Source: Sphingomonas sp.
GTDB lineage: Bacteria; Pseudomonadota; Alphaproteobacteria; Sphingomonadales; Sphingomonadaceae
Reading direction: 5' to 3'
DNA: 64,000 nt
Assembly (NCBI RefSeq): GCF_024508665.1
Contig: NZ_JANINP010000006.1
Span: 682,001 to 746,000, forward strand
The notes under the pieces are model-generated. The model ran no database searches and was not told where the DNA came from. It saw only the letters and a program-made list of their open reading frames with translations. Position 1 is the stretch's first letter, and each line of letters starts with the position of its first letter. This document shows, piece after piece, positions 1 to 64,000 of the stretch. Both the position numbers and the translations under genes were made by a program.

Positions 1-233
1 ACCACCGCATATTCGTCCGGCTGGTTGCTCCGCTCGAACACCGCGCCCGCTTCGACGTCGCTATAGGCCACGATCATGGTCGCGCCGCGCGCATACCAGC
101 TATTGGCCAGCTCGGTCCGTTGCTGCGGCGGCTGCTCGTAAAAGCGCGCATAGCTGGCATGCCTGAAGCTTTTGGGGGAGGGGGCCTTTTGCGCGGTGGC
201 CAGCGTACTCCGCAAATCGTTCTGCCCGTACAT
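1..233 (-). CDS. Hypothetical protein, 3' part outside the window
   Basis: Open minus-strand frame running off the left edge; it is absent from the ORF track because it is truncated. The ATG at 231-233 is preceded by AGGAG about 7 nt upstream, a good ribosome binding site. The visible 77 residues begin MYGQNDLRSTLATAQ and include SWYARGATMIVAYSDVE. I do not recognise the family. It is divergent from the feruloyl-CoA synthetase gene and shares its upstream region, so it may belong to the same regulon. Confidence 0.6.
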   Translation of the reverse strand, partial: MYGQNDLRSTLATAQKAPSPKSFRHASYARFYEQPPQQRTELANSWYARGATMIVAYSDVEAGAVFERSNQPDEYAV

Positions 234-327
234 CGGCGCTCCTCATCCAACATTGCTGCTATCGCAGCTTGGCTGTTATATAGCGCCGGATTTGCCGGTT
301 CGTCTAATTCCTAATCGCGGCCGGCCT

Positions 328-344
328 GATACCCCTTAGGTATC
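328..344. promoter_or_regulatory. Inverted repeat GATACC-N5-GGTATC in the divergent intergenic region
   Basis: Perfect 6-bp inverted repeat with a 5-nt spacer, in the 241-bp gap between the left hypothetical gene and the feruloyl-CoA synthetase gene. About 25 nt further right lies a second small palindrome, GATAcTATC. No T-run follows, so an operator is more likely than a terminator. The cognate regulator is unknown; in sphingomonads ferulate genes are often controlled by a MarR-type FerC, which is not in this window. Confidence 0.4.
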
Positions 345-474
345 GAAGTGACCGAGTTGAGACCCATAGCGTGATACTATCGTAACGGGCCAAAATTGGC
401 ATTGGACCTGCGAAGGGGGCGGGACAACATGCCGCCAAAGCACTGCCCGTGAGGGGCTTGGAGAGGAACTGGAC

Positions 475-2613
475 TTGGCGGACTCAGCGCAAGCTCTGTT
501 ACGAAGCTTACCGGCAACCGACACGCCGGCATCCTCCCTCGCACGTCTCCTCAAGCCGCGCTCGATCGCGATTGCCGGCGCCTCGCCCGATCCGGCGACG
601 ATGGGCGGTGTCGTCCTTGCCAATTGCGAACGCTTCGGCTTCGACGGACCGATCCACCTGATCAGCCCAACCCGCGACGAGATCAACGGTCGCCCCTGCG
701 TGAAGTCGGTCGACGCATTGCCCGAAGGCGTCGATGCCTTGGTGCTCAATGTGCCTCGCGCGGCGATCCTGCCCGCGGTCGAGGCGGCGGCGGCGCGCGG
801 CGTCGGCGGCTTGGTCGTCTTCGCCTCGGGCTTTGCCGAGGGCAGCGATGAGGGCCGCCGCGAGCAGGAAGAGATCGCTGCGGTTTGCAACCAGGCCGGC
901 ATGGCGCTGCTCGGTCCCAATTGCATGGGCTATGTCAATTATGCCGGCGGCGCGGCGCTGACTTTCGAACCCGCGCATCCCCAGCCGCTCGGCGATCGCC
1001 GCAACGTCGCAGTGGTCGCACAAAGCGGCGCGACCGCTTCGGGCATCCGCGCCGGCATGCTCGGTCGCGGCATCGCGGTATCGCTGTCGGTCGCCACGGG
1101 GAACGAAGCCGTGGTACATGCCAGCGATCTGATCGAGCTGATTGTTGCCGAGGGCACCGCCAATGCGATCGCGCTCTATGTCGAGCAGATCCGGAACCCG
1201 CAGGCATTCCTGCGCGCGGTCCGCAAGGCGCGCGCCGCCGGCGTGCCGGTGATCATGATGCACCCCGGCCGCAGCAAGCGCGGCCAGGAAGCGGCGCAAT
1301 CGCACACCGGCTCGATGGTCGGGGATTACGCGCTGATGCGTACTTCGGTCGAGAACGAGGCGGTCGTCGTCGTAGATACGATGGACGAGTTGTTCGACAC
1401 CGTCGCGATCCTCCACCGCTTCCCGACGCCCGGCACCGGCGCGCTGGGCGTCGTGACCAACTCCGGCGCGATCCGCGGCATGGCGTTCGACTTCGCCGAG
1501 GATATCGCGCTCCCGATCGCGGACCTGTCGGCCGAGACGCTGGAGCGAATTTCCACGCTGCTTCCCGCCGGCATGGAGATCGACAATCCGCTCGACGTCG
1601 GCACCACCGGCTTCACCAATGGCGGCATCTTCGGCCAGGCGACCGAGGCCATGCTCGCCGATCCCGCAGTCGGCGCGGTCCTCCTGCCGATGGCTGGCGG
1701 CGGCCCGTCGCAGCAGCGCTCGAAGGGCGACTCCATAATCCCGGTGGCGCTGACCGCTACCAAGCCCGTTGCGGTCGTCATCACCGGCGACGAATCGGCG
1801 CTCGATGCCGATTTCGTGGCGGCGATGCGCGCGAGCGAAACCCCGCTGTTCCGCTCGCCCGAGCGCGCGATGCGCGCCTTTGCCGCGGTCGCCCACTACG
1901 CGGCCGCGCTGGACAGCGTCAACGATCGCACTCCGGCCGCGACCGGCCTGACCGGCCTGGGCGCGCCCGGCGTGAAACCCGAATATGTCGGCAAGGATTT
2001 TCTGCGCCGCATCGGTGTCCAGGTCCCCGCCGGTGGCCTGGCCGCCACGGTCGATGACGCGCTCGCCATCGCCACCCGCATCGGCTTTCCGGTCGTGCTG
2101 AAGGCGCAGGCCGTGGCGCTGTCGCACAAGAGCGACGCCGGCGGCGTGATACTCAACCTGCGCGACGAAGCTGCGCTACGCGAGGGCTGGGCGACACTGA
2201 TGGCCAATGTCGGCGCGGTGACGCTCGACGGCGTCCTGGTAGAACAGATGTCCGCACCCGGGCTCGAACTCGTCGTCGGCGCGCGGAATCATCCCGAATG
2301 GGGGCCGTCGGTGCTCGTCGGCCTGGGCGGCGTGCTGATCGAGGCGCTCGACGCCGCGGAGCTGCTCCCCGCCGACATCTCGCATGCTCGCGCGGTCGAG
2401 CGCATCCTCGGGCTGCGCGGTGCCAAGATGCTTGGCGAATTCCGCGGCAAGCCGGCGCGCGACGTCGACGCCGTCGCCGATGTGGTGGTCAAGGTCGGTG
2501 CTGCGATGCGCGCCGGGCTCGCCATCGAAGAGATCGATATCAACCCGCTGATGGTGCTGGCCCAGGGCGAGGGCGCCGTCGCGCTCGACGCGTTGATCGT
2601 CACCGGCGCATAA
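475..2613 (+). CDS. ferA: Feruloyl/hydroxycinnamoyl-CoA synthetase, ADP-forming acyl-CoA synthetase superfamily
   Basis: The 712-aa protein has the acetyl-CoA synthetase (ADP-forming) layout: a CoA-binding Rossmann domain (about 25-150), CoA-ligase domains with the phosphohistidine motif QSHTGSM (His about 276), and a C-terminal ATP-grasp domain (about 500-712). Sphingomonad FerA belongs to this superfamily rather than the AMP-forming ligases of Pseudomonas. The expected reaction is ferulate or p-coumarate + ATP + CoA to the CoA thioester, in the cytoplasm. The start is TTG with GAGAGGA 7-8 nt upstream; no in-frame ATG fits. It lies 16 nt from the hydratase/lyase gene, which supports the substrate. 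Another aryl or acyl acid substrate cannot be excluded. Confidence 0.8.
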   Translation: MADSAQALLRSLPATDTPASSLARLLKPRSIAIAGASPDPATMGGVVLANCERFGFDGPIHLISPTRDEINGRPCVKSVDALPEGVDALVLNVPRAAILPAVEAAAARGVGGLVVFASGFAEGSDEGRREQEEIAAVCNQAGMALLGPNCMGYVNYAGGAALTFEPAHPQPLGDRRNVAVVAQSGATASGIRAGMLGRGIAVSLSVATGNEAVVHASDLIELIVAEGTANAIALYVEQIRNPQAFLRAVRKARAAGVPVIMMHPGRSKRGQEAAQSHTGSMVGDYALMRTSVENEAVVVVDTMDELFDTVAILHRFPTPGTGALGVVTNSGAIRGMAFDFAEDIALPIADLSAETLERISTLLPAGMEIDNPLDVGTTGFTNGGIFGQATEAMLADPAVGAVLLPMAGGGPSQQRSKGDSIIPVALTATKPVAVVITGDESALDADFVAAMRASETPLFRSPERAMRAFAAVAHYAAALDSVNDRTPAATGLTGLGAPGVKPEYVGKDFLRRIGVQVPAGGLAATVDDALAIATRIGFPVVLKAQAVALSHKSDAGGVILNLRDEAALREGWATLMANVGAVTLDGVLVEQMSAPGLELVVGARNHPEWGPSVLVGLGGVLIEALDAAELLPADISHARAVERILGLRGAKMLGEFRGKPARDVDAVADVVVKVGAAMRAGLAIEEIDINPLMVLAQGEGAVALDALIVTGA

Positions 2614-2629
2614 TTACAGGATCAGACAG

Positions 2630-3493
2630 ATGGAAACGACCATGGCAACCACCGAAGAAAAGCCCGTCCCCGGCGGTAACACCGTCCTCGTCCAGTTCGA
2701 GGACGGCATCGCCTGGGTCCATCTCAACCGCCCCGAAAAGCGCAACGCGATGAGCATGGAACTCGCGCGCGAGATGAACCAGGTGCTCGACGCGCTCGAG
2801 ATCGACGACCGCTGCTCGGTCATCGTCCTCACCGGCAGCGGCGAAGCCTTTTCGGCGGGTATGGATCTTCAGGGATTCTTCCGCGCTTCTGACGCGGTCA
2901 GTGATATCGAGCGCCATCGCGCCTATCGCGAGACCCGCGCCTGGCAGTGGCGCACCTTGATGTACTTCGCCAAGCCGACCATCGCGATGGTCAATGGCTG
3001 GTGCTTCGGCGGCGCCTTCACCCCGCTGATCTGCTGCGACCTGGCGATCGCCGATGAGAAAGCGGTGTTCGGCCTTTCCGAAATCAACTGGGGCATCATC
3101 CCGGGCGGCGTGGTCTCCAAGGCGATCTCGACGCTGATGGGCGATCGCGAGGCGCTCTATTATGTCATGACCGGCGAGAATTTCGACGGCAAGCGCGCCA
3201 AGGAACTCGGCCTCGTCAACGAAGCGGTGCCCGCCGACAAGCTCAAGGAGCGCACTCGCGAGCTCGCCAAGGTCCTTATCGACAAGAACCCGACGACGCT
3301 CCGCCAGGCGCGCATGGCCTATAAATATGCCCGCGAAATGAACTGGGAGCTGGCGGCCGAATATCTGACCGCCAAGGTCGATCAGACCACGTTCGTCGAT
3401 CGCGAAAAGGGCCGCGAAAAGGGCATGGTCCAGTTCCTCGACGAGAAGACCTACAAGCCCGGTCTCGGCAACTACAACCGCGAAGGGAAGTAA
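2630..3493 (+). CDS. ferB: p-Hydroxycinnamoyl-CoA hydratase/lyase (feruloyl-CoA to vanillin + acetyl-CoA)
   Basis: Crotonase-fold enzyme of 287 aa closely resembling Pseudomonas HCHL (Ech): SAGMDLQGFFR, MVNGWCFGGAF, and GLSEINWGI with the catalytic Glu near 150, plus a Tyr in EYLTAKVDQ near 244 equivalent to the phenol-binding Tyr of HCHL. It hydrates the CoA thioester and then performs a retro-aldol cleavage to the aromatic aldehyde and acetyl-CoA. The first ATG (2630) has AGGA at good spacing; a second Met four codons later is possible. It sits directly downstream of the CoA synthetase, giving the usual two-step side-chain shortening route. Confidence 0.88.
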   Translation: METTMATTEEKPVPGGNTVLVQFEDGIAWVHLNRPEKRNAMSMELAREMNQVLDALEIDDRCSVIVLTGSGEAFSAGMDLQGFFRASDAVSDIERHRAYRETRAWQWRTLMYFAKPTIAMVNGWCFGGAFTPLICCDLAIADEKAVFGLSEINWGIIPGGVVSKAISTLMGDREALYYVMTGENFDGKRAKELGLVNEAVPADKLKERTRELAKVLIDKNPTTLRQARMAYKYAREMNWELAAEYLTAKVDQTTFVDREKGREKGMVQFLDEKTYKPGLGNYNREGK

Positions 3494-3498
3494 GCGCG

Positions 3499-3834
3499 AT
3501 GCGCCGACCCAGCGCCAAGAAGGGCGACGAACTGGGGGCAGTCGCCCCCGGCCTCGTCGAGATGACCGACCGGATTCTCTACAACGAGGTATGGGAGCGC
3601 AAGGAGCTGTCCAAGCGCGACCGCTCGCTGCTGACCGTCGCCGCGCTGATGACCGCCAACCGCCACCAGCAGCTCGAGGCGCATCTCGGCTTGGCGCTCG
3701 ATAACGGCGTTACCCAGGAGGAATTGGGCGAAGCGATGCTGCATCTCGCCTTCTACGCCTCCTGGCCCGCATCGATCACCGCCTCGCGGCTGCTGCTGAA
3801 CGTCATCCAGAAGCGTGAGGGCCAAGGCGACTAA
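3499..3834 (+). CDS. Carboxymuconolactone decarboxylase family protein
   Basis: Small 111-aa all-helical CMD/AhpD-like protein. The segment RDRSLLTVAALMTANRHQQL followed by HLGLALDNGVTQEELGE is the family core. It lacks the CxxC pair of AhpD peroxidases, so redox activity is not supported. True PcaC decarboxylates 4-carboxymuconolactone in the protocatechuate pathway, but many paralogues accompany aromatic clusters without a proven role. It begins 5 nt after the hydratase/lyase stop, so it is almost certainly co-transcribed. Confidence 0.75.
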   Translation: MRRPSAKKGDELGAVAPGLVEMTDRILYNEVWERKELSKRDRSLLTVAALMTANRHQQLEAHLGLALDNGVTQEELGEAMLHLAFYASWPASITASRLLLNVIQKREGQGD

Positions 3835-3842
3835 ATTACAGG

Positions 3843-5459
3843 TCAGGTTTCCGGCGCGAGCGGTGGCAGGCCGCGAATCAAGTCCGAGGCGCGCTCGGCG
3901 ACCATGATCACCGCGGCGTTGATGTTGGCGCCCGGCACCGCCGGCATCACCGATGCGTCGACGACCCGCAGCCCGGATACGCCTTTCACCCGCAATTCGC
4001 TGTCCACGACCGCGCCGGGATCTTCCCCCATGCGGCAGGTGCCGCTCGGGTGCTGAGTGATCTTGAGGTTGTTACGGATAAAATCGTCGAGATCGGCGCC
4101 GCTGCCCGGCGCGATCTCTCTCTCGACCATTTCGCGCAGCGGCGATGCCGCGAAGATCTTGCGCACCGCTGCGATGCCCTCGCGGATATCGGCAAAGTCG
4201 GTGGGGGTGGAGAGCAGGTCGAGATCGATGCGCGGCTTGGCGAGCGGATCGGGCGAACGCAATTCGACCGTGCCGCGGCTCTCGGGATGCAATTGCATCA
4301 CCATGACCGACAGGACGTGGCTTTGCCGCTTGCCGAACGGATACCACAGCTTGGCATCGAGCCGCACCGGAAGGAACACCAATTGGATGTTGGGACGCTC
4401 GAGCTCGGGCCGCGTCCGCAGCATCTGCACGCCGCTGGTGATCTGGCTGGCGAAGGGGCCTTTCCCGGTCGCGATCCAGCGCAGTACCGACCATGCCGCA
4501 CGATCGAAGCGGAGCGCGCTGAGAAAGCTGGTCTCGCGGGCCGCGAAGGTCATGTAGACCAAGGGATGCTCGGACAGGTCGCGGCCGACCGCCGGCGCAT
4601 CGACCTCCACCGGAATGCCCAGCGCGTCGAGTTGCGCTGCCGGTCCGATTCCCGACAGCATCAGCAATTGCGGCGAATTATAGGACCCGCCGCTCAGCAC
4701 CACTTCCTTGCGCGCCCGTACCTGCGAGAGCCGGCCGTCCTGGCTGACTTCGACGCCGACGGCGCGCTTGCCCTCGATCCGCACCCGGGTCGCCTGCGCG
4801 CCCGACAGCACGGTTAGATTGGGCCGTTTCAGTGCTGGCTTGAGATAGGCGCGGGCCGTGCTGGCGCGCCGGCCCTTGCGGTCGACCGTCACCTCGCACC
4901 CCGAAAAGCCTTCCTGCTGGTCCCCGCTCAGGTCGTCGCTTTCGGCATAGCCCGCGGCGACCACCGATTGCCGGATCGGCGCCTGCAACAAGCGGCGGCC
5001 ATCGACCGGCGTAACGCTGAGCGGTCCGCTGTCGCCATGATATTTACCGGCGCCGCGCCAGCTGGTCTCCATCTTGCGGAAATAGGGCAGGACGTCGGCA
5101 TAGCTCCAGCCGCGAGCCCCCATCTGGGCCCAGCCGTCATAGTCGCCCGAATGGCCGCGCATGTAGATCATGCCATTCACCGAGGAGGAGCCGCCATGGA
5201 CGCGCCCGCGCGGCAGCGGCATCGATCGTCCCGCCACTTTGGCGTCCGGCTCGCTGGAATAGCCCCAGTCATAGACCGGATTGGCGGCGGTCATCATGAA
5301 GCCCAGGGGCATCCTGAACAGCCAATTGTCGTCCTTGCCGCCGGCTTCGATCAGCAGCACCGATTCCGTGCCGCTTTCGCTCAGCCGATTGGCGAGCACG
5401 CAGCCGGCCGATCCGGCGCCGACGACGATGTAATCAAATTCGCGCTCTCTCTCAGGCAT
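3843..5459 (-). CDS. GMC family FAD-dependent oxidoreductase (choline/alcohol dehydrogenase-like)
   Basis: 538-aa flavoprotein. The N-terminal DYIVVGAGSAGCVLANRLSE is the FAD-binding Rossmann motif; GRVHGGSSSVNGMIYMRG and GGSYNSPQLLMLSGIGP are GMC signatures; HPSGTCRMG near the C-terminus carries the active-site His. It oxidises a primary alcohol to an aldehyde. The ORF-track start adds 34 unlikely residues; the internal ATG at 5459 has GGAAAG 6 nt upstream and begins directly before the FAD motif. It converges on the CMD gene and diverges from the aldehyde dehydrogenase, suggesting an alcohol-to-aldehyde-to-acid relay. The physiological substrate is unknown; an aryl or side-chain alcohol is plausible from context. 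Confidence 0.85.
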   Translation of the reverse strand: MPEREREFDYIVVGAGSAGCVLANRLSESGTESVLLIEAGGKDDNWLFRMPLGFMMTAANPVYDWGYSSEPDAKVAGRSMPLPRGRVHGGSSSVNGMIYMRGHSGDYDGWAQMGARGWSYADVLPYFRKMETSWRGAGKYHGDSGPLSVTPVDGRRLLQAPIRQSVVAAGYAESDDLSGDQQEGFSGCEVTVDRKGRRASTARAYLKPALKRPNLTVLSGAQATRVRIEGKRAVGVEVSQDGRLSQVRARKEVVLSGGSYNSPQLLMLSGIGPAAQLDALGIPVEVDAPAVGRDLSEHPLVYMTFAARETSFLSALRFDRAAWSVLRWIATGKGPFASQITSGVQMLRTRPELERPNIQLVFLPVRLDAKLWYPFGKRQSHVLSVMVMQLHPESRGTVELRSPDPLAKPRIDLDLLSTPTDFADIREGIAAVRKIFAASPLREMVEREIAPGSGADLDDFIRNNLKITQHPSGTCRMGEDPGAVVDSELRVKGVSGLRVVDASVMPAVPGANINAAVIMVAERASDLIRGLPPLAPET

Positions 5460-5569
5460 GCCGTCTTTCCGTCTTTCGGAAGCGCAAACGCCCCTGACGC
5501 ATGGTGATTTTGGGGCGCGAAAGCCCGTCGCGGCCCGGTCGATTGCGTTGTGACATGGCAAATAGCATT

Positions 5570-5587
5570 CGACAAGATATAATGTCG
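5570..5587. promoter_or_regulatory. Inverted repeat CGACA-N8-TGTCG with an AT-rich core
   Basis: In the divergent space between the GMC and aldehyde dehydrogenase genes, CGACA and TGTCG flank AGATATAA, which resembles a -10 hexamer. A regulator bound here could control both genes. The evidence is only symmetry and position. Confidence 0.35.
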
Positions 5588-5673
5588 TTGGTTATGATGC
5601 ATCCTACAGGCGGAGCTTGGCGGACAAATGTCGACCGTCTTCCGAGCGTGAATTGGCAGAGAGGGGCCTTGAA

Positions 5674-7182
5674 ATGACGAGCGCGGCGACGCTGGAAAAA
5701 CCGCAAGTGCCCTCGCTGGACAAAGCGCAGGCCTTTGCCGCCAAGAAGCACAGATTGTTCATAGGCGGCCAGTGGGTCGATCCGCTCGAAGGCAAAAGCT
5801 TCGCCAGCCACAATCCGGCGACCGGCGCCAAACATGCCGATATCGCCGAAGCGAGCGCAGCGGATGTCGACCGCGCGGTGGCCGCCGCACGGGCAGCGAT
5901 GGACAATCCCGAATGGAGCGAGATGAAGCCGTCGCGCCGCGCGCGCCTCATCAATCTCCTCGCCGATGCGCTCGAAGCCAATATCGACGAATTCGCCGCA
6001 TTGGAGACGCTCGACAACGGCATGCCGGTGCGCGACGCCAAATTCTTCCACATTCCCCATGCGATCGAATCGCTGCGCTACAATGCCGGCTGGGCGACCA
6101 AGCTCAACGGCGAGACCATTGCCTTGTCCGGCATGGGTACCTGGCACGCGTATACGCTGCGCGAACCGGTTGGCGTCGTCGCCCAGATCGTCCCGTGGAA
6201 CGCGCCGCTCGCAATGGCCTGCGCCAAGATCGGGCCGGCGCTGGCCGCCGGTTGCGCCGTGATCCTCAAGCCCGCCGAGGAAACCTCGCTGACCGCGTTG
6301 CGCCTTGCGCATCTGATCGAGGAAATCGGCTTCCCTGCCGGGGTGTTCAATCTGTTGACCGGGTTCGGCGAGCCGGCGGGCGAGGCGCTGACCGCGCATC
6401 CCGGCGTCGACAAGGTCACCTTTACCGGCTCGACCGAGGTCGGCCGGCTGATCCTTCGCGCCGCCGCCGGCAACTTCAAGCGCGTCACGCTCGAGCTTGG
6501 CGGCAAGACCCCGGTCATCGTTCTGCCCGATGCCGATCCGCTCAAGGCGATCGAAGGCGCAGCGCGCGCGATCTTCACCAATGCCGGCCAGGTCTGCAAC
6601 GCCGGCTCGCGGCTGTTCGTCCATGAGCGTCATTTCGACCAGGTCGTCGAGGGCGTCGGCAAGATCGCCGAAGCGATGAAGCTCGGTTCGGGGTTCGACG
6701 CCGATACGGCCATGGGCCCGGTGATCTCGCAGACCCAGCGCGACCGCGTTCGCGGCTATGTCGAGAGCGGCGTATCGCAAGGTGCCACTCTGCATGCCGG
6801 TGGCCGCGAGATCGACGGCGAAGGATTCTTCGTCGCGCCGGCGGTCCTCACCGGCACCAGCGCCGATATGGCGGTGCGCCGGGAGGAGATTTTCGGCCCG
6901 GTATTGTGCGCGATGTCGTTCGCCGACCAGGATCTCGATCGCATCGCCGCCGATGCCAATACCAGTGACTATGGCTTGGGCGCGGTGGTGTGGACCAATG
7001 ATCTGTCCGCCGCGCACAAATTGGCGCGCAAGCTCAAGGCCGGCACCGTCCGGGTCAATGGCGGTGGACTCGACCCCGCATTGCCGTTCGGCGGCTTCAA
7101 GCAATCGGGCTGGGGCCGCGAGAACGGCCGCGAGGGCATCGACGCCTATACGGAGGTCAAGTCGGTGGCGATGGCGCTCTGA
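5674..7182 (+). CDS. NAD(P)-dependent aldehyde dehydrogenase (candidate vanillin/aryl aldehyde dehydrogenase)
   Basis: 502-aa ALDH superfamily member. LELGGKTPVIV holds the general-base Glu and GQVCNAGSRLF the catalytic Cys (about 308); EEIFGPVL and PFGGFKQSGWGRENG are typical C-terminal motifs. The ORF-track start is a TTG at 5617; the ATG at 5674 with GAGAGGGG 7 nt upstream is preferred. In this cluster the obvious aldehyde is vanillin or 4-hydroxybenzaldehyde released by the hydratase/lyase, but the sequence alone does not separate it from other ALDHs of this broad family. Confidence 0.85.
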   Translation: MTSAATLEKPQVPSLDKAQAFAAKKHRLFIGGQWVDPLEGKSFASHNPATGAKHADIAEASAADVDRAVAAARAAMDNPEWSEMKPSRRARLINLLADALEANIDEFAALETLDNGMPVRDAKFFHIPHAIESLRYNAGWATKLNGETIALSGMGTWHAYTLREPVGVVAQIVPWNAPLAMACAKIGPALAAGCAVILKPAEETSLTALRLAHLIEEIGFPAGVFNLLTGFGEPAGEALTAHPGVDKVTFTGSTEVGRLILRAAAGNFKRVTLELGGKTPVIVLPDADPLKAIEGAARAIFTNAGQVCNAGSRLFVHERHFDQVVEGVGKIAEAMKLGSGFDADTAMGPVISQTQRDRVRGYVESGVSQGATLHAGGREIDGEGFFVAPAVLTGTSADMAVRREEIFGPVLCAMSFADQDLDRIAADANTSDYGLGAVVWTNDLSAAHKLARKLKAGTVRVNGGGLDPALPFGGFKQSGWGRENGREGIDAYTEVKSVAMAL

Positions 7183-7193
7183 ACATTTGCCCA

Positions 7194-7246
7194 ATGCGTT
7201 CGTGACGAATGCCGTTCGTTATAATTAAGCCACCGAGGTGGAGGGG
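7194..7246 (+). promoter_or_regulatory. Promoter/operator region of the FAD monooxygenase gene
   Basis: The 69-nt gap after the aldehyde dehydrogenase contains TTCGT-G-ACGAA (an 11-bp palindrome around a central G), then GTTATAATT as a -10-like element, then GGAGGGG as ribosome binding site before the TTG start. This suggests a locally regulated promoter rather than simple read-through. Confidence 0.4.
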
Positions 7247-7251
7247 TAATT

Positions 7252-8472
7252 TTGAAGAATAATCCGGGAATCGGAATCATCGGCGGTGGTATTGGCGGGC
7301 TGACCGCCGCGCTGGCGCTGCTGCGCAAGGGGTTCGACGTTACCGTGTTCGAACAGGCCAGCGTGCTGGCTGAAGTCGGGGCGGGGCTGCAGATCAGTCC
7401 CAATGGCGTTCGCGTGCTGTGCTCGATCGGGCTCGAGAAGGAGCTGCTCGCAATCTGCTTCGAGCCCGAGGGAAAGGAAATCCGCCTGTGGAATACCGGC
7501 GATACCTGGAAGCTGTTCGACCTCGGCGTTGAATCTTCGGTGCGCTACGGCTTTCCTTACGTCACCGTCCACCGCAACGATCTCCACCAAATTCTCGTCA
7601 AGGCTTTCGAAAAGGCATCGCCGGGCTCGATCCGCCTCGATCATCGCTGCTGCGATGTCGAGCAGAGCGCCAACGGAGTGACGCTGTCGTTCGATAACAA
7701 GCCGTCGGCGACGTTCGACGTCGTCATCGGTGCGGACGGCGTCCATTCGAAGACTCGCGAATTGCTGTTCGGCGCGGGCCCGGCGGAGTTTACCGGCATC
7801 GTCGCCTGGCGCGGCGTGATCCCCGTCGAATTGCTGCCCGAGCGGCTGACCCGCCCGGTCGGTACCAACTGGGTCGGGCCGGGTGGACACGTCATCCATT
7901 ATCCAATCCGCCGCGGCGAATTGATGAACTTCACGAGCGTCATCGAGCGCCGGGATTGGACCACCGAAAGCTGGTCGAGTGCCGGCACCAACCAGGAATA
8001 TCACGACGATTATCCCGGCTGGCACGCCGATGTGCACGCTTATATCTCAGCGATTCCGCAGCCGTTCAAATGGGCGTTGATCGCGCGTCCGCCGATGAAG
8101 GAGTGGGTCAATGGCCGCGTCGCTCTGCTCGGCGACGCTTGCCACCCGTCGCTGCCGTTCCTGGCGCAAGGCGCGGTGATGGCGCTCGAGGACGCGTGCA
8201 TCCTCGCTCGCGCCTTCGAGGAATTCGACACTATCGACGAAGCGCTCGACCGTTACCAACAGGCCCGCATTCCGCGCACCACGCGCGCGGTGATGGGCGC
8301 CTATGCAAATACCGAGCGCTTCCACAATCCGGCGCTTGCCGATCCGCGCAACGGCCAAGCCTATATCGACGAGCAATGGGCACCCGATAAGGTCGTCGAG
8401 CGCTACGAGTGGCTGTTCCGCTACGATGCCACCAAAGTGTCGCTGACCGACCCCGAAGCGGCGGGCGCCTGA
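7252..8472 (+). CDS. FAD-dependent aromatic monooxygenase, salicylate hydroxylase-like
   Basis: 406-aa class A flavoprotein hydroxylase. It has GIIGGGIGGLTAALAL (dinucleotide-binding motif), VVIGADGVHSKTR (DG motif) and RVALLGDACHPSLPFLAQGA (GD motif), in the usual order and spacing. The family hydroxylates, or oxidatively decarboxylates, aromatic acids using NAD(P)H and O2 (salicylate 1-hydroxylase, 3-hydroxybenzoate 6-hydroxylase, 6-hydroxynicotinate 3-monooxygenase). The start is TTG with a strong GGAGGGG site. It is separated by 1 nt from the following hydrolase, so the two are probably co-translated. The exact ring substrate cannot be read from sequence. Confidence 0.82.
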   Translation: MKNNPGIGIIGGGIGGLTAALALLRKGFDVTVFEQASVLAEVGAGLQISPNGVRVLCSIGLEKELLAICFEPEGKEIRLWNTGDTWKLFDLGVESSVRYGFPYVTVHRNDLHQILVKAFEKASPGSIRLDHRCCDVEQSANGVTLSFDNKPSATFDVVIGADGVHSKTRELLFGAGPAEFTGIVAWRGVIPVELLPERLTRPVGTNWVGPGGHVIHYPIRRGELMNFTSVIERRDWTTESWSSAGTNQEYHDDYPGWHADVHAYISAIPQPFKWALIARPPMKEWVNGRVALLGDACHPSLPFLAQGAVMALEDACILARAFEEFDTIDEALDRYQQARIPRTTRAVMGAYANTERFHNPALADPRNGQAYIDEQWAPDKVVERYEWLFRYDATKVSLTDPEAAGA

Positions 8473-8473
8473 C

Positions 8474-9658
8474 ATGACGAGCGCAAAGACCCAATGGACG
8501 CGCCAGCCGCTGATCCTGTCCTTTCCGGACAATCCCAAGTTCAACGAGACCTACGGCTTTGCCGGCAATTCGGGCCATGTGAACCTCGAAGGCCAGTTGA
8601 TGCGCAGCCCGACCTCGACGGCGCGCACCGTCTATATCTTCATGCACCCGACCTCCGTGCTGCATCTGTTGCCGATGCCGATATCGCTCGCCGATGCCGG
8701 CCTCGACGTGCTGTGTGCCGCCAGCCGCTATCCGCGCAACGACGCGGCGCTGATCCAGGAAAAGGTCGCCATCGATCTCGGCAAGTGGATCGCCTATGCC
8801 CGCGAGGAGCTCGGCTATGAGAAGGTGGTCCTGCTCGGCTGGTCCGGCGGCGGTTCGCTGTCGCTCTTCTATCAGGCGCAGGCCGAGACGCCGACAATCA
8901 CCCACACCCCGGCCGGCGACCCGGTCGATCTGGTCAATGCGGGGCTGCAACCCGCTGACGGTGTCGTCTTCATCGCCGCCCATCTCTCGCGCGCCGAGAC
9001 GCTGACCGAATGGCTTGATCCCTCGGTGATCGACGAACTCGATCCCGACAAGCGCGATCCCGAGCTGGATATCTATTCGCCGGATTGTCCCAACCAGCCG
9101 CCCTATAGCGCCGAGTTCGTCGCGCGCTTCCGCGAGGCGCAACGCGCGCGCAACCGCAAGATCACTGCATGGGCGAAGGACATGCTCCAGACGCTCAAGG
9201 CGAAGGGGACCGCCGAGCAGGAACGCGCCTTCGTCGTTCACCGCACGATGTGCGACGTCCGCTGGTTCGATCCGACGGTCGATCCCTCCGATCGACGTGT
9301 CGGCTGGAGCTATATGGGCGATCCGATCGCGGTGAATGTCGGGCCGGTCGGCCTGGCGCGCTACACCACGCTGCGCTCATGGCTCAGCCAATGGAGCTAT
9401 GACGAATCCAACGCCAAGGGTCCGCTCAACGCCGCCAAGATCCACAATTCGCCGGTGCTCTTGATCGAGAATACCGCCGACGAAGCCGTGCCCGCGACGC
9501 ATAATCCGGCGATCTTCGCGGCGCTGGCCACGCCCGACAAGGAATATCTCCAGCTCAAGGGAGCAACGCATTATTATCTCGGCCAGCCCGAATTGCTCGC
9601 CCAGTGCATTCATGCGGTAATGGATTGGAGCCGGCGCAAGGGCCTGCTCGCGCAATGA
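8474..9658 (+). CDS. Alpha/beta-hydrolase fold protein
   Basis: 394-aa soluble hydrolase with the nucleophile elbow GWSGGGSLS (Ser about 123). The late LLIENTADEAVPATH supplies the acid and GATHYYLGQPE the catalytic His. There is no signal peptide. Because it lies in a tight operon with the FAD monooxygenase, it may hydrolyse an ester, lactone or ring-cleavage product in the same pathway. The family is too broad for a substrate call. Confidence 0.75.
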   Translation: MTSAKTQWTRQPLILSFPDNPKFNETYGFAGNSGHVNLEGQLMRSPTSTARTVYIFMHPTSVLHLLPMPISLADAGLDVLCAASRYPRNDAALIQEKVAIDLGKWIAYAREELGYEKVVLLGWSGGGSLSLFYQAQAETPTITHTPAGDPVDLVNAGLQPADGVVFIAAHLSRAETLTEWLDPSVIDELDPDKRDPELDIYSPDCPNQPPYSAEFVARFREAQRARNRKITAWAKDMLQTLKAKGTAEQERAFVVHRTMCDVRWFDPTVDPSDRRVGWSYMGDPIAVNVGPVGLARYTTLRSWLSQWSYDESNAKGPLNAAKIHNSPVLLIENTADEAVPATHNPAIFAALATPDKEYLQLKGATHYYLGQPELLAQCIHAVMDWSRRKGLLAQ

Positions 9659-10455
9659 CCGCGACGCCGGCCAGCGAGCAGGCGATTGCCGGCGCGCTGG
9701 CCGAGCTGGTCGGCGCGATCGGCGGCACCGCTTTTCCCGGCAGGTTCTTGAGTGCCATGCGCGCGCTCGCGGGCGTGGAGCTGTGCTCGGCCTTCCGCTG
9801 CGATCGCGGTCAGCCCATCGAATTGCTGTTCGCCGAGGGCACACCGCCCACGCCCGATTTCCCGATGCGCGCCTCGCTCGATTATGCCCGCAACTACTGG
9901 CGTTCGGACCACGAGATCAGCCGGCTTGCCCGCTCGGCGCGGGCCCGTCCGGTGGTCGTACGCAAGCGCGCCAGCGACATCGCCGATCCTGCCTGGCGCG
10001 CAGCCTGCTACGATCGGGCCGGGGTCGCCGAGCGGCTGTCGATCGTCGGGTCCGGTACGTCGACCCTCATCGCCAACGGCTATCGCACTGCCGCCCACGC
10101 GCCCTTCGCGACCGACGACATTGTCCGGCTCGAAACCTATGCCGCTCTGCTGATGGCCGCGGTCGAGCGCCACCAGCGCGTCGCCACCTCGATGTTCGAC
10201 GAGACGGCCTTGGTCCAGTCGTTGATGGGATTGGACTTCGGCCTCAGCATTCGCGAGGCCGAGATTTCGGCCGCGATGATTCTCGGCGAAACCCAGGACG
10301 AGATCGCCGCGCGCACCCGCCTTTCGCATGGCAGCGTCGTTACCTATCGCCGCCGCGCCTATGGCAAACTGGGGGTCGCCAACCGGCGCGACTTGCTGCG
10401 CCTGCATCGCCGCCTGGTCGGCGGCGAAATCCCTTCCTCCCTCGCTGCGACTTAG
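9655..10455 (+). CDS. LuxR-family transcriptional regulator
   Basis: 266-aa protein whose last about 65 residues form a LuxR/GerE helix-turn-helix (LSIREAEISAAMILGETQDEIA then SVVTYRRRAYGKL). The N-terminal 190 residues are an unassigned sensing domain. The start is the ATG overlapping the hydrolase stop (ATGA), so the extended ORF-track start at 9604 is not used. It lies between the hydroxylase/hydrolase pair and the quinohaemoprotein dehydrogenase and is likely the local regulator. It has no recognised AHL-binding signature and differs from the TraR-type protein at the other end of the window. Confidence 0.8.
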   Translation: MTATPASEQAIAGALAELVGAIGGTAFPGRFLSAMRALAGVELCSAFRCDRGQPIELLFAEGTPPTPDFPMRASLDYARNYWRSDHEISRLARSARARPVVVRKRASDIADPAWRAACYDRAGVAERLSIVGSGTSTLIANGYRTAAHAPFATDDIVRLETYAALLMAAVERHQRVATSMFDETALVQSLMGLDFGLSIREAEISAAMILGETQDEIAARTRLSHGSVVTYRRRAYGKLGVANRRDLLRLHRRLVGGEIPSSLAAT

Positions 10456-10514
10456 ATATCATACAGGCTTATAAACAGGATCGCGCCGAGCGGCCGAATA
10501 ATCGGGAGTAGGGG

Positions 10515-12611
10515 ATGGCGAGTAAATGGTTGCGGATCGCGCTTATGGCCGGCCTAGCGCTTGGCGCAGCGCAGATCGGCCAGGCCCAGAATGCCGCCAA
10601 TGTCGATCACAAGCGCATGGTCGACGCCGATCGGACGCCCGGCGAATGGATGGGCCCCGGCCGCACCTATGACGAGCAGCGCTTCAGCCCGCTCAAGCAG
10701 ATCACTGACGCCAATGTCGGCACGCTCGGGCTCGCTTGGTATGCTGACCTCGCGGTCGATCGTGGGGTCGAGGCATCGCCGCTGATGATCGGTGGAGTGC
10801 TTTACAATATCGAGCCCTGGAACGTGACCGTCGCTTACGACGCGGCCACCGGAAAGGAATTGTGGCGCTATGATCCCAAGGTCGATCGCGACAAGGGCCG
10901 GCTAGCCTGCTGCGACATCGTGTCTCGCGGTCTCGCCGCCTGGCAAGGCAAGATCCTCATCGCCACGCTCGACGGCCGTCTGATCGCGCTGGATTCGAAA
11001 ACCGGCAAGCCCAAGTGGAGCGTCAATACCTTCGACAAGGTGTGGCCCTACACGATCACCGGGGCGCCGCGCGTGTTCAACGGCAAGGTGCTGATCGGCA
11101 ATGCCGGCGCGGAGGGCGCCGCGCGCGGTTATGTCACCGCCTATGACGTCAATAGCGGCAAACTGCTCTGGCGCTTCTACACCGTCCCTGGCGATCCTTC
11201 GAAGCCGCAGGCGAACGCGGCGCTGGAGATGGCGGTCAAGACCTGGAAGGGCGAATGGTGGACACGCGGCGGCGGCGGCACCGTCTGGGATTCGATCGTC
11301 TACGATCCCGATCTGGACCTGATCTATATCGGTGTCGGCAATGGCGGTCCCTGGGCGCAGGCCTATCGCAGCCCCGGCGGCGGCGATAATCTGTTTCTGT
11401 CATCGATCGTCGCGCTCAATGCCAAGACCGGCGAGTATGTCTGGCATTACCAGACCACGCCGGGCGACGAATGGGACTTCACCGCCACCCAATCGATGAT
11501 CCTCGCCGACCTCACGATCGACGGCAAGCGCCGCAAGGTGCTGATGCAGGCGCCGAAGAACGGCTTTTTCTACGTGCTCGATCGCACCAACGGCAAGCTG
11601 ATCTCCGGCCAGCCCTATGTCGCGATGAGCTGGGCCAACGGTATCGACATGGCGACCGGCCGCCCCAACGTGAATCCCGAAGCACATTACGGCGTGACGC
11701 CGGTCATGATCACCCCCGGTGCGGGCGGCGGGCATAACTGGAATCCGATGGCCTATAGCCCGGTCACCGGGCTGGCCTATTTTCCGGTTACCGAGATGTA
11801 CATGGCGTATGCGCTCAACCCGAATTTCAAGCAGACGCCGGGCAATATGAGCCAGCTCGGCATCGCCACCACGGGCTATGAGCTGAACCGCAAGGCGATC
11901 AACGACTATGCCGCCGCCAACAACAAGACGTGGCTGACCGCCTGGGATCCGGTCGCGCAGAAAGAGCGCTGGCGCGTACCCTATCCGGTGCGCGGTAGCG
12001 GCGGGTTGCTCGCCACCGCCGGCAACCTCGTGTTCCAGGGCACGGTCGGCGGCACGTTCGCGGCCTATCGCGCCGATACCGGCGCGAAGGTCTGGGAAAT
12101 GCCGGTTCAGCAGGTGCCGATCGCGGCACCGATCAGCTATATGGTGGGCGGCGTCCAATATATCGCGGTCAATGCCGGCTGGGGCGGGGGGCTCGCCCAT
12201 TCGACCAGCGCCAAATCGCTCGGCTTCCCGTTGTCGCCCTCGCCGCGGCTGTTGGTGTTCAAGCTTGGCGGCGCCGCGCAATTGCCGGCGATCAAGGGCA
12301 GCGGCCCCGAGCTCGTGCGGCCCGCCGAGACCAATGCCAGTCCCGAGACGATCGCCCGCGGCGAGTTGGTCTATGCCCAGCAGTGCTCAGCTTGCCACGG
12401 CGAGCAGGGGCGAGGCGGGGTCAAGGACCTGCGCCGGATGAGCCCGACGACGCATGACGAATTCCTCGACATCGTGCTTGGCGGCAAGCGCCGGGAAAAG
12501 GGAATGGCGAGCTTCGCCGACCTGGTTTCCAAGGCCGACGCCGAAGCGATCCACGCCTATCTGATTCACCGCGCCAATGAGGATTGGGCCAGGATTCAGG
12601 CCGGGGAATAG
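10515..12611 (+). CDS. Quinohaemoprotein (PQQ, haem c) alcohol dehydrogenase, periplasmic
   Basis: 698-aa protein with an N-terminal signal peptide (cleavage near residue 25). It has eight-bladed propeller repeats with AYDAATGKELWRYDP-type tryptophan motifs, the vicinal disulfide ACC (about 131-132) found at PQQ sites, DEWDFTAT near the catalytic Asp, and a fused C-terminal cytochrome c domain with CSACHG (about 622). This is the type II quinohaemoprotein ADH layout. The cofactor PQQ must come from elsewhere; no pqq genes are visible. A GGGAGTAGGGG site precedes the ATG. It would oxidise an alcohol in the periplasm and pass electrons to cytochromes; aryl or phenylpropanoid alcohols are plausible from context. 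Confidence 0.88.
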   Translation: MASKWLRIALMAGLALGAAQIGQAQNAANVDHKRMVDADRTPGEWMGPGRTYDEQRFSPLKQITDANVGTLGLAWYADLAVDRGVEASPLMIGGVLYNIEPWNVTVAYDAATGKELWRYDPKVDRDKGRLACCDIVSRGLAAWQGKILIATLDGRLIALDSKTGKPKWSVNTFDKVWPYTITGAPRVFNGKVLIGNAGAEGAARGYVTAYDVNSGKLLWRFYTVPGDPSKPQANAALEMAVKTWKGEWWTRGGGGTVWDSIVYDPDLDLIYIGVGNGGPWAQAYRSPGGGDNLFLSSIVALNAKTGEYVWHYQTTPGDEWDFTATQSMILADLTIDGKRRKVLMQAPKNGFFYVLDRTNGKLISGQPYVAMSWANGIDMATGRPNVNPEAHYGVTPVMITPGAGGGHNWNPMAYSPVTGLAYFPVTEMYMAYALNPNFKQTPGNMSQLGIATTGYELNRKAINDYAAANNKTWLTAWDPVAQKERWRVPYPVRGSGGLLATAGNLVFQGTVGGTFAAYRADTGAKVWEMPVQQVPIAAPISYMVGGVQYIAVNAGWGGGLAHSTSAKSLGFPLSPSPRLLVFKLGGAAQLPAIKGSGPELVRPAETNASPETIARGELVYAQQCSACHGEQGRGGVKDLRRMSPTTHDEFLDIVLGGKRREKGMASFADLVSKADAEAIHAYLIHRANEDWARIQAGE

Positions 12612-12624
12612 GCGCCCGCGGGCT

Positions 12625-12760
12625 AGAGTTTGTTTCAGCGGAGCTGAAACGATTGCGGTACCAGCCCGCTCCCTCACCCGACCTCCCATAGCATATCCTG
12701 ATTGGGAGGCCGGGTGGGGGAGCGGGCCGGCGCTGACTCAGCCAAGCTGAAAACAACTCT
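12625..12760. repeat. Large intergenic inverted-repeat element (REP/terminator-like)
   Basis: A 25-bp arm starting GCCCGCTCCCTCACC (12664-12688) pairs with 12703-12727 with only two G-T wobbles around a 14-nt loop. An outer pair, AGAGTTTGTTTCAGC (12625) and GCTGAAAACAACTCT (12746), is nearly complementary. The element fills the space between the convergent dehydrogenase and purU genes and touches the purU stop codon. It could act as a bidirectional terminator; the double-layer structure also looks like a dispersed palindromic repeat or miniature element. No second copy was noticed in the window. Confidence 0.6.
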
Positions 12761-13622
12761 AATTCCGGAACACCACCGTCTTGGCACCATTGAGCAGCAC
12801 GCGGTCTTCCAGGTGGAGCTTGACCGCCTGCGCCAGCACGCGTCGCTCGATGTCGCGGCCCTTTGCCACCAGCGCGTCCGGGCGGTCGGCATGGGTGATG
12901 GGCTCGACATCCTGCGCGATGATCGGGCCTTCGTCGAGGTCCGAGGTGACGTAGTGCGCCGTCGCGCCGATCATCTTGACGCCGCGGGCATAGGCCTGGT
13001 GATAGGGCTTGGCGCCCTTGAAACCGGGCAGGAAGCTGTGATGGATGTTGATACAGCGGCCTGACAGATAGGCGGCCATGTCGTTCGACAATATCTGCAT
13101 GTAGCGGGCGAGCACGACCAATTCGGCACCGGTCTCCTCGATCAGCGCCTTGATCCGCGCTTCCTGCGCTGCCTTGGTGGCGGCGTCGACCGGCAGGTGA
13201 TGGAACGGTAAATCCTCGATCAATGGCGTCGCCAATGCCTCGCAGGGATGGTTCGAGACGATGCCGACAATATCCATCTCGAGATCGCCCGTGCGTCGGC
13301 GATAGAGCAGGTCGACCAGGCAGTGATCGAATTTCGAGACCAGGATCAGCGTCCGGCGGCGTTCGGCCCGAAGCCGCATTTGCCACTCTATTTCGAACCT
13401 GTGCGCGAGCGGCGCGAACTCGCGCTGGACCTGTTCGTAGCGGATCGCACCGCTCAGCGCGAATTCGACCCGCATGAAAAAGCGTCCGGTTTCGGCATCG
13501 TCGAACTGCTGCGCCTCGAGGATATTCCCGCCCCTTTCGGCAAGGAAGTTCGAGATCGCGGCGACGATGCCGGGGCGGTCGAGGCACGAGAGGGTGAGAA
13601 GGTAGGAATCGTTGATGGTCAT
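12759..13622 (-). CDS. purU: Formyltetrahydrofolate deformylase
   Basis: 287 aa: an N-terminal ACT domain ([20 protein letters not shown]) followed by a formyltransferase-like catalytic domain with [17 protein letters not shown] and SDLDEGPII. PurU hydrolyses 10-formyl-THF to formate and THF. The ATG at 13622 overlaps the upstream metF-like stop (ATGA); the ORF-track start 23 codons earlier lies inside that gene. Pairing with a MetF-like protein recalls C1-catabolic modules (for example chloromethane use), where methyl-THF is oxidised and released as formate. Confidence 0.9.
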
Positions 13623-14557
13623 TCGGTCACCTGGAAACCAGAAGCTGAGCCACGCAGATGGAATGCGCCGGAGGCAACCGATCCCATCCACTGCGCGGTC
13701 CGGTCGAGGCCGCCGAAGGGAAACAGATGGAAGCCCATCGGCTGAAGCTCGCGATAGGCCGATGTTTCGGCGAGATCGCGGATGATCGGATCGGGCGCGG
13801 TTTCGCTGAGCAGTCTCGCGATCGACGATCCGCGCGTGATCAGCGCCTTGGCCGACGTCCCCACGCCACAGATCGCGGCAAAGCGCAGCAGCGTGCGGAT
13901 GCCGGCGGGGCCGGCAAGGCCGATGCGCACCGGCACGTCGGCATTGCGCCGGCGGAAAGCGATCATCCAGCGCAGGATCGGGTCCGCGTCGAAACAGAAT
14001 TGGGTAATTACGCCCGGCGTCATCCCAAGGCTACGAATGGTTTCGATCTTGGCATCGAGGGTCGCGTCGAGCGTCGTCTGGTCGACCTTGGGATGCCCCT
14101 CGGGATAACCGCCGAGCCAGATATGCCGCAGCGCCGCTTGCCTGAACGCAGGGCTGGCGATCAGCGCGGCGCTGTCGTCGAACGGGCCGCTCGCCTGATT
14201 CACATCGCCACTGATCACCAGCAATTGCGTGACCCCGGCGCCGTCGCACAGCCGGCCGAGCAAATGCTGGAGATGGTCGTGGCTGGTCACCATCCGCGCG
14301 GCGATGTGCGGCACCGGTTCGAACCCGGCGTCGCGCAACTTGCGCGAAGCAATGACGCGATTGTCATCATCGTCGGCGGGCAGCCAGGTCACCGATACGC
14401 GCGTGCCGGGCGCCAGCCGGGCGATCGCCGCGTCGATCCCCTTGTCGTCGCGCGCGGAGACTTCGTACGAAGCCTCGCGCGCGAGATCGACGATGCGCTC
14501 GCGCACGGTGTCGGCCGGATCGGCGGCGCTGGACGGCGCCGTGAGCGAGCTTTGCAT
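13619..14557 (-). CDS. Methylenetetrahydrofolate reductase-like protein
   Basis: 312-aa divergent member of the MTHFR TIM-barrel family: [30 protein letters not shown] (matching the LRGD strand of MetF) and [11 protein letters not shown]. Classical MetF interconverts methylene- and methyl-THF with FAD. Several usual MetF positions are changed, so it may be a specialised paralogue running in the oxidative direction. It is translationally coupled to purU and starts 11 nt after ahcY. It lies on the same strand as metK and ahcY, forming a complete methyl-handling operon. Confidence 0.72.
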
Positions 14558-14567
14558 CGACGCAGCC

Positions 14568-15974
14568 TCAATACCGATAATGATCGGGCTTGAACGGTCC
14601 TTCGACCGGCACGCCGATATAGTCGGCCTGCTTCTGGGAGAGCTTGGTCAGCTTCACGCCGAGTTTCTCGAGGTGGAGTTCGGCGACCTTCTCGTCGAGG
14701 TGCTTGGGGAGCACGTAGACGTCGTTCTTGTACTGGTCGGCCTTGGTGAACAGCTCGATCTGCGCCAGCGTCTGGTTGGTGAACGACGAGGACATCACGA
14801 ACGACGGGTGGCCGGTCGCGTTGCCCAGGTTCACCAGCCGGCCCTTGGACAGGATGATGATCTGCTTGCCGTCAGGGAACTCGACCAGGTCGACCTGCGG
14901 CTTCACTTCGGTCCACTTGTAGTTCGACAAAGCCGCGATCTGGATCTCGCTGTCGAAGTGACCGATGTTGCAGACGATCGCCATGTTCTTCATGGCGCGC
15001 ATGTGATCGGCGGTGATCACATCGGCATTGCCGGTCGCGGTGCAGAAGATGTCGGCGCGGGTCACCGCTTCCTCCATCGTCACCACCTCATAGCCTTCCA
15101 TCGCCGCCTGCAGCGCGCAGATCGGGTCGATCTCGGTTACCAGCACGCGGGCGCCGCCATTGCGCAGCGAGGCGGCCGAGCCCTTGCCGACGTCACCGAA
15201 GCCGGCAACGCAGGCAACCTTGCCGGCGAGCATCACGTCGGTGCCGCGACGGATCGCGTCGACGAGCGATTCCTTGCAGCCATAGAGATTGTCGAACTTC
15301 GACTTGGTCACGCTGTCGTTGACGTTGATCGCCGGGAACGGCAGCTCGCCCTTCTTGGCGATCGCATAGAGGCGATGGACACCGGTCGTGGTCTCTTCCG
15401 ACACGCCCTTGATGTTCTTGACCGTCTCGGTGAGGTAGCCGGGCTTGCGCTTGATGAATTCCTTCACCGCGCGCTGCATCTCGATCTCTTCCTCATTCTC
15501 GGGCTCGGCGAACGACTGGCCGGCCTCGAGCTTGGCGCCCCACAGAGCGAACATCGTCGCGTCGCCGCCATCGTCGAGGATCATGTTGCAGGTCTCGTCC
15601 CCCCAATCGAAGATCGAGCCGACATAGTCCCAATATTCGGCCAGGCTCTCGCCCTTGACCGCGAACACCGGAACGCCCGACGCGGCGATCGCGGCAGCGG
15701 CATGGTCCTGGGTCGAGAAGATGTTGCAGGTCGCCCAGCGCACCTTGGCGCCCAAAGCGGTCAGCGTCTCGATCAACACCGCGGTCTGGATCGTCATGTG
15801 CAGCGAACCCGTGATCCGCGCGCCCTTCAACGGCTGCGACGCCCCGAACTCCTGGCGCAGCGCCATCAGCCCCGGCATCTCGGTCTCGGCAATGTTGATC
15901 TCCGCTCGCCCGAAATCGGCAAGCGATAGGTCCTTCACGACATAATCGGTCGTACGGTCGAGCACGGTGGCCAT
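14568..15974 (-). CDS. ahcY: S-adenosyl-L-homocysteine hydrolase
   Basis: 468 aa with the highly conserved AHCY features: [29 protein letters not shown] (Lys/Asp active site), [15 protein letters not shown] (NAD binding), [10 protein letters not shown] and the C-terminal KPDHYRY. It splits SAH to homocysteine and adenosine in the cytosol, removing the product inhibitor of methyltransferases. It lies between metK and the metF-like gene on the minus strand with short gaps. Confidence 0.97.
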
Positions 15975-15998
15975 AAATCTATCCTCGAAAATTGGGGT

Positions 15999-17216
<1,218 letters not shown>

Positions 17217-17251
17217 CAGGCTCCCCCTTTTTGTGGACGTTTTCGGACGGT

Positions 17252-18454
17252 TCAGGCCGCGGTCGGATTGCGGCTGATCACGTAGCTCTCGTCGTTGAAC
17301 CAGAGCTCGCCGTTCTTGCGCAGGACCTTGCGCGTGGCTTCGAGATAGAGGGGCTTGCTCATCGCCTCGCCGAGGCGTTCGTCGTCGATCTGCGCGACAT
17401 AGGTCGCGGCGTTCCAGGCGGCGAGCAACGTCGAGGTGCCGATCGAGGCGCTCTCGCTGTCGATCTCGTCGGGCAGCGTGTGCATCTCGTAACGGAACAG
17501 AGCCTCCGAACTGGGCAGCGGATCGAAGCGGAAATTGACGGCGTCCGGGCCCATTGCTTGTCTGGTCGCCTCCAGCAGCGCGTGGCGCGAGGTGGTGAAC
17601 GGATCCTCGCCCGGCCAGACGGTCTGGACGATCTCGAGACCCGGATCGTTGCCGGCAGAGTGGATGCCGAGCAGGCGGCCATTGGGACGCAGCGCGCGGG
17701 CGAGCGGGGCGAGCACGCGCTTGGCCTTGAAGTCGGTCGCGGCGCTCAGGCGGAACGGTTGGCTGGCAATGACCAGGTCGTAATCAGCAACCGGCTCATC
17801 CTTCTGCGGGATCACGTCGGCGAGCATGAACGCGCAATCCTCGCGGTACAGGATCAAAGTCGTCGGCGTCTCGGGGATCAGGCTGCCGGTTTTCTCGGAG
17901 ACCCTGGTCTTCCAGTTCCGCGCCAGGAACGGCTGCAGCTCGAGGATCTGGCGCTCGAACTCGGCAGTGGTGTTGCCCTTGAGCGCGACAGCCTTCCACG
18001 TCATCGCGGCGCGCGCCTCGGGCTTGGTCGGCATCAGGTTTGGCGCTTCGGCGTAGGAAATGTTGGTCAGCGCGAGCACCGTCTCCGGATGTTCGAAGAA
18101 GCGATCAGGCATCTTGTCGAGCGTCAGGCGAACGTCCTCGAGGCTGATCTCCTTGCCGGCGATGAGGAAGGGAAAGCGCGGATAGGCTTCGTGCATCGAG
18201 CGCATCACCCGCGCCAGGACCGTGCCGTCGCCCATGCCGGCGTCGAAGAAGCGGACCGCGGGCGGCGCCGGCTTTAGCTTCTTGAGTTCGCGCGCGACGC
18301 GCTCGGCGACGACCCATTTCTCGGAGCAGGTATTGACGAACATCAGATATTTCTGGCGGTTGTCGTAGAACCTGAAATTCTGTTCGGACGACTGTGCCTC
18401 GGGTTCGGGCGCCACGATGGCAACCGCATTACGTTCCGCACTGATCGCCGCCAT
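17252..18454 (-). CDS. Putative SAM-dependent methyltransferase, first gene of the methyl-cycle operon
   Basis: 400-aa soluble protein. [20 protein letters not shown] resembles methyltransferase motif I and [13 protein letters not shown] a motif IV-like region; [16 protein letters not shown] follows. I do not recognise a named family. The start at 18454 is chosen because AGGAG lies 6-7 nt upstream; the ORF-track start adds 58 basic residues with no support. It lies 35 nt upstream of metK, consistent with SAM supply and SAH removal for this enzyme. Confidence 0.65.
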
Positions 18455-18939
18455 CAAGGGCTCCTCTTCCATTTCCGCTGGCGTCCCCCGACGATCTGTC
18501 GGGCGCTGTTGGAGAGGGTGATGTCGGCGGCGGCCGCGCGGATAAACCACAATCGGTCCCACGGCTTGGCATGGGCAGCTTCCCACTTTTGTGAGAGCAG
18601 GCAGGCGACCCGGTTGCGGGCACTTCACTCAAATCGGCCGCCATCGACCGGCGGCGCAGCGGCAGCGGGGGCGTCGGCGCCTTCGGCAAGGGCACCCCAA
18701 TCGACAGTTGACGACGAGGCCAGTCCACTAGATGCTTGGCAACATGACCGAGCGCTCGACCGGAACGGCTTCCTCGCATTGCTTCGCCGAAGCAGGGATG
18801 TTGCGCGTCTCGTATCCGGGCATCGTCGCCAATCACCCTCGCGCCTGCGCTGCGCCATAGTCGGACCTTAGTTCCACCCGACCATGACCCGCAGCCCCGT
18901 CGAGCCCTCGATGGGGCTTTTTCATTTCCGGATCTCAAG
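18455..18939. other. Divergent intergenic region between the methyl-cycle operon and hen1
   Basis: 485 bp with no convincing gene. It must carry the promoter of the minus-strand methyl-cycle operon. The plus strand ends in a terminator-like hairpin just before hen1. A 21-codon ORF (ATG 18883) overlaps the hen1 start, but nothing supports it. This gap may mark the junction between conserved chromosome and defence island. Confidence 0.5.
18893..18922 (+). terminator. Rho-independent terminator-like hairpin 18 nt before hen1
   Basis: AGCCCCGTCGAG / CTCGATGGGGCT forms a 12-bp stem (one G-T wobble) with a 2-nt loop and is followed directly by TTTTT on the plus strand. No annotated plus-strand gene lies upstream. 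It therefore either ends an unannotated small RNA or acts as an attenuator on a transcript entering hen1. Confidence 0.65.
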
Positions 18940-20346
18940 ATGCTCCTGACCATCACGACCACGCATCAGCCCGCGACCGATCTCGGCTTCTTGCTGATGA
19001 AGCACCCTGACAATGTGCATTCGGTCGAGCTCAGTTTCGGCAAGGCGACGCTCTTCTATCCGGAGGCGAGCGAGGAGCAGTGCACGGCCGCGATCACGCT
19101 CGAAGTCGATCCTGTCGAGCTGGTGCGCGGCAAGGGCAGCACCGAGGAGCAATATGTCAACGATCGACCCTATGCGGCGTCGTCGCTGCTGTCCGTCGCC
19201 TTGGGGCGCTTGCTCAACACCGCGATGGGCGGGCGTTCGAAGCTTCGACAGGAATTGGCCGATCAACCGATCCCGCTGGAGGCGACGATCACACCGCTGC
19301 CCGCCCGCGGCGCGGCCGATCTGTTGTCCAAGCTTTTCGAGCCCCTCGGCTATGCCGTCGACGCGACGCCGATCCCGCTCGACCCCGCGCACCCTGATTG
19401 GGGCGACAGCCCCTATGTGTCGCTCAAGCTGACGGGCCAGGTGCGGCTCGCTGCGCTGCTTACCCACCTGTTCGTGCTGATCCCGGTACTCGACAACAAC
19501 AAGCACTATTATGTCGGCGAGGCCGAGGTGGAGAAGCTGCTGCGCAAGGGCGAGGGGTGGCTGGAGGCGCACCCCGCTCGCGAGTTGATCGTGCGGCGCT
19601 ATCTGCGTGGCTTCGGTGGTCTGATGCGTCAGGCTCGGAAGCTGCTCGACGAGCGGGTCGAGGCTGACGAACCCGAGGAGCATGCCGCCCGCGATGCCGC
19701 CGAGGAAGCGATCGAAAAGCCGATCCGCCTGAACGACCAGCGGATGGAACGAGTGGTTGCGCTGATACGCGAATTGGGGGCGCAGAGCCTGCTCGACCTT
19801 GGCTGTGGCGAGGGCCGGCTTTTGCGCGAGCTTCTCAAAGTGCCAGGGCTCAGCAAGATCACTGGTGTCGAGGTCGCGCCGCGCGTGCTGGCGGGAGCCG
19901 CCGACCGCCTCAGGCTCGACTATATGCCGGACATGAAGCGCCAGCGGATCGAGCTACTCCAGGGCTCGCTGGTCTATCGCGATGATCGTCTGAAGGGGTT
20001 CGATGCGGCCGCAGTGATCGAGGTGATCGAGCACATGGAAGCTGAACGACTGCCGGCGTTTGAAGCAGCGGTGTTCGGCCATGCGCGGCCGGGCGCGGTG
20101 ATCGTGACCACGCCGAACCGCGAATACAATACGCTATTCGAGAGCATGAAGCCGGATGCGATGCGCCATCCCGACCATCGCTTCGAATGGACCCGCGATG
20201 AGTTCCGTCACTGGGCCGAAAGCGTCGGGCTCGCCTATGGCTACGCGGTGCGCTTCGACGGCATCGGCAGCGAGGATGCGACCCATGGCCATCCCACGCA
20301 GGTGGCGGTGTTCACGCGCACCGACGAAGCGAGGGTCGCGGCATGA
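18940..20346 (+). CDS. hen1: 3'-terminal RNA ribose 2'-O-methyltransferase Hen1
   Basis: 468 aa. The N-terminal half (about 1-240) is the bacterial Hen1 domain that binds and stimulates Pnkp. The C-terminal half is a Rossmann methyltransferase with DLGCGEGRLLREL, followed by VIEVIEHMEAERL and HPDHRFEWTRDEF, which carry the Glu/His residues that bind Mn2+. It methylates the 2'-OH of the 3' end at an RNA break before ligation, so the repaired site resists being cut again by the same ribotoxin. It overlaps pnkp by 4 nt. Confidence 0.95.
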   Translation: MLLTITTTHQPATDLGFLLMKHPDNVHSVELSFGKATLFYPEASEEQCTAAITLEVDPVELVRGKGSTEEQYVNDRPYAASSLLSVALGRLLNTAMGGRSKLRQELADQPIPLEATITPLPARGAADLLSKLFEPLGYAVDATPIPLDPAHPDWGDSPYVSLKLTGQVRLAALLTHLFVLIPVLDNNKHYYVGEAEVEKLLRKGEGWLEAHPARELIVRRYLRGFGGLMRQARKLLDERVEADEPEEHAARDAAEEAIEKPIRLNDQRMERVVALIRELGAQSLLDLGCGEGRLLRELLKVPGLSKITGVEVAPRVLAGAADRLRLDYMPDMKRQRIELLQGSLVYRDDRLKGFDAAAVIEVIEHMEAERLPAFEAAVFGHARPGAVIVTTPNREYNTLFESMKPDAMRHPDHRFEWTRDEFRHWAESVGLAYGYAVRFDGIGSEDATHGHPTQVAVFTRTDEARVAA

Positions 20347-22883
20347 AGATCGAGATCCCCGAATTCGCGCTCGTGCTTCTCGTCGGTGCCTCGGGCAGCG
20401 GCAAGTCGAGTTTTGCCGCCAAGCACTTCCTGCCGACCGAGGTGATCTCATCGGACCGGATGCGCGGCTGGGTGGCTGACGACGAGAACGACCAGGCGGC
20501 GACTGGCGATGCCTTCGACGTGCTCCATTACCTGATGGAGAAGCGGCTGAAGGCGCGTCGCTTCACCGTGATCGATGCGACCAACGTCCAGCCGGAATCG
20601 CGCAAGCCGCTGATCGCGCTCGCACGCAAGTGGCACGCACTCGCCGTCGCGATCGTGTTCGATGTGCCCGAGGACATCGCGGTCGCGCGCAATGCCGCGC
20701 GCCCCGACCGTCAGTTCGGCCCCGGTCCGGTTCGGCGCCATATCCAGAGCCTCAAGCGGTCGTTCGGCGGTTTGAACCGCGAGGGGCTGCGCTACGTCCA
20801 TCGCCTGCGCTCGGTCGAGGAAATCGACGCGGTCGAGATCGTCCGAACCAAGCTGTGGACCGACCGCCGCGACGAGCTGGGGCCGTTCGACATCATTGGC
20901 GACGTTCACGGCTGCGCCGATGAACTCGAAACGCTGTTGCGCGACCTTGGCTATGCGGTCGCGTGGGACGGTAAGCGGGTCACCGTCACCCCGCCCGAGG
21001 GCCGCCGTGCGATATTTGTCGGCGACCTGGTCGACCGCGGCCCGCGTTCGCCCGATGTGCTCAGGATCGCCAAGCACATGCTCGATGCGGGCACCGCCCT
21101 GGCCGTGGTCGGAAACCATGACGACAAGCTCAAGCGCCATCTCGACGGTCGTAACGTCAAGCTGAGTCATGGTCTGGCCGAGACCGTCGAACAGTTGGCG
21201 CAGGAGCCGCCCGAGTTCGCCGCCGAGATGCGCAAGTGGCTCGACGGCCTGATCAGCCATTATGTGCTCGACGGCGGCAAGCTGGTCGTCGCCCATGCCG
21301 GCGTGAAGGAGGAGATGCAGGGCCGCGCATCGGGCGCGGTGCGCAGCTTCTGCATGTATGGCGAGACGACCGGCGAGATCGACGAGTTCGGCTTGCCGGT
21401 GCGCTGGGACTGGGCCGCCGACTATAAGGGCAAGGCGAAGGTGGTATACGGCCACACGCCGGCGCTCGAGGCGAATTGGGTGAACGGTACGATCTGTATC
21501 GACACGGGATGCGTGTTCGGTGGCAAACTGACCGCGCTACGCTACCCCGAGCTCGATCTGGTCTCGGTGCCGGCGGCACGCGCCTATTACGAGCCGATCC
21601 GCCCTTTGGAGGCGCCGGCGGCCGACACCGGCCTTGGCCAGCATCAGCTCAATCTTGCCGACGTGCTAGGCAAGCAGGCGATCGAAACGCGCCTCTATGG
21701 CTTCGTTACCGTCCGCGAGGACAATGCCGCTGCGGCGCTCGAGGTCATGAGCCGATATGCCGTCGATCCCCGCTGGCTGATCCATCTGCCGCCGACCATG
21801 TCGCCCGCCGAAACCACCGCCATGGACGGCTGGCTCGAGCGACCCGAGGAAGCCTTCGCCTATTACGGCGGCAAGGGTGTTAAGGCGCTCGTCGCCGAGG
21901 AAAAGCATATGGGATCGCGTGCGCTGGTCGTGCTCGCGCGCAACCAGAGCGTGGCCGAGAAACGCTTCGGCGTGCATGACGGCGCGCGCGGTGTGATCGT
22001 GACACGCACTGGGCGCAGGTTCTTCAACGACGCAGCGCTCGAAGCTGCTGCGTTGCACCGCGTCGACGCCGCCATGGAGGCGTCTGGCCTGTGGCACGAA
22101 CTTGGCACCGACTGGGTGCTGTGGGACAGCGAAATCCTGCCGTGGAGCATGAAGGCCGGTTCGCTGGTCCGCGGGCAATATGCGGCCGTCGGAGCAGCCG
22201 CGATCTCCGGACTGGATGCGGTATCGCAAGCACTTGCCGCTGCTTGGGCAAGGGGTGTGGCTGTCGGCGAGCTTGCCGATATGACAGCCGCGCGGCTCAA
22301 CGACGCGCTACGCTACCGCGCGGCCTACAACCGCTACGTTGCGCCGTTCGCCGGCATTGATGATCTGCGCATCGCTCCTTTCCATCTTCTCGCCAGCGAA
22401 GGCGCGGTGCACAGCGACAAGGACCACCTCTGGCACATGGCGGCAGCGCATAAGCTCGCTGCGGCGGACCCCGCGCTGCTTCTTGCGACCGCCTTTCGAC
22501 GGATCGATCTGGATGATCCAATGCAGGTGGCCGATGCCGTTGCCTGGTGGGAAGCAATGACGGAGGCCGGCGGCGAGGGTATGGTGGTGAAACCGCTCGA
22601 CTTCGTCGCGCGCGGCCAGAAGGGGATTCTCCAGCCCGCCATCAAATGCCGTGGCCGCGAGTATCTGAGAATCATCTACGGCCCGGACTACGATCGACCG
22701 GAGAGCCTGGATCGCCTGAAGAAACGTGGGCTCGGTCACAAGCGTTCCATGGCAATGCGTGAGTTCGCGCTGGGGATGGAGGCGCTCCATCGCTTCGTCG
22801 AACACGCGCCGCTGACGCGCGTGCACCAATGTGTGTTCGGTGTCTTGGCGATGGAGAGCGAGCCGGTCGACCCCCGGCTTTGA
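20343..22883 (+). CDS. pnkp: Polynucleotide kinase-phosphatase-ligase Pnkp (RNA repair)
   Basis: 846-aa three-domain enzyme. The 5' kinase (1-170) has P-loop VGASGSGKSSF; the 2',3' phosphatase (about 180-400) has the metallophosphoesterase motifs FDIIGDVHGCADE, GDLVDRGPRSP and GNHDDK; the C-terminal adenylyltransferase/ligase domain (about 480-846) has EEKHMGSRALV with the nucleotidyl Lys near 520. With Hen1 it heals and seals broken RNA, typically tRNA cleaved by ribotoxins. The ATGA overlap with hen1 indicates coupled translation and a 1:1 complex. Confidence 0.95.
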   Translation: MKIEIPEFALVLLVGASGSGKSSFAAKHFLPTEVISSDRMRGWVADDENDQAATGDAFDVLHYLMEKRLKARRFTVIDATNVQPESRKPLIALARKWHALAVAIVFDVPEDIAVARNAARPDRQFGPGPVRRHIQSLKRSFGGLNREGLRYVHRLRSVEEIDAVEIVRTKLWTDRRDELGPFDIIGDVHGCADELETLLRDLGYAVAWDGKRVTVTPPEGRRAIFVGDLVDRGPRSPDVLRIAKHMLDAGTALAVVGNHDDKLKRHLDGRNVKLSHGLAETVEQLAQEPPEFAAEMRKWLDGLISHYVLDGGKLVVAHAGVKEEMQGRASGAVRSFCMYGETTGEIDEFGLPVRWDWAADYKGKAKVVYGHTPALEANWVNGTICIDTGCVFGGKLTALRYPELDLVSVPAARAYYEPIRPLEAPAADTGLGQHQLNLADVLGKQAIETRLYGFVTVREDNAAAALEVMSRYAVDPRWLIHLPPTMSPAETTAMDGWLERPEEAFAYYGGKGVKALVAEEKHMGSRALVVLARNQSVAEKRFGVHDGARGVIVTRTGRRFFNDAALEAAALHRVDAAMEASGLWHELGTDWVLWDSEILPWSMKAGSLVRGQYAAVGAAAISGLDAVSQALAAAWARGVAVGELADMTAARLNDALRYRAAYNRYVAPFAGIDDLRIAPFHLLASEGAVHSDKDHLWHMAAAHKLAAADPALLLATAFRRIDLDDPMQVADAVAWWEAMTEAGGEGMVVKPLDFVARGQKGILQPAIKCRGREYLRIIYGPDYDRPESLDRLKKRGLGHKRSMAMREFALGMEALHRFVEHAPLTRVHQCVFGVLAMESEPVDPRL

Positions 22884-23301
22884 ACGTTGTCAAAAACGCC
22901 GGAATCAGCTGCTGTGAACAGAAATACGACGGCAGCCTCGTGCGACGGCAGGATCAAGCCGCGGCGGCTTCCGGTCAGCGATGTTGAGGTCGCTGGTCGG
23001 GCCAAAACCGTGGCTCAAAAATGGCTCCTCATTTCCGGCGAGCGGGCGCGACTGCTGGAAGGAAGCCGATAAAAGTCCACGTTTCCGGTGCTTATCCCAT
23101 TCGCGAAGACCTCAGCGAACAGGAAATGGTGCCCAGAAGAGCTTGATCGCTGGGCAGCTAAGCGGTTGATTTCGCAGTCAAATCATAGACTTGCGAAGTC
23201 GCCACGGGCATCAATAGCACGATCTGGATTCGTGGAAAAGGCTGGACGTGAATGGATGGGGCGGTTCGAGTCCTCTGGGGCAGTGGGCTGGTTGGAGCTT
23301 T

Positions 23302-23329
23302 GTCCGAAATACGTCTACGAATTTCGGAC
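23302..23329. promoter_or_regulatory. Operator upstream of fic: GTCCGAAAT-N10-ATTTCGGAC
   Basis: Perfect 9-bp inverted repeat with a 10-nt spacer (ACGTCTACGA). It aligns closely with the inverted repeat upstream of the DUF6088 gene at 25359, sharing the flanks TTTGTC, GAAA, ACGT, TAC, ATTTC and GAC. The likely ligand is an AbiEi-type winged-helix domain. Confidence 0.7.
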
Positions 23330-23388
23330 GGTTGAGCGCGTATCTGGTCGCTTCGGCAGATGTCTCGGATAGCAGGGTTCCGACCGTC

Positions 23389-23484
23389 CAACACAAAAAC
23401 CTAATTTTCGCTCGACATAATAACCTAAAAGTGGCACAGCGCAAAAACCTAATAATCGCGCGACACGAAAACCTAATGGTTGCG
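23389..23484. repeat. Four tandem 24-bp direct repeats, consensus around AACCTAA
   Basis: Units begin at 23389, 23413, 23437 and 23461 with exactly 24-bp spacing. AACCTAA is invariant and GC-rich edges vary. The array ends about 12-20 nt before the fic start codon. The period is a multiple of 3, and read on the plus strand each unit encodes an octapeptide of type xNLxxA with synonymous Ala codons. Both a protein-binding iteron array and a short repeat peptide are possible. Confidence 0.75.
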
Positions 23485-23495
23485 CACCATCGAGG

Positions 23496-25061
23496 GTGAA
23501 TGCGGTGGCCACTCCCCAGCAAAAGCTCGCGGACGCGCTCGATACGCTCCGCACGCTTCAGGACCGCAACCTCGTCGCCATCCGCAGCGACGATCTTAGT
23601 CGGCCCCAGCGCGAGCTGCTCATGAAGCAGGGCTTCCTGCAGGAAGTCATGAAGGGCTGGTATATCCCCGCACGGCCCGATGCGGGTGCTGGCGAAAGCA
23701 CGGCCTGGTATACCTCCTATTGGGGCTTCTGCAGCGCCTATCTGAACGAACGCTTCGGTGAAGACTGGTCCCTCTCCCCCGAGCTTTCGATTGCCCTGCA
23801 AACGGGGAATCGTACAGTTCCAAAGCAGCTCCTCGTGCGCACGCCGAGAGGCGGCAACAAGCCGACGGCACTGCCCTTGGGCACTTCTTTGTTCGACGTT
23901 CGCGCGGCAATTCCGGCGCCTGAAGATGTCGCGGTGCAGGACGGGTTGCGCCTCTTCTCGATTCCCGCTGCCCTCATAGCGAGTGCCCCCGGTCTCTATG
24001 AAAACAATGCGATCGACGCCCGAGCAGCCCTGGCGACCGTGCGGGACGCGTCCGAATTGCTGGGACGATTGCTCCAAGGAGGCCACAGCGCGATCGCCGG
24101 CCGTCTGGCTGGCGCCTTCCGCAATATCGGACGCGAACGCATTGCCGACGACATTTTGAAGGCGATGCGATCGGCAGGCTATACCGTGCGCGAGCAGGAT
24201 CCGTTTGCGACAAAGCTAGAGACTCTCCTCCCGGCGCGCGAACGCTCTCCCTACGCAGGCCGCATCCGCCTGATGTGGCAGGAGATGCGCGGAGCAGTCC
24301 TTGAGCGATTCCCACCGCCGCCGGGCCGCCCCGCCGATATCGGCGCCTATCTCAAGCGCGTGCAGGACAGCTACGTCACCGACGCCTATCACTCGCTATC
24401 GATCGAGGGCTATCGCGTCAGTCCGGAACTGATCGAGCGCGTTCGCAGCGGCACGTGGAATCCGGAAGCCGACGAGCAGGATCGCGAATATAAAGATGGA
24501 CTGGCCGCACGCGGCTACTGGCTCGCCTATCAAGCTGTTCTCAAAAGCCTGAATCGCGTGCTGGCCGGCGAGAACCCCGGTCTCGTCGCCGACGACGAGC
24601 ACGGCGACTGGTATCGCGAGATGTTCGCGCCGAGTGTTACCGCAGGATTGATCGGCGCGAGCGATCTCGCCGGATACCGCAACGGTCAGGTCTATCTGCG
24701 CGGCTCGATGCATGTACCGCTCAACTGCGATGCTGTCCGCGATGCGATGCCGGTGTTCTTCGAATTGCTGAGCAATGAAACCGAGCCTGCGGTCCGCGTC
24801 GTCCTCGGCCACTTCATCTTCGTCTACATCCATCCCTATATGGACGGGAATGGAAGAACCGGCCGCTTCCTGATGAATGTCATGCTCGCGGCTGGCGGCT
24901 ATCCGTGGACGGTTGTGCCCGTCGAGCAGCGCGCCGATTATATGGCTGCGCTTGAGGAGGCCAGCGGCCGGCAGGACATTCGCCCCTTCACGGAGTTCCT
25001 GGCGCAATTGCTGGACCGCGAACTGAAGGGGGAAACGGTCGCCCTGCTTCCGAAAGCGTGA
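23496..25061 (+). CDS. Fic family protein (AMP-transferase type) with AbiEi-like N-terminal domain
   Basis: 521 aa. The C-terminal Fic core has HPYMDGNGRTGR (His about 446), the complete HxFx(D/N)GNGRxxR motif, so catalysis looks intact. YHSLSIEGYRV supplies an (S/T)xxxE(G/N) inhibitory motif N-terminal to the core, as in class II Fic enzymes. The first about 200 residues look like an AbiEi-type winged helix plus effector region (LMKQGFLQEVMKGWYIP then VPKQLLVRTPRG). The start is GTG at 23496; GTG at 23505 with GAGGGTGA upstream is equally good. Fic proteins usually AMPylate host proteins and act as toxins or regulators. A fused DNA-binding domain suggests self-repression at the upstream operator. 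Confidence 0.82.
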   Translation: MNAVATPQQKLADALDTLRTLQDRNLVAIRSDDLSRPQRELLMKQGFLQEVMKGWYIPARPDAGAGESTAWYTSYWGFCSAYLNERFGEDWSLSPELSIALQTGNRTVPKQLLVRTPRGGNKPTALPLGTSLFDVRAAIPAPEDVAVQDGLRLFSIPAALIASAPGLYENNAIDARAALATVRDASELLGRLLQGGHSAIAGRLAGAFRNIGRERIADDILKAMRSAGYTVREQDPFATKLETLLPARERSPYAGRIRLMWQEMRGAVLERFPPPPGRPADIGAYLKRVQDSYVTDAYHSLSIEGYRVSPELIERVRSGTWNPEADEQDREYKDGLAARGYWLAYQAVLKSLNRVLAGENPGLVADDEHGDWYREMFAPSVTAGLIGASDLAGYRNGQVYLRGSMHVPLNCDAVRDAMPVFFELLSNETEPAVRVVLGHFIFVYIHPYMDGNGRTGRFLMNVMLAAGGYPWTVVPVEQRADYMAALEEASGRQDIRPFTEFLAQLLDRELKGETVALLPKA

Positions 25062-25096
25062 CTGCCCGAGGCCGGTCATAGCACTTCGAAATATGC

Positions 25097-25127
25097 GCTC
25101 GGAATATACCGCCGGTATATTCCGAGC
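25097..25127. promoter_or_regulatory. Perfect 14-bp inverted repeat with 3-nt loop
   Basis: GCTCGGAATATACC-GCC-GGTATATTCCGAGC. There is no T-run after it, the centre is AT-rich, and a potential ATG follows at once (25128). This looks more like an operator of a lost or very small gene than the terminator of fic, which ends 35 nt upstream. Confidence 0.55.
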
Positions 25128-25358
25128 ATGAATTTCAATGCTTCGAGGCAGACGGTCCGCACCGAGCCGGCCCCTTCTCGCATTGGTGTAGATCAGGCGT
25201 GATGGGGAATTATCGATCTCATCAGACGCCGGCCTGGGCTCACTGGCCCCCGTCGATTTTCGTGTCGTCGCAGCAAATTTTCTCGCATCTCAGATGCGCG
25301 AAAATCTCAAAGCCCCTTTGCACGAAAAACTGAGCCCTCAGCCGAAACGCTCCTATTT

Positions 25359-25390
25359 TTGTCAGAAACACGTATACATATTTCTGACAA
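25359..25390. promoter_or_regulatory. Operator of the DUF6088 gene: TTGTCAGAAA-N12-TTTCTGACAA
   Basis: Perfect 10-bp inverted repeat with a 12-nt spacer containing GTATAC, ending next to the ribosome binding site AAGGAGA. The position implies autorepression. The sequence is closely related to the operator upstream of fic, 2 kb away. Confidence 0.75.
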
Positions 25391-25400
25391 GGAGACGCTG

Positions 25401-26039
25401 ATGCGTGGGACCGGTCTGAATCTGAAAGGGCAAATACTTGATCGGATGGAACAAGCCGCGCCGTTCGGCGCGTGGACGCCGGTCGATTTTCTCGATCTCG
25501 GGACACGTGATACCGTCGACCAGGCACTCCATCGACTGACGCGGGCAAAACAGATCCGTCGCTTCGCGCGCGGCCTCTACGACAAGCCCAAAACCAACAG
25601 CCTAACCGGCAAGCTCACAAATCCCGATTCTCGCGCCGTCATCGACGCTTTGTCGCGACGCGATCAAACCCGCATGCTCATCGACGGCCTCACCGCAGCC
25701 AATGACCTGGGCCTTACGAACGCGGTGCCAGCGAAAATCGTCATTCATACTGACGCGCGCCTCAAATCATTAAAGCTGGGCAATCTCGTCATCGTGTTCA
25801 GGAAAACTGCTCCCAGCAAGCTTTATTGGGTTGGACGACCGGCAATGCGCGTGGTGCAAGCGCTGCACTGGCTGCAGGACGTCCTGCCGCAAGATAGCGA
25901 ACGCATCCGCGCACAGCTGCGCATCGTCTTCGGCCATCCCGATCATGGCGCCGCCATGGTTGAGGATCTGCACCGCGGCATGCACACTCTCCCGGCATGG
26001 ATGCATGACTTTCTGCGCGATATATTGGGGCGCCCGTAA
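25401..26039 (+). CDS. DUF6088 / AbiEi-type antitoxin-like protein, orphan
   Basis: 212 aa. An N-terminal winged helix (TVDQALHRLTRAKQIRRFARGLYDKP) is followed by an AbiEi-like domain (PAKIVIHTDARLKSLKLGNL). In type IV AbiE systems AbiEi is the antitoxin and autorepressor, and the nucleotidyltransferase toxin AbiEii follows directly. Here the next 166 bp contain no such gene, so the antitoxin is orphaned. The ATG at 25401 with AAGGAGA 7 nt upstream is preferred over the TTG in the ORF track, which lies inside the operator. Confidence 0.75.
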   Translation: MRGTGLNLKGQILDRMEQAAPFGAWTPVDFLDLGTRDTVDQALHRLTRAKQIRRFARGLYDKPKTNSLTGKLTNPDSRAVIDALSRRDQTRMLIDGLTAANDLGLTNAVPAKIVIHTDARLKSLKLGNLVIVFRKTAPSKLYWVGRPAMRVVQALHWLQDVLPQDSERIRAQLRIVFGHPDHGAAMVEDLHRGMHTLPAWMHDFLRDILGRP

Positions 26040-26205
26040 ACGAGATCGACAATGTCGTGCGCCAGAAGGCGGCATTTGGTGCTCAGGGGTCATCGTTGGA
26101 CCAGGCCAAGCCCGTCGAATCACTTGATCTCTGGGCACTGCGACCGGTGCGGGGGGCAAATCGTCATGGCGGGCTAGCGGCGCGCCTCCAGCAGGCCGAA
26201 TGAGA

Positions 26206-27249
26206 TCAGCCGTCAACCTCATACATGTACGCCATCGGGTGTTTGCGCAGTATCTCGCGGCGCTTCGCCGCATATTTGTTCGACGTGCTCAACATTCCAC
26301 CGATCGTGGCCGGGGCGCCCGTCAGCGTGAGCGCCGCAGGGATGACGATTGGGGCCGCGGCCGCCGCGGCTACCACGCCTGCCGCCAGAAGCGCTCCGCC
26401 CGCCAGCGCGAAAGTCAGCGTGTCTTTGGAGAGCAGTGCGTCGCGACGCGCCACACCAAGTTCGTCCTTTAGGTCGCGAAGGTCGTCCTCCATCTCCTCC
26501 TCGAACACGCGGTCGAGCTCTTCGCGATCATCAGAGCCCGGAACAAACTTGGCCGCCTCGGCAAGATGCTCCTCCAGCCGGTCGAGATAGAGGTGCCGCA
26601 GCGCGCGATAATGATGTCCCGACGCCTTGGCCTCGCGTTTACGGAAGGCGACAAGCTTGCCGAGATCGATCTGATCGAGCGAAATGCTCTTGAAGGTGAG
26701 GGGGACAACCCGGTCGAGGCCGTCGGCAGCGGCGGCCGGTTTCCTCGTGACGCCGGGTAGGTTCGCGATCGTCGCATAGGCGATGCCGCGATCGGTGATC
26801 CGCGCCCGCGTTTCACCCGCCATCACATCCGCCAACATCGACATGATGGTCAGCCCAGCGGTCTGGCTCGCCGGATAGTCGGCATCGTCTAACAACTCGC
26901 CGATTAGGTCATTGTCTCTGAGCATCTGCCAGGTCTCGTGCATCAGCTTCTGGGGCCACATCTCATAATCTTCGTGATGGCGCATCGCCGTCCGGTAAAG
27001 AAAGGTCTCGGGCACGCCAGTTGTGAGGAGGTCCTCCAGCAGTGCGTGCACCTGCCGCTTGTGGTCGTCCGACGGTGACCGCGCGTCGCCGAGAAGCTCC
27101 ATCGCCTCGGCCATGGCGCGGTCCTCATAATGGCCGCGATACCCTCTCCATGGCACGATCGTTTCTACGCGATCCCAAGTCAGCAGGGCGCTTCGGACGA
27201 GCCGTTCCGACTGAATTTCAGTGTGCGGGTAATAGAGCGCGGTCCGCAT
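26206..27249 (-). CDS. DUF6236-like protein of unknown function
   Basis: 347 aa. The N-terminus ALYYPHTEIQSERLVRSALL followed by WDRVETIVPW matches the opening I associate with DUF6236 proteins. The middle is mostly helical and charged. A hydrophobic Ala/Val/Ile-rich stretch (about 280-315) could be a membrane segment or buried hairpin, unusual for a cytosolic protein. It stands alone on the minus strand in the defence island; a defence role is possible but unproven. Confidence 0.6.
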   Translation of the reverse strand: MRTALYYPHTEIQSERLVRSALLTWDRVETIVPWRGYRGHYEDRAMAEAMELLGDARSPSDDHKRQVHALLEDLLTTGVPETFLYRTAMRHHEDYEMWPQKLMHETWQMLRDNDLIGELLDDADYPASQTAGLTIMSMLADVMAGETRARITDRGIAYATIANLPGVTRKPAAAADGLDRVVPLTFKSISLDQIDLGKLVAFRKREAKASGHHYRALRHLYLDRLEEHLAEAAKFVPGSDDREELDRVFEEEMEDDLRDLKDELGVARRDALLSKDTLTFALAGGALLAAGVVAAAAAAPIVIPAALTLTGAPATIGGMLSTSNKYAAKRREILRKHPMAYMYEVDG

Positions 27250-27705
27250 TATCGCTTCCCCCTTCGTCGCGGCGCGATCGCCGCCCGGCGCTTCACCCCG
27301 ACTTGATCAGTGTTGCACGGATAGCTTAGTCCCGGAAGCAAGTACTGTCGCGGGCGGATCAACTGCGTTCAGCGCCGATGGGCGTATTCGATAGACCTGC
27401 AGCTTCGGCATGCCCCGACCGCGACACAGGCGTTTGCTGAGGCGCATGCACGCCGGCTCGGAGCTCGCCCGTGCCGATCCCCGACCTGGCTGGATTGCGA
27501 ACTGGTATCGCTCCCTCGGTTCGCGACGTGATGTCGGAAAAGCGTTGGCGCAGCAGGCGCAATGGCTGATCGACGCAGGGTTGGCCGCGCGCGGCGGGGC
27601 GCGTATGGCTGACCACGGAGCGGTGGGTTGCCCCCGAAATCATTGCGGCTATCTAGCATTAGGCCCCGTGATCGTGTGGCGGGGGTGACAATAGCCGGGG
27701 GCAAG
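27250..27705. other. Intergenic region containing relaxase debris
   Basis: 456 bp between the DUF6236 gene and the HEPN-like/ATPase pair. No intact gene is present. Its middle encodes, in broken plus-strand frames, pieces of a DUF3363-type relaxase (separate entry). The ORFs drawn over it in the track are shadows of this debris. Confidence 0.6.
27377..27603 (+). pseudogene. Decayed relaxase (DUF3363) fragment
   Basis: One plus frame reads YSIDLQLRHAPTATQAFAEA then HARRLGA, matching YSVDLHLRHDPTASEAYAAS of the intact relaxase at 48-50 kb. About 50 residues are then missing. The same frame continues SPTWLDCELV (intact: APTWLDRELA) and stops, and after a frameshift RDVGKALAQQAQWLIDAGLAA matches REVRTALAARRQWLIEQQLAA. 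This is a remnant with an internal deletion and a frameshift, evidence of an earlier mobile element here. Confidence 0.75.
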
Positions 27706-28425
27706 ATGGCAGCGAAGGCGCCGCGAGAGATCATTGAGGGGCTGCACGCGCAGTGCGCCGGAGTTGTTAGCCAAACATACGCAGATGGCCGCGAGGCGCT
27801 TCTAGCCCAGCGGTACGACTTCCTGGCAGACCTCGAAACCTGGTCCAGTGTGCTTCTGGATCGGCCAGAAAACGCATTGTTCGAGGTGGCGCAGCGGGAA
27901 TACATCGTCTCGATGCTCAGCCTGGCGCAAGGCTTATATCGGAATGCCTTTAAGGGATTGCGGCTGGTCCTCGAGCTCTATCTCCAGGGTGTTCTACTCT
28001 CGTCAGATCCGATCGGGCGCGCTGAGTGGCTACGTAACGCCAAGGACACCTATTGGAGCAGCATAGTGGATGAGGAGAATGGGGTTTTCACTGTCCGCTT
28101 CGCACGGGCCTTCTTTCCTCAGATCGAAGAGCGAGTCGGAGCATTTCGCGGAGTGGCCAAGGGGTTATACCGTGAGCTGTCGGAGTGCACGCATGGCAAC
28201 GTACCCAGCGCGATCCAGCTTCCGGAGAACATTCGCTTCGATGTCGATGTCTTCAACACTTGGTGTGAGAAGGCGGACACGCTCCGCCCAGTCGTGCATT
28301 TTGCTCTAGCGATGAGATATTTGAACGAGCTATCCGCTGGTCAATTCTCGGCGGTCGAGACGCTGCTGCTTGACCGCCTAGGAGACATCAACGTGATACG
28401 GGAGCGACTTGGGGGACCAATCTGA
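27706..28425 (+). CDS. HEPN-like helical protein, partner of the downstream ATPase
   Basis: 239-aa mostly helical protein. YRELSECTHGN fits the HEPN ribonuclease pattern R-x(4-6)-H and resembles the HGN signature of uncharacterised Abi/DUF-type families. No other domain is recognised. The ATG at 27706 is the likely start, with a weak GGGGGC site; an upstream in-frame GTG is possible. The stop overlaps the ATPase start (TGATG), so the two genes are translationally coupled and probably form one toxin/ATPase system. The HEPN assignment is inference from a short motif. Confidence 0.6.
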   Translation: MAAKAPREIIEGLHAQCAGVVSQTYADGREALLAQRYDFLADLETWSSVLLDRPENALFEVAQREYIVSMLSLAQGLYRNAFKGLRLVLELYLQGVLLSSDPIGRAEWLRNAKDTYWSSIVDEENGVFTVRFARAFFPQIEERVGAFRGVAKGLYRELSECTHGNVPSAIQLPENIRFDVDVFNTWCEKADTLRPVVHFALAMRYLNELSAGQFSAVETLLLDRLGDINVIRERLGGPI

Positions 28426-30059
28426 TGGCTGCTATCGGCGCCGAGGACTTCATCATTCGGACCGAGGATATCCTCGCAAGTGAGACACTTAAGCTGTTTG
28501 TGCCGACGGCACGCGACGAACAGCTCGTCGTGCTCCTCAAGGGGCAAACCCCAGTAATCATCGAGGGCAGTCGCGGGACCGGCAAATCGATGCTGTTGCG
28601 CGTTTGCGAGCAGCAGCAACTCGCCTCGTATGAAAAGGACCGTGTTCTTCCGGTCTACGTGAGCTTCAACAAGAGTTCCCTGCTGAATTCGCCTAGCCCT
28701 AGGCAATTCGTGCATTGGATGTTGAGCCGCGTTTCCGCGGCGATATTCCGCGCGGTGCAGAAGCAAGGCCTCGTCGCGGGATCCTCGCGGGCGCTTCGTG
28801 TCCTCACAGGCGGCACCGATGAAAAGGCGGCGGCGACGGGCGAGACGAGGCTAGAAGAGATCGCCGAGGCCTTCGAAAAGTCCTACCTCACACCAGACTT
28901 GGAAATCGACGATGCTGGCGTTCCCACCGTCGAAAAGTTCCGCAACGCGATCGAGGACGTCTGCGAGGACTACGGCATTCGGCGCTTCAATCTACTTTTC
29001 GACGAGGCCGCCCACATCTTCAGACCCGAGCAGCAGCGCCAGTTTTTTACGCTCTTCAGGGATCTACGCTCGCCTCGGATGACCTGCAATGCTGCCGTTT
29101 ATCCCGGGGTTACGGCGTACGGGGGAGTGTTCGAGGGAACGCACGACGCTCAGATCGAGCAACTGACGCGCGATGTCATGGACCCCGACTACGCCAAGCA
29201 GATGCGTGAGATCGTGCTACGGCAGGCGAACTCGGCGCTGGCGGCCACTATCCAGAGTCGTGGCGAAAACTTCGACGCGCTGGCTTACGCAGTCAGCGGA
29301 AATCCGCGCCTGCTTCTCAAGATCGTCGCGCTTGCCGGTAAGCTTGCCACCGGTGAGGTCCAGAGCGTCATCAAGGAATTCTTTCGCGTCCAGATATGGG
29401 CCGAGCATAGCGGACTTGCCGAGCGCTACCCTGGCCACAAGGCTCTGATCGATTTCGGCCGCACGTTCATGGAAAACAACGCTATTCCAGAGGCGAAGAA
29501 AAAGAACGACGGATGGAGAGAGAATGAACGGGATATCCGGAGCAATGTCATCTGGATCTCCAAGGACGCCCCCGCCGCCGCCAAGGAGGCAATGCGGCTG
29601 CTTATGTACACTGGCGTGCTGTCTAGGATAGATGAGGGCTACAAGGGTAGCGGCAGCCAGATCGGCTCGCGCTATGCCATCAATATCGGCTGTCTCGTCG
29701 CTGGCGAGGTGTCGCCGATCCCCGTTATTGGTGAACTCCGGCGTTACAACACTCCTAAGCGCTTCACTGAGTTCGGCGGAAGCAATCCCCAATTCGCTGA
29801 GATTGACCGGCAGGTTGGGACGTCGATCGAGGCCGACCTGTCGGTCAATCTGACCGCTCTGCTGGCGAAATCCGTGACCAAGCTCGACTTGACTGATCAC
29901 CAGAAGAGGGCGCTGCAATCAGTTGAGCTCGACACCATTGGCAAGGCATTCGAGGCTTCGGAGGAGAAATATCAGGAGGCCAAGTACATCGGTCCGGTTA
30001 GATCACGGAGGATGAGGAATGTCGTGATGACCGCAGCGTTAGAATTCCTCTCCGGCTAA
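28425..30059 (+). CDS. ORC/CDC6-like AAA+ ATPase
   Basis: 544 aa. The P-loop VIIEGSRGTGKSMLLRV lies near residue 45, and RFNLLFDEAAHIF near 190 is the Walker B region. YAVSGNPRLLLKIVALAGKL resembles the lid helices of ORC/CDC6 or STAND-type ATPases. The C-terminal about 200 residues are unassigned. It is coupled to the HEPN-like gene by a 1-nt overlap. By analogy with other defence pairs, the ATPase may sense infection and release or activate the partner. That function is inferred. Confidence 0.7.
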   Translation: MAAIGAEDFIIRTEDILASETLKLFVPTARDEQLVVLLKGQTPVIIEGSRGTGKSMLLRVCEQQQLASYEKDRVLPVYVSFNKSSLLNSPSPRQFVHWMLSRVSAAIFRAVQKQGLVAGSSRALRVLTGGTDEKAAATGETRLEEIAEAFEKSYLTPDLEIDDAGVPTVEKFRNAIEDVCEDYGIRRFNLLFDEAAHIFRPEQQRQFFTLFRDLRSPRMTCNAAVYPGVTAYGGVFEGTHDAQIEQLTRDVMDPDYAKQMREIVLRQANSALAATIQSRGENFDALAYAVSGNPRLLLKIVALAGKLATGEVQSVIKEFFRVQIWAEHSGLAERYPGHKALIDFGRTFMENNAIPEAKKKNDGWRENERDIRSNVIWISKDAPAAAKEAMRLLMYTGVLSRIDEGYKGSGSQIGSRYAINIGCLVAGEVSPIPVIGELRRYNTPKRFTEFGGSNPQFAEIDRQVGTSIEADLSVNLTALLAKSVTKLDLTDHQKRALQSVELDTIGKAFEASEEKYQEAKYIGPVRSRRMRNVVMTAALEFLSG

Positions 30060-30170
30060 GCGACCGAACATGATCCTCTTTCGATGGGGATGTCGCGGCT
30101 TGGCGGAGATGGGGACGTGTGGGATCTGATCGGGCGCTCGCAAATCCGCTTCCCCTAGATGCGATCAGGA

Positions 30171-31028
30171 TTATTTCAGAAAGTTGGGAAGCTGTGCAAT
30201 TACTGCTTGCTCGTCAGCATAGCGGTGCTGAACGGCGTCGTGGATGCCCATTATCAGCGCCTTCATCGTTGCTAGCGATGATCCAAAATAGCTTTTGTCT
30301 ATGGTAATCGGCTCACCTGTCTTAGCCCTCGCTCGGTTCGTTGCCTTTTCGAGATAGCGCTGATCAACGATTCCTTGCGAGTGTACTAGTACATCTCGCG
30401 TGGCTTTTGCTTCGACGAATGCAAACATCACACTTTGATCGATTTCGATCTCGAGCACGTGCTTGGTATATCGTAAATAAGCGGACGGAGATGCGTAAAT
30501 CGCGCTTAAGATCCGCGATCTGACCCAGTCCTCGAGGATTTCTTCCTTCGATTTTCGAAGCAGCTCGCCAAGATGTATTTCGGCATCAGAAGGGCCATTC
30601 TTTAGGCCGCGCTCCAGTCGTTCTGGATACGCGCGCAACATAAGTTTAAGTATATTAGCGAGATAATCTTCCGTGATCGAAACCGCTAACATTAGAGATT
30701 TGCCGTATTCCTCTTGGCCGGCCATCCGCGAAAGTAAACTGGCCATTTGCTTTTTGTCGCGTCTGATCCGGGCCTCAGGACGGCTTCCGCCAGAGGGCAC
30801 GACGAAATGATGGTATGAGTTCTGATCATTCTTCCGCTCCAGCTGTTCTTGCCGCGCTATTAGAGCCGTCACTGTGATCTGCGTGCCGACATGCAAATCG
30901 TTCAAGCGCTTGATATAGCGATCTTTATAGCTTTTGAGACTTTTGGGCTCATTGGCAATGTGTTTTCTGGTCTTGGGCGCGCGCAGCTTGACTTGCCGCT
31001 TCGGTTGTCGAGTTCGTTCCTTGGCCAT
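30171..31028 (-). CDS. HEPN-domain protein at the end of the ssp operon
   Basis: 285 aa with a very basic N-terminus (about 1-35). Its C-terminal helical domain contains ATRDVLVHSQGIVDQRYLEK, a good match to the HEPN motif R-x4-H (RDVLVH) followed by the G-x-V/I-x-x-x-Y pattern of RiboL-PSP/MAE_28990-type HEPNs. The ATG follows the methyltransferase TAG directly, so it is the last gene of the phosphorothioation operon. Codon usage is visibly less GC-rich than its neighbours, suggesting separate acquisition. It may be an RNase effector that backs up the system. Confidence 0.68.
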   Translation of the reverse strand: MAKERTRQPKRQVKLRAPKTRKHIANEPKSLKSYKDRYIKRLNDLHVGTQITVTALIARQEQLERKNDQNSYHHFVVPSGGSRPEARIRRDKKQMASLLSRMAGQEEYGKSLMLAVSITEDYLANILKLMLRAYPERLERGLKNGPSDAEIHLGELLRKSKEEILEDWVRSRILSAIYASPSAYLRYTKHVLEIEIDQSVMFAFVEAKATRDVLVHSQGIVDQRYLEKATNRARAKTGEPITIDKSYFGSSLATMKALIMGIHDAVQHRYADEQAVIAQLPNFLK

Positions 31029-32441
31029 CTAATCGACCCGAATCATCAGCACGGTGTCAGCCAGTACGCGCTCCTTTCGAACTTTGGTCTCGGCTTCGCG
31101 CTGCGCGCGAGTGCGCGCTTTAAGTACCACGCTTTTGGCGATGAGCATGCGTCGAACTAGGTGTGTTCGCATCGTTTGGCGTTTGAGATCGACTGAAGTT
31201 GCAGAATTTGCGATGGGAAAGCGCACTTTGCGATCCTCCAGCGGGAGATACGTGACGTTGCGCTGAGCACTATCAATCCGAACCAAGCTATCCGAGTCTG
31301 GCTCGCCAGCGAGATAGGCGGCACATCCCAGGTATAATCGGAGCACTCCTGGAAGCTCGTCGCTTCGCCGTACATCGAGCAATAGACGCCCTTTTTGGTC
31401 AAGCCTGCCCATATCCTGCTCGGCGGCTTGCGCCATCGCCGCACTAACTCGGTTCTCGTCGCCCAGCGCCAGGAGATAGTCCATCGCGGCTGCCATGACC
31501 TCGCGCTGACTGCCAAAGTGCACTCGAATGTCGCGCACCATCGCTGAGCTCGGCCGTTCCGCCGTGGTCGAGCGGTTGAGCCGGGCAAGCGCATAGTGAA
31601 CGAGCAGATCTTCGCGCATCGCCGCGGCAGCTGTGTCGAGCTGTTCCGGGCTCAACTGCTCCTGCAACATCAAGTCTAGTGCGCGCTGCAGCGACACACG
31701 TTCGCGTGCCAGCTGTTCAAGCACTGCAGATGGCACCTCTTCAGCTGCCGGAAGCCGACCACGCAGCAAGGTGAGTTCGGCGAGCGCCTCAAGCGCCTCT
31801 ATGATCCGTTCGCTGGCAGCGGGTTGAAGCGACCGCCCGCGCCGCTCGCGTTGGTTGCGGTACTCCAGCGTACTGGCACGGCGACCGATCCGCCGACGCA
31901 ACAAAAATTCCTCTTCGTCTTCGCTCTCGCGAAAAACGAAGAAGATTCCCGGCGCTGCCGACACTGGCGCCTTACCCACCGTGCTGCTGATCAGCTCGCG
32001 CAACTCGGGTTGTGAAAAGTACTTCTGAAACGTATCGCGGCTCGTCAGGTAGCCGTCCCGATAGAGTCTGAGGCCGTCGGTTGGAACCTGGCCGACAATC
32101 ATTGTCGAGACAGCGAGGACCCTGCCAGTCAGGACCCAGGCTGCTTCCAATGCGTGGCGTCGCTCGCCAACGTCTTCGATGACATTGAGGACGAAGCCGA
32201 GATTGACAACGTCAGCCGATCTGCGCGGATTGTCGGCGCAAAAATGGGGATCCCACCCCGCTGCCACGATCCCTGCGGCGGCGAGAGCTCTCAGGTCGTC
32301 GCCTTGACCGCAGCCATAGTCGAATACCGTGACGCCCGCCTGAATCACGCCGTGCTGGACCATAAGCGACATGGGCTGCGATAGCGTATGGCGCACCATC
32401 GCGGTGCGGTGGCGCTGAACCTGTTCGGCTTGGATCGTCAA
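31029..32441 (-). CDS. DNA phosphorothioation-associated putative methyltransferase
   Basis: SAM-binding motif VFDYGCGQGDDLRAL, then AAGWDPHFCADNPRRSADVVNLGFV and NVIED, the signature of the methyltransferase family accompanying dnd/ssp loci. The C-terminal half is helical with RLYLGCAAYLAGEPDSDSLV. The start is placed at TTG 32441, overlapping the upstream stop (TTGA); the ORF-track Met (32492) would overlap that gene by 55 nt. Its substrate is unknown; it is not required for sulfur insertion. Homologues I recall carry the domain of the preceding small protein in the same chain. Confidence 0.78.
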   Translation of the reverse strand: MTIQAEQVQRHRTAMVRHTLSQPMSLMVQHGVIQAGVTVFDYGCGQGDDLRALAAAGIVAAGWDPHFCADNPRRSADVVNLGFVLNVIEDVGERRHALEAAWVLTGRVLAVSTMIVGQVPTDGLRLYRDGYLTSRDTFQKYFSQPELRELISSTVGKAPVSAAPGIFFVFRESEDEEEFLLRRRIGRRASTLEYRNQRERRGRSLQPAASERIIEALEALAELTLLRGRLPAAEEVPSAVLEQLARERVSLQRALDLMLQEQLSPEQLDTAAAAMREDLLVHYALARLNRSTTAERPSSAMVRDIRVHFGSQREVMAAAMDYLLALGDENRVSAAMAQAAEQDMGRLDQKGRLLLDVRRSDELPGVLRLYLGCAAYLAGEPDSDSLVRIDSAQRNVTYLPLEDRKVRFPIANSATSVDLKRQTMRTHLVRRMLIAKSVVLKARTRAQREAETKVRKERVLADTVLMIRVD

Positions 32442-32911
32442 AAGGGTTGCCCCTGCGGATCGCGGCGTGCGCTGGCGAGCATTGCAAGCCATGCGTTGCG
32501 CCGCCCAATGCGGTTGTGATCGCGAAACAGCCCAAGCCTTTCAAGGTCCGCCGTCAGTTCGGCCCAGCGCTCACGTCCGGGATAGCTGTCAGCGACAAGT
32601 AGTTCCTTGCGATGAAGGATGAGCGGATTGAGCGACCTTTGATAGTCGGTATAGCGCACGCTGCGCGCGCCGATATCGATCAGGGCCGCTCGCGCGAGGG
32701 CGGGGAATGCCTCGGTATCGAACAGGGGATAGTCGAGTAGTCCGACAATATCGCCAGATTCAATTCGTGCCACGCTCCACTCGAATTCCTCTGCGAGCCG
32801 GCTTGCACGTTCGACCAGCACCTTTTCTGAGGGTGGCAGGCGTCCAAGTGCGCTGACATGAACATAAAGCGCGCCGCGCACCCGTTTTCCGACTGCACTA
32901 TCGCCGTTCAT
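32438..32911 (-). CDS. Small phosphorothioation-associated protein (separate domain of the methyltransferase family)
   Basis: 157 aa beginning MNGDSAVGKRVRGALYVHVS. The blocks ALYVHVSALGRLPP, RYTDYQRSLNPLILHRKELL and LERLGLFRDHNRIGRR resemble a region I associate with phosphorothioation-associated methyltransferase proteins. Here it is a separate gene between sspH and the methyltransferase. The ATG at 32911 overlaps the sspH stop (ATGA), and its own stop overlaps the next start (TTGA). The role is unknown; it probably works as a complex with the methyltransferase. Confidence 0.65.
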   Translation of the reverse strand: MNGDSAVGKRVRGALYVHVSALGRLPPSEKVLVERASRLAEEFEWSVARIESGDIVGLLDYPLFDTEAFPALARAALIDIGARSVRYTDYQRSLNPLILHRKELLVADSYPGRERWAELTADLERLGLFRDHNRIGRRNAWLAMLASARRDPQGQPF

Positions 32912-35900
32912 TGTTCGGTGGTGGTGCCGCGCTCCCACGTCGCGACGATTGCATCGACCAGCTCCTCGACATCATCTTCCCCGATGAAGGGGACCTGCGC
33001 ATATATCTTCTCGTCACTATCGAGCTTGGCGATCAAATGGCCCTTGCCGAGCAGCCTGTCCGCGCCCTTTTCGCCAAGCGCGATTTTCGAGCTGCCTTCA
33101 TCGGGCAAACGAAGGATCAAGCGGTTGCCGAGGTTGGTGCGCAGCTGCATCGTCATGACTTGCACATCGGCGCGTTGGTAGATCATCACCAAGTGCAAGC
33201 CAGCGGCCCGCGCCTTGGTCGCGATCTTGTTGAGTAGCGCTTCGACCTCCTTCTTGAAGTCGTCGTCTTGCATCCAATTGGCGACCTCGTCGAAGAAGAC
33301 GACCACGCGCGGCAAGCGTTCGCTGCGCGATACGCGCTTGTTGAACTGATCGATGTTGCGGAAGCCGCGCTCCGAAATTTGCTCGTGTCGCTCTTCCATC
33401 TCGATGACGAGCTTCTGGAACAACGCCACCGTCTCGGCCTGGTCGGATACAATGCCGCCGCGCAGATGCGGTAGCCGTCGTGCCCAGTTATAGTCTAGGC
33501 CACGCTTGGGGTCGATCAGATAAAGCTCGATCTCGTCGGGCGCGTTGCGCGCGCACAGGTCGAGCATGAGGTTGGTGACCAATATTCCCTTGCCGCTGCC
33601 TGTGCTCCCGGACACCAGGGTGTGCGGTGCCGCTCGCTCCTGACCGCCAAAATCGCCAGCCAGCGGCAGGTAGAGCAATTTGCCGTCGTCTTCCTTCTCG
33701 CCGATGACCGGCGCAAACCGTTCCACAGGGCCAGCATCCACGCTCGGCACTTGGCGCAGCCATGCATCGGCAAGGTGGAGGATCGCGCGCTCGGGTCGTC
33801 GTACCGCGATCGCGATGCTGCCGGGCTGCGGGCTGATCCGCAAAATGTCGATCCGGTGTCTCGTGAGCAGATCGGTCTGCCTTCGCTCGAGCCAACTCAC
33901 GGTCAGTGTCCGCGCGCCGACGTAGATCAGGCCGCTGTTCGGTGTCAGCCGCGAGTCCAGGATCGGAGCATCCATCCCCTCCGACTGCAGCGCATTTTGC
34001 AGGTCCTGCACGATCTGCCGGAGCCAAGCTTCGCCCTGTGCTTGATCTTCGACGCGGCTCATGCGGGCAAGCGTGCCCGCAATCGCTGGTGGCCAGCCTG
34101 ACGCTCCCTCGGTATCGCCGGCCGCGATTTGAATCGCCGACTGCGCTGCGGGTCCCACGGCCGGATCGTCCGCAGAGCTTTCCGCTACGGCCTTGCCTGG
34201 TGTCTCGCTTTGGGCGGATTGTGAGGCGGTTACCGAGGCGACAGCGGATGATGCAGCCCCAGTACGCGGTGCCGAAGCGTTGTGCATTGCAGCCGAGTTC
34301 GCGCCGCTTGGAGATGGCGTCGGCACTGGTGGCGGTGACGGCGGTCCGTCTTCGCTGGCTACTGGCGGCTTCCCTCCATCGCCGCTTCCGCCGATGGGCC
34401 AATCCCCAGGAAGCGGCAATGGTGGAGCTGGCTTGTCCTCACCGAGCGCTGTCAGCAGTTCCACCACCTCGGCCTGACCATGCACCCATTGTGCAACCGG
34501 CCGGCGCTCCTCGGCCGGCATATCACGATCTGGCATGACCGCTGTGCTGGGTGGGCTCGCCAGGTCGTAGCTGAACACCATGGAATGACCGCTGACCTCG
34601 ATCCGCACGCTCTGCTGACGTAGCGCTTCGATCCACTCCAGCTGCGACATGCCAGCGACAGTATCGAATGGATCCATTTGCTCGAGCAGCATGTCCGCGA
34701 TGCGGTTGCGCCAGATTGACGGGTCGAGACTCGTCTCGGGAAGCAGGAGCCGACGATGCATCTCCGTGAAGGTCGCTTCAAGCTGCCGCAGCGACGTCGT
34801 CCGCATCTTGTTGAGCGAGGAGGCCGTTCCGTACTTGGCCTCCGCGATGACGATCTTGATTACAGGCTCGCCAGCGACACTCGTGAAAGCGACCGACAGG
34901 ATATCCGCCATTTCACCGCGTAGGTCGAGCCAGTGCCGATTGTCGTCGAGGAAGAACCACGCGGCCGCATAGTCTTCACTCTCGGCAAACCAGCCTTCGA
35001 GGCGCCGCTCGGCAAGCACGAGCCCGATCAGCTCCTGAGCGAAATTCCACCACTGCGCGGCCTTCATCACCACGGCGCCCGATAGTCGCGCGGCAATTGC
35101 ATGCAGGCGCTTTAGAACGGCGTTGCGCAGTTCGAGCGATGCGTTGGGTAGCAACTTCGCCAGATCGTTATTCAACCGGTCACCGAGGTCCGTGCTGCTG
35201 ACCTCGGCCGAGACGATCACGTTGTGGGCCGAATTGGGCGTCGAGAAGTAGCGGATGATCCGCCGGTCATCCTGCACGATCAGGCGGCGATCGGCGATGC
35301 GGTCGAACGTTACCACCCAGTTGGCAAGTGCGTGCGCGCGCTTGAGCACGTCCGCCACGCCAGTATCGACAAATTCAACCCAGCGAAGCGGCAACCACGG
35401 GGCAGTCCGAGCGGTATTCTGGCGAACGAGCACATCGTGAAGCGCGTTGGTCCAGGCGACCACAGCCGACGGTTGCACGGTGGCGGTCAAATATAAACCG
35501 GATTCGACGCTACGCTTCTTGAATGGCAGTCGCTTCGATCGCGCAGTGGGGATATGCGTGCCGAACGCAACTTCTTCAGTGATTGGGTCCCCTTCAACCC
35601 AGCGCACCAAGGCCGAGCGTGCAATCACATCCTGGAGAAGCACCAGATCGCTGCCTTTGCTCGTTTCCGACGAGGTTAGCCGGTCCGGGCCCACCAGACT
35701 GATGCGCAACCGTGACATGAAGGAGCGGCTGGGATCGCCGGCCGTGGCATTGTCGAAGTCCGATGCCATGCGCCGATTTTGGCTCTCATAGAGTTCACGC
35801 AACCGCGCCGGATCATCGTGGGTCACAACCAGGTCGCAACGGACATCCGAATTTTCATCTACCAGCCGCGTCAGGCTCTTGGCCAGCAGCACCGGAATGT

Positions 35901-38313
35901 CGTCAGACTCCGCACCAAGCAGCACGATCGAGAAATTGGCGCGCTCGTGCGGGCGCAGATCAAGATATTCTGAACTCACACGGTGCAGCGAATCCACCGC
36001 TTCCTGTGCCCCGTCCTCCCCGATATTGCGCACGCCGTCGCCTTCGGCTTCTTCAAGCATGCTGCAATCGAGCACGCGCTGAGTCTCCGCCAACAGGGTC
36101 GAGCGCGGGCCTAAGCCGCGACCGATATCCGCATAATAGGTGGCCGATAACGTTCGCACGCGGCTTTCGAGGAAATCGCTTGCACCAGTGCGTTGCTGCG
36201 CGTTCGACGCCAAAATCGCTTTGGCCGCCTCAGCAGACTGCAGCGCCTTGGCCCGGATCTCAGCCAGACGGAACGGGTGCCAGGTGGCGACGATTGCCGC
36301 TGGACGCTTGCCTTCGATTTGAATGCAGCCAATCTCGAGCAATGGCGCGACTAGCTCACGCAAACCCGCTTCCGATGCTGCATTTCCCTGCAGCGTGATG
36401 AGCAGGTCGCCATAGCGTTCGGCCTGATCGATCAACGCGCTTGCGGCGAGGCCTTCGCCATCGATTAGCGCTGCGATAGCCGCGGTATAATTTGCGCGAA
36501 ACGCCTCGAAGCTTGCGGCGATCGCATCCGCGGCGATATCGCTGATTACGGCATCGGCGCGCAGCTCGTCGAGTGCCTTCGCAAACCGGGCGCATACCCG
36601 ATTATGCTCGGCCTCCGAATTGGCGAGCATGCCGCTCTGCATGCCGAAGGTGTCAATCAACGAGCTAGCGTCTTCCAGATCGATGCCGCTAGCGCCGCGG
36701 CGTGCACGCTTGTTCTCCGAAGCAGTGCCGGTGAGCAGAAATGCCGAAGCCGCACCGGTGGGCTTGAGGAACCGCAAATCCGAGGGCAGTGAATAGCCGA
36801 CGGCGCTTGGCTTGGGGCGCCAGCTCATCTGAGCGCGGGAGATCGCGGTTTTAGCTTTGCCGGATTTGATCTCGGTGACCTCGGCCGCATCAACCAGAAA
36901 GGCCTCGAACTCGATCGTAGTCGAGCCCGACGCTCCATCGACTGGCTGCTTCTCCCAATCGGTCGTCCAGCAGCGTCCGAAATCGAGCACAATCTCCGGG
37001 GTAAGCAACTGATCGAGTCCGCGATAGCGATCGCGCAGATAGAGCAGCTGCGCTTTCAGCTTCTCGTTCGCCCAAAAGCTTGCCTGATCCGAACCCCGCA
37101 GCCAGACATAAATAGCCCGGCCGCTGCTTTCTTCTTCGGAACATACCCCGTCGACGAGGCGCAGTAAGCCCTCGATTAGGTCATCAACCTCGATCGGGCG
37201 TTTGAAGATCAGCTTCTCCCAGCGCCGGTAGAGTTGGGGGCTCTTTTTCAAACGCTCACGGTGCGCCTCGAAAAAGGCGTCGATCTTAGTGCCTGGCTTT
37301 GCCACATCGCTTTGCAAGCCGTCGAGGAAACTGATTTCCTCTGCCGTCAGCGTACCGCGAAACTCTTGATCGAACAGGCGCCGAGTCTCTTGGCCGAAGG
37401 ACGGTTTCTCGGTCTTCTTGGTCTGTACGAAGATCGCAGTTAGATCGTCCCAGGCGATCTCAGCAGCATCGGCTTGGGCCTTGCTCCATTGCCCGTCGCG
37501 CACGTTGCGATCGTCACACAACGCCGCGACGCGTGCGGCATTTTCGGCGCTGATCGATTGCACATCAGCCAGTTCAGAGAGCTTGCGACGCAATTCGCCT
37601 GAAGCGAGCGTCTCGCCGTCCTTAGCACGGCGATAGAGAAAGGGCTGCGCGTCGCTTCGTAGGCGCTGGAAGAAATCGCGCGCCGCAGGGACCGTGGCCG
37701 AGATGCTCGACTTGGCGTCGCCAGCGTTGCGCGGCAGCCGGAGCGCGGGCAGGCTTTCTCGCACCGCATTCTCGAGCATAGAGCCCGCTTTCATTGTCGC
37801 TGCCACTCGGGCGCAGAAATTCGCAAGCAGGATCGGAGTGACGACTAGGTCGCTACTGATCAGACCCTCAAGGACGGTAGCGAACTGGCTTTGGGTTTCG
37901 GGCACGCTGTGGGCGAGCGCCACTTCGGCCCAGAGCTGCGGCCGCTCCAGCAACCAGCTCTCATCAATGCGCGTAACATGGCCCAAACTCTGCTCGACCG
38001 CGCGGATTTGCGCCGCAGGAACGGAGAAGATCGTCGCTCGAACGCCGTCGGTTGGATGATTGCGGTGCCATGTCGCGGTCTTCGTCGATTCCTGTGCCGC
38101 GCCGATGTCGCCATCTTTAAGCGATTTATGGACAAACACCTCGATTGGGCCGACGCTTGGAATCGCCGCGACGGCGCGTGCGATCGCCGTGGTGACATCG
38201 GGTTTAAGCCCCATGATGCCAAAAAGGGCGCGGGTGCCAGGTCTGGCAAGCAAGTCGGCTAGGCGCGTCGCCGTGACCTGGCCGACGATATCAAGCGGCG
38301 TCATCAAGGTCAT
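32908..38313 (-). CDS. sspH: SspH/DptH-like FtsK/HerA-type ATPase, phosphorothioation-dependent restriction
   Basis: 1801 aa. The C-terminal about 400 residues are an FtsK/HerA-like motor: HTLVSGSTGSGKGILVTNLM (Walker A), RVVVFFDEVANWM (Walker B) and LRTNLGNRLILRLPD. A Pro/Ser/Ala-rich linker (about 1290-1370) separates it from a very long N-terminal region without a recognised fold. Size and position match DptH of dnd-linked restriction and the large protein of SspFGH modules. The start overlaps sspG by 23 nt; the second Met (38304) is also plausible. It likely translocates along unmodified DNA to cause damage together with F and G. Confidence 0.72.
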   Translation of the reverse strand: MTLMTPLDIVGQVTATRLADLLARPGTRALFGIMGLKPDVTTAIARAVAAIPSVGPIEVFVHKSLKDGDIGAAQESTKTATWHRNHPTDGVRATIFSVPAAQIRAVEQSLGHVTRIDESWLLERPQLWAEVALAHSVPETQSQFATVLEGLISSDLVVTPILLANFCARVAATMKAGSMLENAVRESLPALRLPRNAGDAKSSISATVPAARDFFQRLRSDAQPFLYRRAKDGETLASGELRRKLSELADVQSISAENAARVAALCDDRNVRDGQWSKAQADAAEIAWDDLTAIFVQTKKTEKPSFGQETRRLFDQEFRGTLTAEEISFLDGLQSDVAKPGTKIDAFFEAHRERLKKSPQLYRRWEKLIFKRPIEVDDLIEGLLRLVDGVCSEEESSGRAIYVWLRGSDQASFWANEKLKAQLLYLRDRYRGLDQLLTPEIVLDFGRCWTTDWEKQPVDGASGSTTIEFEAFLVDAAEVTEIKSGKAKTAISRAQMSWRPKPSAVGYSLPSDLRFLKPTGAASAFLLTGTASENKRARRGASGIDLEDASSLIDTFGMQSGMLANSEAEHNRVCARFAKALDELRADAVISDIAADAIAASFEAFRANYTAAIAALIDGEGLAASALIDQAERYGDLLITLQGNAASEAGLRELVAPLLEIGCIQIEGKRPAAIVATWHPFRLAEIRAKALQSAEAAKAILASNAQQRTGASDFLESRVRTLSATYYADIGRGLGPRSTLLAETQRVLDCSMLEEAEGDGVRNIGEDGAQEAVDSLHRVSSEYLDLRPHERANFSIVLLGAESDDIPVLLAKSLTRLVDENSDVRCDLVVTHDDPARLRELYESQNRRMASDFDNATAGDPSRSFMSRLRISLVGPDRLTSSETSKGSDLVLLQDVIARSALVRWVEGDPITEEVAFGTHIPTARSKRLPFKKRSVESGLYLTATVQPSAVVAWTNALHDVLVRQNTARTAPWLPLRWVEFVDTGVADVLKRAHALANWVVTFDRIADRRLIVQDDRRIIRYFSTPNSAHNVIVSAEVSSTDLGDRLNNDLAKLLPNASLELRNAVLKRLHAIAARLSGAVVMKAAQWWNFAQELIGLVLAERRLEGWFAESEDYAAAWFFLDDNRHWLDLRGEMADILSVAFTSVAGEPVIKIVIAEAKYGTASSLNKMRTTSLRQLEATFTEMHRRLLLPETSLDPSIWRNRIADMLLEQMDPFDTVAGMSQLEWIEALRQQSVRIEVSGHSMVFSYDLASPPSTAVMPDRDMPAEERRPVAQWVHGQAEVVELLTALGEDKPAPPLPLPGDWPIGGSGDGGKPPVASEDGPPSPPPVPTPSPSGANSAAMHNASAPRTGAASSAVASVTASQSAQSETPGKAVAESSADDPAVGPAAQSAIQIAAGDTEGASGWPPAIAGTLARMSRVEDQAQGEAWLRQIVQDLQNALQSEGMDAPILDSRLTPNSGLIYVGARTLTVSWLERRQTDLLTRHRIDILRISPQPGSIAIAVRRPERAILHLADAWLRQVPSVDAGPVERFAPVIGEKEDDGKLLYLPLAGDFGGQERAAPHTLVSGSTGSGKGILVTNLMLDLCARNAPDEIELYLIDPKRGLDYNWARRLPHLRGGIVSDQAETVALFQKLVIEMEERHEQISERGFRNIDQFNKRVSRSERLPRVVVFFDEVANWMQDDDFKKEVEALLNKIATKARAAGLHLVMIYQRADVQVMTMQLRTNLGNRLILRLPDEGSSKIALGEKGADRLLGKGHLIAKLDSDEKIYAQVPFIGEDDVEELVDAIVATWERGTTTEQ

Positions 38314-39928
38314 CGTCAGTCAGCATCGCACTATCGGGGTGGAACGGGTTGAACACGAATGCGCAATCGTCCGACTTGCGCTCCAGGAAGCCGAGCATTC
38401 TGAGCCGGTCCTCGAAACTCCGCTCATTCTCACGGAAGCTGGCATCAACCTCGGGCAGCTCTCCGTTGAACGCTAGCATCGCTTCCTGCGCCCCGATCAC
38501 AATGCGGTATCGTTTGAACAGGGTGTGTAGAAACGAGTCGAGTTCTACCGGACCAGTCACGTTGGCGAGTACCAGAGCCTCGATCAGCTCGTCGTTCGGA
38601 GCGTACCAGGTGCCAACACCAGCACGCGCGGTGATCGCGCCAATCTGTCGGCTATGCGCGACATACATCGCGCTTACCGAGTGCGAGCGGGGCTTCTGAA
38701 CTTCATTCAGCAGCACCTCGATCTGCTCGCTTGCACTGGGCATGTTGTAGGGATCGGAACCGATGTCGCGTTTCCACAAGAACCGTTGCTCGAGCGTGTT
38801 GCGCGCCGTCATGCTGGCTTGTTCGCTCACCTCGATCGCTTCCCACTCCTCGCTGTCGCGATACACTTCGACGAACGTCCGCATCGCCTCCGGCAGCAGA
38901 CGGCGATGGCGTTGATACATCCCCTCCGAGAGCTTGCGCAGACCATTTCCGGAAGTGCTGCCCACCATGTCGAGCACATAGGGCGGTACGTGGCCATCGG
39001 CGCCTTCGACCACCTCGACCGCGCGTTCCACGATGTAGAGAAGCAAGTTGAAGCCACTAAGACGCGCTAGCGATGCCAACGATGTCGCCACCGGCATTTT
39101 CTTGAGTGAGAGAATTGCGCGCCAATCTTCTGCCAGCCGCTCATAGGCTTCATGATAGGGGAGCGGCAGAAAACCGGTGTTGAGTGAACGCGGCACATCC
39201 TCATATGCCTCGCCGCCCATCAGCTTGCGCGCCAAGCGGTTCCAGGGGCTGTTGGCGCCGATCAGTTCATTTTGGACGAGCGTCGCTATTTCGATGCGCA
39301 GCTTCGAACGGTTGATCATTAAGTACATTAACTCGCCCGTCCGTCGCATGAAGCGACGGTCGGACGTGTGCGCGACTTCCTTGACGTCGGCAAAAAGCAT
39401 CGAGCTGCCGAGGGGCAATAGGTGTCGAGAGGTTGGCCGGCGGCTGCTATTGCCATCCACCTGCCCGCTCCGGAGCAATGCAACCGCGTTCGCGAGATCC
39501 TGGAATTGCGGGAAGGTTTTGCGCAAATGCGGCACATCCACCGGCGGCTTTGCACCTAGTTCTTCGATCCAGTTCGACCACATCGCCGAATTCTCGACGC
39601 CCGACGTTGCGATCTCGTCGATGTGTTGGTCGTTGAACAATAAATGCCGCAATCCCAGTGCCAGCGGAGCGTCGTAATTCACCCACTCATGCTCGCCTTG
39701 GCCGTTGGCATCCACGCCTGGTCCGGGAAAGATCGGTCTTTGGTGACGCGCCCGCGAAAAGCAGATGTGCAGCGTCTCAAGCACGGCCAGCCACGGCGAT
39801 TGATCATCATACAGCAACAGGCCCCAGATCGGGACCTCGCACCACAAAGTCATTTGTGTCAGCTGGAGTTGCCGGGGCAGTTCGAGACTTCCCGGGACCA
39901 GCAAGGGCGTGCGTGTGGGTTCCGGCAT
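38291..39928 (-). CDS. sspG: SspG/DptG-like component of phosphorothioation-dependent restriction
   Basis: 545 aa, no catalytic motif recognised. It opens RTPLLVPGSLELPRQLQL and is globular and helix-rich throughout, ending in an acidic tail (TDDDLDDAA). The assignment rests on its place between an F-type P-loop protein and an H-type FtsK motor, the same order and size range as dptFGH/sspFGH. It starts 2 nt after the sspF stop. Confidence 0.55.
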   Translation of the reverse strand: MPEPTRTPLLVPGSLELPRQLQLTQMTLWCEVPIWGLLLYDDQSPWLAVLETLHICFSRARHQRPIFPGPGVDANGQGEHEWVNYDAPLALGLRHLLFNDQHIDEIATSGVENSAMWSNWIEELGAKPPVDVPHLRKTFPQFQDLANAVALLRSGQVDGNSSRRPTSRHLLPLGSSMLFADVKEVAHTSDRRFMRRTGELMYLMINRSKLRIEIATLVQNELIGANSPWNRLARKLMGGEAYEDVPRSLNTGFLPLPYHEAYERLAEDWRAILSLKKMPVATSLASLARLSGFNLLLYIVERAVEVVEGADGHVPPYVLDMVGSTSGNGLRKLSEGMYQRHRRLLPEAMRTFVEVYRDSEEWEAIEVSEQASMTARNTLEQRFLWKRDIGSDPYNMPSASEQIEVLLNEVQKPRSHSVSAMYVAHSRQIGAITARAGVGTWYAPNDELIEALVLANVTGPVELDSFLHTLFKRYRIVIGAQEAMLAFNGELPEVDASFRENERSFEDRLRMLGFLERKSDDCAFVFNPFHPDSAMLTDDDLDDAA

Positions 39929-39930
39929 TG

Positions 39931-41742
39931 TCAGACCTCGAGCGTCTTGGCGTCGACGTTGCCCGACGAGCCCAGCGACAACACGAACACGTTGCTCAAA
40001 TCGCCCTCGTCGCCCTCATCGCCAAATGCCGCGCTGGTGATCAGCGCGAATTGGCGAACTTCCTGCTGACATTGACGCGAAAAGCTGGAGGGCAAGCTAC
40101 CTTCCTCCACCCGCAACAGATATTCGAACAGCAAAGGCCGGATTTCCAGCGGATCGATGGTGCCCTCGACCGACCTGCTGCGGATACGCAGCATCGGCCG
40201 CCGCCCGGCGGGATCCATCTCGAGTTTGATGTTCTGCGCCCTAGCTCCGCGCTGGATCGCATCAATTGTTGCGATCCGGCCCACAGTATCGTCCGTCCGC
40301 CCTATCGTGCCCGCGAGCCATAACTTCTCGCTCTCCTCGGTCATCATGCCGAGGTAAGCGCGATTGAGCCCCTTGATGAGACGCCGCGCAATTTGGTCGA
40401 GATAGGTCTTGTTGGCCTCGGTGTCCTCAAGGGCTGAGATCACTTCCAAATAAGTGCCCGCGTGATGAAGCACGGTGAATCGCCATGGCGACGACATACC
40501 GAGCCGGTCTGCCGACAAACGGAAGAAGGCGCGACGGCGCTGCGTCGCGATGCTGCTGCGAAAATCGTCGGCCTTGCTGCGGTCGGCGGTCACATAATAA
40601 GCGTGGTGCGCCGGGGCGAACAGCTTCTCGCCGTAGATGAGCTCGCTGCCGAAGATCTCACTGGCAACGTCTTTCGGCTCTCCTTTTGTAAGTGCTTCGT
40701 CGAGCAAATTGTTGGTCTCGTCGCCAAGGCCAAGCGTCGCCATCTGGCTGAACACCACGTTCGCGTCCCGCTGTCGCTTAGGCATATTGAGACCGAGCGC
40801 ATTTTCATACGGGTTGCAAAGCCCGTAATTGCCCTTGGCGGCACGCTGCTTCGCACGGTCGCAATCAAGCAGCGGATCATCGGGGACGCGTTTATCGCCC
40901 AGGATGATGTTGACCGCCAGCATGATCAGGTAGCGGATCGGAATATGACTGTCGTTCGCAGCGCCAATACGAAGCGCATCCTTGATCCGCGTCCTGAATG
41001 TCAGTCCGGAGCCACTATCCCCACGCAAGATCCCTTGGTTAAGACGGATCGGGCATGGATTGATCGCATCCACTCCTGGACATCCGCTACACGATGTGTC
41101 CCAATCGGGATGATTGACCACGGCGTCGAAAATGTCGTCCACTGTCTTGCCGCTCCAGCTGCGGCTGAGATTGAGCAGGATGAGGTCGAGCGCGCCTTCC
41201 TTTCGCTCGAACCGTAGCATGCGCGCCAATTCGGCATGGACGTGGGCAGCTCCGAGCGTAGTGCTGTCGCGAAAATAGCGAAGCAACTGCCCATCGTTCG
41301 CGGCAATGAGATAGCGGACATCGGTCAGCTCACCGTGCAGACATGCGATAATCGCTGCAAGCTCGGCGTCCTTCTCGTCATCTTCAAGTTCGCTGAGATC
41401 ACGAATGACGCGCAATCGAATGCCGTTGGGCAAGGTCGTTTCGAGGACCGCAGCCTCGCCAGGCCACAGCTCGGGCGCCATCTTCAGCTCCTCGAGCAGC
41501 AATTGGCGAATATGATAGGTTTTGCCGTCGCCCGCAGTGCCAGTCAGAATGACATTGTGCGGCGTTTCTCCGCATAACGCTGCCTTCAGCGCCTCGATTT
41601 GCGGGGCCGGAATGTCCATCGGTGCGACATTGAACTTGGCGAGTGCCGAGCGGACGTTCTCGTCGCTCAGTACATCGCCTTCAGGCGAAGGCCCATAGGT
41701 CCGCAGGAACGATACCAGGGGGCTCGACTGGCAGTCGCTCAC
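39931..41742 (-). CDS. sspF: SspF/DptF-like P-loop protein of phosphorothioation-dependent restriction
   Basis: 603 aa with Walker A NVILTGTAGDGKTYHIRQLL near residue 70 and a Cys cluster (CSGCPGVDAINPC) that could bind zinc. DptF proteins are P-loop ATPases of this size. The start is placed at GTG 41742, which overlaps the sspD stop (GTGA) like the other junctions in this operon; the ORF track begins three codons earlier. Confidence 0.65.
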   Translation of the reverse strand: MSDCQSSPLVSFLRTYGPSPEGDVLSDENVRSALAKFNVAPMDIPAPQIEALKAALCGETPHNVILTGTAGDGKTYHIRQLLLEELKMAPELWPGEAAVLETTLPNGIRLRVIRDLSELEDDEKDAELAAIIACLHGELTDVRYLIAANDGQLLRYFRDSTTLGAAHVHAELARMLRFERKEGALDLILLNLSRSWSGKTVDDIFDAVVNHPDWDTSCSGCPGVDAINPCPIRLNQGILRGDSGSGLTFRTRIKDALRIGAANDSHIPIRYLIMLAVNIILGDKRVPDDPLLDCDRAKQRAAKGNYGLCNPYENALGLNMPKRQRDANVVFSQMATLGLGDETNNLLDEALTKGEPKDVASEIFGSELIYGEKLFAPAHHAYYVTADRSKADDFRSSIATQRRRAFFRLSADRLGMSSPWRFTVLHHAGTYLEVISALEDTEANKTYLDQIARRLIKGLNRAYLGMMTEESEKLWLAGTIGRTDDTVGRIATIDAIQRGARAQNIKLEMDPAGRRPMLRIRSRSVEGTIDPLEIRPLLFEYLLRVEEGSLPSSFSRQCQQEVRQFALITSAAFGDEGDEGDLSNVFVLSLGSSGNVDAKTLEV

Positions 41743-42563
41743 AGATGACACACCGCACAGCCGTCATCGGCCTTCGCCTTGATTGCGCGCCGTGGCATTC
41801 GCTCGACATCGTCCAGCGAACGGCCATCGACCCAAGTGTATTTGCGCCCCCCTTTCATCGTCTCGTACGCCTTAGCTCGATCGTAGAGGGCAGGATGACG
41901 TTCCTTCAGTCCCTGCCACTCGCCGATCTGCTGATAGAAGCAGAAATAACAGCCCGAGCGGCTCCGCCATTCATAGTAATCGGGAAGGCCGAGCCCGGCG
42001 CTGTCCAGAATGCGGCCGACCTCGGCGACATCGATACAATCGTCGCGGTAAGGATAGACAGGTGTGATATTGGGTTGCTCAGAGATAACTACCGGCTTGG
42101 CGCCTGCGGTGCCCGTGCCAAGATAGCCCGAGCGGTTCTCGTCTGCCCTGATTCCAATGTAGGAATAGGCGCGGTCCGTGCCGACAAAGCGCTCGAAAGG
42201 CGCGATTTTCATGATGCGCGTACACCACCGCGCCCTAGGGCTAGGTAGAAAACCGGCGAAATGCTCGTAAAGCGCGACGTCAAAAGCCGTACGCCCGGGC
42301 TTTTCCGCAACGTCGAACATCTCCATCGCTGACACGCGATGGATTTCGATACCTAACACGTTCTCCAGTCGATCGAGGAAATCGTAGGTTTCCGGTAGCT
42401 CCACGCCGGTGTCGGAGAATACATATTCAAATTTCACATCAGGATTGCGCTGGCGCAGATAGACAGCGAGCGCCGACGAATCCTTGCCCCCTGAAATTGG
42501 AACAATATGGCGTGCCGAAGCATCGAGCACGGCATCGTCGACACTTACGCTGACTACGCTCAC
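41739..42563 (-). CDS. sspD: SspD/DndC-type PAPS reductase-family ATP pyrophosphatase
   Basis: 274 aa with the PP-loop HIVPISGGKDSSALAVYL (SGGxDS), RWCTRIMKIAPFERF, and Cys-rich GCYFCFYQQ and C-terminal CAVCHL. This is the adenylyl/sulfur-handling family to which DndC and SspD belong. It activates the DNA phosphate and passes sulfur from the cysteine desulfurase into a phosphorothioate bond. GTG start overlapping the sspC stop. Confidence 0.85.
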   Translation of the reverse strand: MSVVSVSVDDAVLDASARHIVPISGGKDSSALAVYLRQRNPDVKFEYVFSDTGVELPETYDFLDRLENVLGIEIHRVSAMEMFDVAEKPGRTAFDVALYEHFAGFLPSPRARWCTRIMKIAPFERFVGTDRAYSYIGIRADENRSGYLGTGTAGAKPVVISEQPNITPVYPYRDDCIDVAEVGRILDSAGLGLPDYYEWRSRSGCYFCFYQQIGEWQGLKERHPALYDRAKAYETMKGGRKYTWVDGRSLDDVERMPRRAIKAKADDGCAVCHL

Positions 42564-45500
42564 CGTGCCCCTCCCACAATCTTCATATCCTCATCCGCCG
42601 CAATGTCTTCGCCGCCGTCGATCTTGGCAAGCATCTGACGCAAGTCAGCAACTTTCGCTTCGATAATGGGGCGAAGCGCAGCCCGCGGCGTATCGGTATC
42701 CAGCGATGCCGCCTCGACGCGTTCGCGCGCTTCGCGCAGGGCAGTGCGGAATTGCGGCGCAGTGCGGTCATCCCACTTGTCGAGGCTTCGCTGGAGGAGA
42801 ATCGAGCTTAAGGCATTCGCCAGCGACTTTTCCGAGAAGCGGCCATTAGCCGTCTCCAGAGCTTTGCGAACCACCGAGCGATCGACGATCCGCAATGCCG
42901 ATGCTCGATCGAGATCCTCCATGTCGAAGCAGCCGGCCCAACCCTTGATTGCATCCACGGCCACCGCGCTATCGGGCGCGTATCGTTCAAAGCTGCTCCG
43001 GATCACCTCGACCGCCTCGTCAGCATAATCATCTCTCAGCCGGTCTATTTGGTGACGCGCTTGCTCGACACGTTCAACCAGCCTGACCGTCGGTCCGGAC
43101 ATACCGAAAGCGCCGGGGATGTCGTGAATCAATAGCTCGATGGGGTCGTTCGCATTGCCGACGGCGCGCAGCAACGCCTTAGCATGCTGACCAAGGCGGT
43201 TGGATCGACGTGCCCCATCAGTCACCGTCAACAGCCAGCCTTGTGCTGCGTCATAGGCTGCGCGCACCAGCTCATCGCCCGCTGCTGGCCGCTCATGCCT
43301 GAAGGCGTAGCAGATCTCGGACAGATACTCGGTGAGTTCCGTCGTGATCTTCAACACTCGCACGCAATAGGCGTCAGATGCCGACACCATCGTGTCGAAT
43401 GGGAAGCCCATGATATCGGGCACGTAGACGCCGTCACGGTAGAGGGCGATCGCGCGTGCGAAGTGCTTGTAACCGGCCGCAATCAGCACGGGCATCACTG
43501 CCCGAGGTAGCCCAATCGGCGGCGCAGCGAGCTTATTCGTCAGATCGGCCAGGGACCTGTATCGCGAGGTGCGACCCTGCGTCGGCTGCCGGAAGAACGC
43601 GGCAATTTCGGTCCATACTTCCCTCAGACCGGGATCGGCGATCTGGTCAGGATCGGCGAATCGCTCCTCTTCGGCGCGTCGCAGCCCAGTGCGCTCGACG
43701 ACCGTGCGGTAGATGGATGCCTCGGCACTGCCGTCGCCTTCCTCGTAGCCGAGGCTAGCGCGATCGCTGCGCTCGAGAATCGCACTCACCACCCGCACGC
43801 GCGCTGTCTGCATCGTCCGCGATGCCGCCGTACGCATCAGCTGTTCATTGGCGATGCGCGGGGTGTCCCGATACCAGCTGCTGAGCAGCCGAGACGCGGC
43901 CACCGAAGCGGGGCGCTCCGCTGTCACGTTCAATTGCTCACCAGCGCTATACCACCGCGCATGAGTGCCGCTCGGATCGAGAAGGACACGCATCAAACGC
44001 GCTAGCTGTTCGAATGCGACTGAGTGCAACTCGTCCACCTCAGTCGGAATCATCGGGTCAGATGCGAGGAAATCGGCATCGGCACGGAGCGCCTCGATCG
44101 CGACAAGCTCGAGTGCGGCGCCAGTGATATCCAAAGGACGGTCGGGAATAACCAGCACCCAGCGCTCCGCATCCCAAGCCGCGATCAACTTGCGCGCCCG
44201 CTCGATATCGGCGCGGTCCTCGGCGAGGAGATACCCGACCATTCCGCTGGACCCAGCATCTACGGCGACTGGCGATGCAAGTTCGCGCGGCAACAAATAG
44301 CGCCCTTCGAGATAACGATTGACGCCGAAGTCCGCGTTGTGTCCCGGCGCGCGCACGTGCGGCGCAGGAAAACGCTCATCAAGGAAGGTTCTTAGATCAA
44401 ATTCGCCCGAGCGTCGGTCACGCTCTTCGCGCACCCGCAGTGCGACATCGATGTCCGCACCATGCCAAACCGCGACATCGTCATTGTGCTGGCGCCACAA
44501 CAGCAAGCGTGACGAGACCAGCTCATCGAAGGAGCGCGCGATCGTCTGAGCGGTATTGATATCGCTTGCTACGGCCAGTTCCACCACCGCCCGTGGAACG
44601 CGTCTGCGTTCGCCACTGCCACCAAGCTGTAGCAGGCACGCTGCTGCCAAGAGTTCGCGTTTGAGCGGACTGTTGGCGCGGGAGCGCGCGCTTTCCGTCT
44701 CGACCCAGCGGCGATACGTACCTCCGATCCCGACGTCGGTACGCATCGCATCGGCGAATGCGACATAAACCTCTTCAATTCCGACCGGAAATCCCAAATC
44801 CTGTTCACGCAGGAACGAGAACAGGCTGCGCTCGTTTTGCCCGACCCGTGCCACCAATGTCGGAAGCACCTGCAGCGCGCCGGGTGACAACGGCGCCGCC
44901 CCCTTGAGCAACGCCGACACCCGTTGTTCTTCGGACATGCCGTCGAACCAACCAGCAGCAATCGCGGCCTTCACAAGTGCGGTGGGTGGCGAGGCGGGAT
45001 ACCCGCTGGTCTCGCGAAGGCTCGTAACCACCTCAGCGACGAGTTCGAAGAATTCCTGACTGTCCTCGATCAGGCGAAGCGCCGCAAAGCGACCTTCGAT
45101 CTTCCGCCACTCGTTACGCGACGTCTCGTTAAGACGCGTCGCATAGGCGAGCAGATTCTGATGCAGAAGTAGAGTCAGGCTGAGACTAGGTTCGTCCGCG
45201 CGCGCGACGCGCTCTGCAAGCCGCTGGATGATATCCAGCTCGCTCGAACGACCATCGGCGATAAGGCCTTCCAAGTGGCGACCGAACTCGTCCCAGATGA
45301 TCGCGACATGGTCCCAGCCGGCCTCTCGCATTGCCTTGCCAAAACCCTCAACGGACTTCGGGGCGTGTTTCATGCCGATCGCTTCGGAAATGGCGGCAAG
45401 CGGATCGCCAACTAGGCCCGACAGCACCACGACTTTGCCACGCACCGGCGCGGTCAATCGTCCGTTCAGCGCCTGCGCAAGACCGGCGTCGACGCGGGCG

Positions 45501-45751
45501 ATGCGAGCGCTCAGATGCGCCAAATCAGCTTGAGTTTCGGTGGCGTTTTCGACGAACAGCGCTCCAACCCCAGCAGCGAGGCTCTTTCCGCTGCCATAAG
45601 GGGCGATGACCATTGTCGCGGCGCCCGCGCGCAACACCTGGGCCACGATCGGCAAGGCGCGCCCAGTCGGATGATAATGAAGAAATCGGTCGGGATGGGG
45701 CAGGTCCTCGGCCAGGCTCATTGATCGGAAGAAAGCGGTCTGCGCGGTCAT
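42560..45751 (-). CDS. sspC: SspC-like large ATPase of the single-strand phosphorothioation system
   Basis: 1063 aa. An N-terminal ATPase domain has TMVIAPYGSGKSLAAGVGAL (Walker A, about 50) and VAIIWDEFGRHLEGL (Walker B-like). The rest is long, helical and unassigned. SspC proteins are ATPases of about this size, placed between SspB and SspD. It overlaps both neighbours by 4 nt. It is presumed to couple ATP use to target access for SspB/SspD. Confidence 0.75.
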   Translation of the reverse strand: MTAQTAFFRSMSLAEDLPHPDRFLHYHPTGRALPIVAQVLRAGAATMVIAPYGSGKSLAAGVGALFVENATETQADLAHLSARIARVDAGLAQALNGRLTAPVRGKVVVLSGLVGDPLAAISEAIGMKHAPKSVEGFGKAMREAGWDHVAIIWDEFGRHLEGLIADGRSSELDIIQRLAERVARADEPSLSLTLLLHQNLLAYATRLNETSRNEWRKIEGRFAALRLIEDSQEFFELVAEVVTSLRETSGYPASPPTALVKAAIAAGWFDGMSEEQRVSALLKGAAPLSPGALQVLPTLVARVGQNERSLFSFLREQDLGFPVGIEEVYVAFADAMRTDVGIGGTYRRWVETESARSRANSPLKRELLAAACLLQLGGSGERRRVPRAVVELAVASDINTAQTIARSFDELVSSRLLLWRQHNDDVAVWHGADIDVALRVREERDRRSGEFDLRTFLDERFPAPHVRAPGHNADFGVNRYLEGRYLLPRELASPVAVDAGSSGMVGYLLAEDRADIERARKLIAAWDAERWVLVIPDRPLDITGAALELVAIEALRADADFLASDPMIPTEVDELHSVAFEQLARLMRVLLDPSGTHARWYSAGEQLNVTAERPASVAASRLLSSWYRDTPRIANEQLMRTAASRTMQTARVRVVSAILERSDRASLGYEEGDGSAEASIYRTVVERTGLRRAEEERFADPDQIADPGLREVWTEIAAFFRQPTQGRTSRYRSLADLTNKLAAPPIGLPRAVMPVLIAAGYKHFARAIALYRDGVYVPDIMGFPFDTMVSASDAYCVRVLKITTELTEYLSEICYAFRHERPAAGDELVRAAYDAAQGWLLTVTDGARRSNRLGQHAKALLRAVGNANDPIELLIHDIPGAFGMSGPTVRLVERVEQARHQIDRLRDDYADEAVEVIRSSFERYAPDSAVAVDAIKGWAGCFDMEDLDRASALRIVDRSVVRKALETANGRFSEKSLANALSSILLQRSLDKWDDRTAPQFRTALREARERVEAASLDTDTPRAALRPIIEAKVADLRQMLAKIDGGEDIAADEDMKIVGGAR

Positions 45752-46635
45752 GCCGCTGCCTCGATGCGGTCGTACAGGTCCGTCAGCCAGTCGGTCATCA
45801 ACCGCGGTGCCACGACCAGCATGCGTTCGCCGGCGAGCGAGTCGAGATGCGCGTGCGGAGAGACGGCCACCGCGTTTGCGACCATCGTCTCCAGTGCGTC
45901 CAACCCTGCGCAGAATATCCTCCCCGGCCCGTCCTTCATCGTCGCGAGTTCTCGGAGTGAGAAGGCGCCGCGGCCACTATCCTCAACCAGCGATGACACG
46001 CAGGCAAGCAGCGCTTCGTGCGGCACGCCGGCTGGGGCTCGCGTGCGCTCGAAGCGCTGGACATGCGCATGCCGAAAGATGAGACCTAGCTCGCGCAAGG
46101 GGCAAGCACCCAAATCGTCCGGATCAACGTAATCAACGCCCGGACGGCTGGTATACGCGGCCAACAGGCAAGCGACGTCCTTCTGCGCAACCTGCGGCGT
46201 TGCCGGCCGAATGGCGCGAGAGCGCGTGTGCTCGAGAAACGCGTCGATACAACCGTTGCGGTCAAATATGCGCTCGGAATAATGATTGAAGAACCAGGAC
46301 CAAACCGTGCCAGGTGCGCACACCAGCGAAAGGTGGAGAAACCACCAAGTTCCTGGGAGTTCGCAGAAGGCGTCGCGTTGCGCGATCAGTCGCGCCATCT
46401 CCGATGCGCCGCGGGCCTTTGTGTCGCCCTCTTCGGCGGTGAGCCCCATTGCGCGGAGCCAGAAGCTTAGCGACTCGACCATTTTTGAGCCTAGCCCGAG
46501 GGCATCGGCCATTTCGGTCGATGCTGAAAAGCTGCCTGAACTGACGAGCCGATCGATACCCTTAGGCAACCAGCCGTACCGCACGGGAAAGGTATAGTGA
46601 CCGCCATAGGCGTAACGTTGCTGGGGGATGGTCAC
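45748..46635 (-). CDS. sspB: SspB-like DUF4007 protein (nicking component)
   Basis: 295 aa opening YGGHYTFPVRYGWLPKGIDR then ALGLGSKMVESLSFWLRAMG, the characteristic DUF4007 start. SspB makes the nick needed for single-stranded phosphorothioation. The start is GTG overlapping the cysteine desulfurase stop (GTGA), and its stop overlaps the sspC start (ATGA). DUF4007 is what separates this locus from the double-stranded DndBCDE type; no dndB, dndD or dndE is present. Confidence 0.82.
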   Translation of the reverse strand: MTIPQQRYAYGGHYTFPVRYGWLPKGIDRLVSSGSFSASTEMADALGLGSKMVESLSFWLRAMGLTAEEGDTKARGASEMARLIAQRDAFCELPGTWWFLHLSLVCAPGTVWSWFFNHYSERIFDRNGCIDAFLEHTRSRAIRPATPQVAQKDVACLLAAYTSRPGVDYVDPDDLGACPLRELGLIFRHAHVQRFERTRAPAGVPHEALLACVSSLVEDSGRGAFSLRELATMKDGPGRIFCAGLDALETMVANAVAVSPHAHLDSLAGERMLVVAPRLMTDWLTDLYDRIEAAA

Positions 46636-47834
46636 GGTCGCCCTCGCATCCGGTCGACCGTCCCCGAGATTACTGCGATCGCGTGATTGATCTCGCTGAG
46701 TTGGTTATTGACCGACAGCGAGATGCGGATGGTCGAAAAGGCGTCCGCTTCACTCAGCCCCATAGCCACTAGCACATGAGAGGGTTCTGGGCGCCCGGTT
46801 GAGCATGCGGATCCCTGCGACACCCTGATGCCTTGCGCGTCGAGATTGGCGACAAGAGCCATCGCATCACAGTTAGCGAAGGTTACGTTTGTTACGTTCG
46901 GCAAGCGTGAACTCGCAGAGCCATTGATTATTGCCCCCTCGATCCGACAGAGCCCTTGCTCGATATGACGATGCAACGCTTCAAGATGGCGACGTCGATC
47001 GATCCGGTGGAGCGCCCACTCGTCGACAGCGGCGCTAAGACCCGCAATTGCGGGCACCGCCTCGGTGCCCGCGCGTATGCCTCTTTCCTGTTCGCCGCCC
47101 TTTAGCAATGCGCGCAGCGGAATCGCACTGTCGTCAGCAACGATAATTGCTCCGATCCCCATAGGACCATGGATCTTGTGTCCGGACATAGTCACCACAT
47201 CTGGGCCGACGCCTCGGCCCAGATTGATTTCGATCTTGCCCATCGCTTGGGCGGCGTCGGCATGAAAATAACAATGCTGACATTCTCCGACGATCGCAGC
47301 AATCGCAGCGGCATCCTGCAGCACGCCGGTTTCGGAATTCGCCAACTGCAGCGACACCAAGCATGGCCCATTGGCGCTGCGCACAGCTACGTTCAATGAT
47401 TCGAGATCGATCCTTCCACCGCGATCCACCGGCAAAATAGTGACATCGCTACCGACCTGAGCAAGCGCCTTGGCAGTTGTCAGGACTGATGGATGCTCCA
47501 CCGCAGAGGTGACTATCCGCGCTCGGCCGCCCGCAAAGCTCGACAGCACCAAGTTATTCGCCTCTGTGCAGCCCGAGGTGAAGACGACGCCATCATCGAA
47601 CGCCCCATTCACCAAGGCCGATAGCGAATCGCGCGCGGCGGTGAGCACGTCACGTGATGCGTTACCTCGCCCATGTCCGCTCGAGGGATTGCCATGACGA
47701 TGAGACATGGCCGCCACGACCGCAGCGATCACCGCGGGCGTAGGCGCGGTGTTCGCGCTCGCATCGAGATCGACAGCTGCCGCATCTATCATCGCGCCCT
47801 CGCGCAACGACGACGCGACCGCTTCAAAATTCAT
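46632..47834 (-). CDS. sspA: Cysteine desulfurase (SspA/DndA/IscS-like), first gene of the ssp operon
   Basis: About 400-aa PLP enzyme: HADAAQAMGKIEINL, MSGHKIHGPMGIGA (PLP Lys) and SQGSACSTGRPEPSHVL (catalytic Cys loop). It provides persulfide sulfur for DNA modification. Two adjacent ATGs occur; AGGAGA is 6 nt from the second (47834) and only 3 nt from the first (47837), so the second is preferred. The promoter must lie in the short gap before the relaxase gene. Confidence 0.88.
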   Translation of the reverse strand: MNFEAVASSLREGAMIDAAAVDLDASANTAPTPAVIAAVVAAMSHRHGNPSSGHGRGNASRDVLTAARDSLSALVNGAFDDGVVFTSGCTEANNLVLSSFAGGRARIVTSAVEHPSVLTTAKALAQVGSDVTILPVDRGGRIDLESLNVAVRSANGPCLVSLQLANSETGVLQDAAAIAAIVGECQHCYFHADAAQAMGKIEINLGRGVGPDVVTMSGHKIHGPMGIGAIIVADDSAIPLRALLKGGEQERGIRAGTEAVPAIAGLSAAVDEWALHRIDRRRHLEALHRHIEQGLCRIEGAIINGSASSRLPNVTNVTFANCDAMALVANLDAQGIRVSQGSACSTGRPEPSHVLVAMGLSEADAFSTIRISLSVNNQLSEINHAIAVISGTVDRMRGRP

Positions 47835-47849
47835 CATAGTCTCCTAGCC

Positions 47850-47876
47850 TCGACGCTATACGGGTGGCAGGCCACC
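47850..47876 (-). promoter_or_regulatory. Putative sspA promoter region with palindrome GGTGGC-AG-GCCACC
   Basis: About 30 nt upstream of sspA a 6-bp inverted repeat (47863-47876) precedes a TATAGC-like hexamer. This is the only space available for the promoter of a 17-kb operon. Weak evidence: symmetry and position only. Confidence 0.35.
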
Positions 47877-48046
47877 AGCGCCACATCTAGTCGATATGAG
47901 TCTTGCTGATCTGCGCCGATACCGGCCTAACAGAGGTTCTGAGTTTGTTCCAGATCGCGCCGGTCGCCTAGCGCCATAAAAGTGGGTGGATCGATCCCGT
48001 TATCATCGTCGACATTCATCCAGTACTGCGGGGACGAGCGAGCTGG

Positions 48047-48075
48047 GCGGGCTTACCTGGCAGGTGAAAGCCCGC
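48047..48075. terminator. Hairpin after the relaxase gene
   Basis: GCGGGCTT / AAGCCCGC with an inner ACCT / AGGT pair forms a stable stem just downstream of the relaxase stop on the minus strand. There is no clear T-run, so it may be a factor-dependent terminator or a barrier between the relaxase and ssp transcripts. Confidence 0.45.
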
Positions 48076-48085
48076 TAGCAGGTCA

Positions 48086-50050
48086 TCATGCTATCGTCGG
48101 CCCGGATCGGCCGCGGCCGAACTGCCAGCTGATCCCGTCCGTACGCATGATGCCGGAAGCGGCCTTGCCGATGTTGCGTTCGAGCACCTCGCGCCACGGC
48201 ACCAGCGTGAAATCCCGCGACCGTTCGACGAGCGCATAGCTGCCGCTTTCTAGATCGACGCGCCTAGCGATCACGCCCTCGACCCGCTCGCCGTTGCGCG
48301 CTGGCTCGAACGGCTTGCCCATGTGCTGGGACAGCTGGGCTCCAACATGGCGCACTTCGCGCCGGCCGAGCTCGTCGAGCGCGCCGCTCCGCAAACGGAA
48401 CGCGCGGCCGTCACCTGCCGCCAATTGTTGCTCGATCAGCCATTGTCGCCGCGCCGCGAGCGCCGTCCTGACTTCGCGCCCGAAGCCGGCGTCGCGGAAT
48501 GGTTCCGCGGCGCCCGGCGCCAGCTCGCGGTCGAGCCAGGTCGGCGCCTCGATCGCGACAAGGTCCCCGACGGGCCGAAGTGAGAGGATCGACAGCGCAA
48601 CCGGGCGGTCGCGCTGCTGCCGCTGCGCGAAGGCTTCCGCCCGGTCGAGATGGTTCTGCGGGATGGACCAGCTACCGTCCGCCAGTCGCTCGGGTCCCGT
48701 GCCCGCGCGCCGCATGGCTTCGAGCCGCCGGACATGGCTCGCCGCATAGGCTTCGCTCGCCGTCGGATCGTGCCGCAGATGAAGGTCGACCGAGTAGCGC
48801 CCGCCATTGGCGCGGGCAACCGCATCGACAGTTCGATCCGCCTGGCTCGCCTCTGCCTTTGTCGGCTCGATCCGCACCGTCGCGTTCTCGGGTACAGATG
48901 GGGTGGCGTCGCCACGCCCGATGTCGACATAATGGACCCGGCCATCAATGCCGTCGATCATCATGTAGTGACGGTCGCGATACTCGTCAGAGAAGCCGCG
49001 CTGGATCAGCCGCCCGACGACGGGTTCGCGCAGCTCCGTCGCCACCACCTGCTCTACCCCTGCGCGGTCGAGCCGGCGGGCGGTCAGCTCGCGCTGCATC
49101 AGCCGGATGATGTCGCCGCGCTCGCCCATGCGGCGTAGCGTGTCCTCGAGCCCGTCGGCGAGCCGGTAGCGGCCGCCGCCGATGTCCTCGGCAAGGTCCA
49201 TCGCCTTGAGCTTGCGCAGCCGCCCGGCCGCGATCGTCCGCTGGAAGGGATCGTTGTCGGCCGACAACACCATCCGGTCGGCATCCATCCGGCGCAGCAG
49301 ACGGCGGTCGATCGCGGTCAGCCGCTCCTGGTCGACATCGTGGCGCAGGCGGGCCTCGATCTCGCGATCGGTACGTGGCCCCAGGTCGAGCGTGACCAGC
49401 TCGGACGCGCGCTCGCGTAGCCCGTGCGAAATATACTCGCGTGCGATGATGAGATTGTCGCCCCGATCATCGACGCCGCGCAGGACGACATGGGTGTGCG
49501 GGCGCTCGGTGTTGAAGTGGTCGACAGCGACCCAGTCGAGCTTCGTGCCGAGATCGTGCTCGACCTGTGTCATCAGCCGCCGGACATAGGGTTTGAGGTC
49601 GGGATATTCGGCGCCGTCCTCGGCCGAGACAATGAAGCGGAACTGGTGCCGGTCATGCGCCGTGCGCTTGAGGAAATCGTCGCCGTCCGCGCGGTCGGTG
49701 TCCGGGCCGTAGAGCTCGCCCGGCAAACCCTCGCGCGTAACCCCGTCGCGCTGGATGTAGCGCATATGCGCGCGGGCGATCTGGCCGGCCTTGCCGGCGA
49801 GCCGGATCAGGCTCGCCTTCACGACGGCGCGGCGCCCGCGAAATCCTGCCAGTCGGTCTCGGCTGGAGAGCAGCCGCCCCATGCTCGCGCCGCGACCGAT
49901 GCGGCTGCCGTCGAAGCGGCATGCCTTGACCCCGGTCTTGGTACCGGCGAGGCGAGCGGCGGCGAGGATGCGACCGCCATATTTGACGACTTTCTTGCCG
50001 TCCTTGCCGCGCGTCCGGCCGAGCTTGGGGGTGAAGTAGTCGTCAGGCAT
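48086..50050 (-). CDS. rlxS: Relaxase / mobilisation nuclease (DUF3363, VirD2-like)
   Basis: 654 aa starting MPDDYFTPKLGRTRGKDGK. RHQFRFIVSAEDGAEYPDLK and VAVDHFNTERPHTHVVLRG (HxH metal-binding motif) form the catalytic relaxase domain; the C-terminal half is DUF3363. It nicks oriT and pilots single-stranded DNA during conjugation. The ORF-track start adds 40 residues that translate the oriT palindromes; the ATG at 50050 is preferred. Its presence next to traF and an excisionase-like gene is typical of ICEMlSym-type elements. Confidence 0.88.
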   Translation of the reverse strand: MPDDYFTPKLGRTRGKDGKKVVKYGGRILAAARLAGTKTGVKACRFDGSRIGRGASMGRLLSSRDRLAGFRGRRAVVKASLIRLAGKAGQIARAHMRYIQRDGVTREGLPGELYGPDTDRADGDDFLKRTAHDRHQFRFIVSAEDGAEYPDLKPYVRRLMTQVEHDLGTKLDWVAVDHFNTERPHTHVVLRGVDDRGDNLIIAREYISHGLRERASELVTLDLGPRTDREIEARLRHDVDQERLTAIDRRLLRRMDADRMVLSADNDPFQRTIAAGRLRKLKAMDLAEDIGGGRYRLADGLEDTLRRMGERGDIIRLMQRELTARRLDRAGVEQVVATELREPVVGRLIQRGFSDEYRDRHYMMIDGIDGRVHYVDIGRGDATPSVPENATVRIEPTKAEASQADRTVDAVARANGGRYSVDLHLRHDPTASEAYAASHVRRLEAMRRAGTGPERLADGSWSIPQNHLDRAEAFAQRQQRDRPVALSILSLRPVGDLVAIEAPTWLDRELAPGAAEPFRDAGFGREVRTALAARRQWLIEQQLAAGDGRAFRLRSGALDELGRREVRHVGAQLSQHMGKPFEPARNGERVEGVIARRVDLESGSYALVERSRDFTLVPWREVLERNIGKAASGIMRTDGISWQFGRGRSGPTIA

Positions 50051-50071
50051 CACACGGGCCTGAGTCTCGCG

Positions 50072-50194
50072 ATTTCGCAGCGAAATTGGCGGAAAACCGC
50101 CATTTACCAAAATCGTATCTCGCAGGTGGTGCGAGACAGTCTCGCGAAAAAAGGATGTGCAGACAATCACTTAAGCAGTGGCGCGAGACACTGC
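50072..50194. other. Candidate origin of transfer (oriT): cluster of five palindromes
   Basis: Directly upstream of the relaxase start lie ATTTCGC-A-GCGAAAT (50072-50086), TGGCGG-AAAA-CCGCCA (50087-50102), TCTCGCA-N5-TGCGAGA (50118-50136), GCGAGAC-A-GTCTCGC (50131-50145) and GCAGTG-N8-CACTGC (50175-50194). The heptamer GCGAGAC recurs. Adjacent inverted repeats beside the relaxase gene are the standard look of an oriT. The nick site cannot be located from sequence. Confidence 0.65.
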
Positions 50195-50241
50195 CTTTAT
50201 CTTGTTTCCCCTCTTTCCCTTCCTTCCCTCCATCCCGGCTC

Positions 50242-50285
50242 AAAAAAAGGGGAGAGACGACGCCGAACCGACGCCGCCTCTCCCC
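50242..50285 (-). terminator. Rho-independent terminator of the rdfS-traF operon
   Basis: On the minus strand GGGGAGAG...CTCTCCCC forms an 8-bp stem (inner GCGGCGTCGG/TTCGGCGTCG can extend it) followed by seven T. It lies 17 nt after the small-protein stop at 50302 and separates that operon from oriT and the relaxase. Confidence 0.8.
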
Positions 50286-50301
50286 GGGAGAATTCTGCCG
50301 A

Positions 50302-50661
50302 TCAGTGCGCATGGAGCATCGCATCCCGCGCCCGAACCAGCGACCTGAACTGCCGGCATCCCATCATCCCGTGGGCATTGCCATCGCCGTCCACGAGCAT
50401 GGTGGCACAGAACCATTTGCCATCGAGGCGACCGCAAATCGCGATCCGATCGAGTTCAAAATCCTCGTCGTCGGGGCTTTCGTAGGCGCCGATCCAGCGC
50501 TCCTCGACCCTCGCATCCCAGCGAAAATCCGCTTCCTCGGCCTCCAGAAAGCGGTGCGCCAGGGCTTCCCCGGCACCGCGCCCAAACTCCAGTTCAAGCC
50601 CAGCAACCAATGCGTTTATCACGCGATCCGACGCCGTTCCGATGCTCTGATACATGCTCAT
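50302..50661 (-). CDS. Small ICE backbone protein of unknown function
   Basis: 119 aa starting MSMYQSIGTASDRVINALVA. Acidic (EAEEADFRWDARVEER, SPDDEDFELD), globular, with no recognised domain. GGAG lies 6-7 nt before the ATG; the longer ORF-track version translates the upstream intergenic sequence. It is the last gene before a strong terminator and next to the oriT candidate, so an accessory role in relaxosome function or its regulation is possible. Confidence 0.65.
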   Translation of the reverse strand: MSMYQSIGTASDRVINALVAGLELEFGRGAGEALAHRFLEAEEADFRWDARVEERWIGAYESPDDEDFELDRIAICGRLDGKWFCATMLVDGDGNAHGMMGCRQFRSLVRARDAMLHAH

Positions 50662-50781
50662 GATGATCTCCAACGCTGATGTTCCCATCATCGAGAACGG
50701 CGTTTCAGAGATGGGTGGCGGAGCGGCTGTCAGGGCCGCGGAGCGAAGCGCAGCGCCGCGAAGCGGACGCGGGGGGAACCG

Positions 50782-50796
50782 ATTTTCGAAGAAAAT
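50782..50796. repeat. Small hairpin ATTTTC-GAA-GAAAAT in a GC-rich gap
   Basis: AT-rich palindrome flanked by GGGGGG runs in the 233-bp gap between the 119-aa gene and the transglycosylase gene. It interrupts an otherwise about 70% GC stretch with repeated GCGAAGCG words. It may be an RNA structure or processing site. Confidence 0.35.
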
Positions 50797-50894
50797 TGGG
50801 GGGCACCCGCGGGCCTTGATAGCCGTTCCGCCACCCGTCATGCTGGGTCTATCGAGACGAGCTTCCTCCCTCTCCGACATGCACCGCATCGCGA

Positions 50895-51506
50895 TCAATC
50901 CCCCTTCGACAGCGCCACGAACAGCGACGACCCGGGGGTGGAAGCCGACGCCTCGGAGGGGGTCTTCACATCGCGCCGAACGGCAAAGATAGAGGGCGGC
51001 AGCACCGGCGTGGCGGCCACCGGGACGCTCGGCACTGGCGATCGCGGCGCGACGCTGGCGAGATAGCCGACCGTCTCGGCAGGCAGAGCGCGGCCTCCGG
51101 CCAGATACTCGGCATAGCGGCCCGGCCCTGCATTATAGGCAGCGAAGAGGCCCGGATAGCCGAAGCGATCGTACATCAGCCTGAGATACAGGGTGCCCGC
51201 CAGGATGTTGTCGCGCGGGTCGTCCGGGTCGGCGCCGAGCCCGAGCCTTGCACGCATGTCGGCCCAGGTCGCGGGCATCAGTTGCATTAGGCCCGTCGCG
51301 CCTGCCGACGAGCGGATCGGGCGACCGTCGAGAGTCGTCTGGCCCCGGCTCTCCGCCTGCATGACCCGCTCGATCCAGGCTGTCGGCACGCCGAACCGGG
51401 CGGACGCTTCGGCGATATAGGGCCGCCAGTCGGCGACCGATTCCGCCTGTGCCGGCGCGGCAACGGCGAGGCTGGCGACGCCCAGCATGATCCTTACCGC
51501 GCCCAT
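50895..51506 (-). CDS. Lytic transglycosylase (conjugation-associated)
   Basis: 203 aa with a short signal peptide (LGVASLAVAAPAQAE) and the SLT domain: RVMQAESRGQ with the catalytic Glu, SSAGATGLMQLMPATW, and LFAAYNAGPGRYAEY. It opens the peptidoglycan for the transfer apparatus. The start at 51506 overlaps traF by 13 nt; Met 51488 is an alternative just before the hydrophobic stretch. The long ORF-track extension is out of frame with traF and spurious. Confidence 0.85.
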   Translation of the reverse strand: MGAVRIMLGVASLAVAAPAQAESVADWRPYIAEASARFGVPTAWIERVMQAESRGQTTLDGRPIRSSAGATGLMQLMPATWADMRARLGLGADPDDPRDNILAGTLYLRLMYDRFGYPGLFAAYNAGPGRYAEYLAGGRALPAETVGYLASVAPRSPVPSVPVAATPVLPPSIFAVRRDVKTPSEASASTPGSSLFVALSKGD

Positions 51507-52075
51507 AGCGGCCGCGCCCCGCCGACGATGTCGGCGCTTTCGGTCACTCCAAAATAGCGCCCGTCGAACGACGCCGGCGTATCCATCAGCAGGAACAGCT
51601 GGCGACCGCGCAGCCGCACGCAGCCCGACCACATCGGCATCGGCCGGCCCGCGCCATCGGCGGCCGACCGCTCGGCGATCCAGCGTCCGTTGACGAAGAT
51701 TTCCTGGCCGAGCGCGCAGACCTCGTCGCCCGCAGAGGCCACGACCCGCTTCACCAGCGGCACGTTCATCGGCAGGTAGCGGCGGGTCGCGGCGAGCCGC
51801 CGATACGGTTCCGGCACCCGCGCGACGACCATGTCGCCTGGCTCTGCGGGGGCACCCGGAGACACCGCGTAGAGGCCGATCGGCGCGCTGGCCGAGGCAT
51901 TCCAGACCAGCCGCGGGGCCGGAGGAAACACCGCGGTGGCGAGCAGCGCGACGCCGCCGATCGCGCCGATCGCTGCCCATCGGATCAGGCGTTTGCGCCG
52001 AGCCTTGGCCGCGCGCAGGGCGTCGCCCCAAGCGAGGAGCGGCGCGTCGCCGCTGGCATGCGAGCGCCGGTTCAT
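51494..52075 (-). CDS. traF: TraF-type S26 signal peptidase
   Basis: 193 aa: one N-terminal membrane segment (about 30-50, WAAIGAIGGVALLATAVF), catalytic Ser in SASAPIGLYAV and Lys in NVPLVKRVVASAGDEV, ending DSADIVGG-type box residues. TraF peptidases process conjugative pilin. The ATG overlaps the HTH gene stop (ATGA). The order HTH-traF-...-rlxS matches the rdfS-traF-rlxS arrangement of ICEMlSymR7A. Confidence 0.85.
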   Translation of the reverse strand: MNRRSHASGDAPLLAWGDALRAAKARRKRLIRWAAIGAIGGVALLATAVFPPAPRLVWNASASAPIGLYAVSPGAPAEPGDMVVARVPEPYRRLAATRRYLPMNVPLVKRVVASAGDEVCALGQEIFVNGRWIAERSAADGAGRPMPMWSGCVRLRGRQLFLLMDTPASFDGRYFGVTESADIVGGARPLWAR

Positions 52076-52302
52076 GCGCGCGGCTCCCGCCCGCCGCTGT
52101 CGCGGCTCCACGCGTCGAGATCGTCGATATGGTATTGGACGAAGCGGCAATGGCGGCGGAACGCCGGTCCCTTGCCCGCCCGCCGGAGCCGCTTCAGCGA
52201 CTTCGAAGAGATCTTGAGATAGGCGGCGGCCTGGTCGGTGGTGAGGAAGGGCGAGCCGCGCTTGGCGCGGCCTGCCCGGTCGATGTCGCTGTCGTCCTGC
52301 AT
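52072..52302 (-). CDS. rdfS: Excisionase-like HTH protein (candidate recombination directionality factor)
   Basis: 76 aa with a MerR/HTH_17-type DNA-binding domain: FLTTDQAAAYLKISSKSLKR, then a wing with FRRHCRFVQYHIDDLDAW. Such small HTH proteins act as excisionases. In ICEMlSymR7A rdfS is the FseA-activated gene placed before traF, and this gene has the same position, overlapping traF by 4 nt. The symbol is given by synteny; a plain AlpA-like regulator is the alternative. Confidence 0.68.
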   Translation of the reverse strand: MQDDSDIDRAGRAKRGSPFLTTDQAAAYLKISSKSLKRLRRAGKGPAFRRHCRFVQYHIDDLDAWSRDSGGREPRA

Positions 52303-52381
52303 GCTGGTCGGGGTCCGTTGCTCGCGGCGGCGGAAGTGCCGGCGCGTCCCCGAGCATCCGGACCGGGACCCGCTGCGGGGA

Positions 52382-52409
52382 GTGTCGAAACGATTTCGCG
52401 TTCCGACAC
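52382..52409. promoter_or_regulatory. Nested palindrome upstream of the excisionase-like gene
   Basis: GTGTCG...CGACAC encloses CGAAA-CGA-TTTCG in the 126-bp gap between DUF736 and rdfS. It may be the binding site of an activator such as FseA, or the DUF736 terminator. No T-run is present. Confidence 0.35.
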
Positions 52410-52428
52410 CCCCGCGAGCGCGGCCTTG

Positions 52429-52728
52429 TCAGCGCGACCAGATCAGCTTCCAGTCGCTGCCGTCGCCTTGGACGAGCTGGGCGTAGATCGGCGAAGGCAG
52501 CGAGGGATCGTCGAGCTTTAGGCTCAGATATTCGGTACCGGTCTCGCGCGCGGCCTTGGTCCAGCCTGCCCCGATCTCGACCGCACCGGCGAAGACGCGG
52601 GTGTCGGGTGCCTTGTCGTTGTCCCGCTCGACGGGGCGGATCGTCGCCTTGACGTTGAGGGTCAGGGTCCGGATCGAACCGGTGAAAACGCCGCTTTCGT
52701 CGCGGCTGAAGGTGCCAATCTGTGCCAT
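52429..52728 (-). CDS. DUF736 family protein
   Basis: 99 aa starting [20 protein letters not shown] and ending [15 protein letters not shown], a full-length DUF736 protein, a marker of alphaproteobacterial plasmids and ICEs with no known function. AAGGAGATGACATC precedes the ATG, fixing the start. The longer ORF-track frame is an upstream read-through. Confidence 0.85.
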
Positions 52729-53181
52729 GATGTCATCTCCTTGATGCTCGCAAAGCCGCCCATCGCGGCCTCGACAGGCGGACACGGGCGGCAGCCAGGG
52801 CCGGCGATGCACCTGAAAGGCCGAAGCGAAGCGGAGGACGCGGGGACGCGGAGTTTCTTGGTCCGCGAGGAGGCGTGGCACACGCCGGGGAAGAAAGTTC
52901 GCGGCCCCGCGTTGTGGCGCCGGACGGCCTGCCGCAGGACGCCGTCGTCGAGAGGCCGAGGGTCGGATTTGCCTCCGCACAGGTGATTTACGCAGCGCGG
53001 AATGGCGGCTCCGACGCGACTCCATCACCGATTTCAGCGATCGACGGACCTACCGCGAGGTTCGAGAAATCCGCCGGAAGAGCCGACGCGCGTTACCCGA
53101 AATCGCGTCTCGGCTGTCTCGGGCAGGGTCGGCCCTGCCGTCCCTTGCGCGGGGCCGACGCCATCTTGGGGGATCAGCCGC
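52729..53181. other. Divergent intergenic region between DUF736 and the HU gene
   Basis: 453 bp, no convincing gene. It must hold promoters for both directions. At about 53091 it contains GCGTTACCCGAAATC, a word that recurs exactly upstream of the sigma-factor gene near 63651. The ORFs drawn here lack ribosome binding sites and family features. Confidence 0.4.
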
Positions 53182-53454
53182 ATGACCAGGAACGATATCG
53201 CCGACGCACTCGCCACGGCGCGGAACCTCAGCAAGGCGGAAGCGCGGACGATGGTCGCCGACGTGCTCGACGCGATCGCGGCGGGGGCCGCGAAAGGGGA
53301 AGTAGCGCTCGCCGGGTTCGGCAAGTTCAGCGTCACCCATCGTCCGGCGCGTGCCGGACGCAACCCGCGAACCGGGGAAGCGATGTTCGTCGCGGCTTCG
53401 CGCACCGTCCGGTTCCGCCCGGCGAAAGCGTTCAAGGATCGCGTCGCCGGCTGA
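53182..53454 (+). CDS. HU/IHF family DNA-binding protein
   Basis: 90 aa: MTRNDIADALATARNLSKAE at the N-terminus, the GEVALAGFGKFSVTHRPAR core and the DNA-contacting arm GRNPRTGEAMFVAASRTVRF. A nucleoid or recombination-accessory protein; ICE-encoded copies can assist excision or relaxosome assembly. The ATG at 53182 (GGGGGA upstream) is preferred over the extended ORF. It precedes the ammonia-lyase gene by 6 nt. Confidence 0.88.
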   Translation: MTRNDIADALATARNLSKAEARTMVADVLDAIAAGAAKGEVALAGFGKFSVTHRPARAGRNPRTGEAMFVAASRTVRFRPAKAFKDRVAG

Positions 53455-53460
53455 CGGAAA

Positions 53461-54684
53461 ATGGAATTCGATCCGCCGTCTATCGGCGACATTCGCGCTG
53501 CCGCCGCGCGCCTGGAAGGCGCGATCCTCGACACGCCCTGCGTGCCGAGCGAGACGCTGTCGGCGATCACCGGCGCCCGGCTATTCCTCAAGTTCGAGAA
53601 CCTGCAGTTCACCGCGAGCTTCAAGGAACGCGGCGCGCTCAACAAGCTGCTGCTGACCGATCCGGCGATACGCGCGCGCGGCGTCTGCGCGATGTCGGCG
53701 GGCAATCACGCGCAGGGTGTCGCCTATCATGCCAAGCGGTTGGGCGTCCCCGCGACGATCGTGATGCCGCTCGGCACGCCGCTCACCAAGATCGCGCGGA
53801 CACGCGACCATGGCGCGCGGGTGGTGATCCACGGCGCCAATCTGAGCGATGCATTGACCCACGCGCACGACCTGGCGGTGGCCGATGGCCTCACCTTCAT
53901 CCATCCCTATGACGATCCGGCAGTGATCGCCGGACAGGGCACGATCGGCCTCGAAATCCTTTCCGCCGTGCCAAATCTCGACGCGATCCTCGTGCCGATC
54001 GGCGGCGGCGGGCTGATCTCGGGGATCGCGATCGCGGCCAAGACGATCAAGCCGAGCGTGCGCGTGATCGGGGTGCAGAGCGCCACCTATCCGTCGATGG
54101 CGCGCGCACTCGCGGGCGAGTTGGAGCCCTGCGCCGACGGCATGACCATCGCCGAAGGCATCGCGGTCAAGACCGCCGGCGGGCTGACGCGCGAGGTCGT
54201 GCGCGCCCTCGTCGACGACATCCTGCTGGTCGAGGAGAGCGCGATCGAGGCGGCGGTGGCGCTGCTGCTGTCGGTCGAGAAGACGGTGGCGGAAGGCGCG
54301 GGCGCGACGGGGCTCGCCGCGCTGCTCGCGCATCCCGGACGGTTCATGGGACAGCGCGTGGCGACGATTCTGACCGGCGGCAACATCGACCTGCGCGTGC
54401 TCGCCTCGGTCGCGATGCGCGAGCTGGTACGCTCGGCCAGATTGCTGCGCATCCAGGTGGCCGTGCCCGACGCGCCGGGCGGGCTGGCGCGGCTCGCGAC
54501 CGCCATCGGCGAAGCCGGTGCGAACATCGTCGATGTCGCGCACGACCGGCTGTCGCTTGCGCTCAATGCGAAGGGCACGGTCGTCGAGATCGTCGCGGAA
54601 GTGGAGAGCCGCGACCATGGCGAGGCGGTGCTCGCGGCGCTTCGCGAGCGCGGCTTCGAAGCGTTGCCGGTGGCGCTGCGGTGA
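53461..54684 (+). CDS. ilvA: Threonine ammonia-lyase (PLP) with C-terminal ACT domain
   Basis: 407 aa. The PLP Lys lies in FTASFKERGALNKLL, the substrate loop is SAGNHAQGVAYHA, and the phosphate loop is GGGGLISG. The last about 75 residues (LLRIQVAVPDAPGGLARLAT) are an ACT regulatory domain. It converts threonine to 2-oxobutyrate and ammonia and may also act on serine. This metabolic gene lies between HU and a sigma factor, overlapping the latter by 4 nt, an unusual setting in an ICE backbone. Confidence 0.88.
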   Translation: MEFDPPSIGDIRAAAARLEGAILDTPCVPSETLSAITGARLFLKFENLQFTASFKERGALNKLLLTDPAIRARGVCAMSAGNHAQGVAYHAKRLGVPATIVMPLGTPLTKIARTRDHGARVVIHGANLSDALTHAHDLAVADGLTFIHPYDDPAVIAGQGTIGLEILSAVPNLDAILVPIGGGGLISGIAIAAKTIKPSVRVIGVQSATYPSMARALAGELEPCADGMTIAEGIAVKTAGGLTREVVRALVDDILLVEESAIEAAVALLLSVEKTVAEGAGATGLAALLAHPGRFMGQRVATILTGGNIDLRVLASVAMRELVRSARLLRIQVAVPDAPGGLARLATAIGEAGANIVDVAHDRLSLALNAKGTVVEIVAEVESRDHGEAVLAALRERGFEALPVALR

Positions 54685-55334
54685 CCCTCGCCGCGCGCCG
54701 GAAGGTCGCCGAATGGGAAGACAGCGGACCGGGCGAACTACGGGCCGGGCCGCTGCTGTCGCTGATCGACTGCGCCGCGAGGCGCGGCACGACCGCGCGT
54801 CTTCTGGCCGAAGCCTGCCTGCCGCTCGAGCCGCGCCTGCGCGCATGGATCGCGCGGCGCGGGGTCGCGCCCGCCGACGTCGATGATGTGGTCCAGGACG
54901 TCTATCTGCGCGTCCTCAAGGCCGATCCGGGCGACGATGTCCGCAACTGGTTCGGCTATCTTTCGCGCGCGGCGTGGAGCGAGATCGTCGAGCGGCAGCG
55001 CCACGCCGCCTGCGTCCGGATCGAGCCGGTCGAGGGTCAAGTCCTTGCGGCATTCGCCGACCCGTCGCCGGGGGCGGTGGAGGCGGCGGAGGCGCGCGAG
55101 CGGCTGGCGCGCGTGGCGGCGGCAATGGATACGTTGTCCGAGAAGCGGCGGCTTGTCGTGCTGCTGCGGCGGCTGGATGAGGTCTCGCTCAAGGAGACCG
55201 CGGCAGCGATGGAACTGAGCCAGAGCGCGATCGAGAAGCATCTGCGCGCGGCATTGGCGGTGCTGGCGGAGGCCGATCCCGATCCGCACCGGCCACGAAA
55301 ATGGCGGCGCGCCAGCGCCGCCGAAAATTCCTGA
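54681..55334 (+). CDS. ECF-type RNA polymerase sigma factor
   Basis: 217 aa. Region 2 (DVDDVVQDVYLRVLKADPGD then WFGYLSRAAWSEIVERQR) and region 4 (DTLSEKRRLVVLLRRLDEVS followed by SQSAIEKHLRAAL) are clear. It has an N-terminal extension of about 70 residues. The GTG start overlaps the ilvA stop (GTGA), so the two are co-translated. No anti-sigma gene is adjacent. FecI-like architecture is possible; its target promoters are unknown. Confidence 0.82.
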   Translation: MTLAARRKVAEWEDSGPGELRAGPLLSLIDCAARRGTTARLLAEACLPLEPRLRAWIARRGVAPADVDDVVQDVYLRVLKADPGDDVRNWFGYLSRAAWSEIVERQRHAACVRIEPVEGQVLAAFADPSPGAVEAAEARERLARVAAAMDTLSEKRRLVVLLRRLDEVSLKETAAAMELSQSAIEKHLRAALAVLAEADPDPHRPRKWRRASAAENS

Positions 55335-55395
55335 ACCGATACAGCGGGGCGACGTCGCGGGCGGTCCCGGCAGGGGCCGCCCGCGTGCCGGGCAG

Positions 55396-57135
55396 TCAGG
55401 CGGCGAGCTTCTCCGGCTCGTCTTCCGGGACGATCCGCGCGCCGCGCATCGCGGCGGCGACACTCGCGACCCCGCCCCGCGGGGTGTAGGCGGCGGGCGG
55501 GAAGCGCATCCAGCGCGGTACCCAACGCTCGACCTTGGCGCGTCCGTTCGTGCCGTCGAGGTGGTCGCGGGCAATCTGCTTCAGCGTCTTCGCCTTCTCG
55601 CCTTCGTTCGCCTTGGCGACGATATCGCCCGCGATCTCGGCGAGCAGCGCGGACGCCACCTCGCGGTCGCGGACCAGCTCGAACAGGCAGACATCGGCCT
55701 GCCACCAGTCGGCCATGTCGATACCGAGATGGCTCCCGACCGCATCGACGGCGGCGCTGCCGACCGCCAGCGTCTCACCCATCGCGACCGCAATAATGTC
55801 GAGCACGACACCATCGGGAAGCTCCAGCAGCCGGTGGAAGATCTGGCACAGGCCATGGTCGTCGCCGTTGCCGCCGGTGACGGTCGGTTCCTCCGGCGAA
55901 AGGCCGAGAACGGCGAGCACCGCGCGGCGATGCTCGTCGAACCGCACCTCGCCGGGCGAAGTCTCGACGCTCTCGCGAACATCGTCGTTGCGGGTCGATT
56001 GCGGGTCCGGGCGGACGCTCCATAGCGGCGATCCGGCGATCATGTGCGCGACCGCGAGCCGCAGCGCGACGCCGGGATGCCCGCACAGTGCCGCGCGCAC
56101 TGCGGCATGGCGGTGAAGGTCGATATAGCTGTTGAGCGCGCTGGTGATCTCGGCGCGGACGGGCTTCTCGGTCGCCGCAATCGGCTCGCCGCGTGCCGCG
56201 CGGCGAGCCTCGGCGCGGGTCAGATAGCCTTCGTGGAACACGACTTCTCCGTTGGTCCTGACATCGACATAGACGCGTCCGCCCTTGCGCTTCGCGGCCT
56301 TCTCATATTCCCAGCTGTCGAACCGCTCGGAAGGAGGCACGATCACGACATCGCTCCAGCCAGCCTCCAGATAGGCGGTGCGGCGCTCCTCGATGACCGC
56401 ATTCTGCGCGATCCAGAAAGCGTCGGCATCGGCGAAATAGCGGTCGTCGCCGAACAGGTCGGCGACCAGCGCGCCCTTGTAAGCCTCGACATCGAACAGC
56501 GCGTGGACGGCGCTGATCGACTGTCCGCCCAACAGCCACGCCTTCAACTGATGCCCGGTCGGGACATAGGCGTTTTTGTCGTCGAGCAGCGCCAGCCATG
56601 CGCGCTGCTGGGACTTGGACGCCATGGTCAGATGGCGGACAGTCGAACGGTCGATTTTCTCCTGCCGGTACAGGTCGCGGATGCGCGGCAGGAGGTTACC
56701 GAGCGCGAGCACGCGGCGGATGGTGAGGTCGGGAAGCCCGAAGGTTTCGGCGAGATCGGCGATCTCGCGGCCTTCCTTGACCAGCCGGGTGAAGGTTTCC
56801 CATTGGGTCACCTCGTCGGCGTCGAGCCTCGCCAAGTTCTCGATCATCGACGCCTCGATCGCGGCGGCGTCATCGCCCGCCGCGAGCACGCGGCACGGCA
56901 GCGGCTCGGCTTCGCCGGTCTCAGCGGCGACCAGCTGCGCGGCGTGAAAGCGCCGCGCGCCCGCGACGATCTCGTAATCGCCTTCGGTTTCGCAGGGGCG
57001 GACCAGCAGGGTCTGGATGACGCCGCGCTTGCGGATGGTGGGAAGGATGTCGCTGACATCGGGTGCCTTGCGGCTGTGCCGCATGTTGGTCTTGCTGACC
57101 GACAAGCGGTCCTGCGCTATGAACAAAAGGGTCAT
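55396..57135 (-). CDS. ParB/RepB/Spo0J family protein
   Basis: 579 aa. The N-terminal ParB nuclease-like fold has RKRGVIQTLLVRPCETEGDY and VAGARRFHAAQ, then IENLARLDADEVTQWETFTR and the HTH (EIADLAETFGLPDLTIRRVLAL). The long C-terminal half is typical of ICE/plasmid ParB-like proteins without a ParA partner. It may stabilise the excised element or regulate transfer. AAGGAG precedes the ATG. Confidence 0.88.
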   Translation of the reverse strand: MTLLFIAQDRLSVSKTNMRHSRKAPDVSDILPTIRKRGVIQTLLVRPCETEGDYEIVAGARRFHAAQLVAAETGEAEPLPCRVLAAGDDAAAIEASMIENLARLDADEVTQWETFTRLVKEGREIADLAETFGLPDLTIRRVLALGNLLPRIRDLYRQEKIDRSTVRHLTMASKSQQRAWLALLDDKNAYVPTGHQLKAWLLGGQSISAVHALFDVEAYKGALVADLFGDDRYFADADAFWIAQNAVIEERRTAYLEAGWSDVVIVPPSERFDSWEYEKAAKRKGGRVYVDVRTNGEVVFHEGYLTRAEARRAARGEPIAATEKPVRAEITSALNSYIDLHRHAAVRAALCGHPGVALRLAVAHMIAGSPLWSVRPDPQSTRNDDVRESVETSPGEVRFDEHRRAVLAVLGLSPEEPTVTGGNGDDHGLCQIFHRLLELPDGVVLDIIAVAMGETLAVGSAAVDAVGSHLGIDMADWWQADVCLFELVRDREVASALLAEIAGDIVAKANEGEKAKTLKQIARDHLDGTNGRAKVERWVPRWMRFPPAAYTPRGGVASVAAAMRGARIVPEDEPEKLAA

Positions 57136-57188
57136 GGTCTTGCTCCTTCATGGATGCCGGACCCCCGCCGGGGTCCGGCGGTGGTGGG

Positions 57189-57665
57189 TCATCCGGCCCC
57201 GTCTGTTTCTTGGGGGGACGCGTCGGGCGGCGGCCCGATCTCGTCGCGGGAGTTGGTGCCGGGGGCGACCCGGCGCAGCAGGGTTTCGGCCCAGAGAATC
57301 GACCCGGCGCGGCGGCTCCACGCCGTCCAAATCGACAGGCGGTGGCGTCCCTCGTAGGCCAGGTCGCGTTCGATACCGAGGCCGAACGGCAGCCGGACCG
57401 ATGCGATCTCCGACAGACTGAACGCGCCAAGCTCCGGACAGCCGAACCCGAGGTCGGCAAGGCCGAACAGGGTGTCATCGTCGTCGGCGAGTTCGGTCGC
57501 GAGCCATGTCGCCGCCCCGAGCGGATTGAACAGCTTGAGCACTGGGACCGGATCGAAGCGCTCGTCCTTCCGTTCGGCGGCGCGGCGGTTGCGATCCAGA
57601 GTCGCGCGCCTCTGGATCGCGTTCGCGCGCAGCGCGAAGCGAAGCTCGGGAGGCAGGAGGATCAT
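57189..57665 (-). CDS. DUF2958 domain protein
   Basis: 158 aa starting MILLPPELRFALRANAIQRR with VPVLKLFNPLGAATWLATEL and LFGLADLGFGCPELG, the DUF2958 consensus. Function unknown; nearly always next to ardC and parB in alphaproteobacterial mobile elements, as here. It overlaps the ardC stop by 4 nt. Confidence 0.88.
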   Translation of the reverse strand: MILLPPELRFALRANAIQRRATLDRNRRAAERKDERFDPVPVLKLFNPLGAATWLATELADDDDTLFGLADLGFGCPELGAFSLSEIASVRLPFGLGIERDLAYEGRHRLSIWTAWSRRAGSILWAETLLRRVAPGTNSRDEIGPPPDASPQETDGAG

Positions 57666-58627
57666 GCCGCGATCCTCCGATCTGCCGTTGCCTCACCGGC
57701 TTCGCGATGCCGCGCCAGCAGCCAATCGGCGGCCTTGCTCGCCTGGCTCGCGGCGCGGAAAATGGCGCGATTGTCCTCGCGCAGCACCTCCAGCCAGCTT
57801 GCGATATAGTCTGCGTGGCGGACGGTCGGCACGATGCCGAGCGCGGCGCAGAGGAAGGCGGAACCGAGTTCGGCGCACAATTCCTCGCGGGCATAGCCCT
57901 TGGTCCCGAAGCCATTCGACAGGTCGCGCCCCAGCCGCTTCGAGTGACCGGTCGCGTGCGTCAGCTCGTGCAGGCAGGTCCGGTAATAGTTGACCTGCTC
58001 GAAGAAAGCGGGCTGCGGCGGCACCTGCACGAAGTCGGCGGACGGGACATAGAAAGCGCGCGATCCGCCGATCCGGAAATCGACGCCCGATGCCGCGATC
58101 ACTTCCTCGGCGACCGGGACGATCTCGCGTTCGGGGAGCGGCGCGGGGTCCAGCGCGAGGCCGGACCGCAGCCCCTCGCACTGCGCGATGTTGAACACGG
58201 TGAAGCGCTTGAGGAACGGCACGGCCTTGGGGTCGTCGCCGCTCGCCGAAGCCTTCGCCTTTTCCGCCTCGGGGATGAAGCGGTCGGCATAGACCACGGT
58301 CTGGCCGCGCTCGCCCTTGATGACGCTGCCGCCAGCTTCCCGCGCCTGCCGGAAGGTCAGCCAGCTTTGCGACGGATAGCCGTTGGCGATCACCGCGCCC
58401 CACAGCAGCAGGACATTCACGCCGGAATAGGACCGGCCGGTCAGCACATTGCGCGGCAGCGAGGGACCGGCGCACGCCGCGCCGCTCCACGGCTGGACCC
58501 ATGGGATGCGCCCCGCCTCCAGCTCGGAAATGATCCGCGCGGTTACCTCGTCATAGAGGTTCACGCGGGGTTCGCCGCTATCGGCAACAGCCTCGCCACG
58601 GGCACGGCGCTTCAATGATCGTGACAC
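57662..58627 (-). CDS. ardC: ArdC-like antirestriction protein (ssDNA binding + zincin)
   Basis: 321 aa. The N-terminal ssDNA-binding domain has NLYDEVTARIISELEAGRIP then WVQPWSG; the C-terminal metallopeptidase-like domain has CLHELTHATGHSKRLGR (HExxH-type HELTH). ArdC protects incoming single-stranded DNA from restriction. The start is GTG 58627 with GGAGG 5 nt upstream; the ORF-track start at 58855 translates the GC-rich leader. Co-localisation with an Ssp system on the same element means the ICE carries both restriction and antirestriction functions. Confidence 0.85.
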   Translation of the reverse strand: MSRSLKRRARGEAVADSGEPRVNLYDEVTARIISELEAGRIPWVQPWSGAACAGPSLPRNVLTGRSYSGVNVLLLWGAVIANGYPSQSWLTFRQAREAGGSVIKGERGQTVVYADRFIPEAEKAKASASGDDPKAVPFLKRFTVFNIAQCEGLRSGLALDPAPLPEREIVPVAEEVIAASGVDFRIGGSRAFYVPSADFVQVPPQPAFFEQVNYYRTCLHELTHATGHSKRLGRDLSNGFGTKGYAREELCAELGSAFLCAALGIVPTVRHADYIASWLEVLREDNRAIFRAASQASKAADWLLARHREAGEATADRRIAA

Positions 58628-59445
58628 GATAGCCTCCAGACCCGCCCAAAAAGCCCCATGGCCTCCCCCGAGAGGCGGGGGTGGGCGGCGAGAAGCGACC
58701 AGAGGAGGCCCGGCTCCAGCGGCGCGCGCACCGTCAGGGCGCAATGCAATGAAGCACTCCGCGCACGCGGAGTTGCGCGGGCCGCGACGGGCCTCAGGCG
58801 GAAGCGCCGGCCACACCCGCCGACGAGGGAAGGCCCGCAAGGAACGCCGCCGCATCCGCGGGAGGCGGCGTCCACAGAATGCGCCATGCGATCGTTACCG
58901 GGAGGCCGAGACCCGCCCCGGCGGGGCTCGGGGCCGCATGAGCGGCCTAGAGCGCGGTCGCGGACGGCGAAGCGCGATGCACCGCGCCGAAGGCGCAAAT
59001 AGAAGACGCACCCTTGCAGGCGGCCGGCCAGCGTGGCGGCGTGCGCGCGCAACCGTGCGCCAGCCGCCGCCGCGCCACGGCCGCGCAAGCGTGCGCACGC
59101 GGGCCGAAACCAAATTGCGACCCCTGGCGGCAGCGCCGCGCCGCCAGAGTGCGCTCAATCTATTCCGCGTTCCTCCAGGCATCGCCGCCGTCCGCGAGGC
59201 GCCACTATTCGTGTTACCGGTTTGCGCATCCCGATTGTCTGAGGCGCAGGAAGGGCAATCCCGCACCTGCACGAGCGTCATGACGACCGAAGCGTTCAAC
59301 CGGCGAATTACCACCTCGGCGCGACTTAGCGCCGGCGGTCTCGTGCGCCCTTGCCGGCGAGCCGCCACCCACTAGCAGCCGCCGGGCTTACCAAGTCCGG
59401 CCATACGTCCGCCCGTTCGGACGCCCGCTCGCCAGGACTTGCCAC
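58628..59445. other. Long GC-rich gap between ardC and the ACT-domain gene
   Basis: 818 bp. ORFs exist on both strands but are Arg/Ala-rich with no ribosome binding sites or family features; I reject them. The centre has many GCGCGC/GTGCGC words with local dyads. The right end carries nested inverted repeats before the ACT-domain gene (CAAGTCC 59392 / GGACTTG 59435 around GTCCG-N6-CGGAC). Confidence 0.5.
59392..59441 (+). promoter_or_regulatory. Nested leader hairpins before the ACT-domain gene
   Basis: Outer arms CAAGTCC and GGACTTG enclose GTCCG-N6-CGGAC. The outer right arm overlaps AGGA, the only ribosome binding site candidate for the ATG at 59446, so the fold could hide it. Confidence 0.4.
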
Positions 59446-59766
59446 ATGACCAACGCCAACACCCCCGCGGTGCAGCCGCGCCGATTCAAGACCGCAACCC
59501 AACCCACCAAGACCCCCCGCAGCGAACTCGTGTCGCTGGAGATCGAAACCGACGACTGCCCCCAGGTGCTGCTGCGGATCCTCGGACTGATCGCCCGCGA
59601 CGGATCGATTCCGGCGACGATCGGCGCCACGCGATCGGACGATCGCATCGCCATCGCGATCGAACTCGACAGAGTGACGGAGACGGCCGGCGAGCGTATT
59701 GCGCTCAAGGTTTGCGAGCTGCCGACCGTGCGCAAGGTCTGGCTCGCCGGCCGACGGATCGACTAG
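59446..59766 (+). CDS. Small stand-alone ACT-like domain protein
   Basis: 106 aa: a basic tail of about 25 residues then SLEIETDDCPQVLLRILGLI and IAIELDRVTETAGERIALKV with VRKVWLAGRR, a beta-alpha-beta-beta-alpha-beta pattern like the ACT domains of acetolactate synthase small subunits. It has no partner enzyme nearby other than the ICE-borne threonine ammonia-lyase, which has its own ACT domain. It may be an amino-acid-responsive regulator. Confidence 0.6.
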   Translation: MTNANTPAVQPRRFKTATQPTKTPRSELVSLEIETDDCPQVLLRILGLIARDGSIPATIGATRSDDRIAIAIELDRVTETAGERIALKVCELPTVRKVWLAGRRID

Positions 59767-59793
59767 CCGAAGGCCGAGCCCAGCAGCAGGCAG

Positions 59794-60078
59794 CTATCGC
59801 ACCGAGCCGCGCACGCGATTGCGGGGAAGCGTGCCGAACGCCTCGATTGCGGCACCGAGGCCATCGCCGACGATCCAGCGCGCGCGGGCGAGATGGCTGT
59901 CCCAGCACGCCCGCGCCCGCTCCGCATCGATGACGGGATCGATCCCAAGGATGTCGAGCGCCCCTGCCAGCCAGTCGACCCCGGCGTCTGCCGCGTCGAG
60001 CAGTTCGGCATAGGTCAGGAGATTGCGCCGGTCATAGTCGAGGACCGAATCACTCGCGGGTGCGAGGCGATCAAGCAT
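59794..60078 (-). CDS. Hypothetical 94-aa protein divergent from the XRE repressor
   Basis: Starts MLDRLAPASDSVLDYDRRNL and continues acidic and helical (LLDAADAGVDWLAGALDILG). Strong GC3 bias matches real genes; the ribosome binding site is weak. I do not recognise a domain. Its position, divergent from a two-operator XRE repressor, is that of the antiactivator qseM in ICEMlSymR7A, but I see no DUF2285 similarity, so this is only a positional suggestion. Confidence 0.5.
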   Translation of the reverse strand: MLDRLAPASDSVLDYDRRNLLTYAELLDAADAGVDWLAGALDILGIDPVIDAERARACWDSHLARARWIVGDGLGAAIEAFGTLPRNRVRGSVR

Positions 60079-60174
60079 GCATTGCTCGCGTCCGCCGCGG
60101 GACGGCGGACTTCACGGCAATCGGCGAGAACGACCGCGGCTGCTTGCTCCAATTGCTCCACATACGAAGTCTCA

Positions 60175-60229
60175 TACATCAAGTTGGTGTAAGAACCAAT
60201 GCCGGTCAGGTTCACATCAAGTTGATGTG
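60175..60229. promoter_or_regulatory. Paired operators of the XRE repressor
   Basis: TACATCAAGTTGGTGTA (60175-60191) and CACATCAAGTTGATGTG (60213-60229) are two copies of a 17-bp near-palindrome centred 38 bp apart, between divergently arranged genes. The second is perfect around its central base and abuts GGAGG of the repressor. Two-site divergent control matches QseC-type regulation. Confidence 0.7.
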
Positions 60230-60237
60230 GAGGACTG

Positions 60238-60477
60238 GTGGCACGAGGCATCCACGATAGTCGCTATCGCTGGGTGATCGAGCAGCTGATCGAAGCCCGG
60301 AAGCGTCAAGCGCTGACGCAGCAGGCCGTGGCCGACAAGCTCGGCAAGCCGCAGCAATATGTCTCCCGGTACGAGACCGGTGAGCGGCGGCTCGACATAT
60401 TCGAATATCTCGATGCCGCCGCCGCGCTCGAGATCGACGCGCTCGGCCTGATAGCGACCGCCCCGAAGACGCGCTGA
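60238..60477 (+). CDS. XRE-family transcriptional repressor (QseC-like by context)
   Basis: 79 aa: HTH RKRQALTQQAVADKLGKPQQ then YVSRYETGERRLDIFEYLDA, a compact Cro/CI-type domain without an effector region. GTG start with GGAGG 5 nt upstream. It faces fseA and sits beside its own paired operators. In ICEMlSymR7A QseC controls the antiactivator QseM from such an arrangement. The domain call is firm; the QseC role is inferred. Confidence 0.85.
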   Translation: MARGIHDSRYRWVIEQLIEARKRQALTQQAVADKLGKPQQYVSRYETGERRLDIFEYLDAAAALEIDALGLIATAPKTR

Positions 60478-60485
60478 ACGGCCTG

Positions 60486-61206
60486 CTAGATCGTCCGCGC
60501 GAGAACGGCCGATGGTCCGGCGCGCATCAACTCGGCCGCCAGCCGCACCCTGCGCCGCGCGCGGGATTTGAGATGCTCGCCGTCGCCGGGCCAGTCTTCG
60601 CCCAATATCCCGAGCGCGATGTCGCGCAGGCTCGCCCCGGCCGCGAGCGCGTCGGCGGCGCGCAGCGCCTCGACGTGGCGGACGAAGCGCTGGTCGCGTG
60701 ACGGGGATGCGCATCCGCGCAACAGCGCGTCGAGCCGCCGGATCGCGGCCAGCTGCGACTCCAGATCACGCCCCAGATCCAACGCGGGTTCGATGCACCC
60801 GCCGCCTGTCACAAAGTCGCCGACAAGGTCCAGGCGCAGCGCGCCATCGTGCAGATCGAACCGGACGTGACAACAGTCCTCGCCTCGCCGGACGAAGTGC
60901 GGAAAGCGGTACAGGTCGATCGCCCCACCCGATGCCGACGGCGCAAGAATGCGGGCACGCAGCACATGCGGGTCGGCCGCCGCCGTCCACATATAGGGCG
61001 CGACGGCGCAGTCCTGCGCCGGATCAGCCGCGAAAGTGCAGCCCCCAGCGCGAAGCGGCTGCACGGGCCGAATCATCCCGGGCAACGAACGCCCGATAGG
61101 CCGGATCGCGCCGCAGCAGCTCCCAGGCCAGCGCGGGCCGACCGCCCAAGAGCACCGGCGCGTAGGCATCGGCATCGCGCCAGTCGGGCGGCGACCAGCG
61201 TGGCAT
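60486..61206 (-). CDS. fseA: FseA-like excision activator: DUF6499 + DUF2285 joined by a +1 frameshift
   Basis: The upstream frame (61206-61024) reads MPRWSPPDWRDADAYAPVLL ... SRWGLHFRG and stops, a DUF6499 domain. The downstream frame, open from before 61030 to 60486, continues FAADPAQDCAVAPYMW and ends in a DUF2285 HTH-type domain (RHVEALRAADALAAGASLRD then RRRVRLAAELM). At the junction the mRNA is CAC UUU CGC; slipping tRNA-Phe from UUU to UUC gives HF-AADP, restoring one chain of about 239 aa. In ICEMlSymR7A msi172/msi171 are fused by a programmed +1 frameshift to make FseA, which activates rdfS. The ATG overlaps the phyH stop (TGATG). Confidence 0.82.
61030..61041 (-). other. Predicted programmed +1 frameshift site (CAC UUU CGC)
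   Basis: The UUU-C run (AAA on the plus strand at 61033-61035) lies exactly where DUF6499 stops being conserved and DUF2285 begins. The zero frame ends at UGA three codons later. A sequencing indel would look the same, but both flanks are well preserved. Confidence 0.7.
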
Positions 61207-62063
61207 CACCCGTCCTGTCCGGCGAGGAAGGCTGCCGCCATCGCCTCCTGGTCCGGCCGCAGCGCGTCGATCGCGCCGAGATGCTCGGGACGGTCGTCGC
61301 GCAGCAACACCGAGGGGCATTGGCCTTCGACATTGCCGAGATTGGGCCGATGCTGGGCATAGCCCACCAATGCCGCCAGCTCGAGCGAGAAGGTGCGCGC
61401 GATCGCCGGCGGATAGACCAGCCATTGAAGCTCGAACGGCTTGAGCCAACCCAGGCAATAGCTGACGATCACGCCGCGGCGCGGTGCCGTCGAGACATTG
61501 CCGCCACCGCCATGCAGCGTCGAGCCGAGGAAGAGCAGCGCGTCGCCTGGCCCGACCTCGGGCACGACCGCGTCATGCTCGGGCAGATCGACCGCATCCT
61601 GGTCGGCATGGCTGCCGGGCCAGAGCCGCGTCCCGCCATTGTCGGGCGTGAACGGGTCGAGCGGCCACATGATGTTGACCAGATATTCGATGCCACCCTT
61701 GGGACCGCCCCACATGTCCTGGTCGCGGTGCGGAAACTGCGCGGGCGCGCCCGGATGGATCTCGACCGCCTGGGTCAGATTGAGGGCGATGCGCTCGCAC
61801 CAGGGCAAAAGCATCTGCTCGGCGATCGCCAGCACGACCGGATGGCGCACCAGCGCCTCGGCATGCGGCGACCTGCGAAGCAGCGCCCCAAACCGCCGCG
61901 TACGATTGCCGTAGAAGACGCCTTGGCACATCGGCGTAGCCTCGAAGCTCGGCGCAAGATCGGCCGTCAGCGCTTCGACCGCCGACGCCGAGACGGCGCC
62001 GCGCAGGACATGATAGCCATCGCGCGCCAGTTCGCCGGCGCCGATATCGACCAGGGCGCTCAT
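61206..62063 (-). CDS. Phytanoyl-CoA dioxygenase (PhyH)-family Fe(II)/2-oxoglutarate oxygenase
   Basis: 285 aa. HxD iron ligands lie in QFPHRDQDMWGG and the distal His in LFLGSTLHGGGGNVS; RRGVIVSYCLGWLKP carries the Arg that would bind 2-oxoglutarate. It is coupled to traI (ATGA) and fseA (TGATG), so it is made only when the quorum-sensing promoter is on. The substrate is unknown; a fatty acyl chain of the AHL or its precursor is an attractive inference. Confidence 0.82.
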   Translation of the reverse strand: MSALVDIGAGELARDGYHVLRGAVSASAVEALTADLAPSFEATPMCQGVFYGNRTRRFGALLRRSPHAEALVRHPVVLAIAEQMLLPWCERIALNLTQAVEIHPGAPAQFPHRDQDMWGGPKGGIEYLVNIMWPLDPFTPDNGGTRLWPGSHADQDAVDLPEHDAVVPEVGPGDALLFLGSTLHGGGGNVSTAPRRGVIVSYCLGWLKPFELQWLVYPPAIARTFSLELAALVGYAQHRPNLGNVEGQCPSVLLRDDRPEHLGAIDALRPDQEAMAAAFLAGQDG

Positions 62064-62662
62064 GCCGCCAGCTCCAGCAAGCCGGTATAGGTGCCGGTCC
62101 AGGCGAGCCGCTCGCGCATGTCCGGCGTGACCTCGATGCGGAACGCTCCGATCGGTCCGCCTTCGATGCGCAGCGAGGGGCCGAGCGGCTCGGCCCGCCA
62201 GCCCATGGCGAGCACCTCTCGACGGAAGGCTTCGGGAATGACGCCGGTGATGTGCTCGATGCCGCGCGCCAGCGCGAAGTCGGCCATTGCCGAGATCAGC
62301 GCGTTGCGCAGTTCCTTGCGGCGCGCGGCGCCGTGACGGCTCGGCAGGCAGAGCCGTGTGCTTTCCCAGGTCGAAGGGCCGACCGGCACGCCGCCGATGC
62401 AGATGTGCGGGAAGATGTCGCCGAGCAGATGGGGCAGCCAGCTCGGCAACATGCGGAGCGACGCCTCGTGCCGGCCGCTTTCGTCGATCGCGACGAGATA
62501 GACGGCGTGCGGCGTGTCGAACTGGTCGATCTCGTAGCGGCCCTCGACGACCGGCACGTCCCATCGGAAGAAGTCGACGAACTGCGCCTTGCGGTCCGCG
62601 AACATGGTTTCGAGCGCGAATGCGTGTGCGCTCTCGGGGTAATCGTCGATCGTGAGGATCAT
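62060..62662 (-). CDS. traI: Acyl-homoserine-lactone synthase (LuxI/TraI family)
   Basis: 200 aa with the invariant LuxI pattern: R-x-F-W region (RKAQFVDFFRWDVP), EIDQFDTPHAVYLVA, ASLRMLP, GPSTWESTRLCLP (the E-x-x-R of the active site) and AMGWRAEPLG. It makes an AHL from SAM and acyl-ACP. It lies 77 nt downstream of traR; the leader holds a lux-box-like palindrome and a hairpin that pairs the ribosome binding site. Confidence 0.92.
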   Translation of the reverse strand: MILTIDDYPESAHAFALETMFADRKAQFVDFFRWDVPVVEGRYEIDQFDTPHAVYLVAIDESGRHEASLRMLPSWLPHLLGDIFPHICIGGVPVGPSTWESTRLCLPSRHGAARRKELRNALISAMADFALARGIEHITGVIPEAFRREVLAMGWRAEPLGPSLRIEGGPIGAFRIEVTPDMRERLAWTGTYTGLLELAA

Positions 62663-62669
62663 GGCTGTG

Positions 62670-62691
62670 CTCCCGGTTGATGCGCCGGGAG
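62670..62691 (-). promoter_or_regulatory. Leader hairpin sequestering the traI ribosome binding site
   Basis: In the mRNA CTCCCGG-N8-CCGGGAG forms a perfect 7-bp stem. The 3' arm contains GGGAG, the Shine-Dalgarno sequence 7 nt before the traI ATG. Folding would block initiation of traI and, through coupling, of phyH and fseA. Confidence 0.6.
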
Positions 62692-62722
62692 AAAGAGCAG
62701 CAATCGCCGTTCAGGATCAGCG

Positions 62723-62736
62723 CCCGGAATTCCGGG
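62723..62736. promoter_or_regulatory. Putative TraR box: palindrome CCCGGAATTCCGGG
   Basis: Perfect 14-bp palindrome 3 nt after the traR stop and about 67 bp upstream of the traI ATG, a distance that fits a lux-type box near -42 with a short leader. The sequence differs from the Agrobacterium tra box, so the assignment rests on symmetry and position. Confidence 0.55.
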
Positions 62737-62739
62737 TGG

Positions 62740-63510
62740 TCAGCTCCGGCGCAGCTCGTCCAGGCCGATCTCGCCGGCAAGCAGGGCGGCGGCGACCAGC
62801 TCGGTCCGGTCGCTGGCACCGAACAGCTTGCGGGCGTCGCGCAGATAGCTCTCAATCGTGTCCTCGCTCAGCCCAAGGCGATGTGCGATGGCCTTGTTGC
62901 GCAGGCCACGTCCGACCAGCACCACGCAGTCCCGATAACGCGGCGCGAGGCGCGGCTCGGGTCCGGGCAAAAGCGGGCCGGCGAGCCGGCGGGCGCGCTG
63001 GAAGGCGAAGACGCCGAACATCTGGGCCGGCGCCAATGCCAGCTCGGCCATGCGTGGCGAGCGAAAGCCCGCGAAGGTGCAGGAGCCGAGGCAATGACCG
63101 AGCTTGCCACACGGAACCGTGATGCCTTCGTTGAGCCCCTCGCGGCGTCCGAACTCCAGCGCGAGACGGTCCTGATGGTCGAGGGTGATGATGTCCCGCA
63201 GCTCGGACCAGAGAAACGCGCTGTCGGCGAAGAGGCAGCCACGCATGACGGGATCGCGGCGGTAACGGCAGCCGCCGATGATCCGCCGCTCCACGCCCTC
63301 GGCATAATCGCGGATATCGACGGCGCCCGGCTTCGGCGCGCGCAGATCCTCGTGCGTGATCAGTGCGAAGTGCCGGCTGCGGATCTCGTCGCTGAAGTCG
63401 CGTGTCAGCTGGCGGAGCGACCTCCAGTCGTCCGCCGCCCGTATCGTTCGCAGAATATCGTCCGCCAGGCCGAAGCCGAAAGCGGTCGACGAGCGGCTGC
63501 TTCCAGCCAT
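62740..63510 (-). CDS. traR: TraR/LuxR-type quorum-sensing regulator
   Basis: 256 aa. The N-terminal autoinducer-binding domain (about 15-165) contains YRRDPVMRGCLFADSAFLWS with the conserved Asp-Pro and Trp, and GRREGLNEGITVPCGKLGHC. The C-terminal GerE HTH (about 190-250) has GRGLRNKAIAHRLGLSEDTI. AGGAGG precedes the ATG. It lies directly upstream of traI on the same strand, the standard regulator-synthase pair, and presumably activates the traI-phyH-fseA operon at high cell density. Confidence 0.9.
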   Translation of the reverse strand: MAGSSRSSTAFGFGLADDILRTIRAADDWRSLRQLTRDFSDEIRSRHFALITHEDLRAPKPGAVDIRDYAEGVERRIIGGCRYRRDPVMRGCLFADSAFLWSELRDIITLDHQDRLALEFGRREGLNEGITVPCGKLGHCLGSCTFAGFRSPRMAELALAPAQMFGVFAFQRARRLAGPLLPGPEPRLAPRYRDCVVLVGRGLRNKAIAHRLGLSEDTIESYLRDARKLFGASDRTELVAAALLAGEIGLDELRRS

Positions 63511-63811
63511 GCACTGACCTCCTGCCGCGGCATGCCGCGCACTTAGGCCCCCGTCTCGGGTGTGGTTTTTCCCGCCCCGCTCGCGACTATGACAACCAAG
63601 GTCGCGCTACGGGTAACATTCCGATAGAACCATTTTGGCTCTTTCCAGTGCGTTACCCGAAATCCTCCCTCATCTGTCCAGCGTCATGCGCGGCCCGACA
63701 GGAGTGAGGAAAAATTCGCGCGATGGACAGATTTCGCGTTACCCTTTTCAAGGACCGGCTTGTCTTCCCTCGGCGGACAAGTGCGACGCGAGACAGCTCC
63801 GACGGTATTGG
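63511..63811. other. Divergent intergenic region between traR and a sigma-factor gene
   Basis: 301 bp, no gene. The motif GCGTTACCC occurs at about 63650 (as GCGTTACCCGAAATC) and 63741, both close to the word CTGTCCA/TGGACAG, forming an imperfect mirrored arrangement. Promoters for both genes must be here. Confidence 0.4.
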
Positions 63812-64000
63812 ATGATCGACGACGACGTGATCGATGCCTGGTTCGTGCGAGAGGTGCTCCCTCTCGAACGGGCGTTGACGGCCTATCTGCGTCGTAACTG
63901 GAGGATGGCGGAAGACGTGTTCGATCTGCGGCAGGACATATACGAGCATGCCTGGAACGGCGCGCGGCGCGAGCTGCCGGCCAACACGCGTGCCTATATG
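63812..64000 (+). CDS. Sigma-70 family (ECF-like) sigma factor, 3' part outside the window
   Basis: First 63 codons only: MIDDDVIDAWFVREVLPLER then RNWRMAEDVFDLRQDIYEHA, the latter resembling sigma region 2.1-2.2 (D-x-x-Q-D-x-Y). It runs off the right edge and is absent from the ORF track. The ribosome binding site is weak. It is divergent from traR and similar in layout to the sigma factor at 54681. Confidence 0.6.
   Translation, partial: MIDDDVIDAWFVREVLPLERALTAYLRRNWRMAEDVFDLRQDIYEHAWNGARRELPANTRAYM

Follow-up and report, generated by a model that had tools for sequence, protein, structure and literature searches.

A two-frame fseA gene with a conserved UUU-C junction in a sphingomonad ICE

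In the 64,000-nucleotide stretch of Sphingomonas DNA analysed here (the window), one minus-strand region most probably encodes FseA, an activator of ICE excision that would be made from two reading frames by a +1 slip and would switch on rdfS. We put the probability of this whole explanation at about 93%. The gene order, both FseA domains, a conserved slip site, constraint on two frames, a box before rdfS and a QseM match are all present. For an FseA-type switch there is experimental precedent (PMC10359603, PMC5882170, PMC5009743). The fseA locus is laid out as follows:

61024..61206, minus strand: fseA part 1, the zero-frame DUF6499 ORF of 60 aa with the C-terminus WGLHFRG-stop (PF20109, E 8.9e-12)
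60486..61031, minus strand: fseA part 2, the +1 frame with a middle region and the DUF2285 DNA-binding domain (PF10074, E 2.3e-8; dN/dS 0.26-0.39 against the three closest relatives)
61032..61035, minus strand: slip site UUU-C, where tRNA-Phe is proposed to move from UUU (61035-61033) to UUC (61034-61032); TTT is conserved in two-frame loci
61042..61047, minus strand: SD-like UGGGGG, coding for W-G, with the slip codon 6 nt downstream; GGG bias at the Gly codon

The zero frame runs from ATG 61206-61204 to TGA 61026-61024, and the junction on the minus strand reads TGG GGG CTG CAC TTT CGC GGC TGA, with a C at 61032 after TTT. Read in +1, the protein goes on as F-AADP, which gives a fused FseA of 239 aa. 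A sequence-only reading had described this two-frame gene at 60486-61206, and its account proved exact to the base. In Pfam, PF20109 is DUF6499, now named Trans_reg_dom, and PF10074 is DUF2285, now RovC_DNA-bd, with a score above the cut-off. The DUF6499 of the window carries AWELLRRD, comparable to the AWEFLRRN-like motif of the FseA N-terminus, and both domains were matched in 7/7 fused relatives. The nearest relatives (63-64% identity) are also two-frame, and the named records among the relatives are sphingomonads or bins. A plasmid search gave matches of 36% at best, and no relative was confirmed among the viral contigs searched.

The neighbouring genes correspond to a quorum-sensing operon and to the partners expected of FseA:

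62740..63510, minus strand: luxR-type regulator (PF03472, E 1.1e-12; PF00196, E 1.1e-7)
62060..62662, minus strand: luxI-type AHL synthase (PF00765, E 1.6e-20)
61206..62015, minus strand: phyH, Fe/2OG dioxygenase family (PF05721, E 2.7e-25)
60238..60477, plus strand: qseC-like XRE repressor, divergent from qseM (PF01381, E 1.3e-11)
60213..60229, no strand assigned: QseC-type operator candidate 2, CACATCAAGTTGATGTG, kept in the alignment of relatives
60175..60192, no strand assigned: QseC-type operator candidate 1, TACATCAAGTTGGTGTAA, kept in the alignment of relatives
59794..60078, minus strand: qseM, a lone DUF2285-type antiactivator (match to PDB 7uqt, 'Quorum sensing master protein', E 7.8e-10; syntenic in relatives)

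The genes luxR, luxI, phyH and fseA point in one direction. The phyH stop TGA at 61208-61206 overlaps the ATG of fseA by its A (TGATG), and the true start of phyH probably lies a little before the listed one, close to the stop of luxI. Given this close packing, luxI, phyH and fseA would be co-transcribed as one operon. Of the 23 named relatives, 20 have the order luxR-luxI-phyH-fseA-qseM. Further loci arrange luxR, luxI and phyH differently, either divergently or downstream of fseA. The product of qseM had no match in Pfam. The gene at 60238-60477 is called QseC-like because an XRE gene stands in the expected place of QseC, and the two operator candidates are palindromes between it and qseM.

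Beyond the fseA/qseM region, the window contains ardC, parB, DUF736, rdfS, traF and a DUF3363 relaxase gene, in an order that is kept in relatives. The following features matter most here:

52382..52409, minus strand: FseA-box-like inverted repeat GTGTCGGAACGCGAAATCGTTTCGACAC, upstream of rdfS, with arms kept in 16 relatives
52072..52302, minus strand: rdfS, HTH_17 recombination directionality factor (PF12728, E 7.5e-11; 89-95% identity in the closest relatives)
51494..52357, minus strand: traF, S26 peptidase, ORF as listed (PF10502, E 9.4e-23); the real start probably lies near 52070, past rdfS
48086..50170, minus strand: relaxase-type protein, DUF3363, RlxS-like (PF11843, E 2e-129)

In the 16 relatives the arms of the box are separated by a spacer of 12-15, and the distance of the box from rdfS is nearly constant at about 104-107 bases; it is absent from three rdfS loci that are more distant. 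The box of the window has a spacer of 12 and begins about 104 bases upstream of rdfS, and its near relatives share a spacer of 12-13. In the published FseA box of R7A the hexamers stand 16 apart, in others 15 or 16, and one of the R7A hexamers lies at 62-67; the different spacing and place of the window's box count against the preferred explanation. Outside the window lie genes for T4CP, VirB4 and an integrase (C6:774431-774919) adjoining a tRNA-Leu (775717-775803); a search with the 3' end of this tRNA-Leu found no left att copy of the ICE, a negative that likewise counts against the explanation. The sequence-only reading had named the gene fseA, and this identity is backed by both domains, QseM, the QseC-like gene, RdfS, TraF, the relaxase and the box-like repeat before rdfS.

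The window also carries other genes worth recording. A lower-GC stretch at 32908-47837 holds a cargo defence cluster matched by the PADLOC models SspA, SspB, SspC, SspD, SspF, SspG and SspH (DNA phosphorothioation type). A Hen1-type RNA repair protein is encoded at 18940-20346 (PF12623, E 1.8e-105), while positions 23496-26039 encode a Fic-domain protein and, after it, a DUF6088 protein.

The two-frame arrangement was followed through DUF6499-matched loci from 301 genomes of the host's own family, in which DUF2285 was placed by a custom-built profile. DUF2285 lay in the +1 frame at 105 of the 110 loci with both domains, a share that is no estimate of frequency, as these loci were picked by score and partly so as to avoid long single frames. 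The published share in two frames is about 61% of 4709 homologues (PMC10359603). Two of the 105 were duplicates, and among the remaining 103 the slip codon is TTT in 101, although TTT makes up only 31% of Phe codons elsewhere in the same genes. When the loci are clustered at 60% identity, TTT is found in 56/58 clusters and TTTC in 55/58. Family loci with long open frames served as a control set; they comprised 23 single-frame homologues and two further two-frame loci, both with TTT. TTT at the junction occurred in 1 of the 23, the others having TTC, Tyr codons or other sequence. The contrast between two-frame loci (103/105 non-duplicate) and in-frame ones (1/23) gives a Fisher p of 2e-21, a value that relatedness makes optimistic and with which the clusters agree. 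An alignment search added 24 loci with named records, partly from the same genomes as the first set; the slip could be placed in 23 of them (L145 was left out), with TTT in 23/23, TTTC in 22/23 and TGA two or three codons later in 22/23.

Conservation of the +1-frame protein begins at the slip codon itself, as F-[P/A]-x-x-P, with F in 101/103 loci and P four residues on in 102/103. In both halves of the gene dN/dS is well below 1 for all informative pairs, although some dS values exceed 1 and are only rough. Judged by these ratios, both halves of fseA are under purifying selection.

This evidence bears on three other explanations. If one extra T, from a sequencing error or from decay, had split an intact fseA, the same picture would arise from an indel of one base in one genome, and single-frame homologues with TTC do exist; yet 105 non-duplicate family loci are equally two-frame, 103 of them with TTT, the nearest relatives share the arrangement, and selection acts on both frames. 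The sequence-only reading had named an in-frame gene with one T fewer and homologues without UUU-C as the findings that would speak against it. Independent loci do retain both frames and the UUU-C junction, so a spurious T is very unlikely; on the evidence of these homologues, the two-frame fseA is neither a sequencing error nor a decayed gene. If RNA polymerase slipped on the T run, the mRNA would be in frame and would give the same protein as a ribosomal slip. Documented RNA polymerase slippage, however, involves much longer runs than the three T found here, UUU-C allows clean re-pairing in the P site, and the SD-like element before it is a signal to ribosomes. We regard the chance of this route as negligible.

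There is a small chance that two separate proteins are made instead, with DUF2285 translated from its own start or by reinitiation and pairing with DUF6499 afterwards. Two ATG codons do occur in the +1 frame, at 61175 and 14 codons past the slip, and, as the case of QseM shows, DUF6499 can be contacted by a DUF2285-type domain on its own (PMC10359603). Against this, the start codon is not conserved in position at any single site. Moreover, in 37/103 loci an upstream stop in the +1 frame is followed by no ATG, GTG or TTG before the slip, which puts the conserved F-x-x-x-P stretch beyond the reach of ordinary independent initiation there. The slip codon is also fixed as TTT although Phe is mostly TTC elsewhere, and FseA of R7A is a fused protein (PMC10359603). 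A +1 slip at UUU-C is thus the reading we prefer, and comparison of sequences supports adding the fseA of the window as a new member to the FseA (msi172-msi171) +1 frameshift family already known, in which the frameshift itself is presumed to operate here as well.

By analogy with ICEMlSymR7A, slippage would occur in the host cell in the following way. Ribosomes would translate DUF6499 up to UUU, where the internal SD-like UGGGGG six bases upstream would probably make them pause while UUU occupies the P site. For a small share of them, tRNA-Phe would re-pair with UUC one base on and FseA would be completed; the remaining ribosomes would reach the stop after two further codons and let go of the 60-aa DUF6499 peptide. 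Excision of the ICE would be limited by this recoding, as the sequence-only reading proposed. FseA is predicted to bind the inverted repeat before rdfS and turn on rdfS-traF, after which RdfS would drive the integrase towards excision of the ICE. As the presumed antiactivator, QseM, itself repressed by QseC, would block FseA by binding to its DUF6499 part.

The codons before the slip are biased as well. At the WG position, Gly is encoded by GGG in 81/102 loci, compared with 17% elsewhere in the same genes; where Arg stands just before TTT, it is CGA in 34/36 two-frame loci, compared with 10%; and Leu in the slip context is TTG or TTA in 58/100, compared with 11.5%. By these usage figures, codon choice in the upstream slip context is under selection (GGG; CGA for Arg). 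The RBS-like UGGGGG has already been described for FseA (PMC10359603), and the FseA literature searched, to which the 2015 PNAS FseA paper did not belong, contained no mention of the CGA bias. For release factor 2, weak E-site pairing has been proposed to favour +1 shifts (PMC5009743). CGA before the slip codon could fit such pairing; the window itself has CAC there. In the zero frame the A site mostly holds CCC or CGC. An evident slow codon or stop that could drive the slip is thus missing, which counts against the preferred explanation.

The box before rdfS has a counterpart elsewhere in the genome. A whole-genome pattern scan found it at only 2 places, each before an rdfS gene; the second (G000:C7:17092-17123; L190, L212) precedes an rdfS-traF-relaxase cluster, whose contig also carries T4SS genes. 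When the genome was searched for DUF6499 and DUF2285, only two places were found, both on C6, and no FseA on C7. A weak apparent DUF2285 match lay at C7:71327, but the custom profiles detect neither domain there. A second two-frame fseA of the same genome lies at about 5500-6270 of L085 (G000:C6:1254000-1266000), directly after a luxI; it has a TTT-C junction with DUF2285 in +1, and its zero frame stays open for 212 codons beyond the slip. Since the C7 cluster has the same box and no FseA was found on its contig, a single rare slip could set two elements in motion. We consider it doubtful, as a joint reading, that a frameshift-gated FseA also triggers the ICE-like element on C7 and that the slip context of the family (internal GGG, E-site CGA) defines a +1 frameshift class that works without a stop codon.

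With these loci, a rare and tidy example of programmed +1 frameshifting gains a large natural set, and in-frame relatives provide the controls for its slip site. Annotated gene sets are liable to lose the N-terminal half of such genes (PMC10359603).

Among known systems, sphingomonad novR-novI-phyH clusters share the order luxR-luxI-phyH; in the parts of the two reports seen, the gene after phyH is hypothetical or other genes are named, and no link to fseA or ICE excision appears (PMC5012321, PMC4288048). Both papers leave the function of the luxI-phyH pair open, and the present layout suggests ICE switch-on as a role for it. RovC, the Yersinia T6SS activator (PDB 6xz5) after which PF10074 is named, shares the DUF2285 domain; in a sequence search of the PDB, however, the fused FseA had no match. 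In prfB (release factor 2), too, the P-site tRNA slips +1 with an SD-like element upstream, whereas the fseA of the window has no A-site stop codon, slips at UUU-C rather than CUU-U and has an SD-like spacing of 6 nt. The SD-like element of prfB lies 3 nt from its slip codon. ICEMlSymR7A FseA (msi172-msi171, Mesorhizobium) differs in its operon, which is traI2-msi172-msi171 there and luxI-phyH-fseA here, and in its box, whose spacer is 16 there and 12, further upstream, here. The likeness, drawn from the published description, comprises DUF6499 and DUF2285 in two frames with a conserved +1 site, the RBS-like UGGGGG at WGL, the QseM/QseC partners and an rdfS-traF target operon with an inverted-repeat box.
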